DNA from: Zwartia hollandica
GTDB lineage: Bacteria > Pseudomonadota > Gammaproteobacteria > Burkholderiales > Burkholderiaceae_B
Assembly: GCF_019923725.1 (NCBI RefSeq)
Contig: NZ_JAHXRI010000025.1
Coordinates: 124,001 to 188,000, forward strand
DNA length: 64,000 bases
Direction of reading: 5' to 3'
Within the stretch, counting starts at the first letter, position 1, and each line of letters starts with the position of its first letter. Both the position numbers and the translations under genes were made by a program. The notes below the pieces were generated by a model. That model worked only from the letters and a program-made list of their open reading frames with translations. It was not told where the DNA came from and did no database searches. Positions 1 to 64,000 of this stretch are shown one piece after another.

Positions 1-975
1 CTGCTTGCCGAAGTTTTCACCTCGCAGCAAACCGACGAAAGCTTGAGGCGCAGTCTCCAAGCCTTCCACGACCGATTCTTTAAATTTTAGCTGGCCACTC
101 ACGACGCGGTCGATCAGCTGCGCGCGAATCGCGGGCCACGTATCGAGTTTGTCCGAGACGATGAAGCCTTGCACCCGAATACGATTGATCAGGATAGATC
201 TCAATGTGCGATGCGCGTGGGGCTCTCGATTGAATTCGGATACCATTCCACACAATGCGACGCGCGAGAAAACATTCATGCGTGCAAGCAGAGTCTCAAA
301 AATTTCGCCCCCAACATTTTCAAAAAGACAGTCAATGCCATTGGGAAGTAGCGCGTCAAGCTGAGCGTGAAAGTCTGTTGCGCGGTGATCGACGCAGGCG
401 TCAAAGCCTAATTCGTTGACCACATATTCACATTTTGCTCGCCCTCCCGCTACGCCCACAACGCGGCAGCCCACTTGTTTGGCGAGTTGGCCCACCACAC
501 TTCCTACAGCCCCAGAAGCGGCATCGACGACGACCGTCTCGCCCAGTTTGGGCTGACAGATATCGATCAGTCCAGTCCAGGCTGTAATGCCTGGCATACC
601 AAGAACGCCAAGATAGGCAGAGGCGCGAACGCGGGAGGCGTCTATTTTTGTGACAGCTTGAGCCGGCATCGTTGCGTAGAGTCGCCAGCCGCTCGCTGCC
701 AGTACAGTGTCCCCCACCGCAAATGCGCTCGAGCGAGATTCGACGACGGTGCCGACCGCTCCGCCGACCATCACATCCCCTGGATTGACGCCCTTGGCGT
801 AAGACTTTGCGTCTGATATACGACTGCGCATATAGGGATCTAAAGACAGCCAGTCGTTTTGAATCAGCACCTCGCCCTCGAGTGGCGCCGGCATTGGCGC
901 CTCGACAAGTTCGAAGTTGTCAGCGCGCACCCAGCCGGTTGGGCGGCTAGCGAGTCTTACAAGTTTGTTTTGCAT
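1..975 (-). CDS. NADP-dependent MDR-family oxidoreductase (3' end cut by window)
   Basis: The frame is open from an ATG at 975 down to base 1 with no stop, giving 325 codons; the last visible residues (GLLRGENFGK) normally lie about ten residues from the end of this family, so little is missing. My translation shows the N-terminal GroES-like fold with LDPYMRSRISD, then the cofactor loop AASGAVGSVVGQ and the segment LFENVGGEIFETLL, the hallmarks of the zinc-free medium-chain reductases that reduce the double bond of alpha,beta-unsaturated carbonyls with NADPH (curcumin reductase / leukotriene B4 dehydrogenase type). It is transcribed away from the molybdenum hydroxylase genes that start at 1153. 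The natural substrate cannot be read from sequence. Confidence 0.88.
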   Translation of the reverse strand, partial: MQNKLVRLASRPTGWVRADNFELVEAPMPAPLEGEVLIQNDWLSLDPYMRSRISDAKSYAKGVNPGDVMVGGAVGTVVESRSSAFAVGDTVLAASGWRLYATMPAQAVTKIDASRVRASAYLGVLGMPGITAWTGLIDICQPKLGETVVVDAASGAVGSVVGQLAKQVGCRVVGVAGGRAKCEYVVNELGFDACVDHRATDFHAQLDALLPNGIDCLFENVGGEIFETLLARMNVFSRVALCGMVSEFNREPHAHRTLRSILINRIRVQGFIVSDKLDTWPAIRAQLIDRVVSGQLKFKESVVEGLETAPQAFVGLLRGENFGKQ

Positions 976-1152
976 GGGCTCGACAAAGTTTAGTTAATTA
1001 GGGTAAATGCTCATAAAGGAATCCTTTTTGCAGTTGCTTAGTAAGCCCCAGTTTTCAAGGCTTAATTGCAGTAAGGATCTCGTGACTGCGGTGTTTACCT
1101 CAGTTACTATCGGATCAGTTTATTCCTACTTTCCACCTGCGGGAGCACCCAA
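976..1152. promoter_or_regulatory. Divergent promoter region between MDR reductase and Ior-type operon
   Basis: This 177-base gap separates two divergently read genes and must hold both promoters. It contains two short inverted repeats, AAAGG-AAT-CCTTT at 1015-1027 and GCTTA-G-TAAGC at 1036-1046, either of which could be an operator. I cannot pick convincing -35/-10 boxes. A GGGAG ribosome-binding sequence sits just before the ATG at 1153. Confidence 0.3.
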
Positions 1153-1605
1153 ATGGCGATACAGCTAAAAGTTAATGGTAAAGATCACAGCGTCGATGTC
1201 GACCCCACCACGCCTCTGCTTTGGGTGATTCGCGAGCAAGTTGGTTTGACAGGTACGAAGTACGGTTGCGGTATCGCGCAGTGCGGTTCCTGTACCGTCA
1301 TGTTGGAAGGGCAGGCTATTCGCTCGTGTGTGATTCCTGTGTCTGCAGCCGCAGGCAAAAATGTGCAGACCGTTGAGGGTCTCGCGACAAATGGCAAGCT
1401 GACGAAATTGCAACAAGCCTGGATCGATCATCAAGTGCCACAGTGCGGCTTTTGTCAGTCAGGTATGTTGATGGCTGCGACTGATTTGTTGGCGAAGAAG
1501 TCAAAACCAACTGACGCGGATATTGATGCCGCGATGACAAATATTTGCCGCTGCGGAAGCTTCCAAGAAGTCCGCGCTGCGATCCACTCTGTTGCTAAAG
1601 CCTAA
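1153..1605 (+). CDS. (2Fe-2S)-binding subunit of a molybdenum hydroxylase (IorA-like)
   Basis: This is the small electron-transfer subunit of a xanthine-oxidase-family enzyme, 150 residues as usual. The N-terminal plant-ferredoxin domain carries Cys39, 44, 47 and 59 (GCGIAQCGSC and a later C); the helical second domain carries Cys98, 101, 132 and 134 (CGFCQSG and ICRCG). All eight ligands for two [2Fe-2S] clusters are present. The start is fixed by GGGAG upstream. It lies 11 bases before the molybdopterin subunit. With no FAD subunit gene beside it, this is the two-subunit isoquinoline 1-oxidoreductase / nicotinate or aldehyde dehydrogenase layout that passes electrons to cytochrome c rather than NAD. 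Substrate unknown. Confidence 0.92.
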   Translation: MAIQLKVNGKDHSVDVDPTTPLLWVIREQVGLTGTKYGCGIAQCGSCTVMLEGQAIRSCVIPVSAAAGKNVQTVEGLATNGKLTKLQQAWIDHQVPQCGFCQSGMLMAATDLLAKKSKPTDADIDAAMTNICRCGSFQEVRAAIHSVAKA

Positions 1606-1616
1606 GGGGTCTTCAC

Positions 1617-3806
1617 ATGAATGCACGCGTCCCGAATCCTTCCCGCAGACAGTTTATTGTTGGCTCGACTGCAGTCAGCACAGGTCTTGCAATTGGTTTG
1701 CAGTTTCCCTTCATCAGCTCCGCACAATCGGTCGCCGCGACACCTGAGATCGGTGTGTGGGTGGTTGTGAAGCCTGACGACACCGTTGTCGTGCGTGTTG
1801 TGCGCTCAGAAATGGGGCAGGGCACGATCACTGGTCTAGCGCAGATGGTCGCCGAAGAGCTTGAGTGCGACTGGAAAAAAGTCACGACTGAATATCCAAC
1901 TCCCGGTCAAAGCTTGGCTCGCAAGCGTCCTTGGGGTGACTTCTCCACTGGCGGTAGCCGTGGTATCCGCACCTCTGAACAATACGTGCGCAAGGGTGGG
2001 GCTGCTGCTCGCATGATGTTGGTGCAGGCCGCTGCTGATGAGTGGAAAGTGCCGGCCGCCGAATGCGTCGCAGCCGAAAGCGTGATCACACACACACCGA
2101 GCGGGCGTAAAACAACCTTCGGTAAAGTGGCGTTGGCTGCATCGAAGTTGCCTGTGCCTACCGAGATTACTTTGAAGGACCCCAAGTCCTGGAAGATCAT
2201 TGGCAAGTCGGTACAGCGTATTGACACTTTCGAAGATAAAGTGACCGGCAAACAGGTATACGGCATTGATTTAACACTGCCCGGCATGTTGGTTGCAACG
2301 ATCAAAGAATCCCCAGTGTTTGGTGGCAAGGTTAAGAGTTTTGATGCCGCCAAAATCTCCGGGATGAAGGGCGTGAAAAAAGTTGTACAGGTGGGTGATA
2401 CCGCTGTTGCCGTTGTTGCAGACACCTTTTGGATTGCTAAGACTGCACTGGATGCCCTCCCAATCGTTTGGGACGAAGGTGCAAATGGTAAGGTGAGCAG
2501 TGCCTCGATCGCAGAATCGCTCAAGGAAGGGTTGACGGCTGAGCAGGCCTTTGTCGGCAATACGCGCGGGGATACCAAGGCAGCGATTGCGGGTGCTGCG
2601 AAAAAAGTCGAGTCAACGTACTTCTATCCATTCTTGAACCATGCCCCGATGGAGCCGATGAACGCAACGGCAAAGTGGACACCAGAGCGTTGTGAAGCGT
2701 GGGTGCCTACGCAAGACGGCGAAGCATCCTTAGCCGCAGTGATTGCTGCATCCGGTTTGCCTGGCGATAAGTGTGAGGTCTACAAGATTAATTTGGGTGG
2801 TGGCTTTGGTCGCCGCGGTGCCTTCCAGGACTACACCACGCAGGCGGTCAATATCGCTAAGCAGATGCCTGGTACACCGATCAAACTGATCTGGACGCGT
2901 GAAGAAGATATGACACAGGGTCGTTACCACCCCGTCATGATGTGTAAGCTCACAGGCTCCTTTGATGCCAACAAGAATTTGACGGGCGTGCATATGCGAC
3001 TGTCGGGCCAATCGATTTTGGCAGCTGTGCGTCCCGCAGTAGTGGCTCAGCAAAAAGGTCGCGACCCTCTGGTGTTCCAGGGTGTGTTTGATGGCGGTGA
3101 GCATGGCTTCGGTTACGAGTTCCCTAACCAGTTGATGGATCACGCCATGCGCAATACGCATGTGCCTCCAGGCTTCTGGCGTGGTGTGAACGTCAACCAG
3201 AACGCAATCTTTATTGAGTGCTTCATGGATGAGATGGCTGAGGCCGCTGGAGTCGATGCCGTTGAGTTCCGCCGCAAGTACATGGGTAAGTTCCCGCGTA
3301 ACTTAGCCGTGCTGAACGCAGTTGCGGACGGGATCGGCTGGACCAAGCCTGCTGCAAAAGGCGTGTTCCGCGGAGTCGCGCAAATGACTGCCTTTGGTAG
3401 CTATGTTGCTGCGGCTGCAGAACTGTCTGTGACCGATGGCAATAAAGTGAAGATCCATCGCATCGTTGCCGCAACAGATTGTGGTTATGCAGTGAATCCT
3501 GCGCAGATCGAGCGCCAAGTCTCGGGTTCGTTTGTGTATGGCTTGTCTGCCTTGTTCGAAGAAGAGTGCACTATCAAAGATGGTCGTGTCGAGCAGAAGA
3601 ACTTCGATACGTTTGGTTCGATCCGTTTGGCGCAAATGCCAAAAGTTGAGACCATCATCATTGAAGGTGGTGGGAAAGACTGGGGCGGCATCGGTGAGCC
3701 AACGATTTGCGTGGCAGCCCCTGCAGTGCTGAACGCGATTTATCGCGCGACTGGGAAGCGCTTGCGTGATGTGCCACTCAAGAAGAGTGGCTTTACGTTG
3801 GTATGA
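1617..3806 (+). CDS. Molybdopterin-binding catalytic subunit, IorB-like (xanthine dehydrogenase family)
   Basis: The catalytic subunit (729 residues) hydroxylates a heterocycle or aldehyde at a molybdenum-cytosine-dinucleotide site. The N-terminus has a Tat-type signal (SRRQFIVGS then a hydrophobic stretch ending near SSAQS), which sends the folded enzyme, with its small subunit, to the periplasm. The molybdopterin loop GGGFGRRG and the C-terminal GGIGEP segment, whose glutamate is the catalytic base of the family, are both visible. The length matches IorB/AldB-type subunits without heme domains. Its stop overlaps the next gene, soxX, so the soluble c-type cytochromes encoded downstream are likely electron acceptors. 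The Ior-Sox coupling is inference. Confidence 0.9.
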   Translation: MNARVPNPSRRQFIVGSTAVSTGLAIGLQFPFISSAQSVAATPEIGVWVVVKPDDTVVVRVVRSEMGQGTITGLAQMVAEELECDWKKVTTEYPTPGQSLARKRPWGDFSTGGSRGIRTSEQYVRKGGAAARMMLVQAAADEWKVPAAECVAAESVITHTPSGRKTTFGKVALAASKLPVPTEITLKDPKSWKIIGKSVQRIDTFEDKVTGKQVYGIDLTLPGMLVATIKESPVFGGKVKSFDAAKISGMKGVKKVVQVGDTAVAVVADTFWIAKTALDALPIVWDEGANGKVSSASIAESLKEGLTAEQAFVGNTRGDTKAAIAGAAKKVESTYFYPFLNHAPMEPMNATAKWTPERCEAWVPTQDGEASLAAVIAASGLPGDKCEVYKINLGGGFGRRGAFQDYTTQAVNIAKQMPGTPIKLIWTREEDMTQGRYHPVMMCKLTGSFDANKNLTGVHMRLSGQSILAAVRPAVVAQQKGRDPLVFQGVFDGGEHGFGYEFPNQLMDHAMRNTHVPPGFWRGVNVNQNAIFIECFMDEMAEAAGVDAVEFRRKYMGKFPRNLAVLNAVADGIGWTKPAAKGVFRGVAQMTAFGSYVAAAAELSVTDGNKVKIHRIVAATDCGYAVNPAQIERQVSGSFVYGLSALFEEECTIKDGRVEQKNFDTFGSIRLAQMPKVETIIIEGGGKDWGGIGEPTICVAAPAVLNAIYRATGKRLRDVPLKKSGFTLV

Positions 3807-4246
3807 CCTTAAGGCTTGTTGGTGGGGCGTTGCTTGCGACGATCGTGTCGTTCGTAGCACCCACTACAAGCTTTGCGCAGATTCGCTCTGGGCACGAGAT
3901 TCCCGAGCCTTTGGCGAGTCAGCCAGGGGATGCTGTTCGGGGTAGGGCAATTGTTTTAAGTCGACAAAGCGGGCTTTGCATTCTTTGCCACAGCGGTCCT
4001 TTTCCCGAGGAGCGTTTCCAGGGCAACATGGCACCTGACCTTGGTGTGAGTGCGCAGCGGCTGACGGCGAGTCAGTTGCGAGCTCGTATTGTTGATGCAA
4101 GCGTCTTTAATCCCGAGACGATTATGCCGGCTTATTATCGGTCTAGTGGGTTGAGCCGAGTTGCTCCGGGGTATGCCGGTAAAACATTATTGACTGGCCA
4201 AGAGATTGAAGATGTCGTAGCGTTTTTAGTGAGCTTGAAACCGTGA
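3803..4246 (+). CDS. soxX: SoxX-like monoheme cytochrome c
   Basis: A 147-residue periplasmic cytochrome with a cleavable signal peptide (hydrophobic residues 5-24, cut near SFA-Q). The heme site is CILCH at residues 59-63 and the distal Met is in ETIMPAYYR (Met108), the SoxX pattern; the C-terminal EIEDVVAFLVSLK helix is also typical. In classical thiosulfate oxidation SoxX pairs with SoxA to load substrate onto the SoxY cysteine and takes the electrons. The gene overlaps its molybdenum-hydroxylase neighbour by four bases (ATGA) and overlaps the next gene similarly, so the set is one transcript. Confidence 0.87.
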   Translation: MTLRLVGGALLATIVSFVAPTTSFAQIRSGHEIPEPLASQPGDAVRGRAIVLSRQSGLCILCHSGPFPEERFQGNMAPDLGVSAQRLTASQLRARIVDASVFNPETIMPAYYRSSGLSRVAPGYAGKTLLTGQEIEDVVAFLVSLKP

Positions 4247-4689
4247 CAACAAATCGAAGAACCTTTGTGATGGCGATGGGTGCTGTTGGGTTGGCGTCCT
4301 TTTTTGCTTCGCATGCGACGGAGGATGAGGCGCTGGCCGCCATGAAGGCGATCATGGGCTCTGCTACGCCGCGCGCGGGCAAGGTTACGCTTGAGTTACC
4401 TGCGCTGGTTGAGAATGGCAATCTCGTGACGATCAAAGTCTCGGTCGAAAGTCCGATGACGCAGGCGGATCATGTCAAGGCAGTGCACTTAATTGCGGAA
4501 GGCAATCCCTTGCCAAATATCGTGAGCTTCTTCCTTGGGCCGCGTGCAGGTCGAGCAGAAATTGGCACCCGCATTCGTTTAGCGAACTCTCAGCGGGTCT
4601 GGGCTATCGCCCAGATGAGCGATGGGTCGTTTTGGCGTGGGTATGCTGAAACCTTGGTGACCCTAGCTGCCTGTACGGAGGTCGTATGA
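4243..4689 (+). CDS. SoxY-related carrier protein with AACTE C-terminal arm
   Basis: A 148-residue SoxY homologue with an N-terminal export signal starting RRTFVMAMG. SoxY normally carries sulfur substrate on a cysteine in a swinging GGCGG tail. Here the tail reads VTLAACTEVV, so one cysteine (Cys144) is kept but the glycines are replaced and four residues follow it. I recall a NCBI protein family of SoxY paralogues named for an AACIE arm, which this matches closely. Being translationally coupled to soxX and soxZ argues for a working complex, but its cargo is probably not ordinary thiosulfate. No soxB hydrolase is present to release sulfate. The molecular role is unknown. Confidence 0.8.
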   Translation: MTTNRRTFVMAMGAVGLASFFASHATEDEALAAMKAIMGSATPRAGKVTLELPALVENGNLVTIKVSVESPMTQADHVKAVHLIAEGNPLPNIVSFFLGPRAGRAEIGTRIRLANSQRVWAIAQMSDGSFWRGYAETLVTLAACTEVV

Positions 4690-5015
4690 GTAAGACTTCA
4701 CGTACGCTAGTCACGATGCCAAAGGTCGCGACAAAGGGTGAAGTGATCGCCATTAGAGTGATTGTTCAGCACGACATGGAATCTGGCTTTCGGCACACAC
4801 AGCAAGGTGAACGCATCCCCCGCGATATCATTCGTGAGTTTGTTTGCACATATAACGGGCAGGAAGTTTTTCGTGCGGATCTTCACCCAGGTGTTGGTGC
4901 GAATCCTGTGATTAACTTTTTTACTGTTGCAACCGAGACTGGGTCGCTTGAGTTTAAGTGGATAGGTGATAACGGCTATGCGTCGAGCGTCACCAGCCAG
5001 TTAACCGTTTCGTGA
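4686..5015 (+). CDS. soxZ: SoxZ-like carrier partner
   Basis: A 109-residue immunoglobulin-fold protein without signal peptide, the normal state for SoxZ, which is exported bound to SoxY by the Tat route. Recognisable segments are HDMESGFRHTQQG, RDIIREFVCTYNG and EFKWIGDNG. Its start overlaps the SoxY-like stop (ATGA). It should form the heterodimer that presents the SoxY arm to SoxXA. Length and sequence are ordinary for the family. Confidence 0.9.
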   Translation: MSKTSRTLVTMPKVATKGEVIAIRVIVQHDMESGFRHTQQGERIPRDIIREFVCTYNGQEVFRADLHPGVGANPVINFFTVATETGSLEFKWIGDNGYASSVTSQLTVS

Positions 5016-5028
5016 TCTGTTGGTGTTG

Positions 5029-5802
5029 ATGCGCCGTCTCGCACGTTGTTGCTGGTTGTGGCTAGCGTGTTTGTTTTCTGCCTGCGCCTGGGCAGATCCG
5101 GTGGGGTCTGCGCGTCAGTCGAGTTATGCGCTGATGTCGCCGGAAAATCGCAGCATGCAAGATGATCCGTCACAGAATCCAGCAACGTTTTGGGTGTTGG
5201 ATGGCGAGTCGCTCTGGCAAACACCTTCAGGTAAGCGCCAGATTGCGTGTGCGACATGTCATGGTGCAGAGTCCACCTCAATGAAAGGCGTAGCTGCCAG
5301 CTTCCCTAAATTTGTGGGCTCAAATCTGCTGAGCTTGTCGGATCAGGTCAATGTGTGCCGTCAGACGCGCCAAGAGGGTGAGCCTTATGCGCCCGAGAGC
5401 AAACCTTTACTTGCGCTAACGTCCTATATTGGACAGCAATCGAAAGGCCTGCCAATTACCATTCAGATAACGCCTGTGAATGCTCTTGCGCTTGAAGCGG
5501 GCAAAACATTGTTTTATGAGAAGCTAGGGCAACTCAATCTCTCTTGCGCGCAATGCCACGCCGAGCGGTCGGGGCAAAAGCTTGGGGGAAACCCTATCCC
5601 GCAGGGTCATCCCACCGCCTATCCGCTATACCGTTTGGAGTGGCAATCCGTCGGTTCTTTGCAGCGGCGCCTGCGCAACTGCATGACGGGAGTTAGAGCC
5701 GAGCCGTTCGCGCTTGGTTCAAAAGAGCTCGTTGAGCTTGAACTGTTTTTGATGTGGCGCGCGCGCGGGATGCTAATGGAAACCCCGGGGGTTCGACCCT
5801 AG
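5029..5802 (+). CDS. soxA: SoxA-like diheme cytochrome c
   Basis: A 257-residue periplasmic cytochrome from the ATG at 5029; TTG at 5020 and GTG at 5023 are in-frame alternatives and no strong ribosome site decides. A signal peptide occupies about residues 1-22. Two heme sites are present, CATCH (74-78) and CAQCH (173-177), and a free cysteine in LRNCMTGVRAEPF (Cys218) sits where SoxA has its cysteine persulfide heme ligand. With SoxX it would form the thiol-loading enzyme acting on SoxYZ. It closes the six-gene set begun at 1153; the gap to the next gene holds a separate promoter and operator. Confidence 0.88.
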   Translation: MRRLARCCWLWLACLFSACAWADPVGSARQSSYALMSPENRSMQDDPSQNPATFWVLDGESLWQTPSGKRQIACATCHGAESTSMKGVAASFPKFVGSNLLSLSDQVNVCRQTRQEGEPYAPESKPLLALTSYIGQQSKGLPITIQITPVNALALEAGKTLFYEKLGQLNLSCAQCHAERSGQKLGGNPIPQGHPTAYPLYRLEWQSVGSLQRRLRNCMTGVRAEPFALGSKELVELELFLMWRARGMLMETPGVRP

Positions 5803-5860
5803 GTTTGCGCCGATATTTCTCTTGACACACCTATCCGGCAGGATTGACAATCAATCATCA

Positions 5861-5881
5861 GTATACGAACCGTTCGTATAC
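5861..5881. promoter_or_regulatory. Perfect 21-bp palindrome, likely MarR operator
   Basis: The site is an exact inverted repeat with 10-base arms, GTATACGAAC and GTTCGTATAC, around one central C. It lies just upstream of the MarR-family gene and right after two TTGACA hexamers (5822-5827 and 5844-5849), so a bound dimer would block the promoter. Size and symmetry fit a MarR dimer site and suggest autoregulation plus control of the downstream catabolic genes. I see no second copy upstream of 1153, 6524 or 11628. Confidence 0.75.
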
Positions 5882-5903
5882 AAACGATTGGGCGGGAAGT
5901 CGC

Positions 5904-6494
5904 GTGGCAAAGAGCTTGGGAGCTGGCGAAGGTAAAGGAAGGGCGGCCTTAGTCGTCGTACCAACTGTCGACTCCAAAAGGCAAGCGAGCGGGGCTCCAC
6001 ACACGATTTGGGATCGTCCTGGATATCTGATTCGTCGGCTGCACCAAATTCACGTTGCGATGTTTATCGAGCAAGTTGCAGATGGTCAAGTGACGCCCAT
6101 TCAGTTTGGGCTATTAAGTGTTTTGATGATGCGGCCCGGCGTTGATCAAGCGACGATTGGGGAGGAGATGGGGCTCGACCCCGCCAACGTAGCCGAGATA
6201 CTCAAAAGGCTCGAAGACCGTGGCCTCGTTTCAAGGGTCGTTGATCCACTAAACCGCCGCCGTAAGCTCTGTCTGACAACACCTGCAGGAAAAAAATTCG
6301 TACAGCGCTATCAGCGGGATATGCAGTTATCGCAGCAACAGTTGTTAGAGCCGCTTGTGCCGGCGGAGCGACGTATGTTTCTTGACCTGTTGGTAAGGCT
6401 AGTAGAAGCAAATAATGAGAGCGGCCGCACTTCGTTGCGTCCCGGCGGGAATGCGTTAGACGCACGCCGCAAGCGTAAACAAAATTCTGTGTGA
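5904..6494 (+). CDS. MarR-family transcriptional regulator
   Basis: The winged-helix core is clear: TPIQFGLLSVL, then QATIGEEMGLDPANVAEILKRLEDRGLVSR as helix-turn-helix, then the wing with DPLNRRRKLCLT. MarR proteins are dimeric, usually ligand-released repressors of nearby catabolic genes. The frame is open from a TTG at 5844, but that codon lies upstream of and would translate through the operator palindrome, so I prefer the GTG at 5904 with weak GGCGGGAAG before it (196 residues). Even so the protein has about 35 extra N-terminal residues of low complexity compared with the family; the true start could be further in. It probably controls the preA-hyuAB-dctP-cox genes that follow. Confidence 0.85.
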   Translation: MAKSLGAGEGKGRAALVVVPTVDSKRQASGAPHTIWDRPGYLIRRLHQIHVAMFIEQVADGQVTPIQFGLLSVLMMRPGVDQATIGEEMGLDPANVAEILKRLEDRGLVSRVVDPLNRRRKLCLTTPAGKKFVQRYQRDMQLSQQQLLEPLVPAERRMFLDLLVRLVEANNESGRTSLRPGGNALDARRKRKQNSV

Positions 6495-6523
6495 TTTGAA
6501 ATTATTCGATTTGGAGAAATAGT

Positions 6524-7840
6524 ATGGCTGATCTGTCGTTAGATTTTTGTGGAATTAAGTTTAAGAACCCAGTCGTCATTGCCTCGATTGAGACCACGAA
6601 TAGTCCAGAGGTTATTCGTGAATGTGTCGATGCTGGTGCGGGCGGCATGATCATCAAGACCCTGACCGACATCGAGGATATGGCGCGACTGACGCAGAAC
6701 TCAAAATATGCGATCTTGAACGAAAAGAATGAACCCATCAAAGGCAAGGTAAATAAGAATTTCGTTTTTTATAGTCGTTCAGGCTATTCCAGTACGCCCC
6801 TACGTGAATGGATTCCACATCTCAAGGATCTAAATAAATACGCACAAGATCAGGGCTCGCATCTCATCGGTAGCGCTGGTGGCAAGACGATGCAGAGTTG
6901 GATTGACATCTGTCGCACGATCGAGGACTGTGGTCTTCCAATGGTGGAGTTGAATTTTGGGTGTCCTCACCCAGCCATGATGCCTGGCGTGCATGGCGGT
7001 TCGATGATCGGACAGGAACCAGAAATCGCTCGTGAAGTGACGGCGCGTGTGTGTGAGGCGGTGAAGATTCCCGTTGTGATCAAGCTCACACCGGACCAGT
7101 CTCGAGTGTTGGATGTTGCGCGCGCAGTAAAAGAGGCCGGTGCCTCAGCAGTGACGGCAACCAATCGCTACACAGGCTTTTCGGTTGATATTGAAACAGG
7201 CTTGCCTCGCCTTGGAGGCCCAGCAGGGATCGGTGGGGTTTGGGCTAAGGCGCTCTCGTTACGTTGGGTCAATCGCATCTATACCGAACTTGGGATGCCC
7301 ATTACAGGATCAAACGGTATTTACGACCACCGCGATATCGTCGAGTTCATCATGACCGGTGCACCCTTGGTGCAGGTTGGTTCTGTACTGATGCTCAAAG
7401 GTATCAAGTACTTGCCTAGTATGATCAACGGACTCGATACCTTCATGGATACTCACGGCTATCCTGATATTGCATCCATGACAGGTATCGCTTCACGCCA
7501 GGCGGTAAAAGATTATGGTGAGCAGTTTCGCAAGCCACGCATGCACAGCGAGATCGCAAGCGAGGCCTGTAAGAATCCGAGCTGTACGATTTGCATCCAA
7601 ACTTGTTTTTATGATGCCTTAGCGCAAGGCGATGGGAGTGTTGAATCCATCCATGCAAATTGCATCGGGTGTGAGATGTGTACACAAACCTGTCCCTTTG
7701 ATGCGACGACGATGCACACGACGACCGAGGAGCAGCGTGCGCTCAAAGAGTTCTTTCAAATCAAGCCAGATGTATTTGAAAACAAAAAATTCGAGAAAGG
7801 ATTTGAACGTGGCATCAAGCTATCGAAGGTCAAGGGGTAA
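6524..7840 (+). CDS. preA: PreA-like dihydropyrimidine dehydrogenase subunit (FMN, 4Fe-4S)
   Basis: A 438-residue dihydroorotate-dehydrogenase-fold barrel with FMN (KNPVVIASIETT near the start, PITGSNGIYDHRDIVEF near the phosphate site) followed by two C-terminal [4Fe-4S] clusters at about residues 347-393 (CKNPSCTICIQTC and CIGCEMCTQTC). This is the PreA architecture that reduces uracil/thymine-like rings. The active-site loop NFGCPHPAMMPGVHGG keeps a cysteine. The electron-feeding partner PreT is not in the window, and the protein is somewhat longer than E. coli PreA, so the substrate may be a different cyclic amide. A GGAG site precedes the ATG at 6524. The downstream hyuAB genes begin three bases after the stop. 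Confidence 0.86.
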   Translation: MADLSLDFCGIKFKNPVVIASIETTNSPEVIRECVDAGAGGMIIKTLTDIEDMARLTQNSKYAILNEKNEPIKGKVNKNFVFYSRSGYSSTPLREWIPHLKDLNKYAQDQGSHLIGSAGGKTMQSWIDICRTIEDCGLPMVELNFGCPHPAMMPGVHGGSMIGQEPEIAREVTARVCEAVKIPVVIKLTPDQSRVLDVARAVKEAGASAVTATNRYTGFSVDIETGLPRLGGPAGIGGVWAKALSLRWVNRIYTELGMPITGSNGIYDHRDIVEFIMTGAPLVQVGSVLMLKGIKYLPSMINGLDTFMDTHGYPDIASMTGIASRQAVKDYGEQFRKPRMHSEIASEACKNPSCTICIQTCFYDALAQGDGSVESIHANCIGCEMCTQTCPFDATTMHTTTEEQRALKEFFQIKPDVFENKKFEKGFERGIKLSKVKG

Positions 7841-7843
7841 TTG

Positions 7844-9964
7844 ATGTCAGCTGGGAAATCTCCATTGCAGTACCGCTTCGCTTTTGATATCGGGGGAACG
7901 TTCACCGACCTGGTATTGCTTGGTTCTGATGGTAGTGCCCTGACCGCTAAAGTGCTGACGGGCGTCGGTGATGTCGTACTTCCGATACGCACAGGTCTTT
8001 TGGCGATGCTTAAAGAGCACGGTCTGACTCTGTCGCAGGTGACAGATGTGGTGGTGGGCGCTACGACGGCTGTGACAAACCTTGTGATCGAACGAAAAGG
8101 TGCTGTCACGGGTTTGATTACGACCGCCGGTTTTCGTGACGTATTGGAAATCGCCCGTGAGCTTCGGTATGACCTCTACGACCTCACTGCACCAGGCCCT
8201 GACGCAATCGTGCCCCGACACTTGCGTATGGAGGTCCAGGAGCGTGTCGACGCCTCAGGCGCCGTTGTGCACCCGTTAGATGACGCGGACGTTGAGCGCG
8301 TCGTGGGTCAGCTTAAAGAGGCAGGGGTGCGTGCGATCGCTGTGTGTCTGCTGCATAGTTATAGCAACCCCTCGCATGAGCAGCGTATCAAGGAGGTCAT
8401 TCAGCGTGTTGCCCCTGACTTGTGTGTATCGCTTTCGAGTGAAGTGCTAGGCGAGATGCGTGAGTACGAGCGCTCGGTTGCGACCGTATTGAATGCGTGT
8501 GTGATGCCGATGGTGGGACATTATCTCAGCGCAATTGAAGATGGTCTGCGTCAAACTGGGCTGAACGCGACCCTGCATATCATGCAATCCAACGGCGGCG
8601 TTATTTCTCGACAGTTGGGTGAGCGTATGCCTATCCGTATGTTGGAGTCTGGGCCAGCCGCGGGTGCGCTCGGTGCTGCCTATGCAGCGCGGCTAGCTAA
8701 GACTGCCGATGTGATGGCGTTTGATATGGGAGGGACAACTGCTAAGGCGTGTCTTATTTCGAATGGCCGTCCGTCTATCACGACAGAGTTTGAGGCTGCC
8801 CGGCAAGAGCGCTTTAAAAAGGGTAGCGGTTTACCCGTCCGCTTACCGACGGTCGATTTAATTGAAATCGGCGCGGGCGGCGGCAGTATTGCGCATGTAG
8901 ACACGACCGGATTGCTAAAGGTTGGTCCGCATAGTGCAGGATCGAGTCCTGGTCCCGCATGTTACGGGCTAGGAGGTGAGCGCCCGACGGTGACCGATGC
9001 AGCCTTGGTATTGGGCTATCTGGATCCACAAGGAACATTAAGCGGTGCTGTCCGCTTACGCTTAGAGCTTGCTGAGCAGGCGATTAAAACGCATGTGGCA
9101 GATCCATTGGGGATTTCTGTGATCGAGGCTGCGAATGGTATCCATCGCATCGTTTGTGAGCATATGGCGGTCGCCGCAAAAATTCACGCGGTTGAAAACG
9201 GTCGCGACATCAGGCGTTATACCCTGTTAGCGTTTGGTGGCGCGGGTCCCATCCATGCGCGCGAAGTTGCGCGCCGCAGTGGTTGCCAAGCGGTTTTAGT
9301 GCCTGCAAACGCCGGAGTATTTTCTGCGTTTGGATTATTGGTTGCCCCCATGAAAATGGATCTTGTTCGTACTAAGTTTGTACGGCTGGCAGATATGGAT
9401 TGGGCGGCTACCGAGGCGCTGCTTCAGGGCATGGAGGAAACACTACGCCAGGAGCTCGCTACCGCAGGGGTGGCGAGTAAGGACATACAGTTTCGGCGAA
9501 GCGCGGATATGCGTTATGTGGGGCAGGGTTTCGAAGTTGAAACAGAGCTGCCAGCAGCACTTACTGCGGCAAGGCAATCCGACATTGAAGCGGCCTTTGC
9601 TAAAGCGTATGCACAGCGCTTTGGCGGTCAGTTGACTGCTCAGCGCGTTGAGGCCGTGAATTGGCGCGTCGAGGGTTCCGCTCCAGCGCCAAAGACGGTT
9701 GTGGGCGACGGTACACAAGGTGGGGTGAGTGACGTTTCGACAAAACCTCGGATGCGCTCGGCCTTTTTCCCCGATCAAGGCGTTTATATCGATACGCCAG
9801 TTATGGACGTAACTGCCTTGCGGTTGGGTGAGGATTACGCTGGACCTGCCTTGATAGAGCAGCCTGGATCAACGGTGGTGATTGGTCCCGGCGACCGTTT
9901 TAGGTTGGATGAGCACGCGAACCTACGTATCACATTGGGCGCGAAACAAGGGCATTCCGCATGA
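7844..9964 (+). CDS. hyuA: Hydantoinase/oxoprolinase subunit A
   Basis: A 706-residue ATP-binding subunit of the HyuA/oxoprolinase family. The N-terminal actin-like phosphate loop FDIGGTFTDLVLL is followed by a second phosphate-binding motif FDMGGTTAKACLI and by the conserved IGAGGGSIAHVD. The family uses ATP to drive opening of cyclic amides such as hydantoins, 5-oxoproline, N-methylhydantoin or acetophenone carboxylation substrates. The ATG at 7844, preceded by AAGGGG, is chosen over the adjacent TTG at 7841. It overlaps hyuB by four bases (ATGA). Next to a PreA-like reductase, ATP-dependent hydrolysis of a reduced ring is the natural reading, but this is inference. Confidence 0.9.
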   Translation: MSAGKSPLQYRFAFDIGGTFTDLVLLGSDGSALTAKVLTGVGDVVLPIRTGLLAMLKEHGLTLSQVTDVVVGATTAVTNLVIERKGAVTGLITTAGFRDVLEIARELRYDLYDLTAPGPDAIVPRHLRMEVQERVDASGAVVHPLDDADVERVVGQLKEAGVRAIAVCLLHSYSNPSHEQRIKEVIQRVAPDLCVSLSSEVLGEMREYERSVATVLNACVMPMVGHYLSAIEDGLRQTGLNATLHIMQSNGGVISRQLGERMPIRMLESGPAAGALGAAYAARLAKTADVMAFDMGGTTAKACLISNGRPSITTEFEAARQERFKKGSGLPVRLPTVDLIEIGAGGGSIAHVDTTGLLKVGPHSAGSSPGPACYGLGGERPTVTDAALVLGYLDPQGTLSGAVRLRLELAEQAIKTHVADPLGISVIEAANGIHRIVCEHMAVAAKIHAVENGRDIRRYTLLAFGGAGPIHAREVARRSGCQAVLVPANAGVFSAFGLLVAPMKMDLVRTKFVRLADMDWAATEALLQGMEETLRQELATAGVASKDIQFRRSADMRYVGQGFEVETELPAALTAARQSDIEAAFAKAYAQRFGGQLTAQRVEAVNWRVEGSAPAPKTVVGDGTQGGVSDVSTKPRMRSAFFPDQGVYIDTPVMDVTALRLGEDYAGPALIEQPGSTVVIGPGDRFRLDEHANLRITLGAKQGHSA

Positions 9965-11529
9965 CACAGACAAATCAGACTGCTATGAGTCCCATCGATT
10001 TAGAAATTTATTGGAATCGTCTTATTGCGATTACGGATGAGGCCGGTGCAACGCTTAAGCGAACCTCCTTTTCTACAGTGGTAAGAGAGTCGAATGATTT
10101 TGCGTGTGTCTTGCTCGACACTGAAGCGCGTCTCGTTGCGCAATCCTCACTGAGCATCCCGGGCTTTATCGGAACGGCACCTTTATCACTCAAAGGTATC
10201 TTGAAGGTCATGCCTCAGGAGCAGTTAAAGCCTGGGGATATTCTGTTCACCAACGATCCTTGGATTGGTACGGGACATCTTCCTGATGCGACCATGGTAG
10301 CGCCCATCTTCTTTAAAGGTCGTTTGGTTGCGTATGCGATGGCTGTCGCACACCTCTCTGATATCGGTGGGCGACAGTGGTCTGCCGATGCGGGCGAGGT
10401 CTATGAGGAGGGTATTCGGTTTCCCGTCGTCAAGCTTGCCGAGGAGGGTACGTTCAATCCCTGGGTCATGCAAATGCTTGAGGCGAATGTTCGACTGCCC
10501 CAGCAAGTGCGTGGCGACATAGAAGCGCAAGTAGGTGCCTTACGCGTTGCCGAGCGCCGCTTAATTGAGCTGCTTGAAGAGTACGGAATTCCAGATATCC
10601 GAGAAATTGCAGGCGCAATCTTTAAAGCCTCAGAAGATGCGGCACTGCGCGAACTCCGCAAAATCCCCCCTGGCGTGTACCGAGGCTCGGTTGAATCTGA
10701 TGGCTGGGACGAAACGGTCCGCATCGAGGCAACCTTGACTGTCACGCCTGACGGTGTCACCGTCGATTACAGCGGTAGTACTGGGCAGGTGAGATTTGGC
10801 ATTAATGAGACCTTCAATCATACCTACGCCTATACGATCTATCCCTTTAAGTGCTTGCTCTCACCGGGCATACCGAATAATGATGGCTTCACCCGATTGT
10901 TCAAGGTAATCGCGCCAGAGGGGACGATTGTTAATGCGAAGCCCCCTGCTGCAGTAGGCGCGCGGCATCTGATCGGACACCAACTGCAGGCCGCGGTATT
11001 TGATGCCTTGTCCTCGGTCATGCCAGGTAAAGTGCAGGCAGATAGTGGCACACCGCTTTGGTCTGTTTTGATGCGCGGTGTTGACACTGTGCGTGGCACC
11101 TCCTTCTCGAGCATCTTGTTTTTTAACGGCGGAATGGGCGCGATGCGCGACCGTGATGGAGCGCCGGCAGCAGGTTTTCCGGCCAATATTTCTAATACGC
11201 CCGTCGAGGTTGCTGAGATGCTTTCGCCGGTTCTCTTTCGCAGCAAAAGTTTGATCGATGGGTCAGGTGGCGAAGGAGCCCATCGCGGTGGAATGGGGCA
11301 AAAAGTTTCCTTCCAGTCGCGTTGGCCGGGTCGGCTCCGAGTCTCGTTATTAACGGAACGCACGCGAATTCCTGCGAAGGGCATCGAGGGCGGTTCGGCT
11401 GGTCGTACTGGGCATGTGCTTCTAAATGGGCAGCCGGTGCAGAATCCTAAGGGCGTCGTGGACATGGTTGAGGGGGATACCCTTGAGCTTGCCTTGCCCG
11501 GAGGCGGAGGTTATGGAATTAAGCCCTAG
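9961..11529 (+). CDS. hyuB: Hydantoinase/oxoprolinase subunit B
   Basis: A 522-residue HyuB-family subunit, full length. Typical segments include FSTVVRESNDFACVLLD near the N-terminus, GDILFTNDPWIGTGHLPD, DGSGGEGAHRGGMGQ and the glycine-rich end LALPGGGGYGIKP. HyuB works as a heteromer with HyuA; the ATGA overlap between the two genes fits a fixed stoichiometry. It is cytoplasmic, with no signal peptide. A 98-base gap carrying a direct repeat follows before the TRAP gene. Confidence 0.9.
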   Translation: MTQTNQTAMSPIDLEIYWNRLIAITDEAGATLKRTSFSTVVRESNDFACVLLDTEARLVAQSSLSIPGFIGTAPLSLKGILKVMPQEQLKPGDILFTNDPWIGTGHLPDATMVAPIFFKGRLVAYAMAVAHLSDIGGRQWSADAGEVYEEGIRFPVVKLAEEGTFNPWVMQMLEANVRLPQQVRGDIEAQVGALRVAERRLIELLEEYGIPDIREIAGAIFKASEDAALRELRKIPPGVYRGSVESDGWDETVRIEATLTVTPDGVTVDYSGSTGQVRFGINETFNHTYAYTIYPFKCLLSPGIPNNDGFTRLFKVIAPEGTIVNAKPPAAVGARHLIGHQLQAAVFDALSSVMPGKVQADSGTPLWSVLMRGVDTVRGTSFSSILFFNGGMGAMRDRDGAPAAGFPANISNTPVEVAEMLSPVLFRSKSLIDGSGGEGAHRGGMGQKVSFQSRWPGRLRVSLLTERTRIPAKGIEGGSAGRTGHVLLNGQPVQNPKGVVDMVEGDTLELALPGGGGYGIKP

Positions 11530-11540
11530 CCTCCAAAGAG

Positions 11541-11565
11541 TTAGAGTTGTAGAAATTAGAGTTGT
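11541..11565. repeat. Two 10-base direct repeats upstream of the TRAP protein gene
   Basis: TTAGAGTTGT occurs exactly twice, at 11541-11550 and 11556-11565, spaced 15 bases start to start. The pair lies in the intergenic region 60-90 bases before the dctP start. It may be a tandem regulator site or a chance local duplication. Confidence 0.45.
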
Positions 11566-11627
11566 TGATCTTTGTTAGACCTATCAGTATGCTCACTTAA
11601 CCTACCTTTTACCGTCAGGAGATTCGT

Positions 11628-12722
11628 ATGCAACGTCGTCGCTTTCTCACTAAAACCGCTACCGTCGCCGGTGCTGGTCTTGCCACACTAGGTGCACCTG
11701 CCTTTGCGCAGGGCACGCCACAGGTCAGGTGGCGTATGGCTACAAGTTGGCCTAAAAATCTCGATACCATTTATGGCTCGGCAGAAGAGCTCGCTAAGCG
11801 TGTCGGTCAGATTACTGATGGGAAGTTTGACATCCGTGTGTTTGCCGGAGGTGAGATTCTTCCTGCGGCACAAACGATGGATGCGGTCAGCAATCAAACA
11901 GTTGAGTGTAATCACACCTTGAGCACGTACTTTTTAGGCAAGAACAATGCACTAGCGTTTGACACAGGCTTGAGTTATGGCTTGAACGCGCGTCAGCACA
12001 ATGCCTGGATGATGTATGGCGGCGGTCTTGAGCTCGTGCGGGAAGTTTACAAAAAATTCAACATTATCAACTTTACTAGCGGTAACGTTGGTGTGCAGAT
12101 GGGTGGTTGGTACCGCAAAGAGATTAAGTCGGTTGAAGACCTCAAAGGGTTGAAGATCCGAATCGGTGGTATTGGTGGCATGGTGTTGTCCAAGCTTGGT
12201 TCGGTGCCGCAACAGATTCCAGCTAGCGATATTTATTCGTCGCTAGAAAAGGGAACGATCGACGCGGCCGAGTGGATTGGTCCGCATGACGATTTGAAGT
12301 TGGGTCTGAACAAGGTTGCGCCGTTTTATTATGCGCCTGGTTGGTTTGAAGGTAGCGCGTCCATTACAACAATGGTCAATGACAAGGCCTTTGCAGCTTT
12401 GCCACCCGCTTACCAAGCTGCATTTGAAGTCGCCTGTAACGAGCAGACTCTCAAGATGTTGGCTAACTATGACGCCAAGAACCCAGACGCGCTGCGCAAG
12501 CTCATTGGTGGTGGTGCGAAGGTCAGCATCTTCCCTCGTGATGTGATGGATGCAACCTACAAGGCATCGCAAGAGCTGTGGACGGAGCTTTCGGCAAAGA
12601 ATCCTGACTTTGCGAAGATTTTCCCGCAGTGGCAAGCATTCCAGCAAAGCGAAGCTAGCTGGTTCCGTTTGTCCGAAGCCTCTTTGGATAACTACACCTA
12701 CGCTGCGGTTGGACGTCGTTAA
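11628..12722 (+). CDS. dctP: TRAP transporter solute-binding protein, DctP family
   Basis: A 364-residue periplasmic binding protein with a Tat-like signal (QRRRFLTKTATVAGAG, cleavage near AFA-Q). The mature start RWRMATSWPKNLDTIYGSA and later segments resemble the TakP-type DctP proteins that bind 2-oxo acids or other carboxylates. AGGAGA precedes the ATG. No dctQ or dctM membrane subunit gene lies in the window, so the protein either uses a transporter encoded elsewhere or works alone. Its place between hyuAB and the Cox-type hydroxylase suggests it captures the substrate, or a product, of this pathway. Confidence 0.92.
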   Translation: MQRRRFLTKTATVAGAGLATLGAPAFAQGTPQVRWRMATSWPKNLDTIYGSAEELAKRVGQITDGKFDIRVFAGGEILPAAQTMDAVSNQTVECNHTLSTYFLGKNNALAFDTGLSYGLNARQHNAWMMYGGGLELVREVYKKFNIINFTSGNVGVQMGGWYRKEIKSVEDLKGLKIRIGGIGGMVLSKLGSVPQQIPASDIYSSLEKGTIDAAEWIGPHDDLKLGLNKVAPFYYAPGWFEGSASITTMVNDKAFAALPPAYQAAFEVACNEQTLKMLANYDAKNPDALRKLIGGGAKVSIFPRDVMDATYKASQELWTELSAKNPDFAKIFPQWQAFQQSEASWFRLSEASLDNYTYAAVGRR

Positions 12723-12749
12723 TTCATTTTTTTGATGTGAGAAAACCGC

Positions 12750-15134
12750 ATGGGTCACCCAGGTGATGTGAAGCAGATCAAGCCCCAGGGTATCGGGGCG
12801 AGAGTGCAACGCAAAGAAGATGCCCGACATCTTCACGGCAAAGGCAACTTCGTCGCTGACATGACAATGCCTGGGCTGAGTGAAGTCGCGTTCACAAGAA
12901 GCCCTCTGGCCCATGCGCGTATTACAAATATTAGAATTCCGCCCACCTTAGCAGGACAGATATTTGAGCGTCGTGATCTAGTCGGCGCTCTCGATATAGC
13001 TGCCGATTCGTCACTGCCAACATACCAATCTTCCGTGCAATCACCGCTTGCAAGCGGTAAGGTGCGTTTCGTTGGAGAGGCGGTTCTTATGTCTTGCGCA
13101 CCAACGCGTGCTGAGGCCGAGGATCTGCTAGAGCAAGCAGAGGTCGACTATCAGGAACTTCCGGTTTACGCGGATATCCACACGGCTGCGCAAGCCCAAT
13201 CGGATTTGATGCATGAGGGTTGGAAAGATAATATTTTTGTCACACTATCCGCAGACAAGCGCTTTGACGAGTTAAGTGCGAAGGCTGATGTGGTCGTACA
13301 CCGCAAAATGAGCTTGGCTAGACAGTGCCAAGTACCGCTCGAGGGTAAGGCGGTGCTCGCTTACTGGGATCATCCGGCAAACCAATTGGTTGTAGTGAGC
13401 GCAACGCAGGTCCCACACCTCATTCGTACGGCACTCGCGCAATACCTTCAATTAGATCAGGGGCAGTTGCGCGTCATTTCCCCAGACGTTGGCGGCGCCT
13501 TTGGTTATAAGTGTATCTTGCAACCAGAAGAGCTATGCGTTGCCTGGCTGGCGAAGACTTATCGAAAGCCCTTTCGCTATGTTGAAGACCGACGAGAGCA
13601 TTTGATCGCTGGTGCAAATACACGCGAACACTATTACGAAATGACAGCTTACGCCGATAAGCGAGGGCGACTGTTAGCGTTAGATGCGAAGATTACGATC
13701 GATGGTGGTGCTTACTCGGTTTGGCCTTTTACGATCGGCATTGAGCCTGGTCAGGCAGTAGGTAACTTGCCTGGCCCTTATGCCTTTGAGGGATATCGCT
13801 GTGTGACCCGTTGCGTCGCGACGAACAAGCCAGGTTTTGTTCCTTACCGTGGTGTAGCACGCACGGGTGTTTGTTTTGCCATGGAACTCACTTTGAATGC
13901 GATCGCACAAGAGGTTGGCCGTGAGCCCTGGGAGATTCGAGTAGAGAATCTCGTGCAGCCGGAGCAGATGCCTTATCTGAATGTGGCTAATAAATACTTT
14001 GATAGCGGCGATTACCCAGCAAGTGTGCGGCGTGCGTTAGAGATGATCGACTTGAAAGCGATCCGATCGCGTCAAGAGGTTGGGGAGTCGGATGGAAGGC
14101 TCGTCGGATTCGGAATTGCAACCTACACCGAACAGTCCGCCCACGGGACATCCGTCTTCGCTGCATGGGGTATGCCAATTGTCCCCGGTTTTGATCAAGC
14201 GATGGTACGTCTGACCCCAGATGGTGGACTCGACATACGCGTGGGGGTGCATTCGCACGGTCAGGGTATGGAGACGACCTTTGCACAAATCGCCAATGAA
14301 GTTCTGGGTATCGATGTATCGCGTACTCGGGTGATCCATGGCGATACTGGGCAGACACCCTATTCGAGTGGTACTTACGCTTCGCGCTCGCTCGTCATGT
14401 CAGGCGGAGCGGTTTCTCAGGCCTGTAAAAAACTCATCCCGCAGATTTTAAAGATCGGTGCCCACCTGCTTGAGGCAGATGTTGCCTCCGTACATTTTGA
14501 AGACGGTTGTGTCAAAACGGCAAGTGCGCATGTGACCATCGACCAAGTCGCAAACGCTTGGTATCTGAATCCTCAAAGACTACCAACGGATGTCGATCCA
14601 GCTGGATTAGAAGCAACGGTAGGCTATAAGCCCAAAGTTGATACTGGAGCCTTCTCTTATGCCACCCACGCAGCAGTCGTAGCGATCGACCCAAGGATGG
14701 GCAGTGTCGAAATTTTAGATTATGTCGTTGTGGAAGACTGTGGCGTAGTCGTGAATCCGATGGTAGTAGAGGGCCAAACGATCGGCGGCGTTGCACAAGG
14801 AATCGGAACAGCCTTGTATGAAGAAATGCCTTATGACACGTTTGGTCAGCCTCTAGCTTCCACCCTTGCAGACTACACGATGCCCGGTGCGACTGAGGTT
14901 CCTAATATCCGTATCGACCATATTGAAACGCCTTCTCCGCACACAGAATTTGGCGCAAAGGGGATGGGGGAGGGAGGTGCTATCGCACCGCCTGCCGCAA
15001 TTTTTGGAGCGGTTAACGACGCTTTACGTAAACTCGGTGGTCGCATCGAGGTGAATCAGACACCCTTAACGCCACGGCGCCTGCTTGAGGCGATTAATCA
15101 CGCCAAGCAGCAAACCGCAAGGGGTGACGTATGA
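12750..15134 (+). CDS. Molybdopterin-binding large subunit, CoxL/xanthine dehydrogenase family
   Basis: A 794-residue cytoplasmic catalytic subunit (no signal peptide). It contains DVGGAFGYKC at the molybdopterin site, VPYRGVARTG in the substrate loop, where true CO dehydrogenase has a cysteine-bearing AYRCSFR loop, and GAKGMGEGG with the catalytic glutamate. It is therefore a hydroxylase of the CoxL superfamily and not a CO dehydrogenase. It is translationally coupled to the FAD subunit (ATGA overlap), followed by an iron-sulfur subunit fused to CoxG, a complete three-subunit enzyme. The substrate is presumably the heterocycle handled by the preA-hyuAB genes upstream, by context only. Confidence 0.9.
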   Translation: MGHPGDVKQIKPQGIGARVQRKEDARHLHGKGNFVADMTMPGLSEVAFTRSPLAHARITNIRIPPTLAGQIFERRDLVGALDIAADSSLPTYQSSVQSPLASGKVRFVGEAVLMSCAPTRAEAEDLLEQAEVDYQELPVYADIHTAAQAQSDLMHEGWKDNIFVTLSADKRFDELSAKADVVVHRKMSLARQCQVPLEGKAVLAYWDHPANQLVVVSATQVPHLIRTALAQYLQLDQGQLRVISPDVGGAFGYKCILQPEELCVAWLAKTYRKPFRYVEDRREHLIAGANTREHYYEMTAYADKRGRLLALDAKITIDGGAYSVWPFTIGIEPGQAVGNLPGPYAFEGYRCVTRCVATNKPGFVPYRGVARTGVCFAMELTLNAIAQEVGREPWEIRVENLVQPEQMPYLNVANKYFDSGDYPASVRRALEMIDLKAIRSRQEVGESDGRLVGFGIATYTEQSAHGTSVFAAWGMPIVPGFDQAMVRLTPDGGLDIRVGVHSHGQGMETTFAQIANEVLGIDVSRTRVIHGDTGQTPYSSGTYASRSLVMSGGAVSQACKKLIPQILKIGAHLLEADVASVHFEDGCVKTASAHVTIDQVANAWYLNPQRLPTDVDPAGLEATVGYKPKVDTGAFSYATHAAVVAIDPRMGSVEILDYVVVEDCGVVVNPMVVEGQTIGGVAQGIGTALYEEMPYDTFGQPLASTLADYTMPGATEVPNIRIDHIETPSPHTEFGAKGMGEGGAIAPPAAIFGAVNDALRKLGGRIEVNQTPLTPRRLLEAINHAKQQTARGDV

Positions 15135-15967
15135 AGGCTGCACAATTTGAATACGTTTCGGCCAACAGTGTTGAACAAGCCCTTAGCGTGCTGCAGGCAG
15201 GGGGTGAACGAGCAAAGCCTATCGCAGGCAGTCAGTCCCTAGGCCCCATGCTCAATTTGCGTCTGACACGTCCTCAAACTGTTGTCGATCTGTCTAAGCT
15301 CGCAGAGATGCAGACAGTCACTCAGCATCGGAACACGTTGCGCGTAGGTGCTTCGATCACACATGCACAAATTGAAGATGGCGTTTACGAGTTAATACGA
15401 AATCATCCGGTGCAAATGGTCGCATCGCGTATCGCGTATCGCTCGGTGCGCAATCGTGGCACCTTGGGCGGCAGCCTCGCGCATGCAGACCCTGCTGCTG
15501 ACTGGGTGTTAGCGTGTGCTGCACTGGATGCGCGGATTGAGGTTCAATCCGCTTCGGGCACTAAGCTGGTGTCTATATCGGACTTTATGATTGCCGCATA
15601 CACCACAGTACTGGCTGCAGACGATATTATTACCGCAGTACATTTTCCAGAGGTTTCGTCTCGGGCGCGCTGGGGCTATCAAAAGTTTTGCAGAAAGACG
15701 GGTGAGTTCGCACATGCAAGTTGTGCCACCTATATCGATCCTGCCTCAAAAGTTGCTCGCATTGTTGTGGGTGCACTAGATGGTGCTCCTTGTGTGTTGA
15801 GTACGCTGTCGGTAAGTGTTGCCGCCCATGGCCTTGAAGGGTTTGATGAGGCAGCGGTGCAAGCATCCTTGCAGCAGATGCTCCCTCAGCAGGACGACAT
15901 CACTCGGCAAATGTTTGTGCAAGTGGTATTGCGGTGCGTGCACCAGGCGTTCGGAGTACAGCGATGA
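15131..15967 (+). CDS. FAD-binding medium subunit, CoxM-like
   Basis: A 278-residue FAD subunit of the three-part molybdenum hydroxylase. The FAD pyrophosphate motif AGSQSLGPMLNLRL is at about residues 33-46, and the second motif RNRGTLGGSLAHADPAAD lies near residue 107. It carries electrons from the iron-sulfur subunit to the acceptor. The gene overlaps both neighbours by four bases, which fixes its start and stop. Length is normal. Confidence 0.92.
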   Translation: MKAAQFEYVSANSVEQALSVLQAGGERAKPIAGSQSLGPMLNLRLTRPQTVVDLSKLAEMQTVTQHRNTLRVGASITHAQIEDGVYELIRNHPVQMVASRIAYRSVRNRGTLGGSLAHADPAADWVLACAALDARIEVQSASGTKLVSISDFMIAAYTTVLAADDIITAVHFPEVSSRARWGYQKFCRKTGEFAHASCATYIDPASKVARIVVGALDGAPCVLSTLSVSVAAHGLEGFDEAAVQASLQQMLPQQDDITRQMFVQVVLRCVHQAFGVQR

Positions 15968-17166
15968 GCATGAAGACGATTCAAATACAAGTCAATGGGC
16001 AGAGCTCGTCGCAGCAAGTCGCACCCAGGACGCATTTGGGTGATTTTTTGCGTGACCAGTTGCAGTTGACTGGGACGCACCTTGGGTGCGAGCACGGTGT
16101 ATGTGGCGCATGCACGGTGTTGGTTGATGGCGCTCCGGTGCGTTCTTGTATTACCTATGCAGTTGCCTGCGATGGCCAGTCGGTAACGACCATCGAGGGT
16201 TATGGTCAAGATCCGGTAATGAAACGGTTGCGTGATGCGTTTACGGTTCATCATGCGCTTCAGTGCGGATACTGCACTCCAGGGATGTTGGCGAGCGCAC
16301 GAGATATTGTTTTGCGTTTGCCTGAGGCAGACGAAGAGCGCGTGCGGATAGAGCTTGCCGGCAATATTTGTCGGTGTACCGGCTATATGGGGATCGTGGC
16401 TGCCATCATGAGTGTCTTGCGCGATTTGTCGCAGAATCCTGATGCTGAAGTGAATCTGTTGCGCGGTGGCAAGCATGGGCCTCAGACGTCTGAGCGCAGT
16501 GCCACAATACAGTCCGAACGTTTCGAGGGGTTTAGTGCACAAAACAGTGGCCGCGTAGCGGAGTCGCAACAGGTCGTCACAGATGCTGCTCTTGTCACGG
16601 CGGTTAGCAAGGTGACCGGCACAAAAGTCGATGGTTTTTTTGAGGTTCCTTGCTCTGCCGATGACGTCTGGACGCTCATGACGGATTTGCGTCGTGTGGC
16701 ATCTTGTTTGCCTGGTGCACAAGTTGATGAGATGTCTGGCGCTGAGGTGACGGGATCTGTCGCGGTGAAATTTGGCCCGATGTCTGCGTCATTTAAAGGT
16801 CGAGCGATGCTTGAGCTTGATTCGCAAAACAGAAGCGCGGTTTTGCGTGGCAGTGGGCAAGACGCATTAAGCCAATCGCGTGCGACCGGAGACGTGCTCT
16901 ATCGCGTTCAAAGCTTGGATCAATCGCATACGAAAGTCTTTGTTGAGCTGACATATGTCCTACAAGGGCCGTTGGCTCAATTTTCTCGCTCGGGCCTTGT
17001 GCAAGAGTTTGTTCGTCGAATGATTGCAGACTTTGGTCGCAATGTGGCGGGGATCATTCAAGATCCTGATAGGCAACGCGCACCCTCAGCGGCTGCTATT
17101 AATCCTCTCGCCGTATTCGCTTCAATTCTTTGGTCGCGGATCAAGCGTTTATTTGGCGGCAAGTAG
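15964..17166 (+). CDS. Fused (2Fe-2S) subunit and CoxG/SRPBCC domain protein
   Basis: The 400-residue product has two parts. The first about 160 residues form a CoxS-type subunit with all eight cluster cysteines (CEHGVCGAC plus a later C; CGYCTPGM and ICRCTGYMG). After a Ser/Gln-rich linker of about 60 residues comes a CoxG-like SRPBCC domain (GFFEVPCSADDVWTLMTDL, then CLPGAQ and VAVKFGPMSASFKG) and a C-terminal basic, hydrophobic tail. CoxG is normally a separate protein that recruits CO-dehydrogenase-like enzymes to the membrane; fusing it to the electron-transfer subunit would tether the enzyme permanently. ATG 15964 overlaps the CoxM-like stop (ATGA), so the upstream in-frame start at 15934 is rejected. 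No frameshift or stop disturbs the junction. Confidence 0.9.
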   Translation: MSMKTIQIQVNGQSSSQQVAPRTHLGDFLRDQLQLTGTHLGCEHGVCGACTVLVDGAPVRSCITYAVACDGQSVTTIEGYGQDPVMKRLRDAFTVHHALQCGYCTPGMLASARDIVLRLPEADEERVRIELAGNICRCTGYMGIVAAIMSVLRDLSQNPDAEVNLLRGGKHGPQTSERSATIQSERFEGFSAQNSGRVAESQQVVTDAALVTAVSKVTGTKVDGFFEVPCSADDVWTLMTDLRRVASCLPGAQVDEMSGAEVTGSVAVKFGPMSASFKGRAMLELDSQNRSAVLRGSGQDALSQSRATGDVLYRVQSLDQSHTKVFVELTYVLQGPLAQFSRSGLVQEFVRRMIADFGRNVAGIIQDPDRQRAPSAAAINPLAVFASILWSRIKRLFGGK

Positions 17167-17178
17167 ACTGCAGGCCGC

Positions 17179-17793
17179 TTAGCCTCCAGAAAGGCTTTTG
17201 ACATCATCTGCCAGTGAGGTGCCAGACAGGTGCGTCGTACAGTTAACCAGTAGCGCGCGATGTGGTTTGGCTGGGTCGATGGTGCTGACCGCTGTATTGC
17301 TGATGCGCTCCGGTAGGCTGTGTCCGTTGAGATCAACACAGCGCTGGAGTAGAGAATGAATCACCAGCCCATGACTGACAACGATAAGCGGACCATTAAG
17401 CGTGGCATGCAATGTGAGCGCATGCGCTAAGGCCTGCTCAACACGGGCATGGAATGTGGCCAACGACTCACCGTTAGGTGGCGCATCCTCCATGTTGATG
17501 GGATCAAAGTCAAAGGCATTATGCGGCTTACCCCGAAAGTCTCCAAAATTTCTTTCCCATAACAAGGTGGTAGTTTGAGGAGTGAGGCCAGTCGCTCTTG
17601 AGATGGCTTGCGCAGTTTGCCAAGCGCGAGGCATGTCACTGCTTAGTATTGCTGCAGGCTTAAGTGCCTTGATACGCTGTGCAGCCAATTCCGCTTGTTC
17701 TAGTCCGCGAGGTCCTAGGGGTGTGTCGGCTGGCTGAATGACGCGGGCGGCATTCAGTAAGGTTTCACCATGACGAATAAAGTGGATGCTCAT
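17179..17793 (-). CDS. Histidine phosphatase (phosphoglycerate-mutase-like) family protein
   Basis: A 204-residue phosphatase with the phosphohistidine motif IRHGETLLNAAR at the N-terminus and the second catalytic histidine in IVVSHGLVIHSLL. The family removes phosphate from small metabolites or proteins; the substrate is not evident. An earlier ATG at 17817 exists but lacks a ribosome site, while AAGGGC lies about nine bases before the ATG at 17793. It converges with the CoxS-CoxG gene, with only 12 bases between their stops, and diverges from the DUF805 gene. Confidence 0.85.
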   Translation of the reverse strand: MSIHFIRHGETLLNAARVIQPADTPLGPRGLEQAELAAQRIKALKPAAILSSDMPRAWQTAQAISRATGLTPQTTTLLWERNFGDFRGKPHNAFDFDPINMEDAPPNGESLATFHARVEQALAHALTLHATLNGPLIVVSHGLVIHSLLQRCVDLNGHSLPERISNTAVSTIDPAKPHRALLVNCTTHLSGTSLADDVKSLSGG

Positions 17794-17862
17794 GCGGTTA
17801 GCGCCCTTAGAGAACATGTTGGGACAGATTGTGTAGACAGCCTGAGTTGAAGTGCTTGATAC

Positions 17863-17890
17863 TTGATTGTATCGGCATACGCACTAAAAT
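17863..17890 (+). promoter_or_regulatory. Putative sigma-70 promoter of the DUF805 gene
   Basis: TTGATT (17863-17868) and TAAAAT (17885-17890) are separated by 16 bases and lie 32 bases before the DUF805 start. An inverted repeat GATAC-N6-GTATC (17858-17873) covers the -35 box. Assigned by eye only. Confidence 0.35.
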
Positions 17891-17921
17891 CTCATTTTTT
17901 GCTGAGCCCCTTGGAGGAAGT

Positions 17922-18266
17922 ATGAAATTCGGTACAGCTGTTTCGACTTGTTTGTCAAAGTACGCGACTTTTTCTGGGCGAGCTACAAGAAGCGAATTCT
18001 GGTGGTTTTATTTGTTTACGTTTTTGATCAACTGGATCGCAAGTCTCGCCGCTGGAAATGTGGTTTCCTTGCTGGTTAGTCTTGCATTTGTCTTGCCGTT
18101 GTGGGCTGCCGGAGCACGACGATTACACGATATTGGTCGAACTGGTTGGTGGCAGCTAATCTTTATTACAGTCATCGGAATTCTGGTACTGATCTATTGG
18201 TACGCGCAAGAAACAAAGCCTGAGGAAAATCAGTACGGTGTTTATGTTCCCCCCACAGAAGCCTGA
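17922..18266 (+). CDS. DUF805 family membrane protein
   Basis: A 114-residue integral membrane protein with the DUF805 signature FSGRATRSEFWWF near residue 18 and RRLHDIGRTGWWQL near residue 66. About three hydrophobic segments flank these motifs. The function of the family is unknown. A strong GGAGGAAGT site directly before the ATG at 17922 shows that the longer reading from 17829 is not used. It stands alone, between a divergent phosphatase gene and a convergent peptidase gene. Confidence 0.88.
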   Translation: MKFGTAVSTCLSKYATFSGRATRSEFWWFYLFTFLINWIASLAAGNVVSLLVSLAFVLPLWAAGARRLHDIGRTGWWQLIFITVIGILVLIYWYAQETKPEENQYGVYVPPTEA

Positions 18267-18320
18267 CCGAGAGTTGATTGCCTAGAATTTTCTGGCCCTC
18301 ACGCCTCGGAGATGTTTCGC

Positions 18321-19187
18321 TTAGGGGGTAAACATCCCAATAAAAATAGCTGGATCGACACGTGCGTCATTTAGGCTGACGTTCCAGTGCAAGTGGGCGC
18401 CTGTCACGCGGCCTGTCGCTCCCACTTTCCCCAACACTTGACCACGTTCCAGTCGTTGTCCTTCCGTTACATCAATGACGGATAAGTGACAGAACATACT
18501 GATCATGCCCTGTCCGTGATCCACAAATACGGTTTTCCCATTAAAGAAAAAATCGCCGATTAGGATGACAGTACCGGCTGCAGGAGCTTTGATAGGCGTT
18601 CCTGTTGGCGCTGCAAAATCTAAGCCAGAGTGAGGCGCCCGCGCTTCTCCGTTGAAAAAACGTTTTAGCCCGAATGGGCTAGAAAGCGGTGCGTCGACCG
18701 GTCTGTCGAGAATGAGGTTGCTTGGATGCCCCTGACTAAACTGTTGATAGGCATTGTCTTGCAGAGTTGCTTCACGTTTATAGCGCGCCAAGTCCTCGTC
18801 GGATAAATGAACGTGTTTGTTGCTCTTGAGTGTGATGCGTTGTTCGCGATAGACCTTGTTTCGCACTTCAAAGTCAGCAGAGCTTTGGGTTGTGCCGTGT
18901 GTGATTGTGATACGTTGCGTACCTGGCGTAGTGCTTAGAGGTATCCCCACGATTGCCAACGTTTTTCCTACTTTCGTGCGTGTAACTAGGACTCGCTTTT
19001 CGAGAAAACGTACCTCAGTTGTTGTACCTTTTTTTATCTTGGTGGTGATGTCTATGACAGCTACGCCTCCGGGTACCGGATGGTTCAGGGCTGCAAACAG
19101 CGGATCTTGCGCTGCTGCACAAGCACCACTAAGAAACGTCAATAGGCAGGCTAGCCAACGCATGACAGGCATAGTGACACCGGACAT
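18321..19187 (-). CDS. M23 family metallopeptidase (LytM domain)
   Basis: A 288-residue exported protein: a signal peptide (MRWLACLLTFLSGACAAAQ), a beta-rich N-terminal region, and a C-terminal LytM endopeptidase domain. Zinc ligands are visible in PHSGLDFAAP and GAHLHWNVS, so it should be active against peptidoglycan cross-links in the periplasm. The ATG at 19187 overlaps the dsbB stop (TAATG), giving translational coupling; an in-frame TTG at 19199 and an ATG at 19172 are alternatives. It is the last gene of the DUF5993-dsbB-M23 group. Oxidative folding and envelope remodelling would thus be co-expressed. Confidence 0.9.
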   Translation of the reverse strand: MSGVTMPVMRWLACLLTFLSGACAAAQDPLFAALNHPVPGGVAVIDITTKIKKGTTTEVRFLEKRVLVTRTKVGKTLAIVGIPLSTTPGTQRITITHGTTQSSADFEVRNKVYREQRITLKSNKHVHLSDEDLARYKREATLQDNAYQQFSQGHPSNLILDRPVDAPLSSPFGLKRFFNGEARAPHSGLDFAAPTGTPIKAPAAGTVILIGDFFFNGKTVFVDHGQGMISMFCHLSVIDVTEGQRLERGQVLGKVGATGRVTGAHLHWNVSLNDARVDPAIFIGMFTP

Positions 19188-19771
19188 TATTTTTGCCAAA
19201 GGTATTGCGTAGGGTTGTCAGGGCAGGGACCAAACCCGCAAACTGCGACCGCGCTAAAAGTGTTGGCGGCGGCAATAATGAAAAATAGTGCGATTAAAAA
19301 TGTGGACAATGCACATGTCGTGGCAGCTTTTGATCGTTGGAGTTGATCGCGATCAATGCAAAGCATCACGGCACAAAATAGCATCATGATGACAAAAGAG
19401 ACAAAACCCCAAGTGTAAAAATGTAGACCAAAAAGCGTTGAGCCATAGCCGGTATCGCCTGGTGCAATATGCAATAGGACTTGTCGAACGGATGCTGTAG
19501 CGCCCGCGAGCGCAGAGGCTAGGATGATCGCATAGTGTGTGGCATGGGGTCCAAAACGAATATTGAGCATCATGCCGATGCCTGCGAGTGTGAGAGCTAC
19601 CCGCTGTAATTGGCACAGAGGACAGGGAAGTTCGTTGAAAGCAATTTGCCAGAAAAGCGCTTCGATTAAGGAGCCGCATACCGCCGCCAAAGCAGCGGCG
19701 TTAAGCCAGTAAGAAAGCGATTTGCCGAAGTAGCGATGCGCACCGCTCAGGTCTTCCGATAATGTGTTCAT
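19187..19771 (-). CDS. dsbB: Disulfide bond formation protein B
   Basis: A 194-residue inner-membrane protein with four to five hydrophobic helices. The quinone-side redox pair is in LPCPLCQLQR (residues about 50-53), and the second cysteine pair is in the periplasmic CGFGPCPDN near the C-terminus, an arrangement seen in the DsbB-like branch next to DUF5993 genes rather than in E. coli DsbB. It reoxidises a DsbA-type thiol oxidase and passes electrons to quinone. No dsbA gene is in the window. It overlaps the small gene before it by four bases and the peptidase gene after it by one. Confidence 0.88.
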   Translation of the reverse strand: MNTLSEDLSGAHRYFGKSLSYWLNAAALAAVCGSLIEALFWQIAFNELPCPLCQLQRVALTLAGIGMMLNIRFGPHATHYAIILASALAGATASVRQVLLHIAPGDTGYGSTLFGLHFYTWGFVSFVIMMLFCAVMLCIDRDQLQRSKAATTCALSTFLIALFFIIAAANTFSAVAVCGFGPCPDNPTQYLWQK

Positions 19772-19926
19772 AGCGAAATATTCAACTTATCAGTCATGTG
19801 ATAGTGCATCCATGCGAGAAATATCACAAACGTAAATATCCAGGCCCAGATTGTGTAGGGACGATTGCCACGCAAGCTGAACCAAATCGCAAGGAGGGCG
19901 CTTAAAAACGGCAACATCATAATCAT
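19768..19926 (-). CDS. DUF5993-like small membrane protein
   Basis: A 52-residue gene read by hand. The protein begins MIMMLPFLSALLAIWFSL, has a second hydrophobic segment (IWAWIFTFVIFLAWM) and ends HYHMTDKLNISL. AAAGGAAATACCGC precedes the ATG at 19926 as ribosome site, and its stop overlaps the dsbB start (ATGA). I recognise the small two-helix protein that sits directly before dsbB-like genes in many proteobacteria (DUF5993). Its function is unknown; a DsbB accessory or stabilising subunit is the obvious guess. Confidence 0.75.
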   Translation of the reverse strand: MIMMLPFLSALLAIWFSLRGNRPYTIWAWIFTFVIFLAWMHYHMTDKLNISL

Positions 19927-19938
19927 GCGGTATTTCCT

Positions 19939-20799
19939 TTAAATCGCGTAGTCGGCTTCAAAACCTTGTCCAACGTGTAGTGTCTGGCCTATCCCGGAGA
20001 GAACAATAGCATTCATTCCGAAACAAACTGCACCGTCCATACGCGCAAGTGCTCGGTAGGTAGCCAGCGTGTCCATGACCTCGTGCGTGCTGTTCGCAGT
20101 GTAGGGGTCAATGTTCGGGATAGGACAGCGAGGGCAAGGCTTCACGAGTCCTAAGGCGACAAGTCCCGAGGCGGTATGAAGGTGGAGTTCACTTAAATTA
20201 TCTTCAGTATGCGCCTCAAGACCTTCAATCACAATGTTTGGCCGAAAGCGCAGCATATCTACGGTTTCGTGTCCCTGCTTAAGCAGTCGTTCATTCAAGA
20301 TATCCAAACTGCGCTGGGTCGCAACTAACACGGCAAAGCCGTCGCTAAACATATTGGCTGCGTCGATCTCTTTAGTCCAGTCCTTAGACGAAAGACGCTT
20401 GGCATCTTTTGCAAAGCGCACCAGTCGAAAGCGCTTGCCTGGAACAGCCAGATATTGATCAAGCCAAGCAGCGGCCTCGTCACCCATGTCATCGGCGAGA
20501 AGGGTGTCACGCCAAACGGTTACGGAGCGGCTCGCACCCCGTTGATTGAACTCGATCTCCAGGGTCGGTTGGTCCGGCGCTTTCAGTTTTAGGGAGTGAC
20601 TGGTCAGTTCTGGGGTGATCCACACCATATGTGGGATCTGGCGTTGGGTCAGAAACAGCCCGTCTTGGTCGACAATCATCCACTCGCGATCGAACGCCAA
20701 GCCTGTAGCAGTAAGAGTCGCTTGGTTGATCTCGATCCCTGCGCAGGATTTGACAGGGTAAATGAACATTTGGCTGATGATTCCGTTGCAGTCTGCCAT
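19939..20799 (-). CDS. MOSC domain-containing protein
   Basis: A 286-residue protein with an N-terminal MOSC beta-barrel domain (MFIYPVKSCAGIEIN, residues about 11-25, and DREWMIVDQDG) and a C-terminal MOSC domain carrying the conserved cysteine in KPCPRCPIPNID. MOSC proteins handle sulfur or the molybdenum cofactor, as in mARC N-hydroxy reductases and YcbX, which detoxify N-hydroxylated bases. The overall shape is closest to YcbX without its C-terminal ferredoxin. It stands 12 bases upstream of the DUF5993 gene, so it may head that operon. With three molybdenum hydroxylases in the window a cofactor link is possible but unproven. Confidence 0.87.
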   Translation of the reverse strand: MADCNGIISQMFIYPVKSCAGIEINQATLTATGLAFDREWMIVDQDGLFLTQRQIPHMVWITPELTSHSLKLKAPDQPTLEIEFNQRGASRSVTVWRDTLLADDMGDEAAAWLDQYLAVPGKRFRLVRFAKDAKRLSSKDWTKEIDAANMFSDGFAVLVATQRSLDILNERLLKQGHETVDMLRFRPNIVIEGLEAHTEDNLSELHLHTASGLVALGLVKPCPRCPIPNIDPYTANSTHEVMDTLATYRALARMDGAVCFGMNAIVLSGIGQTLHVGQGFEADYAI

Positions 20800-20871
20800 T
20801 TGGTGTTGTCCTGATCATTGTGATGCGTTCTATTCTAAAATGAATCCTGTTTTCACTGTCGGGATTTTGCT

Positions 20872-21354
20872 ATGCCTTCTTTTGATGTGGTGTCTGAGGT
20901 TGATAAACACGAACTTACCAACGCTGTCGATCAGGCCAACCGAGAGTTGACGAACCGTTTTGACTTTAAGGGAACGGATGCCAAGTTTGAATTGGATGGT
21001 TATGTGGTGACCCAAGTTGCCCCCAGTGCCTTTCAACTTAAGCAAATGATTGATATCTTGCGCGGGCGCCTGAGCGCACGCAGTATCGATGTGCGTTGTA
21101 TGGATGTAGCGGATCCGCTCGAGAATCTAGGTGGCGCGCGTCAGAAGATCACGGTTAAGCAGGGTATTGAGCAGGCCGTTTCTAAGAAGCTGATTGCGTC
21201 AATCAAGGAAGCCAAACTCAAGGTGGAAACACAAATCACAGGCGATAAGCTTCGTGTGACAGGTAAAAAGCGCGATGACTTGCAGGAAGCCATCGCGCTC
21301 TTAAAGAAGGCGGATGTGCCTCTACCCCTGCAGTTCAATAACTTTAGGGACTAG
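20872..21354 (+). CDS. yajQ: YajQ family nucleotide-binding protein
   Basis: A 160-residue cytoplasmic protein starting PSFDVVSEVDKHELTNAVDQ, with FDFKGTDAKFEL and KVETQITGDKLRVTGKKRDD, all conserved YajQ segments. The fold has two ferredoxin-like domains; homologues bind cyclic di-GMP and influence transcription. Full length. It diverges from the MOSC gene across a 72-base gap and converges with an Old Yellow Enzyme gene. Confidence 0.95.
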   Translation: MPSFDVVSEVDKHELTNAVDQANRELTNRFDFKGTDAKFELDGYVVTQVAPSAFQLKQMIDILRGRLSARSIDVRCMDVADPLENLGGARQKITVKQGIEQAVSKKLIASIKEAKLKVETQITGDKLRVTGKKRDDLQEAIALLKKADVPLPLQFNNFRD

Positions 21355-21372
21355 AGGCGGTTTTACCAAGTG

Positions 21373-22485
21373 TTATCGGCCACCTGTTTTGGCATCCCCA
21401 AAGAGGGTGGTCAAGCCGCGAGGCTGTGAACGCCAGTATTGCTTGGGTGCCTGAACCGATGCACCCAGCTCTGCTGCAGCATGCCAAGGCCAACGGGCGT
21501 CATAGAGCATGCCCCGGGCTAATGCCACCATGTCAGCCTCGCCGTTGACAATAATTTCTTCCGCCTCTTTTGCCTCGGTAATCAAACCGACTGCCATCGT
21601 GGGCAGGCCTGTCCCTTTTTTGATCTGCGTTGCCAAAGGAACCTGATATTTTGGGCCCAGAGGTATTTTTTGTTGGTGCGCCACGCCACCGCTTGATACA
21701 TCGATAAAGTCGCAGCCCAGCGCCTTCAGTGCATTGCCGTATTCCACGCTTTCCTCAGGTGTCCAGCCGCCTTCAGCCCAGTCGGTTGCAGAGATGCGTA
21801 TACCCAGGCTGACATTTGCTGGAGTCGCTGCGCGCACGGCCTCAAAGACTTCCAGAGGAAAGCGCATGCGATTCGCTAGGGAACCGCCGTAGGCATCGGT
21901 GCGCTGGTTTGCGATTGGTGAAAGAAATTGATGCAACAAGTAGCCGTGCGCATTATGTAGTTCGATACCCTCAAAGCCGATGCGAACCGAGCGTTTAGTC
22001 GCTTGCACAAACGCCTCACGAATCCGCTTGAGTCCTGCCGCGTCGATTTCTTGCGGGGCTGGTTCGGTAGGTAGTTGGGGAATGGCAGAGGGCCCTTGCG
22101 GGACCCAGCCCCCATCCTTCGGCGCGAGGAGCTGTCCGCCCTCCCAGGGACGCTGGCTCGATCCCTTGCGGCCAGCGTGCGCGAGCTGGATCATGATAGG
22201 GATGTCTGAATACTTTCGAACCGAATCAATCGTACGCTTGAGCGCGGCCTCTGTTTCGTCCGAATACAAGCCAACACAGCCGTTTGTGATGCGACCGATT
22301 GGTTCGACCCCAGTGGCTTCGATGATCAGCAGACCTGCGCCAGAAAGTGCCATGTGGCCGAGATGGATGGTATGCCAGTCAGTCGTCAGACCGTCATCGG
22401 CTGAGTATTGGCACATCGGGGCGATCACAATACGGTTTGCAAGCTTCAGGGGACCGATTGTGATGGGTGTAAAAAGTTGGCTCAT
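21373..22485 (-). CDS. NADH:flavin oxidoreductase, Old Yellow Enzyme family (XenA/YqjM-like)
   Basis: A 370-residue FMN barrel. The N-terminal NRIVIAPMCQYSADDG holds the cysteine typical of the thermophilic-like YqjM/XenA class; the active-site IELHNAHGYLLHQF provides the His-Asn pair replaced here by His-Ala-His order seen in that class, and the phosphate end reads VALARGMLYDARWPWH. These enzymes reduce activated alkenes with NAD(P)H. The C-terminal RSQPRG loop fits dimer formation of this class. Single gene, convergent with yajQ. Confidence 0.92.
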   Translation of the reverse strand: MSQLFTPITIGPLKLANRIVIAPMCQYSADDGLTTDWHTIHLGHMALSGAGLLIIEATGVEPIGRITNGCVGLYSDETEAALKRTIDSVRKYSDIPIMIQLAHAGRKGSSQRPWEGGQLLAPKDGGWVPQGPSAIPQLPTEPAPQEIDAAGLKRIREAFVQATKRSVRIGFEGIELHNAHGYLLHQFLSPIANQRTDAYGGSLANRMRFPLEVFEAVRAATPANVSLGIRISATDWAEGGWTPEESVEYGNALKALGCDFIDVSSGGVAHQQKIPLGPKYQVPLATQIKKGTGLPTMAVGLITEAKEAEEIIVNGEADMVALARGMLYDARWPWHAAAELGASVQAPKQYWRSQPRGLTTLFGDAKTGGR

Positions 22486-22523
22486 CGCTGAATCCTATAA
22501 GTAATTCGGTAAGTGGCAAGATG

Positions 22524-23105
22524 CTAACGGTTGGCTTGAGGAGTCGCAAGTTGTTCGGCCTCCCAGTTCAGAATTGTTGCTTTGCGTTGGGGGCCCCAGC
22601 GATACTGACCGGTTTGACCTGTCTCGCGGATGATGCGGTGGCAGGGTACGAGGTATGCCAGGAGATTGGCGCCGATCGCGGTACCTGCTGCGCGTGCTGC
22701 ACTTGGGTTTCCCATTGCTTCTGCGAGTTGCCCGTAAGATCTGGTTTCGCCAAAAGGAATCTCTAAGAGGGCACGCCATGCTTTGAGCTGGAAAGGTGTT
22801 CCGCACAAAATCAGCGCGGGCGGCTTACTTGGACCGTGCGCAGAAAAAATCGACGTTGCGATGGTATTGGCCTCTGCCTGATTGTGCTGCACCATAGCCT
22901 GGGGCCACAGGTGCTTGAGGATTAAATCGGCTTGCGTCGCGGGACCATCTAGAAAGTGCAGTAAGCAGATCCCTTGACCGGTCCATGCCAATAGGCAGGG
23001 TCCGAAGGGGCTTTTTGCCGTCCCGTATCGCAGGGATAGACCACTGCCTTTTGCGCGCAGGGCATTCGGAGGAAGGGCATGCACTTTTAACGGGTTTGGG
23101 CTCAT
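22524..23105 (-). CDS. ogt: Methylated-DNA--protein-cysteine methyltransferase (Ogt type)
   Basis: A 193-residue suicide repair protein. The acceptor cysteine is in YLVPCHRIIRETG, preceded by the DNA-binding helix PFGETRSYGQLAEAMG with the NPSAARAAGTAIGANLL segment. The N-terminal about 90 residues form the usual poorly conserved domain. It removes alkyl groups from O6 of guanine. The position next to an otnK gene seems incidental. Confidence 0.93.
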   Translation of the reverse strand: MSPNPLKVHALPPNALRAKGSGLSLRYGTAKSPFGPCLLAWTGQGICLLHFLDGPATQADLILKHLWPQAMVQHNQAEANTIATSIFSAHGPSKPPALILCGTPFQLKAWRALLEIPFGETRSYGQLAEAMGNPSAARAAGTAIGANLLAYLVPCHRIIRETGQTGQYRWGPQRKATILNWEAEQLATPQANR

Positions 23106-23193
23106 GTGCTAAGTGTAATGCAGACCCTACCTTATAATTTGAGGCATCTAAACACTGCGGGTGCTTAAGCTTGGCACCCTTTGGACGTTAATC

Positions 23194-24477
23194 ATGCCTC
23201 GCGTGCTCTTGGGTTGTATTGCTGACGACTTTACCGGTGCAACCGATCTGGCCAACAACCTCGTGCGCGCCGGAATGCGCGTGCTTCAAACAGTCGGTGT
23301 CCCGACGGCTCCCTTGAGCAACGAAGTCGACGCTGTTGTGGTGTCACTTAAGAGCCGCACGATAGCGCCTCAAGAAGCCGTGGCGCAGTCTCTGCATGCG
23401 CTGCAATGGCTGCAGGCGCAAGGTGCTCGTCAGATTTATTTTAAGTATTGCTCGACTTTCGATTCGACTGCACAGGGCAATATCGGGCCTGTGATTGATG
23501 CCTTGATGGCGGCGTTAAGCACAGACTTCACCATTGCCACACCAGCATTCCCGGACGTGGGTCGAACGGTGTTTAAGGGTTATCTGTTTGTCGGCGATGT
23601 GCTACTCCATGAAAGTGGCATGCAAGACCACCCGTTGACTCCAATGCGGGATCCTAATCTTGTGCGCGTGTTGGCGCCCCAGACCAAGCGGCAAGTCGGA
23701 TTGATCGACTATGCCGTTATCGCACAGGGTAAGGATGCCATCCAACAACGTATCGCAGCGCTTAAGCAACAGGGCGTGGGTATTGCGGTTGTCGATGCTA
23801 TTAGTAACGCTGATCTGCATCGGTTGGCACCTGCCTTAGCCGATATGCCTTTGGTTACGGCTGGTTCCGGAGTCGCGATTGGTTTGCCCGCAAATTTCGG
23901 TATTGTGCCCAATGAGAGGGCTGCCGCTTTACCAGCCGCACAAGGCTTACAGGCAGTAATTGCAGGAAGCTGCTCGCGTGCAACGAATGCGCAGGTTGCT
24001 GCGTTTGTCGCGAGCGGTCGACCCAGCTACCTAGTCGACCCCATGCGGATGGACCAAGGACCGGATGCGCGTGAGGTACTCGTAAGAGAAGCGCTGGCCT
24101 GGGCGACTCCCCAACTGGTGGATGGCCCAGTGCTTATCTACTCAACTGCACAACCGGACGCTCTCAAAGCGATTCAAACAAAACTTGGCATCGCCGAGGT
24201 CGGTGAGTGGGTTGAGCAGACCCTTGCGCTGATTGCACGCGGATTAGTGCAAGCGGGTGTGGCACAGTTAGTCGTAGCAGGCGGAGAAACGTCCGGCGCT
24301 GTTGTTCAAGCGCTGGGGATGCAGCAGCTGCAAATCGGGGCGCAAATTGATCCCGGCGTGCCCTGGTGTGCCGGAAACACCAATGTGAATGATCAAATTC
24401 TGCACATCACATTGAAGTCCGGAAACTTCGGTACCGAGGACTTTTTGTTGAAAGCATTTGGAAAGTTATCCTCATGA
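23194..24477 (+). CDS. otnK: 3-oxo-tetronate 4-kinase (four-carbon acid sugar kinase)
   Basis: A 427-residue kinase of the DUF1537 family, starting VLLGCIADDFTGATDLANNL, with the ATP-binding C-terminal half containing GSCSRATNAQ and VAGGETSGAVV. In the characterised pathway OtnK phosphorylates 3-oxo-tetronate at C4. The frame is open from a GTG at 23161, but the conserved start is at the ATG 23194, so I use that. A TATAAT hexamer at 23133-23138 may be the promoter -10 box. Its stop overlaps otnC (ATGA). Confidence 0.92.
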   Translation: MPRVLLGCIADDFTGATDLANNLVRAGMRVLQTVGVPTAPLSNEVDAVVVSLKSRTIAPQEAVAQSLHALQWLQAQGARQIYFKYCSTFDSTAQGNIGPVIDALMAALSTDFTIATPAFPDVGRTVFKGYLFVGDVLLHESGMQDHPLTPMRDPNLVRVLAPQTKRQVGLIDYAVIAQGKDAIQQRIAALKQQGVGIAVVDAISNADLHRLAPALADMPLVTAGSGVAIGLPANFGIVPNERAAALPAAQGLQAVIAGSCSRATNAQVAAFVASGRPSYLVDPMRMDQGPDAREVLVREALAWATPQLVDGPVLIYSTAQPDALKAIQTKLGIAEVGEWVEQTLALIARGLVQAGVAQLVVAGGETSGAVVQALGMQQLQIGAQIDPGVPWCAGNTNVNDQILHITLKSGNFGTEDFLLKAFGKLSS

Positions 24478-25163
24478 GCAGCACCACTGAAACAGCGCAT
24501 TTGATTTTTTTACGACAGGAAATCTGTCGGATTGGGCGAAGCTTGTTTGAGCGCGGCTACGTGCATGGCTCGACCGGAAACATCAGTGTTCGTGTGCCGC
24601 AGGCGGATGGCGGTGGTTTTTTAATTACACCAACGGATGCATGCCTAGGATTTCTTGACCCTTCGCGCTTGTCTCGCATTGATGCGCGAGGAGAGCAACT
24701 CAGTGGCGATCGGGCAAGCAAGACGCTTGTCTTGCATCGACGTATCTACGATTGCGATTCTGAGGCGGGCTGTGTTGTACACACACATTCGTCCTGGCTT
24801 GTCGATTTGACCTTGCGCGGGGTCTGGTCGAAGGATGATATTGTTCCGCCCATCACCCCTTACTATGTGATGAAAGTCGGGCATGTGCCACTGATTGATT
24901 ATTACCGTCCTGGTGCACTAGCGGTCGCCGATGCGCTTGAACGGCTCATAGCGTCCCACCGTGCGCGTGGTTTGTCGCTCAGAGCAGTGATGTGCGATAA
25001 GCTCGGCCCGCAAGTCTGGGGCCCAAATCCTGGCGCTGCCATGGCGACGCTCGAAGAGCTCGAAGAGACTGCGAAACTTTGGTTGCGTGGCGGCTGCACG
25101 GCGAAGGCATTGGATGAGTCTTCCATACAAGAATTGCGTGAACTTTTTAAGGCGTCTTGGTAA
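24474..25163 (+). CDS. otnC: 3-oxo-tetronate 4-phosphate decarboxylase (class II aldolase family)
   Basis: A 229-residue class II aldolase/adducin-fold protein. Zinc-binding histidines are in VVHTHSSWLVD, and GSTGNISVRVP near residue 35 is the phosphate loop. OtnC decarboxylates the phosphorylated oxo-acid to dihydroxyacetone phosphate. Translational coupling to otnK by ATGA overlap supports the assignment; the dehydrogenase gene follows two bases after its stop. Confidence 0.9.
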   Translation: MSSTTETAHLIFLRQEICRIGRSLFERGYVHGSTGNISVRVPQADGGGFLITPTDACLGFLDPSRLSRIDARGEQLSGDRASKTLVLHRRIYDCDSEAGCVVHTHSSWLVDLTLRGVWSKDDIVPPITPYYVMKVGHVPLIDYYRPGALAVADALERLIASHRARGLSLRAVMCDKLGPQVWGPNPGAAMATLEELEETAKLWLRGGCTAKALDESSIQELRELFKASW

Positions 25164-25165
25164 AT

Positions 25166-26182
25166 ATGAATATTTTAATTACTGGTGCGGCTGGTTTTCT
25201 GGGAACCCTCTTGACGCAAGCGTTGCTCAAGCGCGGTCAGCTACGCGATCAGACGATCACATCGCTCACACTTACTGACTTATATGCGCCTGCGCGACGA
25301 GAGATCGCGTCACATCCGTTAGTGACGGTCGATGTTGGTGATTTACTCACGCGTATCGATGCTTTATGTGAAAAAAATTACGACGCTGTTTTTCATTTTG
25401 CGTCTGCAGTATCTGGTGAGTGCGAGACGGATTTTGATTTGGGTCTACGCTCAAATCTCGATACAACCAGAAAACTACTGGATGCATTGCGTGCTCAGCA
25501 AGCGCGTAATGGGCAAGCGCCGCTATTATTTTTCGCAAGTTCTGTGGCGGTATTTGGATCGGACCCAGCAATTGCTTTGGCCGATGTCGTGCGTGATGGG
25601 ACATTACCTACGCCTCAGTCGAGCTATGGCATTCATAAATTCATTTGCGAGCAAATGATCGCGGATTACACACGCAAGGGTTATATCGACGGAAGAGTAG
25701 CGCGCTTGATGACTGTGTCGGTGAGGCCTGGACGTCCGAATGGGGCGGCCTCAAGCTTTCTGTCCGGTATTGTGCGCGAGCCTTTGTCTGGTATCGCTTC
25801 AGTGTGTCCCGTTGAACTAAACACTGCGGTCGCGCTTTCCTCTCCGAACAACACGATTGAGGGCATATTGAAAGTTGTCGAAGTCAGTCGAGAGGAGTTC
25901 GGTGGCCGAACTGCCTTGAACTTGCCTGCCTTGACAGTGACGGTAGGCGAGATGTTGCAAGCGCTCAAAGATGTCGCTGGACCCCAAGTCGCTTCGCTGG
26001 TGACGGTTCAGCCTGACGCAACAATTAAGCGGATTGTGGGTGGTTGGCCACCACGCTTTGATTGCCAACGCACAAACAAGCTCGGCTTGAAGGCAGATGC
26101 TTCTTACCGAGCTGTGATTGAGCAGTATATCGAGATGGCCGGGATTAAACGACCAGAGGGTGTGCCGCACCGTCCATCGTAA
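25166..26182 (+). CDS. denD: D-erythronate dehydrogenase-like NAD-dependent epimerase/dehydratase family protein
   Basis: A 338-residue extended short-chain dehydrogenase with the NAD-binding motif ITGAAGFLGTLL and the catalytic YGIHK (Tyr-x3-Lys) after LPTPQSS. DenD proteins oxidise D-erythronate to the 2-oxo acid, which an isomerase (OtnI) shifts to the 3-oxo form used by OtnK. An otnI gene is not present here. ATG 25166 has AAGGCG upstream; the TTG at 25157 overlaps otnC and is rejected. Its last 38 bases overlap the end of the convergent SDR gene. Confidence 0.87.
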   Translation: MNILITGAAGFLGTLLTQALLKRGQLRDQTITSLTLTDLYAPARREIASHPLVTVDVGDLLTRIDALCEKNYDAVFHFASAVSGECETDFDLGLRSNLDTTRKLLDALRAQQARNGQAPLLFFASSVAVFGSDPAIALADVVRDGTLPTPQSSYGIHKFICEQMIADYTRKGYIDGRVARLMTVSVRPGRPNGAASSFLSGIVREPLSGIASVCPVELNTAVALSSPNNTIEGILKVVEVSREEFGGRTALNLPALTVTVGEMLQALKDVAGPQVASLVTVQPDATIKRIVGGWPPRFDCQRTNKLGLKADASYRAVIEQYIEMAGIKRPEGVPHRPS

Positions 26183-26945
26183 TAATGGTGCCGGTGACGT
26201 AGCTGGCACGACTTGAAGACAGATAGACCACCGTATCGGCGACTTCCTCAGGTGAGGCAAGTCGGCCCATCGGCACGCGTGCCGTGGCTTTTTGTATGGC
26301 CTGCTCGACCGAGATGTTCTCGTGCTTAGCCGCGACCTTCATGCCTTCCATCAAACGATCTGTTGCCGTCGCCGCAGGGTTCACTGCGTTCACTCGAACG
26401 CCGTGCGGCGCATAGGCTGCGGCCAGGCCAGCGCTTGCGAGCATCAAGGCTGCGTTTGCGCTTCCGCCCGAGATGTGTAACACCGATGGTGACTTACCGC
26501 CATTGCCGACCACATTGACCACGACACCTTTTTTACGAGCACCCATGCGCTTGATGCAGGGGTCCAGCATGTTGATGTAGGTGAAGAATTTTGAATCCAT
26601 CGCATCACGCCAATTTTCTGGCTTGAGGTCTGCGGCCGCAACACGCTTGGCCGCTCCTGCAGAGTTCACTAATACGTCGACGGGACCAAACGCTTTTTCG
26701 GCTGCATCAAGGGCTGCTACAGCCGAGTCCGATGCTTTGAGGTCTGCTGCGTAGATCGCAATGTGCGCGGCAGCACCTGGATTTTGTGTGGCCAGTTGCT
26801 GCTTGGCTGCCTCTAGCGTAGCGAGGTCGCGTGATACGAGGCTGACTTTGGCGCCTTCCTCTAAAAACACTTTCGCGCAAGCCAGGCCGATGCCTTTGCT
26901 GCCGCCTGTGATGAGGACGTGATGATTTTTTAAATGTAAGTCCAT
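26145..26945 (-). CDS. SDR family protein without the classical Tyr-Lys pair
   Basis: A 266-residue short-chain dehydrogenase fold with the cofactor motif ITGGSKGIGLAC and NSAGAAKRV. In the place of the catalytic Tyr-x3-Lys the sequence runs LHISGGSANAALMLASAG, with no suitable Tyr or Lys, and the catalytic Ser position is in a Gly-rich VVGNGGKS. The C-terminal VTGTIITMDGAAHPL is normal for SDRs. It could be a non-classical SDR with another chemistry. It heads away from a CaiB-like gene with 42 bases between, on the same strand, so the two are probably co-transcribed. Substrate unknown. Confidence 0.83.
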   Translation of the reverse strand: MDLHLKNHHVLITGGSKGIGLACAKVFLEEGAKVSLVSRDLATLEAAKQQLATQNPGAAAHIAIYAADLKASDSAVAALDAAEKAFGPVDVLVNSAGAAKRVAAADLKPENWRDAMDSKFFTYINMLDPCIKRMGARKKGVVVNVVGNGGKSPSVLHISGGSANAALMLASAGLAAAYAPHGVRVNAVNPAATATDRLMEGMKVAAKHENISVEQAIQKATARVPMGRLASPEEVADTVVYLSSSRASYVTGTIITMDGAAHPLVV

Positions 26946-26987
26946 GTCTGCTCCGGTGGTAAAGGTGTAATGCTTTAGATAAAAAAT

Positions 26988-28208
26988 TTATTGCGGATTT
27001 GGTTCAGCGCTACGAATGATGCCCTGGTCCCTCAAGCCGTCGATCTCAACGTTTGAGTAGCCCAGGCTTTGCAAGAGTTCTATTGTGTCGGCGCCAATGC
27101 GAGGAGGTGCATTACGAATGCGTAGGCGTTCATCATTTAGCGCGAGTGGCAATAGGGCTGCGCGCGTTTCAATATCTTTTCCCGAACTTGTGTTGTCGGC
27201 GGCGATCGTCACAGGCGCGAGTCCTCCGGTTGCTAGCAAGTGTGGATCATCAAAGAGCTCGTGAGGGCGCGTAATCGGTGCGTAAGGCAGTCCGACTTTC
27301 TCGAAACGCTCGCTAAGCTCTTTCGCGCTTAAGGCAGCGAACCGCTCGCGTAGTATTGGAATCAGAAAAGAACGGTTTTGAACACGCTCGTTGTTAGATC
27401 CCAGTCGTGTATCGGCTTTTAGATCATCAAAGGCGAACTCTTTACATAGCAAGGCCCATTGCGTATCGCTGACTGCCGAGAGGAATATCTGCTCACCGTC
27501 CTTGACGGTGAAGACGTCATAGACGGCCCAAGCGCTCAGTCGGTTCGGCATGGGGTTCGCTGGTTTACCTGTGACCGCAAACTGCATCATATGTTGTGCG
27601 ACTAAGAAAACATTGTTTTCAAACAAAGCGCTGGCTACCTCTTGGCCGTGCCCCGTGCGATTACGTTGCTGTAGGGACGCCAAGACACCAATTGCGCCAA
27701 ACATGCCTCCCATGATGTCGTTCACACTTGCGCCCGCACGCAGCGGTTGTCCGGCAGGGCCCGTCATATACGCTAAGCCACCCATCATTTGAACGACTTC
27801 GTCGAGCGCGGTACGGTTGTCGTAGGGACCGGGCAAGAAGCCTTTGTGCGAAACATAAATGAGGGAGGGGTTGAGCTTAGATAGGGCGGAGTAGCCAAAA
27901 CCCAGCTTGTCCATCGTGCCACTTTTGAAGTTTTCACTGAAAACGTCAGCTCCGGCCACAAGTTTTAGAATAATTTCACGACCGATTGGGTTCTTGACAT
28001 CGATCGAGATGCTTTTTTTGTTGCGATTGAACATGGGATAAAAGCCGGCTCCCGAACCCAGTAGCCTGCGGGTGTTGTCCCCGGCCAGGGGTTCGACTTT
28101 GATGACCTCGGCGCCTAGGTCGGCCAAAATCATGCCGCAGGTTGGGCCCATCACCATGTGGGTGAACTCAACAACGCGTATCCCTGCTAGGGGTAGGGTC
28201 TCAGACAT
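26988..28208 (-). CDS. CaiB/BaiF family CoA-transferase
   Basis: A 406-residue family III CoA-transferase. Family marks are FTHMVMGPTCGMILADLGAE, IKVEP, NRNKKSISIDVKNP and the nucleophilic aspartate in GASVNDIMGGMFG (about residue 166). It swaps CoA between carboxylic acids through an aspartyl-CoA anhydride. The partner genes here are an atypical SDR (downstream, same strand) and the divergent GNAT gene. The acid used cannot be told from sequence. Confidence 0.92.
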   Translation of the reverse strand: MSETLPLAGIRVVEFTHMVMGPTCGMILADLGAEVIKVEPLAGDNTRRLLGSGAGFYPMFNRNKKSISIDVKNPIGREIILKLVAGADVFSENFKSGTMDKLGFGYSALSKLNPSLIYVSHKGFLPGPYDNRTALDEVVQMMGGLAYMTGPAGQPLRAGASVNDIMGGMFGAIGVLASLQQRNRTGHGQEVASALFENNVFLVAQHMMQFAVTGKPANPMPNRLSAWAVYDVFTVKDGEQIFLSAVSDTQWALLCKEFAFDDLKADTRLGSNNERVQNRSFLIPILRERFAALSAKELSERFEKVGLPYAPITRPHELFDDPHLLATGGLAPVTIAADNTSSGKDIETRAALLPLALNDERLRIRNAPPRIGADTIELLQSLGYSNVEIDGLRDQGIIRSAEPNPQ

Positions 28209-28323
28209 GCATTACCTTTTCGGAACTTCAATGTGGTTTGTGAGGTTTTGAAGCACGGGTTGTTATACCATCGCTGTAGTGGCTAGCGCTTGTTGTTCTT
28301 TACGCACATGAAGGGAGGTATTT

Positions 28324-28812
28324 ATGCAGTGCAGCATTTCAGTTCGAACCGTCGATTACCTTAACCCTACTGACCGTGCGGATTTGTTGACCATCCTTGA
28401 TATGTACGCGAGGGATCCTATGGGCGGTGGGGACGAGTTGAGTCCTGAAGTCAAAGCGCGACTATGTGATGACTTGGCGAAGTTTCCAGGTGCAATGAGT
28501 TGGTTAGCTTACAGTGATGGACGCCCGGTCGGACTGCTCAACGCGATGCCAGGTTATTCCACCTTCAAGGCGCGTCCACTGATGAATGTGCACGATATCG
28601 CGGTTATCCCAAGTTTTAGAGGGCAAGGCGTAGGTCAAGCACTGCTTGGTGCGTTAGAGACCTATGCGCGCAAGCAAGGTTGTTGCAAGTTGACCTTGGA
28701 AGTCTTAAGTGGCAATCAGGGTGCACAAGCTTCGTACGCTCGGTTCGGCTTTGCACAGTACGAGCTGAGTGCGTTGACGGGGCAGGCCTTGTTTATGCAA
28801 AAATGGCTCTAG
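28324..28812 (+). CDS. GNAT family N-acetyltransferase
   Basis: A 162-residue acetyltransferase with the acetyl-CoA loop VIPSFRGQGVGQALL (residues about 97-111) and the downstream helix in LEVLSGNQGAQASYARFGF. AAGGGAGG is the ribosome site. It overlaps the next gene by ten bases and is thus first in a run of six plus-strand genes. The acceptor is unknown. Confidence 0.9.
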   Translation: MQCSISVRTVDYLNPTDRADLLTILDMYARDPMGGGDELSPEVKARLCDDLAKFPGAMSWLAYSDGRPVGLLNAMPGYSTFKARPLMNVHDIAVIPSFRGQGVGQALLGALETYARKQGCCKLTLEVLSGNQGAQASYARFGFAQYELSALTGQALFMQKWL

Positions 28813-29159
28813 TGACTGTCTACTACGATGGTTCATGCCCTCTTTGCCGCAAAGAGATAGCGGTCTATCAACGATCTAGAGGTGCCGCAAATATTGAATG
28901 GACAGACGTCAGTTCAGCAGAGCAGGCATGTTTAGGAGAGGGCTTAACCTGCCAGTTGGCGATGGCGAGGTTTCATGTCAGAGACCGACAAGATAATTTG
29001 TGTAGTGGAGCCTTGGCTTTTGTTAAGCTTTGGCTTGAGCTGCCAGAGTGGCGCCGGCTTGGAAGGCTTTGTTCAAATAAACCGACGCTTTGGTGTTTGG
29101 AGCGGCTGTATGTCGGATTTTTAAAGATACGTCCCAGCATGCAACGCAGATTCAGATAG
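28803..29159 (+). CDS. DCC-family thiol-disulfide oxidoreductase (DUF393)
   Basis: A 118-residue protein with the DCC motif YYDGSCPLCRKEI at residues 7-19, a CxxC thioredoxin-like redox pair, and the family C-terminal half with WRRLGRL. Function in the family is unsettled, a thiol-disulfide role is assumed. I use the ATG at 28803, which overlaps the GNAT stop; a GTG at 28812 is a close alternative. DCC genes often travel with folE and photolyase genes, which is the case here. Confidence 0.86.
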   Translation: MALVTVYYDGSCPLCRKEIAVYQRSRGAANIEWTDVSSAEQACLGEGLTCQLAMARFHVRDRQDNLCSGALAFVKLWLELPEWRRLGRLCSNKPTLWCLERLYVGFLKIRPSMQRRFR

Positions 29160-29210
29160 CGCACTTTAGTATTGAAAATTTCCGAAAGTATTGTTTAAAG
29201 AACCTAACAC

Positions 29211-29912
29211 ATGAACTCGAACGATCAGGACAAAGGCACGCCGATTTCGGTGGTTATTCGCAACCGCCTTAAAGAGGCGCGCAAGCGATTTCATGCCAAC
29301 GACAATATTTCGCAATACATCGAACCGGGTGAACTTGGTCAGTTGCTTGATGAAGTCGAGCAGAAAATGAAAGGCGTGCTAGAGAGCCTGGTCATCGATA
29401 CGGTGTCAGATCACAACACAAACGATACTGCACGACGTGTCGCCAAAATGTATTTACAAGAAGTGTTTGGTGGGCGGTATGCCGCTCAGCCCAAAATCAC
29501 TGAATTCCCAAACGCTGAACACCTTAGTGAGCTGATGATTGTTGGTCCGATTACTGTGCGAAGCGCCTGCAGCCATCATTTTTGCCCAGTCATCGGTAAA
29601 GTCTGGATTGGTGTGATGCCAAATGAACATACCAACGTGATTGGCTTATCCAAATATGCACGGCTCGCAGAGTGGATCATGAGTCGTCCTCAGATTCAGG
29701 AAGAGGCTGTGGTGCAGCTCGCTGATTTGATACAAGAAAAGACACAACCTGATGGACTAGCTGTTGTGATGAATGCAACGCATTACTGCATGTCTTGGCG
29801 CGGTGTGAAAGATCCGGATAGCAGAATGATTAATTCAGTGATGCGCGGTGCCTTTTTGAAAGATGCGAATTTGCGTCGAGAATTCTTGTCGTTAATGCCT
29901 AAAGAGAGCTAA
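29211..29912 (+). CDS. folE: GTP cyclohydrolase I
   Basis: A 233-residue enzyme that converts GTP to dihydroneopterin triphosphate, the first step to folate and pterins. Zinc and catalytic residues are in SACSHHFCPVIG and HYCMSWRGV. The N-terminal extension of about 40 residues is charged. In this position, between a DCC protein and a BLUF sensor and opposite three photolyase genes, it may supply the pterin/folate antenna chromophore, although general folate synthesis cannot be excluded. Confidence 0.95.
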   Translation: MNSNDQDKGTPISVVIRNRLKEARKRFHANDNISQYIEPGELGQLLDEVEQKMKGVLESLVIDTVSDHNTNDTARRVAKMYLQEVFGGRYAAQPKITEFPNAEHLSELMIVGPITVRSACSHHFCPVIGKVWIGVMPNEHTNVIGLSKYARLAEWIMSRPQIQEEAVVQLADLIQEKTQPDGLAVVMNATHYCMSWRGVKDPDSRMINSVMRGAFLKDANLRREFLSLMPKES

Positions 29913-29914
29913 TC

Positions 29915-30340
29915 ATGCTGGTACGTTTGTTGTATGTGAGTCGGGCAGTCAATCCCGAAGATACTAAAGCGACACAATCAATTTTAGATTCCGCGCGTGA
30001 GCACAACTTAAGTAATGGCATCACAGGCATTCTTTGCTATGGTGGCGGGATCTACTTGCAGGCGATTGAGGGCGGACGCCATCAGGTCAACGAGTTATAC
30101 GGGTACATCGTACGCGATCAACGTCACAAAGATGTTGCCCTGCTGCACTACGAGGAAATCACGGAGCGTCGTTTCGGTGGCTGGACAATGGGGCAAGTCA
30201 ATCTCGCCAAGCTGAACACTTCCATCGTATTGAAGTATTCAGAGAAGCCTGAGCTGGATCCATACTCGGTCTCTGGCGCAGTCTCGCTCGCACTGCTAGA
30301 AGAACTCATGCTGACCGCTTCAATAATTGGTAGAGCGTAA
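29915..30340 (+). CDS. BLUF domain blue-light sensor
   Basis: A 141-residue, single-domain flavin photoreceptor. Key BLUF residues are visible: Tyr7 in LVRLLYVSRA, Asn31/34 in NLSNGITGIL, Gln49 in IYLQAIEGG, and Trp90-Met92 in FGGWTMGQV. Blue light rearranges hydrogen bonds between Tyr, Gln and FAD. About 45 residues follow the core and form only short helices, with no EAL or other output domain, so it must signal by protein contact. Its gene starts two bases after folE and five bases before an MFS transporter, in the same operon. Confidence 0.92.
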   Translation: MLVRLLYVSRAVNPEDTKATQSILDSAREHNLSNGITGILCYGGGIYLQAIEGGRHQVNELYGYIVRDQRHKDVALLHYEEITERRFGGWTMGQVNLAKLNTSIVLKYSEKPELDPYSVSGAVSLALLEELMLTASIIGRA

Positions 30341-30345
30341 AGATT

Positions 30346-31533
30346 ATGGCAAAAGATCACTCTCTCGCAGTACGTCTGCTTCTAAACATCGGGCATGGAC
30401 TTGATCACATGTTCCTGCTCATTTTTGCGGCAGCCGTTGGTGTGATGGCGCATGACTTCGGGTTTTCGACCTGGGAAGATTTGATGCCATACGGGGTTGG
30501 AGCATTTGTACTCTTCGGCTTGGGATCTATTCCGTCTGGACGCCTAGGGGACTTATGGGGCCGACGTCGAATGATGATTGTGTTCTTTATTGGCATTGGT
30601 GTGGCCACCTTGCTGGCAGCAGTCGCGCAGACGGTTTGGCAGATGGCAATCGCTTTGACCTTAGTCGGTGCTTTTGCCTCCATCTATCACCCAGTGGGTA
30701 TTCCTTTTCTAGTACAAAAATCGGCGAATCCGGGCTATGCAATTGGAATCAATGGTTTGGCCGGCAACCTGGGTGTGGCCTTGGCGGCGATGCTGACGGG
30801 TTTTTTGATTAAGTGGATCGGTTGGCGCGCAGCTTTTGCGGTACCCGCTTTATTTTCTATCGGCTGTGGTGTCTGGTTTGCTTTGATTTGCCCACCAGAG
30901 GTCGAGGCGCCCGCCAAGCGTAAGAGCGGGCCAAAGGTCGCTTTATCACGCGCGATGGTGGCACGTGTGTTGGCAGTCATGACGGTGTCTGCCGCAACAG
31001 GAAGCGTCATTTTTAATTTCACCACGAATGGAAACAATCAGTTGTTTGCCGAACGCTTCGCCGGTGTGCTCGAGGACCCCGCGATTCTAGGTATTCTGCT
31101 CGCGGTCATTTATACCGTTGCATCCATCATGCAGGTCGTTGTCGGAAAGTTGTTAGATAAATATTCGCTACGACCGATCTTCCTGGGTATCGTGTTGTTG
31201 CAGATCCCGTTGTTTGTGCTTGCGGCGTATGCGCAGGGCTGGTGGTTGTTCGCCGCTATGTTGGGCGTGATGGTTTTCATATTCGGTGCTGTGCCCTTTG
31301 TAGATGTCATGATTGTGCGTTACGTTGATGATCGTATGCGTTCACGTGTCGCCGGTATTCGGCTATCAATTTCGTTGGGGCTGAGCTCGATCGCTGTGTG
31401 GGCCCTTGGCCCTGCCGTGAAGGGTTGGGGCTTTGAATCGTTGCTCTTAATCATGGCGGGTTTTGCAACATGTACGGCGATCGTGGTGCTGTTCTTGCCC
31501 GCTGATACGGATGTAAAGGTAGAGCCAGCATGA
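30346..31533 (+). CDS. MFS transporter
   Basis: A 395-residue, 12-helix major facilitator protein. The cytoplasmic loop [13 protein letters not shown] (between helices 2 and 3) is the family signature, and [18 protein letters not shown] resembles the fosmidomycin-resistance-like and sugar/drug exporter branches. The substrate is unknown. The gene lies between the BLUF and pterin dehydratase genes, overlapping the latter by four bases, so a pterin, flavin or folate-related cargo is an attractive but untested idea. Confidence 0.9.
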
Positions 31534-31820
31534 CCATTGAGCGCCTACCAGCAGGGCAGTTAAACGCATGTCTAGCCTCCATCCCTAATTGGAAGTATGA
31601 CCCTTCCGCTGGTGGCAGTATTAGTCGAAAGTTGGTCTTTGAGGACTTTACGCAGGCCTTCGCTTTTATGACGCGTGTCGCTTTTCTCGCGCACGAAGCA
31701 GACCATCATCCCGAGTGGAGCAATGTGTATAACAAGGTTGAGATCACCCTGCGTACGCACGATGCCGGTGGGTTGTCGATTAAAGATATCGATCTGGCAA
31801 AACGTATTGATCAGATTTGA
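31530..31820 (+). CDS. phhB: 4a-hydroxytetrahydrobiopterin dehydratase
   Basis: A 96-residue pterin-4a-carbinolamine dehydratase with the signature [17 protein letters not shown], whose two histidines and the tryptophan line the pterin pocket. It regenerates dihydropterin after pterin-dependent hydroxylation. No aromatic amino acid hydroxylase is in the window, so here it may act on folate-type or tetrahydropterin by-products. The last ten bases overlap the convergent photolyase gene. Confidence 0.95.
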
Positions 31821-33340
31821 TCTAGATCGTTGCGAATCGTAAAAGCCCGGCTTTGTAGGCTTGTTTTACTTTCTGTGTCCATCTTTTCAATTTGTCGATA
31901 GACCATCCCAAGCCGATGGTTGCCCGATAGTGCGCTGGCATTTCGAATAAAGAAATCCCAGTAGAGCGCATTAAAGGGGCAGGCGCGTTCGCCGACTCGT
32001 AACTTCTTGTCGTAGTAGCACCCTTTGCAGTAGTCCCCCATTCGGTCGATATAGGCAGCGCTCGAGACATAGGGTTTGGTTGCCAACAAGCCCGCATCCG
32101 CAAACTGACTCATGCCAATTGTGTTTGGGAGTTCGACCCACTCAAAGGCATCGATATAAATACCCAAATACCAGCGGTGTAGTGCTGAAGGATCGATGCC
32201 TGCTAGCAACGCAAAGTTTCCGGTAATCATTAACCGTTGGATATGGTGCGCGTAAGCATGGTCAAGGGACTGTCCTACGGCTTTGGAAACGCATTGCATC
32301 TTGGTCTTGCCAGTCCAAAACCAAGTGGGCAGTGGCGTGTCATGCGCGAAATGATTGGAGTCTTGATAATCAGGCATGCGGAACCAATACACGCCTCGAA
32401 TATATTCGCGCCAACCCAAAATCTGACGGATAAAACCCTCTGCCGTGGCGATACTGATGCGTTGTTGGCGCCACGCCGTCTCTGCTTTTGCGACGACCTC
32501 TTGTGGACTCAGCATCTTTACGTTCAGGGCGAACGACAAGAGGGAATGAAACATGCGCCAGCTCTGCGTACTCATCGCGTCTTGAAATTCACCAAAATAG
32601 GGTAGTACATCTGAGATAAAGCGCTCTAGGTCGTCGAGCGCCTCTTCGCGGTTGACAGGCCAGCGAAAAGTGTTGCACTGGGGTTCACCAAAGCTAGAGA
32701 CGCCTGCGGCTTGAATTTCTGCCCACAGCGACGAGTGATCGTGCCGACGCGTATGGTCGACGGGTTCGGGAGGTGTGCCACTCCAACGTTTTCGATTTTC
32801 GTGATCAAAGTTCCATTGACCACCCTCGGGCTTTTTAGATGCATCGATCAAGACACGATGCTTGACACGCATTTGGCGATAAAAGCGCTCCATCAGCCAT
32901 TGCTTTTGTGTTTTGAATAGCTCTGCTGTCTCAAGCCGCTCTGTAAAGAAATGTTCACTCGACACCATCTCAGAGGGAATCGATAGCGCGTGACAAAAGC
33001 TCGATAGCTGTGCATCTAGCCGCCACTCGTCTGGCTGTTGATATTCAAATTTTATGCATCGATGCTTAGCAATCAGCGCCTTGAGATTGCCTTCAATCGT
33101 CTGTGTGTTCTCGGGATCACCAATGCGCAGGTAATGCACGCGATGACCTTCTACTTCGAGCCGCTGGGCAAGCGCTCGCATGCCGGAAAAAATGCTAATA
33201 ATTTTTTGAGCGTGGTGTAAGACGTAGTCTGTCTCTTGTCGCATTTCTATCAGCGTATAGAGATGCTCAGAATCGACGTGTTTGAACCAGCTGTGTTCTG
33301 GATTGAGTTGGTCACCCAGCAGCAGTCTAAGTGTGGTCAA
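31811..33340 (-). CDS. FeS-BCP type cryptochrome/photolyase (PhrB/CryB-like)
   Basis: A 509-residue flavoprotein of the iron-sulfur bacterial cryptochrome/photolyase class, known members of which repair (6-4) photoproducts and carry a [4Fe-4S] cluster and a ribityllumazine antenna. The N-terminus [18 protein letters not shown] is diagnostic. Cluster cysteines are in [22 protein letters not shown] and [12 protein letters not shown] place the start at TTG 33340, which overlaps the stop of the upstream DASH gene (TTGA) and yields the conserved N-terminus; the frame stays open to a TTG at 33352. GGGGA lies shortly upstream. Confidence 0.92.
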
Positions 33341-34611
33341 GCGTGTCCCCAATGTTTACGATAGATACTGTCCGGATCATGCTCTTGAATCTGTTTTTGC
33401 ATATTCATTCGTCGACCGCCTCGGGGGTCGGTCCCACATCCCGCAATATAGAGCCAATTACCCTGATTGCTGTAGATATCAAAATCAAGTAATTGACTTT
33501 CAAACCAGGCGGCGCCAGCTCGCCAATCGACCTCGAGATCGTAAATAAGATAGCTGGCGACGACTTGTCGCATGCGGTTCGACAGATGTCCCGTTTCTCT
33601 GAGCTCGGTCATGCCGGCATTGACGAAGTCATTTGGTGTCTGAGCGTTCGTCCATGTTAGTAGCCGTGCCTGCTCAATGCTTGGGTCTTGTCTTGCAGGT
33701 AATGTTGCGGCGGGCTCACGTTTGAGTCCATCTCTCAGATACAGCTTTCTGCCGTATTTGAGGTGCAAGAGCCGGAAGTAGTCGCGCCAGAGCAGTTCAA
33801 AAAAAATCCAGTATGTACTGTCGTTGCTACCGCGCTTGGCTTCGTATCGCTTGAGGGTCTGATAGGTAGTGGCGGCAGAGATCGCGCCAGAGGCAAGCCA
33901 AACAGATAATCGGGTGGAGTAATGTGCTCCCATGAGCTGGTTACGTGTCTGCTTGTAATACAGTGGATGCTCGGTCGAGAAGTATGCAGTGACTGCACGG
34001 TGTGCCGTGTCTTCGCCAGCAGGTTTACGCGTTATATGTTCGCCTAATGCATCGATGTTTATCACCCGCGCCAAACCCGGCGGTGGGGGTGGAAGACGCG
34101 TTGGTGCTGCAACCGGGTCTCTTGGGTACACACCAGACTGCTCGATCTTCTGACGGAATGCGGTAAAGATATCGGGCATCGCCAGGGGCGCGAAGGGTAG
34201 GGAGGCTGGGTCGAACATCGTAGACTGCCAGGTGGATACGACCTGCATGCCTCGACTTTCTATGTTTGCAACGTCGGTACGCTCTTCAGGAGCTTCGATC
34301 GCTTCGCAATAGACACACTCGACATTGAACCTGTCTGCCAGTGAGCTCAGAACCTGTGCAGGCTCACCGGCTAACTCCAAGAGTTGGTTGCCGTGGTTGG
34401 CGATGTTTGCACGCAGTTCTTTTAGTGCTGCTCGCAGCTGCGTTGTTCTTTTTTCGCTCGTTCGGGCAAAGCCCCAGACTGTGTCACCTTGAAGGCGCGT
34501 AGGGTGAATGTAAACAAGAATAAGTTGTTGCGCACTCTCGCAGGCTTTTAACAACCCAGGCGAGTCACCCAAACGCAAATCCTGTCTAAACCAGTAAATG
34601 TTGGTCTTCAT
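33337..34611 (-). CDS. DASH-family cryptochrome
   Basis: A 424-residue photolyase/cryptochrome. The N-terminal antenna domain starts [18 protein letters not shown]. The C-terminal FAD domain has [37 protein letters not shown] and [19 protein letters not shown], all DASH marks. DASH proteins repair cyclobutane dimers in single-stranded DNA or act as light sensors, with FAD and a folate antenna. It precedes the FeS-BCP gene with start-stop overlap, so the two are translated together. The C-terminus HWGHA is short, without the extension found in eukaryotic DASH proteins. Confidence 0.93.
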
Positions 34612-34708
34612 GTCTTGGATGGGCCCGCCTGACGACAGCGGTCCGAACAGTACCTAACGTTCTCCCAGTCGCGCTCCCATTTTTTTCTCCAGTTAAAAGG
34701 GCGAGCGC

Positions 34709-34742
34709 AAGTCAGACATACCTTGGAGGGTAAGTCTGACTT
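34709..34742. other. Long inverted repeat between two photolyase genes
   Basis: The arms AAGTCAGACATACC (34709-34722) and GGTAAGTCTGACTT (34729-34742) pair over 14 bases with one mismatch and a six-base loop TTGGAG. It lies in the 163-base gap after the third photolyase gene and before the DASH gene (minus strand). It has no adjoining T-run in either direction, so a light- or stress-responsive operator or RNA processing site is as likely as a terminator. Confidence 0.5.
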
Positions 34743-34774
34743 CTTCTGCATACGATGATTGGAACGCTGAGGCA

Positions 34775-36313
34775 TTAAAAATCAAGTGTGTGCTGTGGCG
34801 AGACTGGTGGGGCAGTGCCAGATTTTGGTTTGTTGCGCAACACCGGGCGCTTACGCGACCCGTGCTTATTTAAGACTGCTGATTTCTCTGCAGAGACTTC
34901 AGGTCGTCCACGTCGCTCAAACAGTTTTTGTTTTGCCGCACGTGTCGACATTTCTAAGTCTACGATTGGTGCGTTGATTTTAGGGGGAGAGACCTTAGAG
35001 ACTGTACGAATCAAGTCGTCGGGGATTTTCCAAGGTTCAAAAACCCAAGGGTCAGGTACTTGTCTGAGCTCCGGCAGCCACTTTCGGACGAATACGCCTC
35101 TGGGATCGTGATCCTGCGCTTGTTTGATTGGGTTGTAGATGCGTGGAATGTTGATTCCCGTCGTACCCGATTGCATCTGCATCTGACTCCAGTGAATGCC
35201 AGGTTCGTAATCAAGGAAGTGCCGTGCTAGCCAGTTTCCAACGGGTTTCCAGTGGAGCCAAAGTGGGTATGCCGCTGTTGAGACAAGCATGGCACGCATA
35301 CGAAAATTAATCCAACCCGTGTGTTTGAGCATCGCAACACAAGCATCCACTATTGGCCATCCTGTCCGGCCTTCACTCAGTGCGTCGAAGTGTTTGGCGT
35401 TCCAGTCATTCTCACGCAGCCCATCGTAGCCGCGGTGCATATTTTGGAACTCAAGCTCTGGTTCGCATTCAAGCTTTTGGATGAAGTGGCAGTGCCAGTA
35501 CAAGCGGCTCACCATACTGCGCAGGCCTTTAGCACGACGACTATCTTCTTGTGTCTCGTCCGCTATTGCATACATGACCCGCTGATAGACTTCTCGAACG
35601 CTAACACAGCCGTGTGTTAGATAGGGCGAAATCCTTGAGCATGCGGTCGGTGCTGAAAGCGGAGAGGAAATGCCGCCGCGATAGCTCTCACTTCGATTGT
35701 TGATGAAATCGTCGAGCACATACATAGCCTGAGACCGCCCACCGCGCTGGCGGCTGGGTGGATCAAGCAAATCGATCGCGAGCTGCTCTGCCGTCGGAGG
35801 TTTGACCTGCTCGACCAGCGGTTGGAACGATACGAGGCGCTCGGGTGTCGGCGTTTGCGACTGACTTGTATGTTGAGTCCAAAGCCTCTGCCAATCATCG
35901 CGATCAAGGCGGCCACGAAAGACTCCCGACTGTATGGGTTCGTGCCAAGCGATATTTTTGTTTTTACACCAGCCTTTCACTGCGAGATCGCGCATAAAAG
36001 AGGCATAGTTACCAGTCTCTTGGTGAGAGTAGATTGCATCAAACGGGGTATGTGCATGCAGACGTTCGAGGACGTCGCACGCTTCGCCCGTTAATACATG
36101 CAGGGTCGCACCAAGTTTCTTGAGCGCGACATATAGGTCGCGCAGACTTTCAAGAATAAAGTCGTAGTGCTGCTTGGAGGCATCGGGACCTTGCCAGATG
36201 CTTGGTTCGACAATGTAAATACAGCATACCGCTCCTGCCTCGGCTGCCTTGGCAAGTGCCGCGTTGTCGTGGATGCGCAAATCCTTTTTGAACCAGACAA
36301 CGCTTTTTGCCAT
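34775..36313 (-). CDS. Divergent photolyase/cryptochrome family flavoprotein
   Basis: A 512-residue protein: antenna domain ([18 protein letters not shown] at the N-terminus), helical FAD domain ([19 protein letters not shown], then [18 protein letters not shown]) and a basic C-terminal tail of about 60 residues ending TLDF. In E. coli-type CPD photolyase the FAD region reads NNGGWQWAASTG; here it is [13 protein letters not shown], so the asparagine that faces the flavin N5 is not kept and the tryptophan electron chain may differ. It therefore belongs to a separate prokaryotic branch, with repair or signalling role undetermined. It is the first of three same-strand photolyase genes. Confidence 0.88.
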
Positions 36314-36342
36314 TGCAGTGAGGGTGATCGGTTCTCCGCGGG

Positions 36343-37713
36343 CTAGGCCGAGAAGAGCGTTCTCAAGGAGGGTAGTGTTTCTAACGCCACAATCCGGTCG
36401 TACAGACCAGCGTCTGCGCCCTTGATCGCTGGATTGATTGCACGACCCGTTATGACGCAGTCATTGAATTTCTTTTTTAAGCCTGCGGCGTCAATCGGAT
36501 TCTTCGAGTTGCCAAGCGGGAAACGAATTTCGCCAGAATCAAAACTGCGTCCATCCGTCGTTTTGATGACAACCCGATCTGTGAACGCAAAAGCGGGCTC
36601 TAGCGGACAGAAAGTGTCAACGGTCGACACCTTTACTTTGCTGTAGAGGTTCGAGACATCTTTGCGCGTCGCGAATTCATCGGTCAACTGGGATAGTCCA
36701 ACTTCCCGCGCAACGATCGCAGACGCGACGGCAAACTGGGCGCTGAACTTAGCTTCCAGGCCGGTCTTAGGATGATGGTTACGCAGCATAGATGCTTGTG
36801 CGGGTCCCATGGTGAGCGCGACTTCTGCAATCTCTTCAGGCTGCAAGTTTTCTCGATCTGCAATCTCAATCACGCCATCAATGGTGCGATGACTCGAATA
36901 GCATACGGGGTAGCGCTTGATAGATAAACCGCTATCGAGAATCCTGAGCGTTTTACCTAATGTGTCGGCAGGGCGGGTACGGTCGACTTTCCCGGCCAGG
37001 GAGAGTGCAAAGAGATAGCCGGCAGGGTGCTCAAAGACGTCAGGCGCTGAAGTCATCCCAAGCTTGGATAACTTGACTGCCTCAATGCCGTGAGAGGCGG
37101 CTCTACCAGCGTGGAAGGGTTTGGTCATGGTTCCAAAGTTGGCGACCAAGCCACTGGCCAGACTTGCTGAAATGGCGAGCGCTTGTCCCGCGTCCGCTTC
37201 ATTCAATTTATTAAGGTATGCGACGGCTGCTGCTGCACCAACCGCACCAAAAACGCCGGTGGGATGCCAGCCTTTTAAGTGATATTGATCGGTTTCGCGG
37301 TTGACGAGTTCGCCCCACACTTCGTAGCCGACAACATAAGCGCGTAACGCGTCGAGGCCTGAGCAGTTCAGTTTGTAGCCCTCTGCCAAAATGGCTGGCA
37401 CGAGCACGGTACTTGGATGGCCAGAGATTGCCACATCGTCATAATCCAGCGCATGACCAGCAACAGCACTGATAAATGCTGCTTGTGCAGCGGGGTGCAT
37501 CGTACCGAGAAAGGGCACAGGTGCCTCGGCAGGAGTTGTGGCCTCGGCAAAATACTTGCGTACGATATTGACAACCGGCTCTGCATTGCCAGCCATCATT
37601 GTTGCAATCGTATCGATGAAGCCCGTTTTTGCGACCTCGAGTGCAGCATGTTCATCAGTGCCAAAACTGGGTTTGGCAACGAAGGCGGCGAGTGCTTTAG
37701 TTAGACCTGTCAT
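36343..37713 (-). CDS. MmgE/PrpD family protein
   Basis: A 456-residue protein of the 2-methylcitrate dehydratase / cis-aconitate decarboxylase superfamily. Characteristic parts are ALDYDDVAISGHPSTVLVP, GYEVWGELVN, KGWHPTGVFGAVGAAAAVA and KPFHAGRAASHGIEAVKLS. Members dehydrate or decarboxylate tricarboxylic acids, but most in catabolic clusters are uncharacterised. It is downstream of acyl-CoA dehydrogenase, enoyl-CoA hydratase and CoA-transferase genes on the same strand, and a second family member lies at 47100. Confidence 0.92.
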   Translation of the reverse strand: MTGLTKALAAFVAKPSFGTDEHAALEVAKTGFIDTIATMMAGNAEPVVNIVRKYFAEATTPAEAPVPFLGTMHPAAQAAFISAVAGHALDYDDVAISGHPSTVLVPAILAEGYKLNCSGLDALRAYVVGYEVWGELVNRETDQYHLKGWHPTGVFGAVGAAAAVAYLNKLNEADAGQALAISASLASGLVANFGTMTKPFHAGRAASHGIEAVKLSKLGMTSAPDVFEHPAGYLFALSLAGKVDRTRPADTLGKTLRILDSGLSIKRYPVCYSSHRTIDGVIEIADRENLQPEEIAEVALTMGPAQASMLRNHHPKTGLEAKFSAQFAVASAIVAREVGLSQLTDEFATRKDVSNLYSKVKVSTVDTFCPLEPAFAFTDRVVIKTTDGRSFDSGEIRFPLGNSKNPIDAAGLKKKFNDCVITGRAINPAIKGADAGLYDRIVALETLPSLRTLFSA

Positions 37714-37744
37714 GTTGATGTCTCCGGTATGGCTTTATTTATTG

Positions 37745-38929
37745 TTAGAACGAACGTGGCATGCCAAGCATGTGTTCGCCGATGTACGACAGCACTAGGT
37801 TAGTTGAAATGGGTGCGATCTGGAATAAGCGCGTTTCGCGCCACTTTCTTTCAACGTCATACTCTTTGGCGTAGCCAAATCCGCCGTGGCACTGCAGGCA
37901 AGCTTCTGCCGCATGCCAGGTTGCTTCCGAGGCAAGTAACTTACCCATATTGGCGTCATCGCCACAGGGTAGCCCTGCGTCAAATAGTGCCGCAGCGCGA
38001 CGTAGCACCAGATCGGCCGCATCGGTTTCAGCGTGGGCGCGTGCAATCGGGAACTGAACGGCTTGGTTTTGACCAATGGGGCGATCAAACACACGGCGCT
38101 CGTTAACATAGTTCACTGCAGTCTGGGTAAACCAACGTGCATCGCCAATCGCTTCGGCTGAAACGAGGATGCGCTCCGCATTCATGCCATCCAGAATGTA
38201 TTTGAAGCCTTTGCCTTCGTCACCAATTAGGCAATCCGCAGGGATCTTGAGATTATCAAAAAAGACCTCGGTCGCATGGTGGTTCACCATTGCCTTGAGC
38301 GGACGAATGTCCAGACCTTTACCTAGGCCATCACGGATGTCGAGCAAAAATACCGAGAGTCCATCGCTCTTCTTTTTGATCTGATCAAGTGGTGTGGTTC
38401 GTGCGAGCAAAAGCATGAGGTCAGAGTGCAGCGCACGCGAGGTCCAGACTTTTTGACCGTTGATGACGTAATGATCACCTTGACGTTCAGCACGCGTTTT
38501 CAGTTTGGTCGTGTCTGTACCGGTGGTGGGCTCTGTGACGCCAAAGGCTTGAAGGCGAAGTTTGCCGCTCGCGATATCAGGAAGATATTTTTTCTTTTGC
38601 GCTTCGCTGCCATGACGCAGCACGGTTCCCATTGTGTACATCTGTGCATGGCATGCGCCTGCGTTACAGCCTGAGGCGTGGATGGTTTCAAGGATCACCA
38701 TCGCTGCGCGCAAGGGCATGCCGCTGCCACCGTACTCTTCAGGGATCAAGGCACCAAGGTAGCCTGATGCAGTGAGGGCTTGCACAAATTCAGTTGGGTA
38801 GGCGAGAGTCTCTTCTAGTCCGCGCCAGTACGACCCTGGAAAGTCGGCACAAACGCGTTTTACACCTTCGCGAATTTCTGGATAATCTTCGCCAGTCGAA
38901 ATGCTAATGTTTTGGACGGGTTGACTCAT
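37745..38929 (-). CDS. Acyl-CoA dehydrogenase
   Basis: A 394-residue flavoenzyme with the N-terminal helical domain, the middle domain AFGVTEPTTGTDTTKLKTRA and the C-terminal helix CLQCHGGFGYAKEYDVERKWRE. It oxidises an acyl-CoA to the 2-enoyl-CoA and hands electrons to ETF. The region before the C-terminus, RLFQIAPISTNLVLSYIGEHMLG, is conserved. The downstream-encoded hydratase and CoA-transferase (adjacent, same strand) would provide the next and previous steps. Confidence 0.93.
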   Translation of the reverse strand: MSQPVQNISISTGEDYPEIREGVKRVCADFPGSYWRGLEETLAYPTEFVQALTASGYLGALIPEEYGGSGMPLRAAMVILETIHASGCNAGACHAQMYTMGTVLRHGSEAQKKKYLPDIASGKLRLQAFGVTEPTTGTDTTKLKTRAERQGDHYVINGQKVWTSRALHSDLMLLLARTTPLDQIKKKSDGLSVFLLDIRDGLGKGLDIRPLKAMVNHHATEVFFDNLKIPADCLIGDEGKGFKYILDGMNAERILVSAEAIGDARWFTQTAVNYVNERRVFDRPIGQNQAVQFPIARAHAETDAADLVLRRAAALFDAGLPCGDDANMGKLLASEATWHAAEACLQCHGGFGYAKEYDVERKWRETRLFQIAPISTNLVLSYIGEHMLGMPRSF

Positions 38930-38931
38930 GA

Positions 38932-39732
38932 TTAACAGCCTTTAAAGTTTGCTTTTCGTTTTTCGTTAAAGGCTTTGACGCCTTCCATGCGATCTTCGGT
39001 GTCAATAAGATGGTTGTACGCTTCAATTTCAAAGCGGAATGCCGTGCGCAACTCCATTTGACCGCCATAACGCACAGACTTCTTAATTTGCCGCACAGAT
39101 AATGGGGCATTGGAAGCGATGACTTCTGCTGTTTCCAGCGCCTTTGCCAGCACTTCTGTGGGTTCGAGGATGGCATTGATCAAGCCGTATTCACTTGCTT
39201 GCTGTGCGCTGAACGGCTTGCCGGTCATGAGGATCTCTTTGGCGCGTCGCTCGCCGATGGCGCGCGGTAGGTTTTGGGTGCCACCAGCCCCCGGCATGAT
39301 GCCTAAGGTCACTTCGGTCAAGGCGAAGCGCGCAGCATTGCTGGCGTAGATGAAGTCGCAGGACAAGGCCATCTCGAGTCCACCGGCGTAGGCGTGCCCA
39401 TTGACCGCAGCGATCACTGGGATGGGCAAGTCCACTAGGGTCCAATACATGCGCTCAAAGAGCTCATGCTGCAGCGTCCATTGCTTCTTGGTCATCCCGT
39501 TACGTTCTTTGAGATCGCCGCCAGCACAGAATATCTTCTCTCCGGCGCCGGTCAGGACGATGCAGCGGATGTCGCCTGCGTCAGCGGTCAGACGGTTCCA
39601 AAGATCGAGCAAGTCATGGCCAGATTGTGTATTAATCGCGTTGCCGACCTGGGGTCGATTAAGCGTTACTTTTAGAACATGCGCACCCACCATTTCAGTG
39701 GCGATCGTTTCGTATGCGGGGAAAGCGGTCAT
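38932..39732 (-). CDS. Enoyl-CoA hydratase/isomerase family protein
   Basis: A 266-residue crotonase-fold protein. The oxyanion-hole segment is FCAGGDLKERNG and the glutamate-bearing motif is FALTEVTLGIMPGAGGTQNL. It would hydrate the enoyl-CoA made by the adjacent dehydrogenase. Its gene starts two bases after the end of the dehydrogenase coordinates on the minus strand order and overlaps the CaiB stop (ATGA), so all are one operon. Confidence 0.93.
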   Translation of the reverse strand: MTAFPAYETIATEMVGAHVLKVTLNRPQVGNAINTQSGHDLLDLWNRLTADAGDIRCIVLTGAGEKIFCAGGDLKERNGMTKKQWTLQHELFERMYWTLVDLPIPVIAAVNGHAYAGGLEMALSCDFIYASNAARFALTEVTLGIMPGAGGTQNLPRAIGERRAKEILMTGKPFSAQQASEYGLINAILEPTEVLAKALETAEVIASNAPLSVRQIKKSVRYGGQMELRTAFRFEIEAYNHLIDTEDRMEGVKAFNEKRKANFKGC

Positions 39733-40895
39733 TTCTTATTCCTTTGATTAATCAAATCTGAGTGTTCGCCAAGTTTGGGAGGCGGTGCGCTTGGGTGTGG
39801 TCGCACACCGTCAAAACTAATTGGCAGCCCGATGAAGCGCATTCCTGAACCGGGCACATCTTGAATCAAACCGAGCGCCTCAGTCTGTGGATGTGCAGCC
39901 ATTTGAGCGATATCGTTAACGGGTGCGCAAGGGACTCCAGCTTTCTCGAGCTCCGCAACCCAGTGTGAAGTTGGCTTAGCGACAATCAGCGCATCAAGCA
40001 TGCCGTAGAGCAGTGTTTCGTTTTCGACACGTTTAGGGTTGTCGGTAAAGCGTGGATCGTCGATCCATTCCGGATGTCCAACCGTTTTGGCGAGAGATTT
40101 AAATAGAGCGTCGCTGCCGGCAGCAATCACGAGCTCACCGTCACTGGTCAGATAGCTTTTGTACGGGACAATTCCTGCGGCACCGGAGCCTTGTTTTGCC
40201 ATGACTTTACCGCTAGCAAAGTACTGCGCCGCCAACAAAGAAACCCAAGTTGTTGCGGTTTCAAAAAGCGATACATCGACCACTCTGCCACGGCCCGTCG
40301 TGTGGCGTTCTAGCAGGGCGGTGAGGGCGCCAATCACGGCCCACATCCCGGTGCCCATGTCCACGATCGATGCACCCACGCGCACCGCAGGTCTGCCTGG
40401 CTCGCCCGTGGTGCTCATGATGCCCCCAAAGGCCTGCATCAACGGATCGTAGCCAGGACGATCCTTGAGTGGTCCGGTATTTCCGAACGCGCCAAGATTG
40501 CAGTAGATCAGGCGCGGTTGGCGAGCAAGAAGGGTGGCGCCATCAAGTCCGAGCTTTTGAACATGACCAGGCCGTAGATTTTGAATCACGATATCAGCGT
40601 GCTCGCAGATGTACTGGCGCAGGGCTTCGACCTCAGTCTCATTACGTAGGTCGCAGACTACCGACTTTTTATTGCGATTGAGCGATTGAAAAAAGGGTGA
40701 GGCACCTTCCCAGAAAGGGGGACCCCACTTTCGGGCATCGTCACCGTCTGACTTTTCAATTTTGATAACATGGGCACCCAGCTCGCCGAAAATCTGACCA
40801 GCGAAAGGGGCTGCCACACTGTTTCCCAGTTCGATCACCACGAGTCCCGCGAAAGGGGTGGCACCGAGGGATTGCTGCTGCGTATGCTCAGACAT
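39729..40895 (-). CDS. CaiB/BaiF family CoA-transferase
   Basis: A 388-residue family III CoA-transferase with VIELGNSVAAPFAGQIFGEL, FFQSLNRNKKSVVCDLRN and the active-site aspartate in VGASIVDMGTGMWAV. It is first in the minus-strand chain CaiB - enoyl-CoA hydratase - acyl-CoA dehydrogenase - MmgE/PrpD and would activate the starting acid by CoA transfer. It shares only family features with the CaiB at 26988, so the two are old paralogues. Confidence 0.93.
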   Translation of the reverse strand: MSEHTQQQSLGATPFAGLVVIELGNSVAAPFAGQIFGELGAHVIKIEKSDGDDARKWGPPFWEGASPFFQSLNRNKKSVVCDLRNETEVEALRQYICEHADIVIQNLRPGHVQKLGLDGATLLARQPRLIYCNLGAFGNTGPLKDRPGYDPLMQAFGGIMSTTGEPGRPAVRVGASIVDMGTGMWAVIGALTALLERHTTGRGRVVDVSLFETATTWVSLLAAQYFASGKVMAKQGSGAAGIVPYKSYLTSDGELVIAAGSDALFKSLAKTVGHPEWIDDPRFTDNPKRVENETLLYGMLDALIVAKPTSHWVAELEKAGVPCAPVNDIAQMAAHPQTEALGLIQDVPGSGMRFIGLPISFDGVRPHPSAPPPKLGEHSDLINQRNKK

Positions 40896-40932
40896 TTTTA
40901 ATGTAATTTTGGGATGATTCGTCTCTCCAAAA

Positions 40933-41015
40933 TTATGTCACGAATTGACCTCCATCAACGCCTAGACAGTGTGTCCGGCAAGGAGTTGACCGCATAGCGG
41001 AATGCGGCCGGCGCT
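40933..41015 (-). pseudogene. Frameshifted C-terminal relic of a short-chain dehydrogenase gene
   Basis: Read on the minus strand, one frame gives CGQLLAGHTV followed by a stop, and the neighbouring frame continues CLGVDGGQFVT then TAA at 40933-40935. Joined, GQLLAGHT + GVDGGQFVT is the typical SDR C-terminus (TGHT-x-VDGGQ). Only about 25 codons remain, directly between the MBL hydrolase stop (41016) and the CaiB gene. This looks like the residue of a gene deletion with a frameshift; alignment by eye only. Confidence 0.6.
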
Positions 41016-41705
41016 CTAGCGCAAAATCAGTTCGATGGAAGGGGGTTCGTCCCAAATCCAGTTGCCATGACGGCGAAAGATCTCTGGGAAGTGACCAGGA
41101 ACCACGATGTCGGTATTTGCACAAATTTCTGCGATCGAGCGCCTGGAGTCCTCAGTCGAGCCAAAGCACATGTCGCCGACCTGGGCCAGGACCTCTTTTG
41201 GGTATTTGATTGCATCGCCCGCTAAGACGACCCGACGACCATCTTCCTGCGCGAAACGCAGGGCTTGACAGCCGGTCGTATGTCCTGGGACTTCAAAGTG
41301 CTCGATCCCGGGAGCAATTATGCCGCGCTGCGGCAACACGCGTAATTCAAAGTCTGCGAGGAGGTCGTGGATTTTCCAGGGAATAAACAAGTCGTCTGGA
41401 TGTGGGTTGCGCGCGTATTCAATTTCTGTTTTGCCGACTGCGACGGGAACACCCTTGAAGAGATCGAGGTTCTGGCAATGATCGAAATGCAGATGCGATA
41501 GAAAAACAAGATCAATATCCGTGGGAGCAAGCCCTCGGTCTTTCAGGCCGTTGATGAGACCCTTGCGTACACAGTAGTGACCCGTGTCGAACAAAACACG
41601 CGTGCCGTCCGCGGCAGTGACGAGTGCGACGTTGCATAATCCAAAAAAGCCACCTTTGAAGCTTAAGCTATTACCTCGGACGAGTAGTTCGTATTTTGCG
41701 TGCAC
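41016..41705 (-). CDS. Metallo-beta-lactamase fold hydrolase
   Basis: A 229-residue MBL protein with the two-metal motif SHLHFDH (His71, His73, Asp75, His76) and further ligands in VPGHTTGCQALRF and LAGDAIKYPKE. The start is a GTG at 41705 with GGAG upstream. It resembles lactonase/glyoxalase-II type hydrolases; a thioester, lactone or CoA-ester substrate would fit the catabolic neighbours, but it is not determined. Confidence 0.87.
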   Translation of the reverse strand: MHAKYELLVRGNSLSFKGGFFGLCNVALVTAADGTRVLFDTGHYCVRKGLINGLKDRGLAPTDIDLVFLSHLHFDHCQNLDLFKGVPVAVGKTEIEYARNPHPDDLFIPWKIHDLLADFELRVLPQRGIIAPGIEHFEVPGHTTGCQALRFAQEDGRRVVLAGDAIKYPKEVLAQVGDMCFGSTEDSRRSIAEICANTDIVVPGHFPEIFRRHGNWIWDEPPSIELILR

Positions 41706-41736
41706 GGGGGATCTCCAGACGAATGAGTGCGCCTAA

Positions 41737-42804
41737 TTACTTCAGTTGCTCACAAACGGCAGCCGTAACTTGTGCAGTAGTCGCCAAGCCACCTAGATCA
41801 CGGGTATGCAGGCGAGGGTTTGCAGTGACGGCCTCAATTGCCTGCATTAAACGATCTGCTGCAACCTGCTCACCGAGGTGCTCGAGCAGCATTACTACGG
41901 ACCAGAATGTACCGATTGGGTTAGCAAGACCTTTGCCCATAATGTCGAAAGCCGAGCCGTGAATGGGTTCGAACATAGAGGGGTAGCGTCTTTCTGGATC
42001 AATGTTGCCCGTCGGCGCAATCCCTAGACTGCCAGCTAAAGCGGCTGCAAGATCACTCAAAATGTCTGCGTGCAGATTAGTCGCGACAATCGTGTCGAGC
42101 GTGGCGGGGCGGTTCACCATGCGGGCTGTCGCTGCGTCAACAAGCTCCTTGTCCCATTTGACATCAGGAAATTCTTTCGCGATTTGGACCGCAATCTCGT
42201 CCCACATCACCATGGCGTGACGCTGCGCATTCGACTTCGTGACGACGGTCAACAACTTACGTGGGCGCGACTGTGCAAGGTTGAAGGCATAACGCATGAT
42301 GCGTTCAACGCCGGCTCGCGTCATCATGCTCACATCGGTTGCCACCTCAATAGGGTGGCCTTGATGGGCTCGGCCGCCAACGCCTGAATACTCACCTTCT
42401 GAGTTTTCGCGCACAATGATCCAGTTAAGCTGTTCAGGTGTGCAGCGTTTGAGCGGTGCATCGATACCAGGCAAAATTCGCGTGGGACGAACGTTCGCGT
42501 ACTGATCGAAGCCCTGGCAGATTTTTAAACGTAAGCCCCACAGGGTGATGTGGTCCGGAATATGGGGATCACCAGCGGAGCCGAACAAAATGGCATCCTT
42601 GTCGCGCAAGGCGTTGAGGCCCTCCTCAGGCATCATCATTCCATGCTTGCGGTAGTAGTCGCCACCCCAATCAAAGTCCTGAAATTCAAACTTTATATTT
42701 TTGTCTTTCTGGGCAATGGCCTCTAAAACTTTTTGGCCCTCAGGGACGACTTCTTTTCCAATGCCGTCTCCGGGGATTGTTGCTATGCGATATGTTTTCA
42801 TCAT
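41737..42804 (-). CDS. ttuC: Tartrate dehydrogenase/decarboxylase type isocitrate dehydrogenase-like enzyme
   Basis: A 355-residue decarboxylating dehydrogenase of the isopropylmalate/isocitrate superfamily. The N-terminus IATIPGDGIGKEVVPEG, the Mg/substrate motif VRENSEGEYSG and the C-terminal FEPIHGSAFDIMGKGLANP are present, and the 2-hydroxyacid pocket LYANVRPTR-like stretch is DQYANVRPTRIL. This pattern fits tartrate dehydrogenase (TtuC/YeaU), also active on malate. With the lyase and amidase genes next door, a role in oxidising a hydroxy-dicarboxylic acid is likely. Confidence 0.88.
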   Translation of the reverse strand: MMKTYRIATIPGDGIGKEVVPEGQKVLEAIAQKDKNIKFEFQDFDWGGDYYRKHGMMMPEEGLNALRDKDAILFGSAGDPHIPDHITLWGLRLKICQGFDQYANVRPTRILPGIDAPLKRCTPEQLNWIIVRENSEGEYSGVGGRAHQGHPIEVATDVSMMTRAGVERIMRYAFNLAQSRPRKLLTVVTKSNAQRHAMVMWDEIAVQIAKEFPDVKWDKELVDAATARMVNRPATLDTIVATNLHADILSDLAAALAGSLGIAPTGNIDPERRYPSMFEPIHGSAFDIMGKGLANPIGTFWSVVMLLEHLGEQVAADRLMQAIEAVTANPRLHTRDLGGLATTAQVTAAVCEQLK

Positions 42805-42866
42805 TTTGTTTATGTGTGTCGTTAAAGCTACTGCTTCAAAGGGTGTGGATGGTCTGTCTAAGCGGT

Positions 42867-43736
42867 TCAGCGCTCGCCACTCTCGTAGCGCTTGCCGCGC
42901 GCCAATAGTTCCGGAGTCCCAATGAGGTCATTAAGCCCATCAAAGTCGAGCATTCTGTCCTGAAAGGCTTGAGTGCTACCGGTCTGCTTAAGGCTTCCAT
43001 AATATTGCTGCAGTGTATTTGCCACGGCGCGGACCGTGCCGCCTGGAAAAATTACGATGGAATAGCCAAGCGACTGTAGCACTTGTGTCGATTTTACTGG
43101 CGTTTTTCCACCCTCGACCATATTGACCAAGAGGGGCGCGCGGCCCTTGAACTGCGCGTTCACGACTTGCATTTGCTCGTCGGATCGAACCGCCTCCACA
43201 AACAATACATCAGCACCGGCGGCGAGGTATTTCTCAGCGCGTTCCAAGGCAGCTTCGAAACCCTCGACGGCGACAGCATCGGTACGCGCCATAATCAGCG
43301 TGTCGGCGTTGTGGCGCGCGTCAGTCGCTGCCTGAATCTTGCCTACCATCTCTTGCGTACTAACAAGCGTTTTTCCTTCGAGGTGCCCACAGCGTTTGGG
43401 AAAACTCTGGTCTTCGAGCTGAATGATGTTTGCACCGCTGCGTTCGAAGCCGCGTACTGTGCGTTCCGTGTTGAGTGCGTTCCCAAATCCCGTATCCGCA
43501 TCCACGATGATAGGCAACTTTATACGGTCACGTATTTGAGCAATTTTTTCATTGACCTCGGTGAACGTGGTTAAGCCGACGTCGGAGCGCCCGAGCGTGG
43601 TGTAAGCAATCGATGCGCCCGACAGATACACCGCTTCAAAACCAGTTTGCTCAGCGACCATTGCAGAGAAGGCATCGTAGATGCCTGGTGCAAGGAGAAT
43701 CTCTTCTTTTTGTAAACGTTGTTTAACGGTCATCAT
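42867..43736 (-). CDS. Isocitrate lyase/PEP mutase family protein (methylisocitrate lyase-like)
   Basis: A 289-residue barrel enzyme. Conserved parts are DADTGFGNALN (metal site), QLEDQSFPKRCGHLEGK with the catalytic Cys of the lyases (KRCGH), and ARTDAVAVEGFEAALERA. It cleaves C-C bonds of 2-methylisocitrate-like or oxaloacetate-like substrates. It overlaps the amidase gene by four bases (ATGA). In combination with MmgE/PrpD proteins a methylcitrate-like scheme is suggestive, but no PrpC is seen. Confidence 0.88.
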   Translation of the reverse strand: MMTVKQRLQKEEILLAPGIYDAFSAMVAEQTGFEAVYLSGASIAYTTLGRSDVGLTTFTEVNEKIAQIRDRIKLPIIVDADTGFGNALNTERTVRGFERSGANIIQLEDQSFPKRCGHLEGKTLVSTQEMVGKIQAATDARHNADTLIMARTDAVAVEGFEAALERAEKYLAAGADVLFVEAVRSDEQMQVVNAQFKGRAPLLVNMVEGGKTPVKSTQVLQSLGYSIVIFPGGTVRAVANTLQQYYGSLKQTGSTQAFQDRMLDFDGLNDLIGTPELLARGKRYESGER

Positions 43737-45367
43737 CTTGCACCAGGTCGAAAATTATTAGCGGGCTCATCAAACCAATCTCGATTTTTCTGTAGGCGTC
43801 GAGTCATTTGTAATGCGTAGGGCGCTGCCTCAAATAGCAGTTCAAGAAGCTCATCATTCAGCCGTAATCCCGCGTTGATAGCCATACGATGCGCAAAGTC
43901 TCTGGTCGCCGCATCACAGTGGGAACTGTCTGGAGTCAGGTCTGGCGTAATTAGAGAGGGGGCAGTGTCGCCGGGCGTTAACTGAGGACGCTTTGCGCGC
44001 AGCGCAAGTGCGCACTCTAGAATATGTCCTGTTCTTAGCACTTGTGCATCCTGCAATGGGGCTCCGACGAGTTGCATGCCCATCGGCAGTCCGCTCGCAT
44101 TAAAACCGCAGGTCATTGCAAGGGCAGGTCCTGCCGTAATGTTAGCCAGCACTTGTGCATTGGCCCCTTTCCAAAAGCTGATCGGACGGTGCGCCGTGAT
44201 GGGTTTGGCAGCGCCAAAACTTGGCATGAGCAACACATCAAACTTCTCATAGATGGGTGCCATTTCGTGGATCATACGGCGATGCTCTCGGGTCGCTGCG
44301 ACAAAATCGGCAGACTGGAACATCACTGCAGGCAATATACGTGTCAGAAAATCTCGACCGTAGTCACCGGGTCGCTCAATGAGACCTTGTTGTTGAACCG
44401 TAAAAATCTCGGTCTCGGCCAGCACGACCTTGACATCCATGTACTCCTGCATCGGACGAAGCGTGCAGTCTGACACCGTTGCGCCGAGTCCTTTTAAAAC
44501 CTGCACGGCATTGTTTAGTGCTTGTTGGTGGTCGGCTGAAATGGGTAGATCACCCTCCCATACATAGCGCAATACTCCAACGCGCAAACCTTTCAAGTCA
44601 CCGTCTAGGCCAGCGCTATAGTCTGGTATGTTTTGTATAAAACTGTTGCCGTCAGCGGGATCATGCCCAGCAAGAGCTTGCAGCATGATGGCACAGTCTT
44701 TCACGGTCCAGGCCATAGGACCACAGTGATCAAGTGTGAACGAATTTGGCATGACTCCAGTTCGGCTCACTAGCCCAGAACTCGGCATAAATCCTGCGAT
44801 ACCGCAGAGAGAAGCAGGCCCGCGGATAGAGCCTCCTGTGTCTGTGCCTAACGCTGCAGGCAAAAGGCCCGCAGCAACAGAAGCTCCCGAGCCACTGGAG
44901 GATCCGCCACTAAAGCAGTCCAAGCTCCAAGGGTTACGGACTATTGGCCAGGGCACGTCAAACGAAGGACCTCCGTGCGCAAATTCGTGCGTGTTGAGTT
45001 TACCGAGCAAGACGGCGCCCGCATTTCGCATGTTGGAGATGGTCGTCGCATCATGCTTAGGGACATGGTGCTGAGCAATGCGCGAACCGCCAGTCGTCAG
45101 AATCCCAGCGGTCTCATAGATGTCCTTCGCACCGTAGGGGATGCCGTGCATCGGACCGCGGTAATTGCCAGCTGTGATTTCTGCTTCGGCCGTCTTGGCT
45201 TGTGCGCGAGCCATTTCGACTGTTGGAGTAATAAAGGAATTGATTTGTGGATCAATAGCCTCTATCCGCTTCGCTAGATGATCGACATATTCGACTGGTG
45301 ACAACGTACGCGCTTTAATTTGTTGCGACGCTTCTGCAATCGTTAAGAAATGTAATTCTGTTGTCAT
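43733..45367 (-). CDS. Amidase (amidase signature family)
   Basis: A 544-residue serine amidase. The Ser-cisSer-Lys triad maps to Lys81 in PYGAKDIYETAG, the serine cluster in GGSSSGSGASVAAG (156-160) and Ser180 in GTDTGGSIRG. The C-terminus is longer than the basic family (about 470 residues) by a segment with LRLNDELLELL. It is soluble, without signal peptide. The substrate amide is unknown; its place in an acid-degradation block suggests it frees a carboxylic acid. Confidence 0.92.
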   Translation of the reverse strand: MTTELHFLTIAEASQQIKARTLSPVEYVDHLAKRIEAIDPQINSFITPTVEMARAQAKTAEAEITAGNYRGPMHGIPYGAKDIYETAGILTTGGSRIAQHHVPKHDATTISNMRNAGAVLLGKLNTHEFAHGGPSFDVPWPIVRNPWSLDCFSGGSSSGSGASVAAGLLPAALGTDTGGSIRGPASLCGIAGFMPSSGLVSRTGVMPNSFTLDHCGPMAWTVKDCAIMLQALAGHDPADGNSFIQNIPDYSAGLDGDLKGLRVGVLRYVWEGDLPISADHQQALNNAVQVLKGLGATVSDCTLRPMQEYMDVKVVLAETEIFTVQQQGLIERPGDYGRDFLTRILPAVMFQSADFVAATREHRRMIHEMAPIYEKFDVLLMPSFGAAKPITAHRPISFWKGANAQVLANITAGPALAMTCGFNASGLPMGMQLVGAPLQDAQVLRTGHILECALALRAKRPQLTPGDTAPSLITPDLTPDSSHCDAATRDFAHRMAINAGLRLNDELLELLFEAAPYALQMTRRLQKNRDWFDEPANNFRPGAR

Positions 45368-45385
45368 ACGGAGCCTCGTAAGGAG

Positions 45386-46087
45386 TTAAAGCAGTGGGTC
45401 CAAGCCTTGGGAGTGTAAGGCGGCAGCTACTTCTGGAGAGTGCATAAAGGTTGCTAAGGACTGAATGACCTTTGCTTGCTTTGTCTCGGTGAAGCTAGCT
45501 AAAGAAAAGATTGTTGATTGTTGAACGGCGGGGGGAAGTTTTGCAAAAATATGAATCCCTGATACTTGCATCAACTCGCTCATCTGTTGTACGGCGAGCT
45601 CGATCTCTCCGCGGGCGACAGGTTCACCGGTTAAGCCCTCTGGTAAGACTAGTGCTTTAGCTCTCACTTCGTCTTCAATCCCTATTTTTTTTAATAAGCT
45701 GGCGAAGTACATACCGCTTGCACCTTGCTTAGAAAAACAGATTGAGCGACAGGATAGGAGCGTCGCTTTGAAAGCCTCTGCCGTAGAGATGTCCGGTGCA
45801 GGAGTGCCTTGCTTGACTGCCATTGCGACATCCGAGCTGACAAAGTCCAAACGACTTCCGCTGTGTAAGATGTTTTCTTTGATGAGTTCATCAATAGAAG
45901 TTGATACAGCCATGATGGCATCGGCGCGCGCGCCTGCCCGGATGCGTTCCGATAACTGAGCGGTCGCACCATACTCAATCGTCACGTGTGCGTCAGTGCG
46001 CTTTTCGAACTCGGGGATAATCTCTTTGAGCACGTTGCGCATCGCAATCGTAGAAAATAATTTTAGGGACTGGTTCGGAGTCGTCAT
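45386..46087 (-). CDS. ModA-like substrate-binding domain protein without signal peptide
   Basis: A 233-residue type II periplasmic-binding-protein fold, closest by eye to molybdate-binding ModA (LKLFSTIAMRNVLKEIIPEF, then IRAGARADAIMAVS and ISTAEAFKATLL). Unlike ModA it begins directly at the first beta strand with no export signal, so it is probably cytoplasmic. No ABC partner genes are near. Such orphan proteins occur in catabolic clusters and may sense or deliver a ligand. It is the first gene of the minus-strand chain starting at 46087. Confidence 0.82.
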   Translation of the reverse strand: MTTPNQSLKLFSTIAMRNVLKEIIPEFEKRTDAHVTIEYGATAQLSERIRAGARADAIMAVSTSIDELIKENILHSGSRLDFVSSDVAMAVKQGTPAPDISTAEAFKATLLSCRSICFSKQGASGMYFASLLKKIGIEDEVRAKALVLPEGLTGEPVARGEIELAVQQMSELMQVSGIHIFAKLPPAVQQSTIFSLASFTETKQAKVIQSLATFMHSPEVAAALHSQGLDPLL

Positions 46088-46105
46088 AGTGTCTCGGGGT
46101 TATGC

Positions 46106-46124
46106 AATCAAAGATGATTTGATT
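46106..46124. promoter_or_regulatory. Inverted repeat in the divergent promoter region
   Basis: AATCAAA and TTTGATT form a perfect seven-base inverted repeat with a five-base spacer, 18 bases upstream of the ModA-like gene and in the 192-base gap shared with the divergent lactonase-like gene. It is well placed as an operator for both. No regulator gene lies in the neighbouring block. Confidence 0.45.
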
Positions 46125-46279
46125 CTATTCGATTGACCCGGAGGTATCCGCTCGTTAGCATTGGGTTCACGATTTAATAAGTTTGTGTGCAGTGCGCAAA
46201 AACGCATGAAACAAGCAATGCTTAGCGGGTTGCGGCGCGTACGCAAGAATGTGGCGAATGGGTGTAAACCGGAGGAACA

Positions 46280-47107
46280 ATGACACGAGATGTTGAGCAG
46301 ACAGAAATGAATCTTCAGCCTTATGAGGTGTTTGCGGTGAAGTACGCAACACGCGAGGCCTTACGCAAAAACCATTTCATTGGCGGGGATTCGCACGATG
46401 GTCCGATGGCGATGGATTACTACGTGTGGGTGGTGCGTAATGCCGAGCACACGTTTGTCGTGGATACGGGATTTAGCGCAGAGATGGCTGCCAAGCGTGG
46501 GCGAACCTTATTGCGGACACCAGCTGAAGGACTCAAGCTGTTAGGTGTTGACGCGGCGACCGTCCAACATGTGATCATCACGCACCTTCATTACGATCAT
46601 GTAGGCACGTTTGAAAGCTTCCCGCAAGCTCAGTTTCATTTGCAAGACGATGAGATGGCCTATGCAACTGGCCGCCACATGTGTCAGAAGCAATTCAGCC
46701 ATAGCTATGAAGTCGACGAGATCGTGGGTATGGTGCGCTTGGTCTATAAAAACCGCGTGAGTTTTTACGCGGGCAAGGGTGACTTGGCGCCGGGCCTGAC
46801 GGTTCACCGTATCGGAGGTCACACACATGGTATGCAGTGTGTACGCGTGTGGACTCAACGCGGCTGGGTTGTACTTGCCTCAGATACGAGTCATTACTAC
46901 GAGCATTTTGAAAAGCGGCGTGCCTACACAACGATGTTTAATGTTGGCGAAGCATTGCAGGGATACGCTAAGCTTGAAGCGTTAGCGCAATCGAATCGCC
47001 ATATCATCCCCGGTCATGACCCTCTTGTTATGCAGCGTTATCCAGCGGCGTCACAAGCTATGACGGGTATCGTCGCCCGCTTAGATTTGGAGCCCAGCCA
47101 TGGATAG
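46280..47107 (+). CDS. N-acyl homoserine lactonase-like MBL hydrolase
   Basis: A 275-residue metallo-beta-lactamase protein with ITHLHYDHVGTF (His102, His104, Asp106, His107), the bridging ligands in RIGGHTHGMQC and LASDTSHYYEHF, and a C-terminal IIPGHDPLVMQRYP, which is the AiiA/AttM lactonase pattern. GGAGGAACA precedes the ATG. It could open a homoserine lactone or a metabolic lactone; given the acid-catabolic neighbours the latter seems more likely. Its last eight bases overlap the next gene. Confidence 0.88.
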   Translation: MTRDVEQTEMNLQPYEVFAVKYATREALRKNHFIGGDSHDGPMAMDYYVWVVRNAEHTFVVDTGFSAEMAAKRGRTLLRTPAEGLKLLGVDAATVQHVIITHLHYDHVGTFESFPQAQFHLQDDEMAYATGRHMCQKQFSHSYEVDEIVGMVRLVYKNRVSFYAGKGDLAPGLTVHRIGGHTHGMQCVRVWTQRGWVVLASDTSHYYEHFEKRRAYTTMFNVGEALQGYAKLEALAQSNRHIIPGHDPLVMQRYPAASQAMTGIVARLDLEPSHG

Positions 47108-48509
47108 CCATCCCGTTTCGTTATTGCCAGGTGCGACGCGCGAGTTGGCGGCCTTCTCGGCGCAGCTTCGCTTTCAAGATATTCCGCCTGAAGTCATCGC
47201 GCGTATGCGTACGAGTTTTCTGGATAGTGTGGGTTGCTGTTTATTTGGTGCAACCTTACCCTGGACGCAACGTGTCGCCGCGATGGTGCAAGAAGAGGGG
47301 GCACGGCCTGTCGCATCAATTTTTGGTTGTGGACAAAAAACTTCGGTGAGCTCGGCTGTGCTCGTGAATGCGACGGCTGGTCATGCATTTGAGCTAGATG
47401 ATATTCACAAAGAGTCGATTTTGCATGCGGGTTCGATTGCAACGCCGGTTGTTGTGGCACTAGCCGAACAGACGAAGCAGCGCGATGGTCGCGCTTTGCT
47501 TAAAGCGATGACGGCCGGCTATGAGATTGGCACTCGTATTGGCAATGCTGCGACGATGGGTCTCTTTTTTAGAGGATTTCATCCGCAGGGTGCCTCCGGT
47601 GTGTTTGTGGCGGCAGCCAGTGCCGCGGCGATGCTTGGGCTTGATCCCTTGCGTACACAACACGCGCTGGGTATCGCTGGATCACAGGCGGGTGGATTGA
47701 TGGCTGCGCAGGAAGGGGCAATGGTGAAACGTTTTCACTCTGGCCGGGCAGCGCAGAGTGGTGTGTATTCGGCGTATTTGGCACAGAGAGACTTTACCGG
47801 GATTACCGATGTGCTAGAGGCCGGTTACGGTGGCTACTTAAGTACCTATTCAAATAGTCCCAACCCAGAGCGATTATTGGAGGGGTTAGGGTCCGTCTGG
47901 GAGACCGGGAAGGTTGGCTACAAGCCGCACGCTTGTGTCACAAGCATTCATTCGGCCTTGGACGCGTTCTCCGCGCTCTTGACCAAACATAAGTTGACGC
48001 CTCAGGATATTAAAACGCTCGATGTTGGTGTCAGTTCAATGACCTTTACGCATTGCGCCTGGGAGTACAAGGCACAAGGTGTGACCGCAGCCCAGATGAA
48101 CTTGTACTACGGTTTAGCGGTGATGGGCTTTGACGGCATGGCGTTTGTTGCGCAGTATCAGGAGCAGCGTTTAGCTGATCCCCAGATTATGGATTTCATT
48201 GGGCGGATTCAAGCGCGGATCGACTCAGAGATTGATGCGATGGGACCCGCTTATCGCCATGCAGCCAGGGTAGGCATTACGACGACCGACGGACGTCGCT
48301 TTGAGCATGAAATACTCAATCGTCGTGGTAGTCCGGAAAATCCCTTATCCCACGATGAGGTAGTCTATAAGTACCGTCATGTTGTGCAATCATGCTTGTC
48401 CGCCAGTCAAATCGACCGCTCGATTGCCCTGATTGACAAGCTCGATAGGCTTGAGGACACCACGGAACTATTTGAGTTGTTGGCAGCGGCAAGGGTCGTA
48501 TCGACTTAA
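47100..48509 (+). CDS. MmgE/PrpD family protein
   Basis: A 469-residue member of the same superfamily as the gene at 36343, with DSVGCCLFGATLPW, ATAGHAFELDDIHKESILHAG, FHPQGASGVFVAAASAAAML and KRFHSGRAAQSGVYSAYLA. The two share motifs but not close identity by eye. It is translationally coupled to the lactonase-like gene, so it probably acts on the acid released from a lactone. Function not known. Confidence 0.92.
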   Translation: MDSHPVSLLPGATRELAAFSAQLRFQDIPPEVIARMRTSFLDSVGCCLFGATLPWTQRVAAMVQEEGARPVASIFGCGQKTSVSSAVLVNATAGHAFELDDIHKESILHAGSIATPVVVALAEQTKQRDGRALLKAMTAGYEIGTRIGNAATMGLFFRGFHPQGASGVFVAAASAAAMLGLDPLRTQHALGIAGSQAGGLMAAQEGAMVKRFHSGRAAQSGVYSAYLAQRDFTGITDVLEAGYGGYLSTYSNSPNPERLLEGLGSVWETGKVGYKPHACVTSIHSALDAFSALLTKHKLTPQDIKTLDVGVSSMTFTHCAWEYKAQGVTAAQMNLYYGLAVMGFDGMAFVAQYQEQRLADPQIMDFIGRIQARIDSEIDAMGPAYRHAARVGITTTDGRRFEHEILNRRGSPENPLSHDEVVYKYRHVVQSCLSASQIDRSIALIDKLDRLEDTTELFELLAAARVVST

Positions 48510-48510
48510 A

Positions 48511-48552
48511 ATGGAACTCTAACCCGACTTTTGTTGTCAGATCGGGTTCCAT
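48511..48552. other. Imperfect hairpin between MmgE/PrpD and DUF1007 genes
   Basis: ATGGAAC (48511-48517) pairs with GTTCCAT (48546-48552), and CCGA (48524-48527) with TCGG (48542-48545), with a bulge on the left side. Without a following T-run on the plus strand it is not a clean terminator. It lies 20 bases before the DUF1007 start and may affect its mRNA. Confidence 0.35.
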
Positions 48553-48572
48553 CCTCGTTAAAGGTAAGTGGT

Positions 48573-49250
48573 ATGTCGCGCAGTTCAGTGATTCTTCGAA
48601 AGTGTCTGCAGGTGTTTAGCCTCTGGTTATGCTTTCACATACCAGCATTCGCTCACCCCCATATTTTTATCGATGGTGGCGTGCAACTTTTATTTAATAG
48701 CGAAGGGCAGATTGTTTCCTTGCGCCAGAGCTGGAAGTTTGATGAGTTATTCGCGGCCTATGCCCTGCAGGGCATGCCTCGCTCCAAGTCCGGAGAGGTT
48801 GCGCAAGATGAGCTCGAAAAAATAACGAAAGAGTGGATGACTGCGCTTGCTGACCCTGAGTCGCATTTCTTTACGGAGACGCTGCAAGGGACGAAAAAAT
48901 TTGCATTTGGCTTGGCTAAGGAGGCGGTGACAACCTGGGAGCCAAAAAGCGGTCAATTGACATTGTCGTTTGAGCTGCCCTTCACTCTGCCCATAACCCC
49001 CGGTAAACAAGCGGTAGAAGTTGATATTTACGACCCGAGCTATTTCGTTGCATTCGCGTATAAAGGGGCTGCCTCCTATCGCTTGGACGGTGCGCCCAAG
49101 AGTTGCCGAATCAACTATCTGTCCCCACGTCCGCTCGACCCCAAAACAGAAAGGCTTCTTTGGTCCATTCCTGCAGACCAGAAGGAGCTACCGCCTGAAT
49201 TAAAAGAGATCACTAAGCAGCTATCACACCAATTTAAGGTGACATGTTGA
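48573..49250 (+). CDS. DUF1007 family periplasmic protein
   Basis: A 225-residue exported protein with a signal peptide to about AFA and the family opening HPHIFIDGGVQLLFNSEGQI, followed by a beta-rich domain with DIYDPSYFVAFAY. DUF1007 proteins occur just before NicO-type nickel/cobalt transporter genes and are thought to be periplasmic accessory proteins. ATG 48573 follows AAAGGTAAG; the TTG at 48531 in the same frame is inside the hairpin region and is rejected. It overlaps the next gene by seven bases. Confidence 0.87.
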   Translation: MSRSSVILRKCLQVFSLWLCFHIPAFAHPHIFIDGGVQLLFNSEGQIVSLRQSWKFDELFAAYALQGMPRSKSGEVAQDELEKITKEWMTALADPESHFFTETLQGTKKFAFGLAKEAVTTWEPKSGQLTLSFELPFTLPITPGKQAVEVDIYDPSYFVAFAYKGAASYRLDGAPKSCRINYLSPRPLDPKTERLLWSIPADQKELPPELKEITKQLSHQFKVTC

Positions 49251-50314
49251 GAGGCCCGTTGCAGCTCCAACGCTTTCTGAAGCGGCCAACGATCGCGTTC
49301 GTCGTTGGGTTGTACGTTTGCGGTTTGTTTTTAATGAGCGCAGAGGTGCTCGCTCAAACAGCTCACCCGTTTGCGACACCGGAGCAACGGTTAAATTTCA
49401 ACTTGGGAGGCTGGTTCAGTGAGTTCTCTGCCCAGATGGCGATGTGGCAATCGCATTTTTACCGACAACTCACCGGGGCTGTTCGTGCGTGGCAGCAGGA
49501 TGGCTGGGCCGCATGGCTCTTGTTGGGCCTCTCCTTTGCTTACGGGGTGTTTCATGCTCTTGGACCTGGGCACGGAAAAGCAGTGCTGACTGCGTACGTG
49601 CTTGCGAACCGAGAGACGATACGTAATGGAGCGCTTTTGGCCTTACTGTCAGCATTTTTGCAGGCTGTCGTTGCCGTCGTGCTAGTGGGTGTTGCAGCAG
49701 GTTTGTTAAATGTGTCGGGGATGACTTTAAATCGGGCAACCTGGTGGCTGGAGCTTGGCTCCTATTTCATGATGGTTGCGCTTGGGCTCTTGCTTGTTTA
49801 TCGGCATGTCATACGTGTGGCGTTTCAGCGTGGGTCGTCTCAGCAAGTGTCTCCCCATGCTGGGCATGATCATGGATCACATGCTCACGCTCATCACCAG
49901 GGGCATCATCACGATCATCACCACGATGACGCTTGTGGCTGCGGGCACTTACATGCACCCGATCCAGCGCTAGTGAGCGGCAAACTCAATTGGTCGAGGG
50001 CGACCTCTGCGGTCTTGGCAATTGGACTTAGGCCTTGCACCGGTGCTATCTTTGTTTTGGTTTTTACACTCTCGCAAGGTTTCTTTATTGCAGGCGTCGC
50101 CGCAGCGTTGGCAATGGGGCTCGGTACGGGTTTGACAGTGGCTGCGTTGGCGAGTGCCTCGCTTTGGGCGAATCATGCCTTAGAGAAAATCGTTGATGGA
50201 CCCAAACTGCGGTTGGGCACGTACTTGGTCGCGCTTGTGCAAGGCCTTGCCTCGGTCGCGGTCTTGCTATTTGGACTGTTGATGTTTAGCGCCGCCTGGT
50301 CAACGCATGCTTGA
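49244..50314 (+). CDS. NicO-family nickel/cobalt transporter (RcnA-like) with His-rich loop
   Basis: A 356-residue inner-membrane protein with about seven helices. Family motifs are FHALGPGHGKAVLTAY and GLRPCTGAIFVLVF. Between them, at about residues 205-235, a loop with more than a dozen histidines (HDHGSHAHAHHQGHHHDHHH) and CGCGH would bind metal in the cytoplasm or periplasm. The family moves Ni/Co outward or inward, but the neighbouring zur and znu genes raise the possibility of zinc. It converges with zur, three bases apart. Confidence 0.9.
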   Translation: MLRGPLQLQRFLKRPTIAFVVGLYVCGLFLMSAEVLAQTAHPFATPEQRLNFNLGGWFSEFSAQMAMWQSHFYRQLTGAVRAWQQDGWAAWLLLGLSFAYGVFHALGPGHGKAVLTAYVLANRETIRNGALLALLSAFLQAVVAVVLVGVAAGLLNVSGMTLNRATWWLELGSYFMMVALGLLLVYRHVIRVAFQRGSSQQVSPHAGHDHGSHAHAHHQGHHHDHHHDDACGCGHLHAPDPALVSGKLNWSRATSAVLAIGLRPCTGAIFVLVFTLSQGFFIAGVAAALAMGLGTGLTVAALASASLWANHALEKIVDGPKLRLGTYLVALVQGLASVAVLLFGLLMFSAAWSTHA

Positions 50315-50317
50315 CGG

Positions 50318-50707
50318 CTAGCAGTCTTTGCAGCGCCCGTAGAGCGTGAGGTCGTGACTTTCGACTTTGAAGCCTTTAGGGGCTAGATTGCCCAAGTCGC
50401 TTGGGCAGGAGTGGATATCGAACACTTTCTGGCATGCATTGCATTGAAAATGATGGTGGTGGTCGTGCCCCGCTAGTTCGAAGCGCGGGTTCTCTCCAGG
50501 CAGCAGTACTTGCTTGATCGCGCCTTCTTCCACCATGACTTTGATGTTGCGATAAACCGTCGCAATGCCAAGGCGGGGTACATGCAGACCAGCAAGCTCA
50601 AGCACTTCTTGCGCCAGCAAGGGGCGTCCGGCTTGTTCAATCGCTTCGCGGATCGCCGCACGTTGGCGTGTCGAGCGTTCTACTTTTGGAGCATGATTGT
50701 TGTTCAT
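50318..50707 (-). CDS. zur: Fur-family zinc-responsive repressor
   Basis: A 129-residue Fur-fold regulator. The winged helix (QRAAIREAIEQAGRPLLAQE, then GIATVYRNIKVMVEEG) is followed by the metal-binding dimer domain with HDHHHHFQCNACQKVF and SCPSDLG; the end GRCKDC provides a second CxxC. This is the two CxxC pattern of Zur/Fur. Placement opposite the znuCBA operon makes zinc the likely co-repressor. The shared operator region lies upstream between the two genes. Confidence 0.88.
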   Translation of the reverse strand: MNNNHAPKVERSTRQRAAIREAIEQAGRPLLAQEVLELAGLHVPRLGIATVYRNIKVMVEEGAIKQVLLPGENPRFELAGHDHHHHFQCNACQKVFDIHSCPSDLGNLAPKGFKVESHDLTLYGRCKDC

Positions 50708-50725
50708 ACCGTATCTTACCTACAT

Positions 50726-50748
50726 CAATATTGATATTGTATTATCAT
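50726..50748. promoter_or_regulatory. Putative Zur/Fur-type operator between zur and the znu operon
   Basis: The very AT-rich divergent gap holds a perfect palindrome TCAATATTGA (50726-50735) overlapping an inverted repeat TGATA-N6-TATCA (50733-50748). The complement of 50736-50755 begins AATAATGATAAT, matching the left half of the Fur-box consensus. Position between a Fur-family repressor gene and a zinc uptake operon supports co-regulation of both. Exact boundaries are a guess. Confidence 0.6.
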
Positions 50749-50811
50749 TATTGAATTGTGTGAATATTTCCTCATCTTAACCAGTCTTTTCTAAACCTAA
50801 CCCCTACGACA

Positions 50812-51057
50812 ATGTCGTCATCATCGAAGCACGAGCATTTGCATGCTCATCCTCATGAGCACCATCATGAGCACCACCACCAAGACCAAGTCGGACTGGG
50901 GGGCGAGGGCCCGCGCACGTCTAGGGGGATTGTGTATGCGCCTCCGGCGCTACGCAGTCCGGTGCTCAGTGGCGTTGCTCAGCGTGTCGCCGTTGTCTGT
51001 GGCGTGATCGGTCTCGTTTGGATCGCTGTGTGGTGGGCGCTGCAGAACAATGGATAA
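50812..51057 (+). CDS. Small His-rich single-pass membrane protein of the znu operon
   Basis: An 81-residue protein I do not recognise. Residues 7-25 are His/Glu-rich (HEHLHAHPHEHHHEHHHQD), the middle is Gly/Pro/Arg-rich and residues about 55-77 form one transmembrane helix (VAVVCGVIGLVWIAVWWAL). Its stop overlaps znuC by eight bases, so it is the first gene of the zinc uptake operon. A metal-binding chaperone, buffer or sensor at the inner membrane is likely. The start is the first ATG after the operator; a clear ribosome site is absent. Confidence 0.72.
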   Translation: MSSSSKHEHLHAHPHEHHHEHHHQDQVGLGGEGPRTSRGIVYAPPALRSPVLSGVAQRVAVVCGVIGLVWIAVWWALQNNG

Positions 51058-51835
51058 GCTCACTAAGCAAGGCAGTTTCGCGCCGGAAATTGCGTTGACG
51101 AATTTGACGATTGCCTATGATGGACATCCGGCGGTACATCACCTGTCGGGAACGTTCGCTTCGGGTTCGCTCACCGCGATTGTCGGGCCTAATGGTGCTG
51201 GGAAAAGCACTCTTTTGTCGGCTCTCTCAGGTCAATTGAAGGGTATTGAGGGATCTATTCGGTTTGGAGATGCTTCGCGCATTGATCTTGCCTACTTACC
51301 GCAGCAATCAGCGATTGATCGAGATTTTCCCGTTCGCGTTCTCGATGTCGTGGTTCTCGGGGCATGGAAGATCATGGGGAGTTTTTTGCCAGCATCCCGT
51401 GAGATCAAGCAGAGGGCGACTGAAATGCTCGCGGCGGTGGGTCTCGTCGGCTTTGAGCGACGTTTTATCGGAGAGCTATCGGTCGGACAATTGCAGCGCG
51501 TTCTTTTTGCACGCCTACTGATGCAGGACGCACCTGTAATTTTGTTGGATGAGCCGTTTAACGCACTGGATACGCGAACGGTTGAAGACTTGCTGCAAGT
51601 CGTCTTAGACTGGCATCACCACTCGCGGACCGTGATTGCTGTTCTGCATGATCTGGAGATGGTTCGTCAATACTTTCCCCAAACACTTTTATTAGCGCGT
51701 GAGGCGATTGCCTGGGATGCCACGCAGGCTGTCTTGAGTACTGATAATTTATCTCGGGCTCGTGCAACGGCAGAATATTGGGATGACCGAGCACCGTGGT
51801 GCGTTCGGGCTCCCGAAGCTGGAGGACGTCTCTAA
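51050..51835 (+). CDS. znuC: Zinc ABC transporter ATP-binding protein
   Basis: A 261-residue ABC ATPase of the metal (Zn/Mn) type. Walker A is VGPNGAGKSTLL, the signature is LSVGQLQRVLFAR (Val where Gly is usual), Walker B is VILLDEPFNALD, and the switch histidine is in VLHDLEMV. It energises ZnuB. The C-terminus after residue 230 is longer than in many homologues. It overlaps the His-rich gene at its start and znuB at its stop. Confidence 0.92.
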   Translation: MDKLTKQGSFAPEIALTNLTIAYDGHPAVHHLSGTFASGSLTAIVGPNGAGKSTLLSALSGQLKGIEGSIRFGDASRIDLAYLPQQSAIDRDFPVRVLDVVVLGAWKIMGSFLPASREIKQRATEMLAAVGLVGFERRFIGELSVGQLQRVLFARLLMQDAPVILLDEPFNALDTRTVEDLLQVVLDWHHHSRTVIAVLHDLEMVRQYFPQTLLLAREAIAWDATQAVLSTDNLSRARATAEYWDDRAPWCVRAPEAGGRL

Positions 51836-52728
51836 TGCTGACGGACGCATTTCAACAAATATATAACTTTGTATTCTTGCCGTTTGTCGACTATGGCTTT
51901 ATGCGACGCGCGCTCGTGGCTTGTGTCATCATCGGTTTGGCGTGTGGCCCGATTGGTACCATTTTAGTATTGCGGCGCATGAGCCTAGCGGGCGATGCGA
52001 TCGCACATGCAGTGCTCCCAGGGGCTGCAGTTGGTTTTATATTTTTTGGTCTTTCGCTGCCGGCCATGACGATTGGTAGTTTTGTAGCCGCTGCCTTGAT
52101 GGCGCTAGTTGCAAACCTAGTCACGCGTTGGACCAAACAAAAAGAGGATGCGAGTTTCGCTTCGTTCTACCTTATTTCTTTAGCAGCTGGCGTAATGTTG
52201 ATTTCCACCAGTGGAAGCAAAGTGGATTTATTGCACTTTCTATTTGGGAGTGTTTTGGCGACGAATGATGAATCCTTGATCATGATCGCAGGCGCCTCGA
52301 CTGTCACTTTACTGGTCTTGGCCGTTATTTGGCGTCCGTTGGTGATTGAATGCTTTGACCCAGCGTTTTTGCGCTCCGTCGATGGTCGTGGTGGGCTGAT
52401 TCATCAAGTGTTTATGTTGACGGTTGTCTTGACCTTAGTGTCTGGTTTTCAAGCACTGGGCACCTTGATGGCCGTCGGTTTGTTGATGTTGCCAGCCACA
52501 GCAGCTCGATTTTGGTGTTACGGCGTCATTGCTCGGGCGAGCGTTGCTGCCGGTATTGGCGCGGCAAGCGCGGTCGTGGGGCTGTTGATTTCATACCACG
52601 CCAACTTTCCTTCAGGGCCAAGTATTGTGCTGGTGGCTGGGGCGCTCTACTTGGTTTCCTTGTTTGCTGGTTCGCGCGATAGTCTTAGACAAGTGTGGTT
52701 TCCTGCCCCACAACATAAGGAGTCATAA
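51835..52728 (+). CDS. znuB: Zinc ABC transporter permease
   Basis: A 297-residue ABC-3 family membrane protein with eight or nine helices. Recognisable are LRRMSLAGDAIAHAVLPGAA, which is the conserved loop after the second helix, and the end LVAGALYLVSLFAGSRDSLRQ. GGAGG is the ribosome site and the ATG overlaps the znuC stop (TAATG), so the upstream in-frame start at 51796 is rejected. It forms the channel for zinc. Confidence 0.92.
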   Translation: MLTDAFQQIYNFVFLPFVDYGFMRRALVACVIIGLACGPIGTILVLRRMSLAGDAIAHAVLPGAAVGFIFFGLSLPAMTIGSFVAAALMALVANLVTRWTKQKEDASFASFYLISLAAGVMLISTSGSKVDLLHFLFGSVLATNDESLIMIAGASTVTLLVLAVIWRPLVIECFDPAFLRSVDGRGGLIHQVFMLTVVLTLVSGFQALGTLMAVGLLMLPATAARFWCYGVIARASVAAGIGAASAVVGLLISYHANFPSGPSIVLVAGALYLVSLFAGSRDSLRQVWFPAPQHKES

Positions 52729-53657
52729 TGCACCTTAGTACATTTCGCACGTTTCGCTCATGGCTGTTGATTGCACTTGCGAGTGTTCTTGTCGCCCCTG
52801 CAGCGGCTCAGCCTTTGCCGGTCGTGGCTAGTTTTTCAGTTCTTGCGGATCTCGTGAGAGTGGTTGGTGGCTCGCATGTCGAGGTGACGAGTTTGGTGGC
52901 ACCGAACTCAGATGCTCATGTGTTTGATCCAACTCCGGCTGATGCCAAGCGCCTTGCTAACGCCAAACTTGTTGTGATCAATGGTCTGGGTTTTGAGGGC
53001 TGGATGGATCGCTTGATAAAGTCCTCTGGATATCGCGGCTCGGTCGTCGTAGCCAGCCGAGGCATAAAGACCATTCAAGAGGCGGCAGGTCATGGGCATC
53101 AGCATGGGCATAGCCATAGTCATGCGGCTGATCCACATGCCTGGCAGAACCCATTGAACATCAAACAGTATGTACAAAATATACGTGTTGCGCTTGCTGC
53201 TGCAAAGCCTGAGGCGGCCCAGGAGTTCGAACAGCGTGCAACGGCTTATAGTAGGGAGTTAGATGCGCTTGATCAGTCGATACGCGAGCGGTTCAAAGCA
53301 ATCCCTGTTGCACAACGACGTATTATTACTTCACATGATGCGTTTGGATATTTTGCTGCCGCCTACAACGTTAAGTTCTACCCACTGCAGGGTTTATCGA
53401 CAGGTAGTGAACCTTCCGCTGCCGACGTTGTGCGCATCATTGACCAGATAAAAAAGAACAAGGTCACTGCGATTTTCGTTGAAAACATTTCTGATTCACG
53501 CGTGCTCGAACGTCTTACCAAGGAGAGTGGGGCGCGGATTGGCGGGACGCTCTATGCCGACGCTCTCTCTGAGCCAGGTACAGCGATGGACACCTATTTG
53601 AAAATGATCGAGCACAATGCAGCGACCATCATCAAGGGACTTTCGCCGAGACAGTAA
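52728..53657 (+). CDS. znuA: Zinc ABC transporter solute-binding protein
   Basis: A 309-residue periplasmic cluster A-I binding protein with a cleaved signal (to PAAAQ). Metal ligands lie in NSDAHVFDPTPAD, ADPHAWQNP and SHDAFGYFAA, and a His-rich loop GHGHQHGHSHSHA sits in the usual place before the second ligand, pointing to zinc rather than manganese. AAGGAG precedes the ATG, which overlaps the znuB stop. It is the last gene of the operon. Confidence 0.94.
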   Translation: MHLSTFRTFRSWLLIALASVLVAPAAAQPLPVVASFSVLADLVRVVGGSHVEVTSLVAPNSDAHVFDPTPADAKRLANAKLVVINGLGFEGWMDRLIKSSGYRGSVVVASRGIKTIQEAAGHGHQHGHSHSHAADPHAWQNPLNIKQYVQNIRVALAAAKPEAAQEFEQRATAYSRELDALDQSIRERFKAIPVAQRRIITSHDAFGYFAAAYNVKFYPLQGLSTGSEPSAADVVRIIDQIKKNKVTAIFVENISDSRVLERLTKESGARIGGTLYADALSEPGTAMDTYLKMIEHNAATIIKGLSPRQ

Positions 53658-53689
53658 AAACACAATGCAAGAAATGCCGTGACAAACTT

Positions 53690-53708
53690 GCAAATGAGAA
53701 TCATTATC
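53690..53708. promoter_or_regulatory. Fur box before hemP
   Basis: GCAAATGAGAATCATTATC matches the 19-base Fur consensus GATAATGATAATCATTATC at 16 of 19 positions. It overlaps a likely promoter with TTGCAA (53688-53693) and TAGAAT (53712-53717), 18 bases apart. Binding would block RNA polymerase when iron is plentiful, switching off hemP and the heme uptake genes. Confidence 0.85.
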
Positions 53709-53723
53709 GTTTAGAATATGCGC

Positions 53724-53930
53724 ATGGATGTCATTACTCATGCGTTAAACCCCGCTGCCAAAAAGCCAAAGCCCCAAAATCTTGGGGTGTCTGGTTTGCC
53801 GCAGCAGGGTGTCATGCACACCACGAGCCAGGCTCTGTTTCGCTCGGCTCTTGAAATTCATATCCAACATGACGGTGTGCTGTACCGCTTGCGCAAGACC
53901 TCTCTTGGTAAGTTGATTCTCACTAAATAA
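53724..53930 (+). CDS. hemP: Hemin uptake protein HemP
   Basis: A small protein with the HemP signature at its end: IHIQHDGVLYRLRKTSLGKL then ILTK. In Burkholderiales HemP acts as activator of the following heme receptor gene. The start is uncertain: ATG 53718 touches the promoter -10 box, ATG 53724 would be near or at the transcript start (leaderless mRNA, 68 residues), and a GTG at 53787 with TTGGGG before it would give about 47 residues, the usual family size. I give the 53724 reading. Confidence 0.82.
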   Translation: MDVITHALNPAAKKPKPQNLGVSGLPQQGVMHTTSQALFRSALEIHIQHDGVLYRLRKTSLGKLILTK

Positions 53931-54007
53931 TATTCACCTCACGTCCCGACTTGCTCGAGGCCGTGAAAATTCTTTAATTCGCACCAGCCAGCCGTCGCCA
54001 GCCAGTG

Positions 54008-54023
54008 CCTAAGATGTTTTAGG
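54008..54023 (+). other. Small hairpin covering the hmuR ribosome-binding site
   Basis: CCTAA and TTAGG pair around a six-base loop (GATGTT), and the right arm includes part of the AGGA ribosome site located six bases before the hmuR start. If it forms in the mRNA it would limit translation; a HemP-dependent effect is conceivable. Only five pairs, so support is weak. Confidence 0.3.
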
Positions 54024-54030
54024 ACACTTC

Positions 54031-56223
54031 ATGCTGAGCAAAACGCGTGTATCCCTCTATTGTTTAACACTTGGCATTCACTTGCCTCGCTTAGTGCTCG
54101 CGGATCCGAGTACGTCAACAACCGTTTCGCATAGTAGGCTTGAAGAGGTCACAGTGAGCGCGACGCGCAGCCCGCGTCGCGTTCACGATGTGTCCGCATC
54201 CGTTACCGTCATCGGCGCACAACAAATAGAGCAAGAGGGCGCGCGCGATATAAAAGATTTGTTCCGCAATGAGCTTGATGTCAGTGTGCGGGCAGCGCCA
54301 ACGCGCTTTGGGCTAGGCGGTAACGCCAGCGGCCGTGCGGGTAACGAAGGGATCAATATTCGAGGCTTAGGGGGCAATCAGGTCCTCATGCTAGTTGATG
54401 GGATCCGGATCCCAAACGGTTTCAACTTTGGTGCCTTCGCAACAGGGCGGGGTGACTTTCTTGATATTGATGGGCTCAAATCTGTCGAAGTATTGCGTGG
54501 ACCTGCTTCTACGCAATATGGCAGTGATGGCTTAGCCGGTGCCGTAAGCTTCCGTACACTCGACCCAAGCGACCTGCTTAAGACGAAAGCAGTGGCGGCC
54601 TTTTCGCGCATGAGCTATGCCAGTATCGATCACTCCGGTGCGGGGACGCTTGCCGTTGCAGGCGAACGGACGGCTTGGCAAGGTATGGTGCTAGCTAGTT
54701 ATCGCTTGGGGCGTGAGACTGCAACCCACGGCATTGACGGTTCGGAAAATGCGATGCGTACTCAAGCCAATCCCGCAAATTATCGTAATCGTTACCTGTT
54801 AGGCAAAGCAGTTCATTCGCTCAGCGCAGCGCAGCAGCTCTCACTCACTGTAGAGTCACAATATCGTACGCAAGCGATTGAAGTCTATTCCGCGCGAGCT
54901 CTCCGACCTACCTCACCTCGAGCAACGCTAAATTTTGATACGCGTGATCAGATACAGCGCGATCGAGTATCGCTAGAGCATCGTTTCAGCGATATGAATG
55001 CATCTTGGATTCAAAGTGCAGAAACCAAGGTTTATTGGCAGGATGCTTTTGTGAATCAGTTCACTCAAGAGGAGCGCGTTCGAAGTGCAGTACGAACGCG
55101 CGACAACACCTACCGTACGCGCTTAGTTGGCCTTACCTCCCAGTTTGAAACTAATCTATCCGGTGTGGTTAGTCAGAAATTAACGTACGGCTTCGACTGG
55201 AGTCAGGCTCAGGTATCTGGCTTGCGCGACGGAACTTTACCTCCTTATGGGGAAGTCTTTCCGGTTAAACCCTTTCCGGATTCACGCTATACGCAAAGTG
55301 GGGTATTCGGTCAAAGTGAAATGGAGTTCGGAGCGTTAAGTGTCATTCCGGGTCTGCGCTTTGACTATTATCAGATCGCACCCTCGACGAACGCCTACAA
55401 AGGCAACTCTCCGCAAATATCGCAGGGACAAGCCGTTACGCCAAGACTGGGTGCGGTCTGGCGATGGCTACCGAATTTTTCTCCTTACGGACAGGTCGCA
55501 CGCGGATTTCGAGCGCCCACTCCGGAGCAAGTCAATAACGGATTCAGCAATATTGCGGCTGGCTATACCAGTGTCGGAAATGCTGAACTTAAGCCCGAGT
55601 ATGCAGACAGCATAGAGCTTGGTGTGCGGGGTTCAATGCAAGGCCTGCGCTACAGCATCGCGGGTTTTGACAATCGGTACAAAAACTTTATTAGTCAGCA
55701 ACGTGTAGGCGGCATCGGTCGCCCTAGCAATCCCTACGTCTATCAGTATGTGAACCTAACGACTGCCAGAATCAGGGGGGTCGTGATAAGTACTGAATCC
55801 AAAATAGATGAACGCTGGAGCCTTCAGGCAGGTATTGCCTATCTAAAGGGAACAAGCGAAGTCAATGGACGCCAGCAACCCCTGGATAGTGTTGACCCGC
55901 TCAAGGCAGTCCTTGGCGTACGTTATGACGTAGGGCAGTGGGGTGCACGTGCAAACGTAACCTACAGCGCACCCAAATCAGCAGGCGACATCGCGGAGTC
56001 CGCCGAGAAGGCGTTTGCACCTGGAGCAAGTGCCGTACTCGATCTGGGATGGTTCTGGAAGCCCACCCGCGATCTCACGCTCAACGTAAATATCAACAAC
56101 GCCTTGGATGCTAAGTATTGGCGTTGGTCCGATATGCGTGGACTAGAAGATACCAGTCCCGTCAAGGATGCGTACACCGCAGCAGGTCGCAATATCCAGC
56201 TTTCCTTACGCTATGACTATTAA
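54031..56223 (+). CDS. hmuR: TonB-dependent heme/hemoglobin outer-membrane receptor
   Basis: A 730-residue receptor with signal peptide, a TonB box (EEVTVSAT), a plug domain (QVLMLVDGIRIPNGF, LRGPASTQYGSDGLAGAV) and a 22-strand barrel that contains the ARGFRAPTPEQVN segment typical of heme receptors and ends LSLRYDY, with the terminal aromatic needed for assembly. It transports heme across the outer membrane using TonB energy. It follows hemP and precedes hmuS by ten bases. Confidence 0.93.
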   Translation: MLSKTRVSLYCLTLGIHLPRLVLADPSTSTTVSHSRLEEVTVSATRSPRRVHDVSASVTVIGAQQIEQEGARDIKDLFRNELDVSVRAAPTRFGLGGNASGRAGNEGINIRGLGGNQVLMLVDGIRIPNGFNFGAFATGRGDFLDIDGLKSVEVLRGPASTQYGSDGLAGAVSFRTLDPSDLLKTKAVAAFSRMSYASIDHSGAGTLAVAGERTAWQGMVLASYRLGRETATHGIDGSENAMRTQANPANYRNRYLLGKAVHSLSAAQQLSLTVESQYRTQAIEVYSARALRPTSPRATLNFDTRDQIQRDRVSLEHRFSDMNASWIQSAETKVYWQDAFVNQFTQEERVRSAVRTRDNTYRTRLVGLTSQFETNLSGVVSQKLTYGFDWSQAQVSGLRDGTLPPYGEVFPVKPFPDSRYTQSGVFGQSEMEFGALSVIPGLRFDYYQIAPSTNAYKGNSPQISQGQAVTPRLGAVWRWLPNFSPYGQVARGFRAPTPEQVNNGFSNIAAGYTSVGNAELKPEYADSIELGVRGSMQGLRYSIAGFDNRYKNFISQQRVGGIGRPSNPYVYQYVNLTTARIRGVVISTESKIDERWSLQAGIAYLKGTSEVNGRQQPLDSVDPLKAVLGVRYDVGQWGARANVTYSAPKSAGDIAESAEKAFAPGASAVLDLGWFWKPTRDLTLNVNINNALDAKYWRWSDMRGLEDTSPVKDAYTAAGRNIQLSLRYDY

Positions 56224-56233
56224 AGAGATCCCC

Positions 56234-57358
56234 ATGCACCTAACACAAGAGACGATTCAAAATTCTTATCAGACAATGCGCAGCCTTCATGGAATGCGTG
56301 TGCGTGATATTGCGAATCAGCTACACATTACCGAAGGTCAATTAATTGCGGCACATCTGGACGTCTCGGGTGGGGCAGCAGAGGCTACACAGTCTGGCGC
56401 AGCGAATGCACTGAGTGCAATACGCTTGAGCGAAGACTGGCCTTCGATTTTGCAGTCCCTTGAAGCCTTGGGTGTCGTGATGGCGTTGACGCGTAATCAC
56501 GCTTGCGTACATGAAACTATTGGCATCTACAAAAATGCAAGCCATCGAAATAGCATCGGTATTATTCAAGGTGACAAGATTGAACTTCGCGCTTTTTATC
56601 GTACTTGGCGTTTTGGCTTTGCAGTAACTGAAAAGGGAGTTTCAGCTGCAGGTGCAACTGGCGGTGTGCAGCACAGCTTGCAGTTTTTTGATGAAGCAGG
56701 AATTGCAATTCATAAAATATTTTTACGTGCAGAGAGCGCTATCAAGCAGTTTTATCAACTGGTTGACCGGTTCCGGCATCCGGTGCAAAAGCCAAGTGAG
56801 TTTGCCCGAGCTCCTGCGCGACACGCCCCAAATTGCTGCGCCACTGAGCATGTGGATGTTCGTACGTTTCATCAAGCATGGCGCAATCTTAATGATACCC
56901 ATGAATTTTTCGATTTACTAAAACGATTCTCAATCTCTCGTATCGCGGCCTTACGTCTAGCAGAAAGCGAATTCGCACAGTCATTAAGACCCGATCAAGT
57001 AGAGTCACTTTTGCTGCGCGCTTCTGAGCAGAAAATTCCTATTATGGTGTTCGTAGGAAATCAGGGGATGCTACAAATTCACTCAGGATTGGTGAATCGA
57101 GTGGTCCAGAGTCAAGCGTGGCTCAATGTCCTAGACGATTGTTTTAATTTACACCTGCTACTTGAAAGCGTACGGAGTCTTTGGTTGGTCAAGAAGCCAA
57201 CCCAAAATGGCTATGTCACTTCGATTGAAGCCTTTGATTCCCAGGGTGAGCTAGTCGTCACATTTTTTGGAGAACGCGAGCTTGATAGTCCCGAGTTAGA
57301 AGTTTGGAGAGAACTGACCGAGTCTTTAGCGCTGGAGGCAGAAGCATGTCTGCACTGA
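56234..57358 (+). CDS. hmuS: Hemin-degrading factor / heme-trafficking protein
   Basis: A 374-residue cytoplasmic protein of the HemS/ChuS/HmuS family. It contains the tandem two-domain layout, with MRVRDIANQLHITEGQLIAA at the start, and a heme-axial histidine region in the second half near IQIHSGLVNRVV-type stretch LQIHSGLVNRVVQ. Members bind heme and release iron. The start is ATG 56234 with AAAGAG upstream; an open frame from 56168 overlaps hmuR and is not used. The gene is complete with no frameshift. Confidence 0.87.
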   Translation: MHLTQETIQNSYQTMRSLHGMRVRDIANQLHITEGQLIAAHLDVSGGAAEATQSGAANALSAIRLSEDWPSILQSLEALGVVMALTRNHACVHETIGIYKNASHRNSIGIIQGDKIELRAFYRTWRFGFAVTEKGVSAAGATGGVQHSLQFFDEAGIAIHKIFLRAESAIKQFYQLVDRFRHPVQKPSEFARAPARHAPNCCATEHVDVRTFHQAWRNLNDTHEFFDLLKRFSISRIAALRLAESEFAQSLRPDQVESLLLRASEQKIPIMVFVGNQGMLQIHSGLVNRVVQSQAWLNVLDDCFNLHLLLESVRSLWLVKKPTQNGYVTSIEAFDSQGELVVTFFGERELDSPELEVWRELTESLALEAEACLH

Positions 57359-58263
57359 GGCGTTCAAGCTCCCTATTCCTAGATCGACGGCAACTAATCC
57401 AAGCGACTTGTCTGAGCATTCTGTCGGGCTTTCCCGCAGTAGAGGCTGCGAACTTTCGTCCTAACGCTAAAAAGCGAGTGGTTTGCGTTGGAGGCGGCTT
57501 GACTGAAATCGTGTGTGCGTTGGGATGCGAGTCACACCTTGTCGGTGTGGATACTACATCGAGATTTCCTTTGAGCGTACGACGCCTGCCTAGCGTTGGC
57601 TATGCGCGTAGCCTTTCTTTAGAGGGCGTACTTGCGTTGGCTCCCCAGAACGTGATTGTCGGCCGTGATGCCGGCCCGGCATCGGTGTTAGCGCGTCTGC
57701 GCGAGGCGGGCGTCACCGTTTCGAGCGCGGACGATGGTTATACGGTCGAAGCGCTCCTTTTGCGGGTGACGAAACTCGGTCGTGTCCTAAAGTGCGAGGA
57801 GAAGGCTCAAGCGCTCACTGAACAACTATGGCGTGAGTGGACCGCTCTGATATCCATGATTCCTGTCGCTGAGTCTGGTATCCGAGTGATGTTCATTCTG
57901 GGGTTGGCACCGGGCCAAGTCATTGTGGCAGGGTCGGGTACTGGTGCGGATGTCATGCTGAAGTACGCAGGACTTCAAAATGCATTTTCTGATACGAATG
58001 GCTACCGTCCCATCACAACAGAGGCATTAATTGCTGCGCAGCCCGATTTGATTGTGTTGGCGCAGCCAGATTCCAGCACACAAGAGGTCGCTCGTAGTAC
58101 GCGCGAGTCGATCAAACAGATTCAGGGCTTGTCTGCGACACCTGCTGCACAGCCTGCGCGTTGGCTGGTGTTTGACACGATGTTTCTGCTGAGCTTTGGT
58201 CCACGCATGCCAGACGCAATATTGACGCTGCATCGTACATCGCTAGAAGCGATGCGAGCATGA
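57346..58263 (+). CDS. hmuT: Heme ABC transporter substrate-binding protein
   Basis: A 305-residue class III binding protein with an export signal including RRQLIQATCL. Characteristic are RVVCVGGGLTEIVCALG at the mature start, VGVDTTSRFP and VGYARSLSLEGVLALAP. GGAGG precedes the ATG at 57346, which overlaps the end of hmuS; an earlier start at 57304 is rejected. It carries heme from HmuR to the inner-membrane permease. Confidence 0.92.
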   Translation: MSALRRSSSLFLDRRQLIQATCLSILSGFPAVEAANFRPNAKKRVVCVGGGLTEIVCALGCESHLVGVDTTSRFPLSVRRLPSVGYARSLSLEGVLALAPQNVIVGRDAGPASVLARLREAGVTVSSADDGYTVEALLLRVTKLGRVLKCEEKAQALTEQLWREWTALISMIPVAESGIRVMFILGLAPGQVIVAGSGTGADVMLKYAGLQNAFSDTNGYRPITTEALIAAQPDLIVLAQPDSSTQEVARSTRESIKQIQGLSATPAAQPARWLVFDTMFLLSFGPRMPDAILTLHRTSLEAMRA

Positions 58264-59303
58264 GGCGATACCCTGGCTGGCCAGAGCCACCTAACACCCT
58301 CGTTCTCGTGGGCGTGTTGTTTTTAATTACGCTGGTCGCAACCAAGTATGGTGCATTGCCGCTAGATCAATCGGCGTGGCTGTTTTGGCGTGAGGTGTCA
58401 GAGTCAGAAATCTTGGCAGTGGGCAGCCGGCACATTCTATGGGGTATCCGTTTGCCTCGGATACTGTTTGCGGGTGTGGTCGGGGCCAGTCTTGGCATTG
58501 GAGGGGCATTAACCCAGGCGTTGTTTCGGAATCCCTTAGCTGAACCGGGACTTTTGGGGATTTCCTCGGGTGCGGCGTGTGCGGCTGCCTTATCGATTGT
58601 TTTTCTCGGGCGGATCCCGGGTGCGGACACCTTTGCTTCACATTGGCTGCCTCTACCACTTATTGCATTTAGTGGAGCGATCCTTGTCTGCCTTTTTTTG
58701 AATGGAATTTCTCAGAGATGGATGACAGGTTCCATGGCGGGTCTTCTGTTAACAGGAATTGCAGTTAATGCACTTGCAGGAGCGGTGATCGGACTATGTG
58801 CGTATACGGCGACAGATATTCAGCTACGCACACTTACTTTTTGGACGCTGGGCTCACTGGCAAATGCCAGCTGGACGCTTGTCGCTGTTTCGAGTGGAAT
58901 TCTTTTGGTTACCTGGATAGCTGCACGGCCACTTTTGCAAGGCTTGAATGCGCTGCTTCTTGGCGAAAACATCGCCAGACATGTAGGAGTTTGTTTGCCC
59001 AGTCTTCGATTACGGATTGTCTTGATGGTGGCAGGATTAGCAGGCTTTGCTGTGGCATTTTGTGGTGTGATCGGTTTTATAGGGTTAGTCGCGCCACACT
59101 TGGTGCGCATGACGGCTGGCGCTGATCTTCGAGTTGTTTTGCCTCGTGCTGCAATTGTTGGTGCTATTTTGCTAATTTGCGCTGACACGTTGGCCCGTAC
59201 GATTGCTGCCCCTGCGGAAGTACCAGTCGGCATATTTACCGCTCTATTGGGCAGCTCATTTTTTTTGTGGCTGCTGGCTCGAGACAAAGGGCGAGCGGTA
59301 TGA
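58260..59303 (+). CDS. hmuU: Heme ABC transporter permease
   Basis: A 347-residue FecCD-type permease with nine to ten helices. Conserved parts are WGIRLPRILFAGVVGASLGI, QALFRNPLAEPGLLGISSGA and FCGVIGFIGLVAPHLVRM, the latter being the ATPase-contact loop. The ATG overlaps the hmuT stop (ATGA). It pairs with HmuV. Confidence 0.94.
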   Translation: MRRYPGWPEPPNTLVLVGVLFLITLVATKYGALPLDQSAWLFWREVSESEILAVGSRHILWGIRLPRILFAGVVGASLGIGGALTQALFRNPLAEPGLLGISSGAACAAALSIVFLGRIPGADTFASHWLPLPLIAFSGAILVCLFLNGISQRWMTGSMAGLLLTGIAVNALAGAVIGLCAYTATDIQLRTLTFWTLGSLANASWTLVAVSSGILLVTWIAARPLLQGLNALLLGENIARHVGVCLPSLRLRIVLMVAGLAGFAVAFCGVIGFIGLVAPHLVRMTAGADLRVVLPRAAIVGAILLICADTLARTIAAPAEVPVGIFTALLGSSFFLWLLARDKGRAV

Positions 59304-60091
59304 CTGCTCAAACTGGAGTGCTTTTACGTCTGGACCAAGCTGAGGTGTGCATCGGATCGACGCGGTTTGGACCGTTCAGTTTTGATGTTTTGGCGGGAGA
59401 GCGCATCGCAATCCTCGGGCCAAGTGGCGCGGGAAAGTCATCCTTACTAAAAGTGATCTCGGGTGAGTATGCGACTGCAAATGGCAATCTTAGTTTAGGG
59501 GGAATGCCGGTAGAGTCCTTGAGGCCTGCTGCACTGAGTCGTGTGTTGGCGGTGTTGCCCCAGTCTTATCAGAATACCTTTGCAATGCCGGTTGAGTTAG
59601 TGATTGGACTTGGCAGATTAGGTAGGGTGGCAGGTGGAGACTCGAATCAAATTATTAGACAGTCTGCGACCTTGGCACGCGCAGAGCATTTGCTGCATAG
59701 AACAACAGCGGGCCTCTCCGGTGGGGAGCTTGCGCGAGTGCATCTCGCACGCGTGTTCGCACAGCTTTGGGATGTCTCTGGGGGACTCCTTCTTGTAGAT
59801 GAGCCCCTCACTGCCTTGGATCCTGGTCTTGCGCTTGAGCTATTTGATCGACTGTCGAGCTTCACTCGATTGCGCGGGCATACCTTAATCGCCGTTTTGC
59901 ATGATGTGCAGCTTGCTTTGCAAGAGTTTGATCGACTCATCCTAATTCGGCAAGGACAGTTATACGCAGACTGTCCTTCTTCGGTTGATGCGATACCGAT
60001 ATTAGAGCGTCTTTTTGAAGTGCGTTTTAGGAAACATCACGCTGACGATCTTCTGTTTATATGCGCAACCGCTACCCAAGGGCATTCATAA
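59300..60091 (+). CDS. hmuV: Heme ABC transporter ATP-binding protein
   Basis: A 263-residue ABC ATPase. Walker A is LGPSGAGKSSLLK, the signature LSGGELARVHLAR, Walker B LLLVDEPLTALDP and the switch histidine is in VLHDVQLAL. These are standard for HmuV. The ATG at 59300 overlaps the hmuU stop (ATGA), so an upstream start at 59267 is not used. Its stop overlaps tonB. Confidence 0.94.
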   Translation: MTAQTGVLLRLDQAEVCIGSTRFGPFSFDVLAGERIAILGPSGAGKSSLLKVISGEYATANGNLSLGGMPVESLRPAALSRVLAVLPQSYQNTFAMPVELVIGLGRLGRVAGGDSNQIIRQSATLARAEHLLHRTTAGLSGGELARVHLARVFAQLWDVSGGLLLVDEPLTALDPGLALELFDRLSSFTRLRGHTLIAVLHDVQLALQEFDRLILIRQGQLYADCPSSVDAIPILERLFEVRFRKHHADDLLFICATATQGHS

Positions 60092-60711
60092 TGTGCACGG
60101 ACACTTGCTCTTTGCGGCGTTCTATTTTGCTAGCGAGCTTGATGCATCTTGGCGGGGTTGCAATCCTGATTGTTTTAGCGATGGTAGGTCAGTCACAAAG
60201 CACAGCCATGCCTCCTCAAGCGGAATCTGACAACATTCTGATGCTCTTTGCGAGCCCAGCGCAAGTCACTGAGAACGTTGTGGCTACACAGGTGGTTGCC
60301 CAAGCCATAGCGGTTGCCGAGACGCCGCCGGTGCGCTCCGAAGTCATCATCGCGAAGGAAATCGTGGCGCGTCCTTCTCCAGCCTCGGTCCCAGTGCAGG
60401 GCAAAGAGTTCAAGGAGGTGGTGCACACCGCGTACGAGTATGCGCGACCTCAGCATGACCTCAATCCAGTACCAGATTATCCGATCATGCTGCGTCAACG
60501 CGGTATTGAAGGTACGGTGTGGTTGCGGGTTTTGGTTGATCGGTCGGGGCTGCCCGAGCGAATTATCTTATTTAAAACGAGCGGCTATCGCTTGTTCGAT
60601 GAGTCTGCATTGCGAGCCGTCGCGCGCTGGCGCTTTAAACCCGCGAGATCTCAAGGGACTACCATGGCAAGTTGGGTAGAGTTTCCTGTGCGTTTCACTT
60701 TGCAGGGATAG
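60091..60711 (+). CDS. tonB: Energy transducer TonB
   Basis: A 206-residue TonB with an N-terminal transmembrane anchor (ILLASLMHLGGVAILIVLAMV), a middle linker rich in Val and Ala with few Pro-Lys/Pro-Glu repeats, and the C-terminal domain YPIMLRQRGIEGTVWLRVLV then SALRAVARWRFKPA. It transmits the proton-motive force to HmuR. ATG 60091 overlaps the hmuV stop (TAATG). No exbB or exbD follows, so it relies on ExbBD encoded elsewhere. Its last 17 bases overlap the convergent gene. Confidence 0.92.
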   Translation: MCTDTCSLRRSILLASLMHLGGVAILIVLAMVGQSQSTAMPPQAESDNILMLFASPAQVTENVVATQVVAQAIAVAETPPVRSEVIIAKEIVARPSPASVPVQGKEFKEVVHTAYEYARPQHDLNPVPDYPIMLRQRGIEGTVWLRVLVDRSGLPERIILFKTSGYRLFDESALRAVARWRFKPARSQGTTMASWVEFPVRFTLQG

Positions 60712-63700
60712 GGCCATTTGGCTGTTTGGCGGTTTCCAGTCGAATGCGAGCGATGCTTGGCTCGAGATCGTTCCAGGCTCCCTTGTCGGGTGCGAAGCGA
60801 GCGCGCATATACTGCACTAGGGACAGGATTTGATCGTCGTCGAGTTGGCCTGCGAAGGACGGCATGAAGCCGATCGCTTGGCTTGCGGGCTTACGGACAC
60901 CCTCGAGAATCACTCTAATGACGTTATCCGGCTTATCGCTATGTAAGTTGGTGTTTAGCGCCAGCGGGATGTTTGCGCCGAGTAGTTTAGGGCCGTCGCC
61001 ATCGTGATGACATGCAGCACAAGCCATCGTGAACATTCTTTGAGCAGGTCCGAGCAAGGTCGCACTTTGGGTTTGGGCCGCCACGACATAGTCTTGTGCC
61101 GCTTGGGTCGCTCGTGCGGAGGTGGCTGCTTCTTGGAAAGAGGCTAAATAATGGGCCATCGCTTTGATATCGCTATCTGGTACGGAGGCCAGTTGTTGCA
61201 CAACCGGTGCCATGGGGCCTCCGGCACTACCGTGTTGGCCACTAAAACCCGTGCGTAGATAGTCATAGAACGATTGCTCCGTCCATCTGACGGGCGACTT
61301 GGATGCGGCGGTTAAGGCGGGGGCTTCCCAGCCTTTGATCCAGGCGCCGGATAAAAAGCCTTTACCTAGTTTTTCACCACCAAGCATGTCGCGCGGGGTG
61401 TGACATGCTGTGCAGTGTCCAACACCATTGACGAGGTAGGCGCCGCGGTTCCAAAGCTCGCCTTGATCGGCGAGTAAGGTCTGGGAGGTTGCGGGCTCGC
61501 TGTATAGCGCGTTCCATACGGCCATGAGTGGACGATAGGAAAACGGTGCTGAGAGTTCGGTTGAGGGATTCTTCTGTTCGACGGAGGGCTGCACCATCAA
61601 GTAGGCATAGACCGAGGTAATGTCCTCGTCGGTCATATTTTTAAATGAGGTGTAGGGGAAAGCGGGATACAGCAGATGTCCGTCCTGCGATACGCCATCG
61701 CGCATCGCGCGCCTAAAAGCGGGCAAGGACCAGGAGCCAATCCCAGTCGCTTTGTCTGGCGTTAAGTTTGTCGAATACACCGTGCCAAAGGGGGTTTGTA
61801 TGCCTAAGCCGCCTGCATTGGGCTGGCCGCCCGGTGCCGTGTGACAGCTGACACAATTGCCTAGTGCAACTAGCTGACGACCCTTCTCGATGGTTTGTGC
61901 CGAATACAGGGCAGGGTTGAACTGCGTGATGGGCGCAATGGGTGCCGGGCTACGTAAGCCGATCCAGCCGAGTGACAGACCTGCGACACCGGCAAGCACT
62001 GCAGCCAGTCTTTTTGCAAAGGGTCTTCGCGTGGGCCACTGTGCGTTCGGATTTGCTGTGGGGGGCAACTGCCGTTGTATGGGTTGCTCAGCAGGGTAAC
62101 CAGGTTGGGATGCAGGGGGTAGGGGATTCAGTGCCGCGCGGACCACTTCTGGCGTGAAAGGTGGTTGACGAAAGCGAATTCCGGTCGCATCAAAGATTGC
62201 ATTGGCAATCGCTGCTGTACCTGGTACCGAGGATGACTCGCCGGCTCCCAGTGGTACCTCGTTTGGCCGAGGCATTTGCAAGACATCGATAACCGGGACC
62301 TGACGGAAATTCAGAATAGGATAAGAGCCCCATTCGCGTGTTGCCACGGTGTTATCTTGCTTGCGCACCGGAACGCTCTCATGCAGTGCGCGGCTCGTGG
62401 TTTGGACTACATTGCCGTGCACTTGATGCTCTACACCGGCGGGGTTGATTGTCATGCCGGCATCATGGCCCACGACGACGCGTTTGACATGGACCTCGCC
62501 GGTGCGACGGTTTACCTCGACATCGGCCACCCACGCTGCCCATGCTGCCCCAAATCCCGGCCACTTGCTGTGGATATAACGGGCATAGGCAACACCTTGA
62601 CCACGTAAGATATCGCCCTGGGTATCTTGCTGTTGCGGCTCGGCATGCCGTATCCAGCCCGCTTTGTCGGTCGTTGCTTGCAAGAGCTCTCTTGCGCGCG
62701 GATCGTCTAAATAACGTAGGCGGAACTCGACTGGGTCAACGCCGGCTTGTGTGGCGAGCTCGTCAATATACGACTCGTGTGCGAAAGAGTTTGGCAGTGC
62801 GGATACGCCACGCAACCAGGAGGCGCGCAGGATCGGCGGCATGTCGTTGACAGTGACCCGTAGATTGCCGACTTGGTATGGCGGGCGGGCCGTGCGGTCA
62901 CCCATTTCGTAGGTTTGGGCAAGCGGTTCAATCGTGCGTGTTAACAGCAGGGCAAGGGTAGGAGCACCGTTCGATGGGTATGAGGTTTGAAAGTCATAGG
63001 CGGCAAAGTCGCCCGCTGCGTCCAGCCCTCCGCGTACTTGCATCCATTGCGCCGCGCCTTTTGGTTCCCAAAGGTTTTCTTGTTCGCGCGTGAGCTGGAC
63101 CCGCACGGGTGCACCGACAGCGCGCGACAGCAAAACCGCGTCAGCTGCGACATCGTCGGCACCGTTGCGTCCATAACAGCCAGAGGCCTCCATTCGGACG
63201 ATTTCAATATCTAGGTCGGTAAGCCCTGTCAAGCGCGCAAGATCGGCCCGCAGTACATGTGGGTTTTGTGTGCCAGCCCATACTGTGAGCGTATAGGGTT
63301 CCGCATTCGACCAATCTGCGACCGCGCAAGATGGGCCGATTGACGCATGCATCTGATAAGGCCAGATGTAGGTGCGCGAGATCTCAGTGCCCCCATCCTC
63401 TAGCGCGGCATCGATGTTGCCTTCGTTGATAAGTTCGCGGGGCGTGGAAGGGTTCGCGCGTAGCGCATGCTCAAGGTTGCTCAGGTCAGGCAGACCAGGC
63501 CATTCCTTCCAGACAACACGCAGTTGGTTCGCCGCTTGCTCGGCAAGTTCTTCGCGCTCGGCAACAATGCCGATAAAGTCACGAATGACGACCACGGCTT
63601 TTATGCCAGGGATATGGGCAATCGAGGTCTCGTCAACAGACTCCAGAAGGTTGCCAACAAAATCACCATGGTCAGCACCTGCATACGGCGGTCTGACGAC

Positions 63701-64000
63701 GCGTCCGTGCAGCATTCCGGGTACGCGCATGTCATGCACGAAGGTAAGCTGCCCTGTCGCTTTGCCTGGGATGTCAACGCGGGGAATCGGTTGACCGATC
63801 GTGTGATGCTCTTCTTGAGCCTTAAGTCTGACCGAAGGATCAAGTAACAAACGAATATTGGCCTCACCAACGAGCTCGCCGTAGGTCAGGCGCTGCGTGG
63901 GGTGGTCGACCTGCTCGTATAGGACTTCACCACGCTCAGTGTGCAGGGAGTCTTCATGCGTATTCCATCTGGCTGCCGCTGTTTGCAGCAACCAGCGTCG
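60695..64000 (-). CDS. NicB-like molybdenum hydroxylase fused to three cytochrome c domains (5' end cut by window)
   Basis: The frame is open through base 64000, so the N-terminus is missing; about 1,100 residues are visible. The first 600 residues form a xanthine-dehydrogenase-type molybdopterin subunit (PIPRVDIPGKATGQL, then EVPLGAGESSSVPGTAAIAN near the active-site glutamate). A transmembrane segment (LAAVLAGVAGLSLGWIGL, residues about 660-680) leads to three cytochrome c domains with CVSCH, CTACH and CAACH at about residues 714, 861 and 993. This is the layout of nicotinate dehydrogenase subunit B, which passes electrons straight to the respiratory chain. The [2Fe-2S] partner gene must lie beyond the window. 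Substrate: nicotinate or related heterocycle, by family only. Confidence 0.92.
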   Translation of the reverse strand, partial: RRWLLQTAAARWNTHEDSLHTERGEVLYEQVDHPTQRLTYGELVGEANIRLLLDPSVRLKAQEEHHTIGQPIPRVDIPGKATGQLTFVHDMRVPGMLHGRVVRPPYAGADHGDFVGNLLESVDETSIAHIPGIKAVVVIRDFIGIVAEREELAEQAANQLRVVWKEWPGLPDLSNLEHALRANPSTPRELINEGNIDAALEDGGTEISRTYIWPYQMHASIGPSCAVADWSNAEPYTLTVWAGTQNPHVLRADLARLTGLTDLDIEIVRMEASGCYGRNGADDVAADAVLLSRAVGAPVRVQLTREQENLWEPKGAAQWMQVRGGLDAAGDFAAYDFQTSYPSNGAPTLALLLTRTIEPLAQTYEMGDRTARPPYQVGNLRVTVNDMPPILRASWLRGVSALPNSFAHESYIDELATQAGVDPVEFRLRYLDDPRARELLQATTDKAGWIRHAEPQQQDTQGDILRGQGVAYARYIHSKWPGFGAAWAAWVADVEVNRRTGEVHVKRVVVGHDAGMTINPAGVEHQVHGNVVQTTSRALHESVPVRKQDNTVATREWGSYPILNFRQVPVIDVLQMPRPNEVPLGAGESSSVPGTAAIANAIFDATGIRFRQPPFTPEVVRAALNPLPPASQPGYPAEQPIQRQLPPTANPNAQWPTRRPFAKRLAAVLAGVAGLSLGWIGLRSPAPIAPITQFNPALYSAQTIEKGRQLVALGNCVSCHTAPGGQPNAGGLGIQTPFGTVYSTNLTPDKATGIGSWSLPAFRRAMRDGVSQDGHLLYPAFPYTSFKNMTDEDITSVYAYLMVQPSVEQKNPSTELSAPFSYRPLMAVWNALYSEPATSQTLLADQGELWNRGAYLVNGVGHCTACHTPRDMLGGEKLGKGFLSGAWIKGWEAPALTAASKSPVRWTEQSFYDYLRTGFSGQHGSAGGPMAPVVQQLASVPDSDIKAMAHYLASFQEAATSARATQAAQDYVVAAQTQSATLLGPAQRMFTMACAACHHDGDGPKLLGANIPLALNTNLHSDKPDNVIRVILEGVRKPASQAIGFMPSFAGQLDDDQILSLVQYMRARFAPDKGAWNDLEPSIARIRLETAKQPNGPIPAK

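Follow-up and report, generated by a model that had tools for sequence, protein, structure and literature searches.

The genes for an IorAB-type molybdenum hydroxylase and for an AACIE-type SoxY are neighbours in Zwartia hollandica, and the arrangement is genuine and recurs elsewhere: no more than 6 kb separates IorB from a related SoxY at 67 of the 75 same-order loci and at 69 of the 80 named ones (21 of the latter carry Polynucleobacter titles). The co-occurrence of IorAB with an AACxE-arm SoxXYZA set, which an earlier note on this DNA had proposed to look for, thus extends far beyond this genome. The module is found in many soil and freshwater bacteria, including cultivated strains, and in these habitats its substrate may be a source of sulfur and electrons that has gone unrecognised.

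Gene organization

The window, by which we mean the whole 64,000-nucleotide stretch analysed, carries the module on its forward strand at positions 1153-5802. An IorA-like small subunit of the XO family, with two [2Fe-2S] domains and 8 cysteines (1153..1605; Fer2 and Fer2_2), is followed by an IorB-like molybdopterin subunit with the twin-arginine N-terminus SRRQF (1617..3806; MoCoBD_1 and MoCoBD_2) and then by four Sox genes: SoxX, a mono-heme c cytochrome (3803..4246; TIGR04485, 75.7 bits against a cut-off of 61), a SoxY paralogue with a Tat-like N-terminus and the arm VTLAACTEVV (4243..4689; TIGR04487, 185.2 bits against 172), SoxZ (4686..5015; PF08770 and TIGR04490, 77.4 against 76) and di-heme SoxA (5020..5802; TIGR04484, 215 against 110). 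The IorB/SoxX, SoxX/SoxY and SoxY/SoxZ pairs overlap by 4 bases each, and the remaining gaps are 11 and 4 bases. Profile matches and coordinates therefore agree with the tight, overlapping series described in the earlier note and, because the spacing is so tight, the six genes probably form one transcript. Promoter-like sites are at the shuffled level (4 versus a mean of 3.1); terminator-like sites number 10 against a mean of 6.3 (sd 3.0), and one of them, a 7-pair stem followed by a weak T tail, is placed immediately 5′ of SoxX at 3773-3791.

Recurrence of the linkage and its exceptions

Among the same-order loci, IorB accompanies 48 of 55 SoxY genes with CxE/D arms and 19 of 20 with CG arms. 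Four of the eight exceptions are split loci with a close IorAB elsewhere in the genome (L098/L147, L121/L153, L122/L156 and L123/L157), two start near a contig end (L099 and L120), one is a canonical GGCGG SoxY (L117), and one has an IorB remnant matching over 34 residues only (L070); four named loci also have no IorB despite full upstream DNA (L193, L208, L211 and L235). By score, the SoxY family of the module is present in 225 of 265 Bradyrhizobium genomes, 25 of whose loci were fetched. Of 157 loci, 26 have IorAB and SoxYZ with neither SoxX nor SoxA within 6 kb (19 with CG arms, 7 with CxE/D arms). The IorB, SoxY, SoxZ and SoxA distances correlate with one another (Spearman 0.74-0.81, n=97, a comparison that includes no control gene).

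No SoxB profile match was found in the fetched flanks of the 75 same-order loci, which reach about 8 kb to either side unless the contig ends sooner. Two of the loci, neither of them with IorB, have SoxC-like genes in these flanks. AACxE-arm SoxY genes usually beside soxB or soxCD and without a hydroxylase, the arrangement that the earlier note had named as evidence against its idea, are thus not what these flanks contain.

The special coupling of hydroxylase and carrier proposed in that note nevertheless holds only as a recurrent linkage, not as an obligate one. Close IorAB copies at 22 loci (L143-L164) are accompanied by no Sox gene in the flank fetched, which means that hydroxylase and carrier need not go together. 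For two of these (L161 and L163) the contig stops at the point where Sox genes would follow, and one genome (G684, 99% complete) contains an IorAB of this kind and no SoxY. Of the 147 positions that are conserved in Sox-linked IorB, the 17 Sox-less copies that we compared retain 138-146; apart from one weak position, no Sox-specific residues are visible. None of the genes called within 5 kb of IorB at these 22 loci encodes a CxxCH motif, so a cytochrome dedicated to the hydroxylase is missing there.

The SoxY arm, SoxXA and the hydroxylase

The only cysteine in the window's SoxY, C144, lies within the arm and is kept in 157 of 157 relatives. The tip is VTLAACTEVV rather than the canonical GGCGG, as previously noted, and the protein falls below the cut-off of the true-SoxY model (95.8 versus 125 bits). 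The catalogued AACIE-arm family mentioned in the earlier note is TIGR04487 (“SoxY-related AACIE arm protein”; NCBIfam SoxY_para_1), to which the window's protein belongs by the score given above. A Bradyrhizobium copy scores 229.5, and one CG-arm copy falls below the cut-off at 166.2. The family's name states no function, whereas here the family is tied to IorAB, to SoxX, SoxZ and SoxA, and often to FccB, so that a group catalogued without a function can now be placed in a complete operon, with a partner that often accompanies it. TIGR04557, the quinoprotein-dehydrogenase-associated carrier, is likewise SoxYZ-like and named for a link to a dehydrogenase, but the window's carrier matches it weakly (58.8 bits, under the cut-off of 140).

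The partner cytochromes are intact. The heme cysteine pair of SoxX is kept in 125 of 125 relatives and its M108 in 126 of 126, and all 126 SoxA relatives keep both CxxCH motifs, C113 and C221. The latter two align with cysteines of the solved SoxA 1h31; in solved SoxA such cysteines are heme ligands. The type of SoxY tip (CxE/D or CG) correlates with the kind of SoxXA present.

The hydroxylase also retains its catalytic motifs and carries an export signal. IorAB has the make-up of the xanthine-oxidase family, with a two-cluster 2Fe-2S subunit and a MoCo subunit bearing the conserved Glu; of 122 IorB relatives, 118 have GGGFGR and 121 have GGxGEP. Enzymes that hydroxylate carbon are expected to have both GGGFGR and the glutamate of GEP. 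The nearest solved chain to IorB is 8gy3_C (E 5e-66), which is named “large subunit of aldehyde dehydrogenase” and comes from a membrane-bound enzyme. Domain make-up, twin-arginine export and motifs are shared with hydroxylases of the 8gy3_C and IorAB types; unlike those, the hydroxylase here adjoins no cytochrome genes except Sox and Fcc ones and has SoxYZ as a partner.

Relation to known sulfur oxidation systems

The module shares with canonical Sox the heme motifs and conserved cysteines of SoxXA, the SoxYZ family and the single arm cysteine, but it lacks soxB and soxCD, has IorAB in their place, and bears an AACxE/D arm rather than GGCGG. The earlier statement that soxB and soxCD are absent is correct for this locus but not for the genome, whose one SoxB lies on another contig (C22) beside soxC, soxD, soxY (tip GGCGG), soxZ, soxA and soxX. 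A flavoprotein related to FccB adjoins the canonical soxCD there. The module is found in genomes both with and without SoxB, which is present in 48 of 67 SoxY-positive genomes versus 30 of 80 others (p 6e-5, not corrected for kinship); SoxA is found somewhere in 65 of the 67. Given the 75 same-order flanks without SoxB and the 19 of 67 SoxY-positive genomes, some of them incomplete, with no SoxB above the cut-off, SoxB-type release seems not to be obligatory for the module.

In many relatives, mainly alphaproteobacteria, the operon is larger, with FccB (the sulfide dehydrogenase flavoprotein) between IorB and SoxX. An eight-gene form found in relatives has both FccA and FccB at that place. FccB is present in 28 of the 80 named loci and in all 25 fetched Bradyrhizobium loci of module type but in only 2 of the 75 same-order loci. 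It has the FCSD domains of the flavocytochrome c sulfide dehydrogenase FccAB (SoxEF); the window's operon differs in having neither FccA nor FccB at this place, where IorB and SoxX overlap. The presence of FccB inside the operon of so many relatives favours sulfur itself as the cargo of the carrier.

The soxXYZA part of the set has probably been seen before, as Pnuc_1154-1157 of Polynucleobacter, which PMC3308952 prints among three SOX clusters. We found no description of IorAB together with soxXYZA in the portions of the open PMC literature that were searched. According to PMC11237559, a large survey of SoxY dropped sequences without the GGC motif as being of poor quality.

Possible functions

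Our leading, still tentative suggestion, which we hold at somewhat less than even confidence, is that the module is a self-contained, periplasmic adaptor from organosulfur to Sox, drawing sulfur from a compound that is organic or in any case not thiosulfate. In this scheme IorAB would oxidise an sp2 carbon of a sulfur-containing substrate, freeing or exposing a thiol, whose sulfur SoxXA would then attach by oxidation to the arm cysteine of SoxY, C144, within SoxYZ. With the help of FccAB where present (within the operon in relatives, beside the canonical soxCD in Z. hollandica), the charged carrier would deliver sulfane sulfur to canonical Sox or some other sink, and the electrons would pass to c-type cytochromes. 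The reaction, its order and its substrate are all inferred. A broader and more doubtful idea is that this is a second kind of Sox system, in which SoxYZ carries organic sulfur and a molybdenum hydroxylase that acts on, or feeds, the carrier-held substrate breaks the C-S bond; arm and SoxXA would have co-diverged, keeping the carrier apart from SoxB and thiosulfate.

We consider it rather unlikely that IorAB acts on the carrier itself, in SoxCD's place: SoxXA would load R-SH as SoxY-S-S-R, IorAB would hydroxylate the carbon beside the sulfur, and the product would leave while SoxY kept the sulfane. SoxYZ is indeed the most constant local partner, even at the 26 loci without local SoxX or SoxA (SoxA being found somewhere in nearly all SoxY-positive genomes), and PMC5336275 proposes SoxYZ-sulfane as the true carrier state; the Sox-less IorB copies, however, are conserved at the same positions, and IorAB occurs in one genome that has no SoxY. 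Less probable again is a link through shared regulation and electron sinks only. IorAB would then oxidise an aldehyde or N-heterocycle of the ordinary kind, and SoxXA or FccA would do no more than take up the electrons. The relationship of IorB to an aldehyde dehydrogenase and the lack of a CxxCH gene near IorB in the 22 Sox-less loci fit this, but SoxYZ, the IorAB-SoxYZ loci without local SoxX or SoxA, and FccB would be left unexplained.

Similarly improbable, in our estimation, is an inorganic side branch in which thiosulfate or sulfide is handled directly and IorAB serves as an unusual sulfane dehydrogenase. The higher frequency of SoxB in SoxY-positive genomes would also fit such a role, as would FccB in the relatives' operon, the intact SoxXA, and a SorA sulfite dehydrogenase at one locus (L229; 700 bits versus a cut-off of 600), but IorB keeps the GEP glutamate and GGGFGR expected of a carbon hydroxylase. 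In addition, thiosulfate oxidation by Bradyrhizobium diazoefficiens is reported in PMC5748708 to depend on soxY1 of the canonical locus only, although the genome that we take as USDA 110 holds the module, which may not be expressed under those conditions. Because that genome has three further SoxY matches, including a GGCGG SoxXYZAB locus (L328), we do not equate soxY2 of B. diazoefficiens with the module. Least probable of all is thiohydantoin or thiopyrimidine breakdown, with the module removing sulfur and downstream PreA-HyuAB enzymes using the hydantoin-like product. A bacterial ergothioneine route runs through a desulfhydrase and a hydantoinase, but the searches yielded no genes for it. 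MarR and PreA do lie downstream of SoxA in five close relatives (L183, L184, L185, L189 and L217), four of which also have HyuA there; in the unrelated L230, too, SoxXYZA is followed by HyuA and HyuB (41% identical). Against this, HyuA/HyuB were otherwise neither matched in the named flanks nor clustered with the window's genes in the order loci (where the gene calls are imperfect), and MarR, with its own inverted repeat and promoter-like site, looks like a separate unit. We also dropped an ergothioneine/thiohydantoin link as the main reading on the grounds that hydantoinase genes are not a conserved feature of the module's surroundings and that neither literature searches nor the passages of PMC13405746 gave a gene fitting IorAB.

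Other neighbours gave no usable clue to the substrate of the proposed adaptor. The aroE-, tonB-, RNB- and POR-like genes that recur in the scanned same-order flanks all come from one family (f227), TctC-like receptors are scattered among the loci, and the Bradyrhizobium flanks are variable, with a solute-binding protein in 8 of 25. Four further gene clusters (c7-c10) proved to be antisense shadow ORFs of high-GC loci and were discarded.

Gene content of the window set and its canonical counterpart

Six genes lie in one direction at 1153-5802, in the order IorA, IorB, SoxX, SoxY, SoxZ, SoxA; three neighbouring pairs overlap by 4 bases, and the other two are 11 and 4 bases apart. Two iron-sulfur domains were recognised in IorA and molybdopterin domains in IorB, the nearest solved chain to IorB being an aldehyde dehydrogenase large subunit (8gy3_C, E 5e-66). 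The N-terminus of IorB carries a twin-arginine signal, and that of SoxY is similar. SoxX, SoxZ and SoxA each score above the cut-off of a curated model, and SoxY falls in TIGR04487, "SoxY-related AACIE arm protein" (185.2 bits against a cut-off of 172). The gene overlaps and model matches thus bear out the tight IorAB–SoxXYZA series with an AACxE-type SoxY described in the earlier note. The absence of soxB and soxCD, also claimed there, holds for this locus but not for the genome: a single SoxB lies on contig C22 inside a canonical set (locus L138) containing an FccAB-type flavoprotein and small cytochrome, soxC, soxD, soxY (GGCGG arm), soxZ, soxA, soxX and soxB, named from ORF translations, with SoxY, SoxB and SoxA assigned by family models and FccB by similarity. 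With this set, the organism should oxidise thiosulfate by the usual route, alongside which the window set forms a distinct second system.

Linkage of IorAB to SoxXYZA across genomes

The window SoxY, searched against 399 genomes of its order (E <= 1e-20), gave 75 matches in 67 genomes, and all 75 neighbourhoods were examined. The SoxY tip is a CxE/D arm in 55 and a CG arm in 20. In 67 of the 75 loci (48/55 CxE/D, 19/20 CG), SoxY has IorB no more than 6 kb away. Among the exceptions, the arm of L117 is the canonical GGCGG, L099 and L120 start close to a contig end, L070 retains just a 34-residue IorB match, and L098, L121, L122 and L123 have SoxXYZA without IorAB, with a close, Sox-less IorAB on another contig of the same genome (L147, L153, L156, L157).

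A scan of named contigs yielded at least 581 loci, the best 80 of which come from Polynucleobacter (21 titles), Zwartia, Reyranella, Afipia, Enhydrobacter, Telmatospirillum, Rokuibacteriota and others. IorB is within 6 kb in 69 of these best 80 and anywhere in the locus in 70; six of the ten without it are close to a contig edge, and in L193, L208, L211 and L235 it was not found even in complete upstream DNA. The co-occurrence that the earlier note had proposed to check is therefore recurrent: across alpha- and betaproteobacteria, a periplasmic molybdenum hydroxylase is genuinely and widely linked to an AACxE SoxYZ with a SoxXA of its own. In a whole-class sample of 369 genomes, including just three further genomes of the same order, only the Zwartia genome passed the TIGR04487 cut-off, so the strict family is sparse in that sample. 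One named locus, titled as a Bordetella parapertussis MAG (L184), encodes a SoxY 88% identical to that of the window with the same flanking genes; the title probably reflects a mislabelled environmental bin.

SoxY arm type and its SoxXA partner

SoxX or SoxA is present in 48 of the 55 CxE/D-arm loci versus 1 of the 20 CG-arm loci, the latter being the canonical L117 (Fisher p 4e-11 over the 75 order loci, a value that ignores kinship). All seven CxE/D exceptions have a module-type SoxA, scored with our own profile, elsewhere in their own genome: at L096 for L073, L099 for L075, L122 for L076, L121 for L078, L123 for L079, both L072 and L074 for L116, and L178, with SoxX and SoxA alone, for L094. 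In seven CG-arm genomes we examined the other SoxXYZA-type cluster (L171-L176, L179); where the arm was readable (L175, L176, L179), it was GGC-type in all three. From these patterns in the order loci, the arm and a matching SoxXA seem to travel together. All of the best 80 of at least 581 named loci also pair a CxE/D arm with SoxXA, although this is not independent evidence because the query was built from CxE/D arms. Locus L178 (G545:C4:81500-97000) encodes module-type SoxX and SoxA without SoxYZ, and IorAB–SoxYZ is on another contig of that genome.

SoxB exceeds its cut-off in 48 of the 67 SoxY-positive genomes versus 30 of 80 genomes of the order that lack a SoxY of this kind (p 6e-5, ignoring kinship; odds ratio 4.2), and SoxA is found in 65 of the 67. 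Among 34 genomes of named loci, a chosen set in which MAGs may be incomplete, 26 have SoxB, and the eight without it include Telmatospirillum siberiense and three Reyranella. Since SoxB is commoner beside the module yet missing in some genomes, the module tends to accompany canonical Sox and seems not to need SoxB.

A larger form containing FccB

In many loci, mostly alphaproteobacterial, a roughly 1.3-kb gene between IorB and SoxX encodes FccB, with FCSD central and flavin-binding domains (L258). Ahead of it is a protein of about 99 residues with a single CxxCH, a cluster of such small proteins spanning 13 loci; we read it as FccA by position and motif, and a Pfam scan of this candidate gave no match. 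FccB occurs in 28 of the best 80 of at least 581 named loci and in 2 of the 75 order loci, and lies 3′ of SoxA in three Burkholderiales-type loci (L189, L190, L196); it is often part of the IorAB–SoxYZ–SoxXA linkage. In Bradyrhizobium, the window SoxY was matched at E <= 1e-20 in 238 of 265 genomes, with a best E <=1e-34 in 225; the 13 weaker genomes were excluded, and the locus of one (G833, L302) is canonical. All 25 strong-type loci examined, mostly picked for large contigs, have IorA, IorB, FccB, SoxX, SoxY (AACTE arm), SoxZ and SoxA in identical order; in L299, IorB and FccB are fragmented. An Afipia locus (L229) has the sulfite dehydrogenase SorA directly downstream (700 bits, cut-off 600). 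Because the operon includes a sulfide enzyme and in one case adjoins a sulfite enzyme, sulfur is the likely cargo.

One Bradyrhizobium genome, which we take to be B. diazoefficiens USDA 110, has four SoxY matches: the module with an AACTEE arm (L327), a GGCGG SoxXYZAB locus in whose flank no soxCD was found (L328, G893:C1:1109500-1128500), a canonical SoxXYZABCD (L329) and a weak match (L330). Of the two soxY homologs noted in B. diazoefficiens, just soxY1, in the canonical locus, is reported to be essential for oxidising thiosulfate (PMC5748708). Whichever copy is soxY2, the module would, expression permitting, be present without supporting thiosulfate oxidation when soxY1 is missing. In Polynucleobacter, Pnuc_1154-1157, listed as one of three SOX clusters (PMC3308952), is probably the SoxXYZA part of the module, judging by size and by the Polynucleobacter loci.

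Conserved residues and interpretation

Conservation is complete for SoxY C144 (157/157), for the heme Cys and His, C113 and C221 of SoxA (126/126), and for the heme Cys (125/125) and M108 (126/126) of SoxX. The IorB motifs GGGFGR and GGxGEP are kept in 118/122 and 121/122, respectively. The GEP glutamate is the base in carbon hydroxylases of the IorB family, and its retention speaks for carbon, not sulfane sulfur, as the site at which IorAB acts. SoxA-family enzymes work through a heme-bound cysteine that takes up sulfur as an adduct, as described for the relative TsdA (PMC4423706); by analogy, the SoxXA of the module is expected to be capable of charging SoxY with sulfur.

IorAB copies without Sox neighbours speak against a close dependence of the enzyme on the carrier. 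When up to two IorB candidates were scored per genome of the same order, 22 close-IorAB loci (L143-L164) had no Sox gene in the examined flank; four of these are the split cases named above (L147, L153, L156, L157), and L161 and L163 run into a contig edge on the side where Sox genes would be expected. In a 99-row IorB tree, in which the long branch of L133 is an artefact, copies cluster by Sox context more than under shuffled labels (17 changes versus a mean of 45.0), but those without Sox are dispersed rather than forming a single clade. Seventeen Sox-less copies retain 138-146 of the 147 positions that are conserved among copies with Sox neighbours. Eight genomes have Sox-less IorB copies only (two being the contig-edge cases); seven have SoxY elsewhere, and in G684 no SoxY was found in the genome. 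SoxY is present in two of the three genomes whose IorB copies are all more distant, and in 20 of 40 genomes chosen without such IorB. The Sox-less copies, including that of G684, indicate that IorAB can persist without the SoxYZ carrier. Our tentative reading, plausible if short of probable, is that the module is an organosulfur-to-Sox adaptor; its main rival, the carrier-bound version of the same adaptor, appears to us rather unlikely.

Two Sox-less IorAB loci have neighbours of note by eye: in L151 an adjoining ORF (7155-7631) resembles YeeE/YedE sulfur transporters, and in L159 the pair (~7400-10100) is flanked by ORFs like formate dehydrogenase accessory and selenocysteine synthase genes.

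Surroundings of the window set

Immediately downstream of SoxA, MarR, PreA-like, HyuA and HyuB genes occupy 5844-11529 and look like a unit separate from the module. Where MarR begins, a 19-base imperfect inverted repeat (5852-5890; 84% complementary, with a single base separating its arms) is likely an operator, and a promoter-like site lies at 5822-5851, such sites being no more frequent than in shuffles. The closest relatives (L183, L184, L185, L189, L217) retain parts of the unit; in the other named loci (best 80 of at least 581) no part of it was found except HyuA and HyuB, which follow SoxXYZA in the unrelated L230. A second molybdenum hydroxylase set (CoxL/XdhA-like, an FAD subunit, and a 2Fe-2S subunit fused to a CoxG domain) lies at 12750-17166 behind a TRAP solute-binding protein, and three adjoining minus-strand ORFs at 31811-36313 are photolyase/cryptochrome-like by eye.
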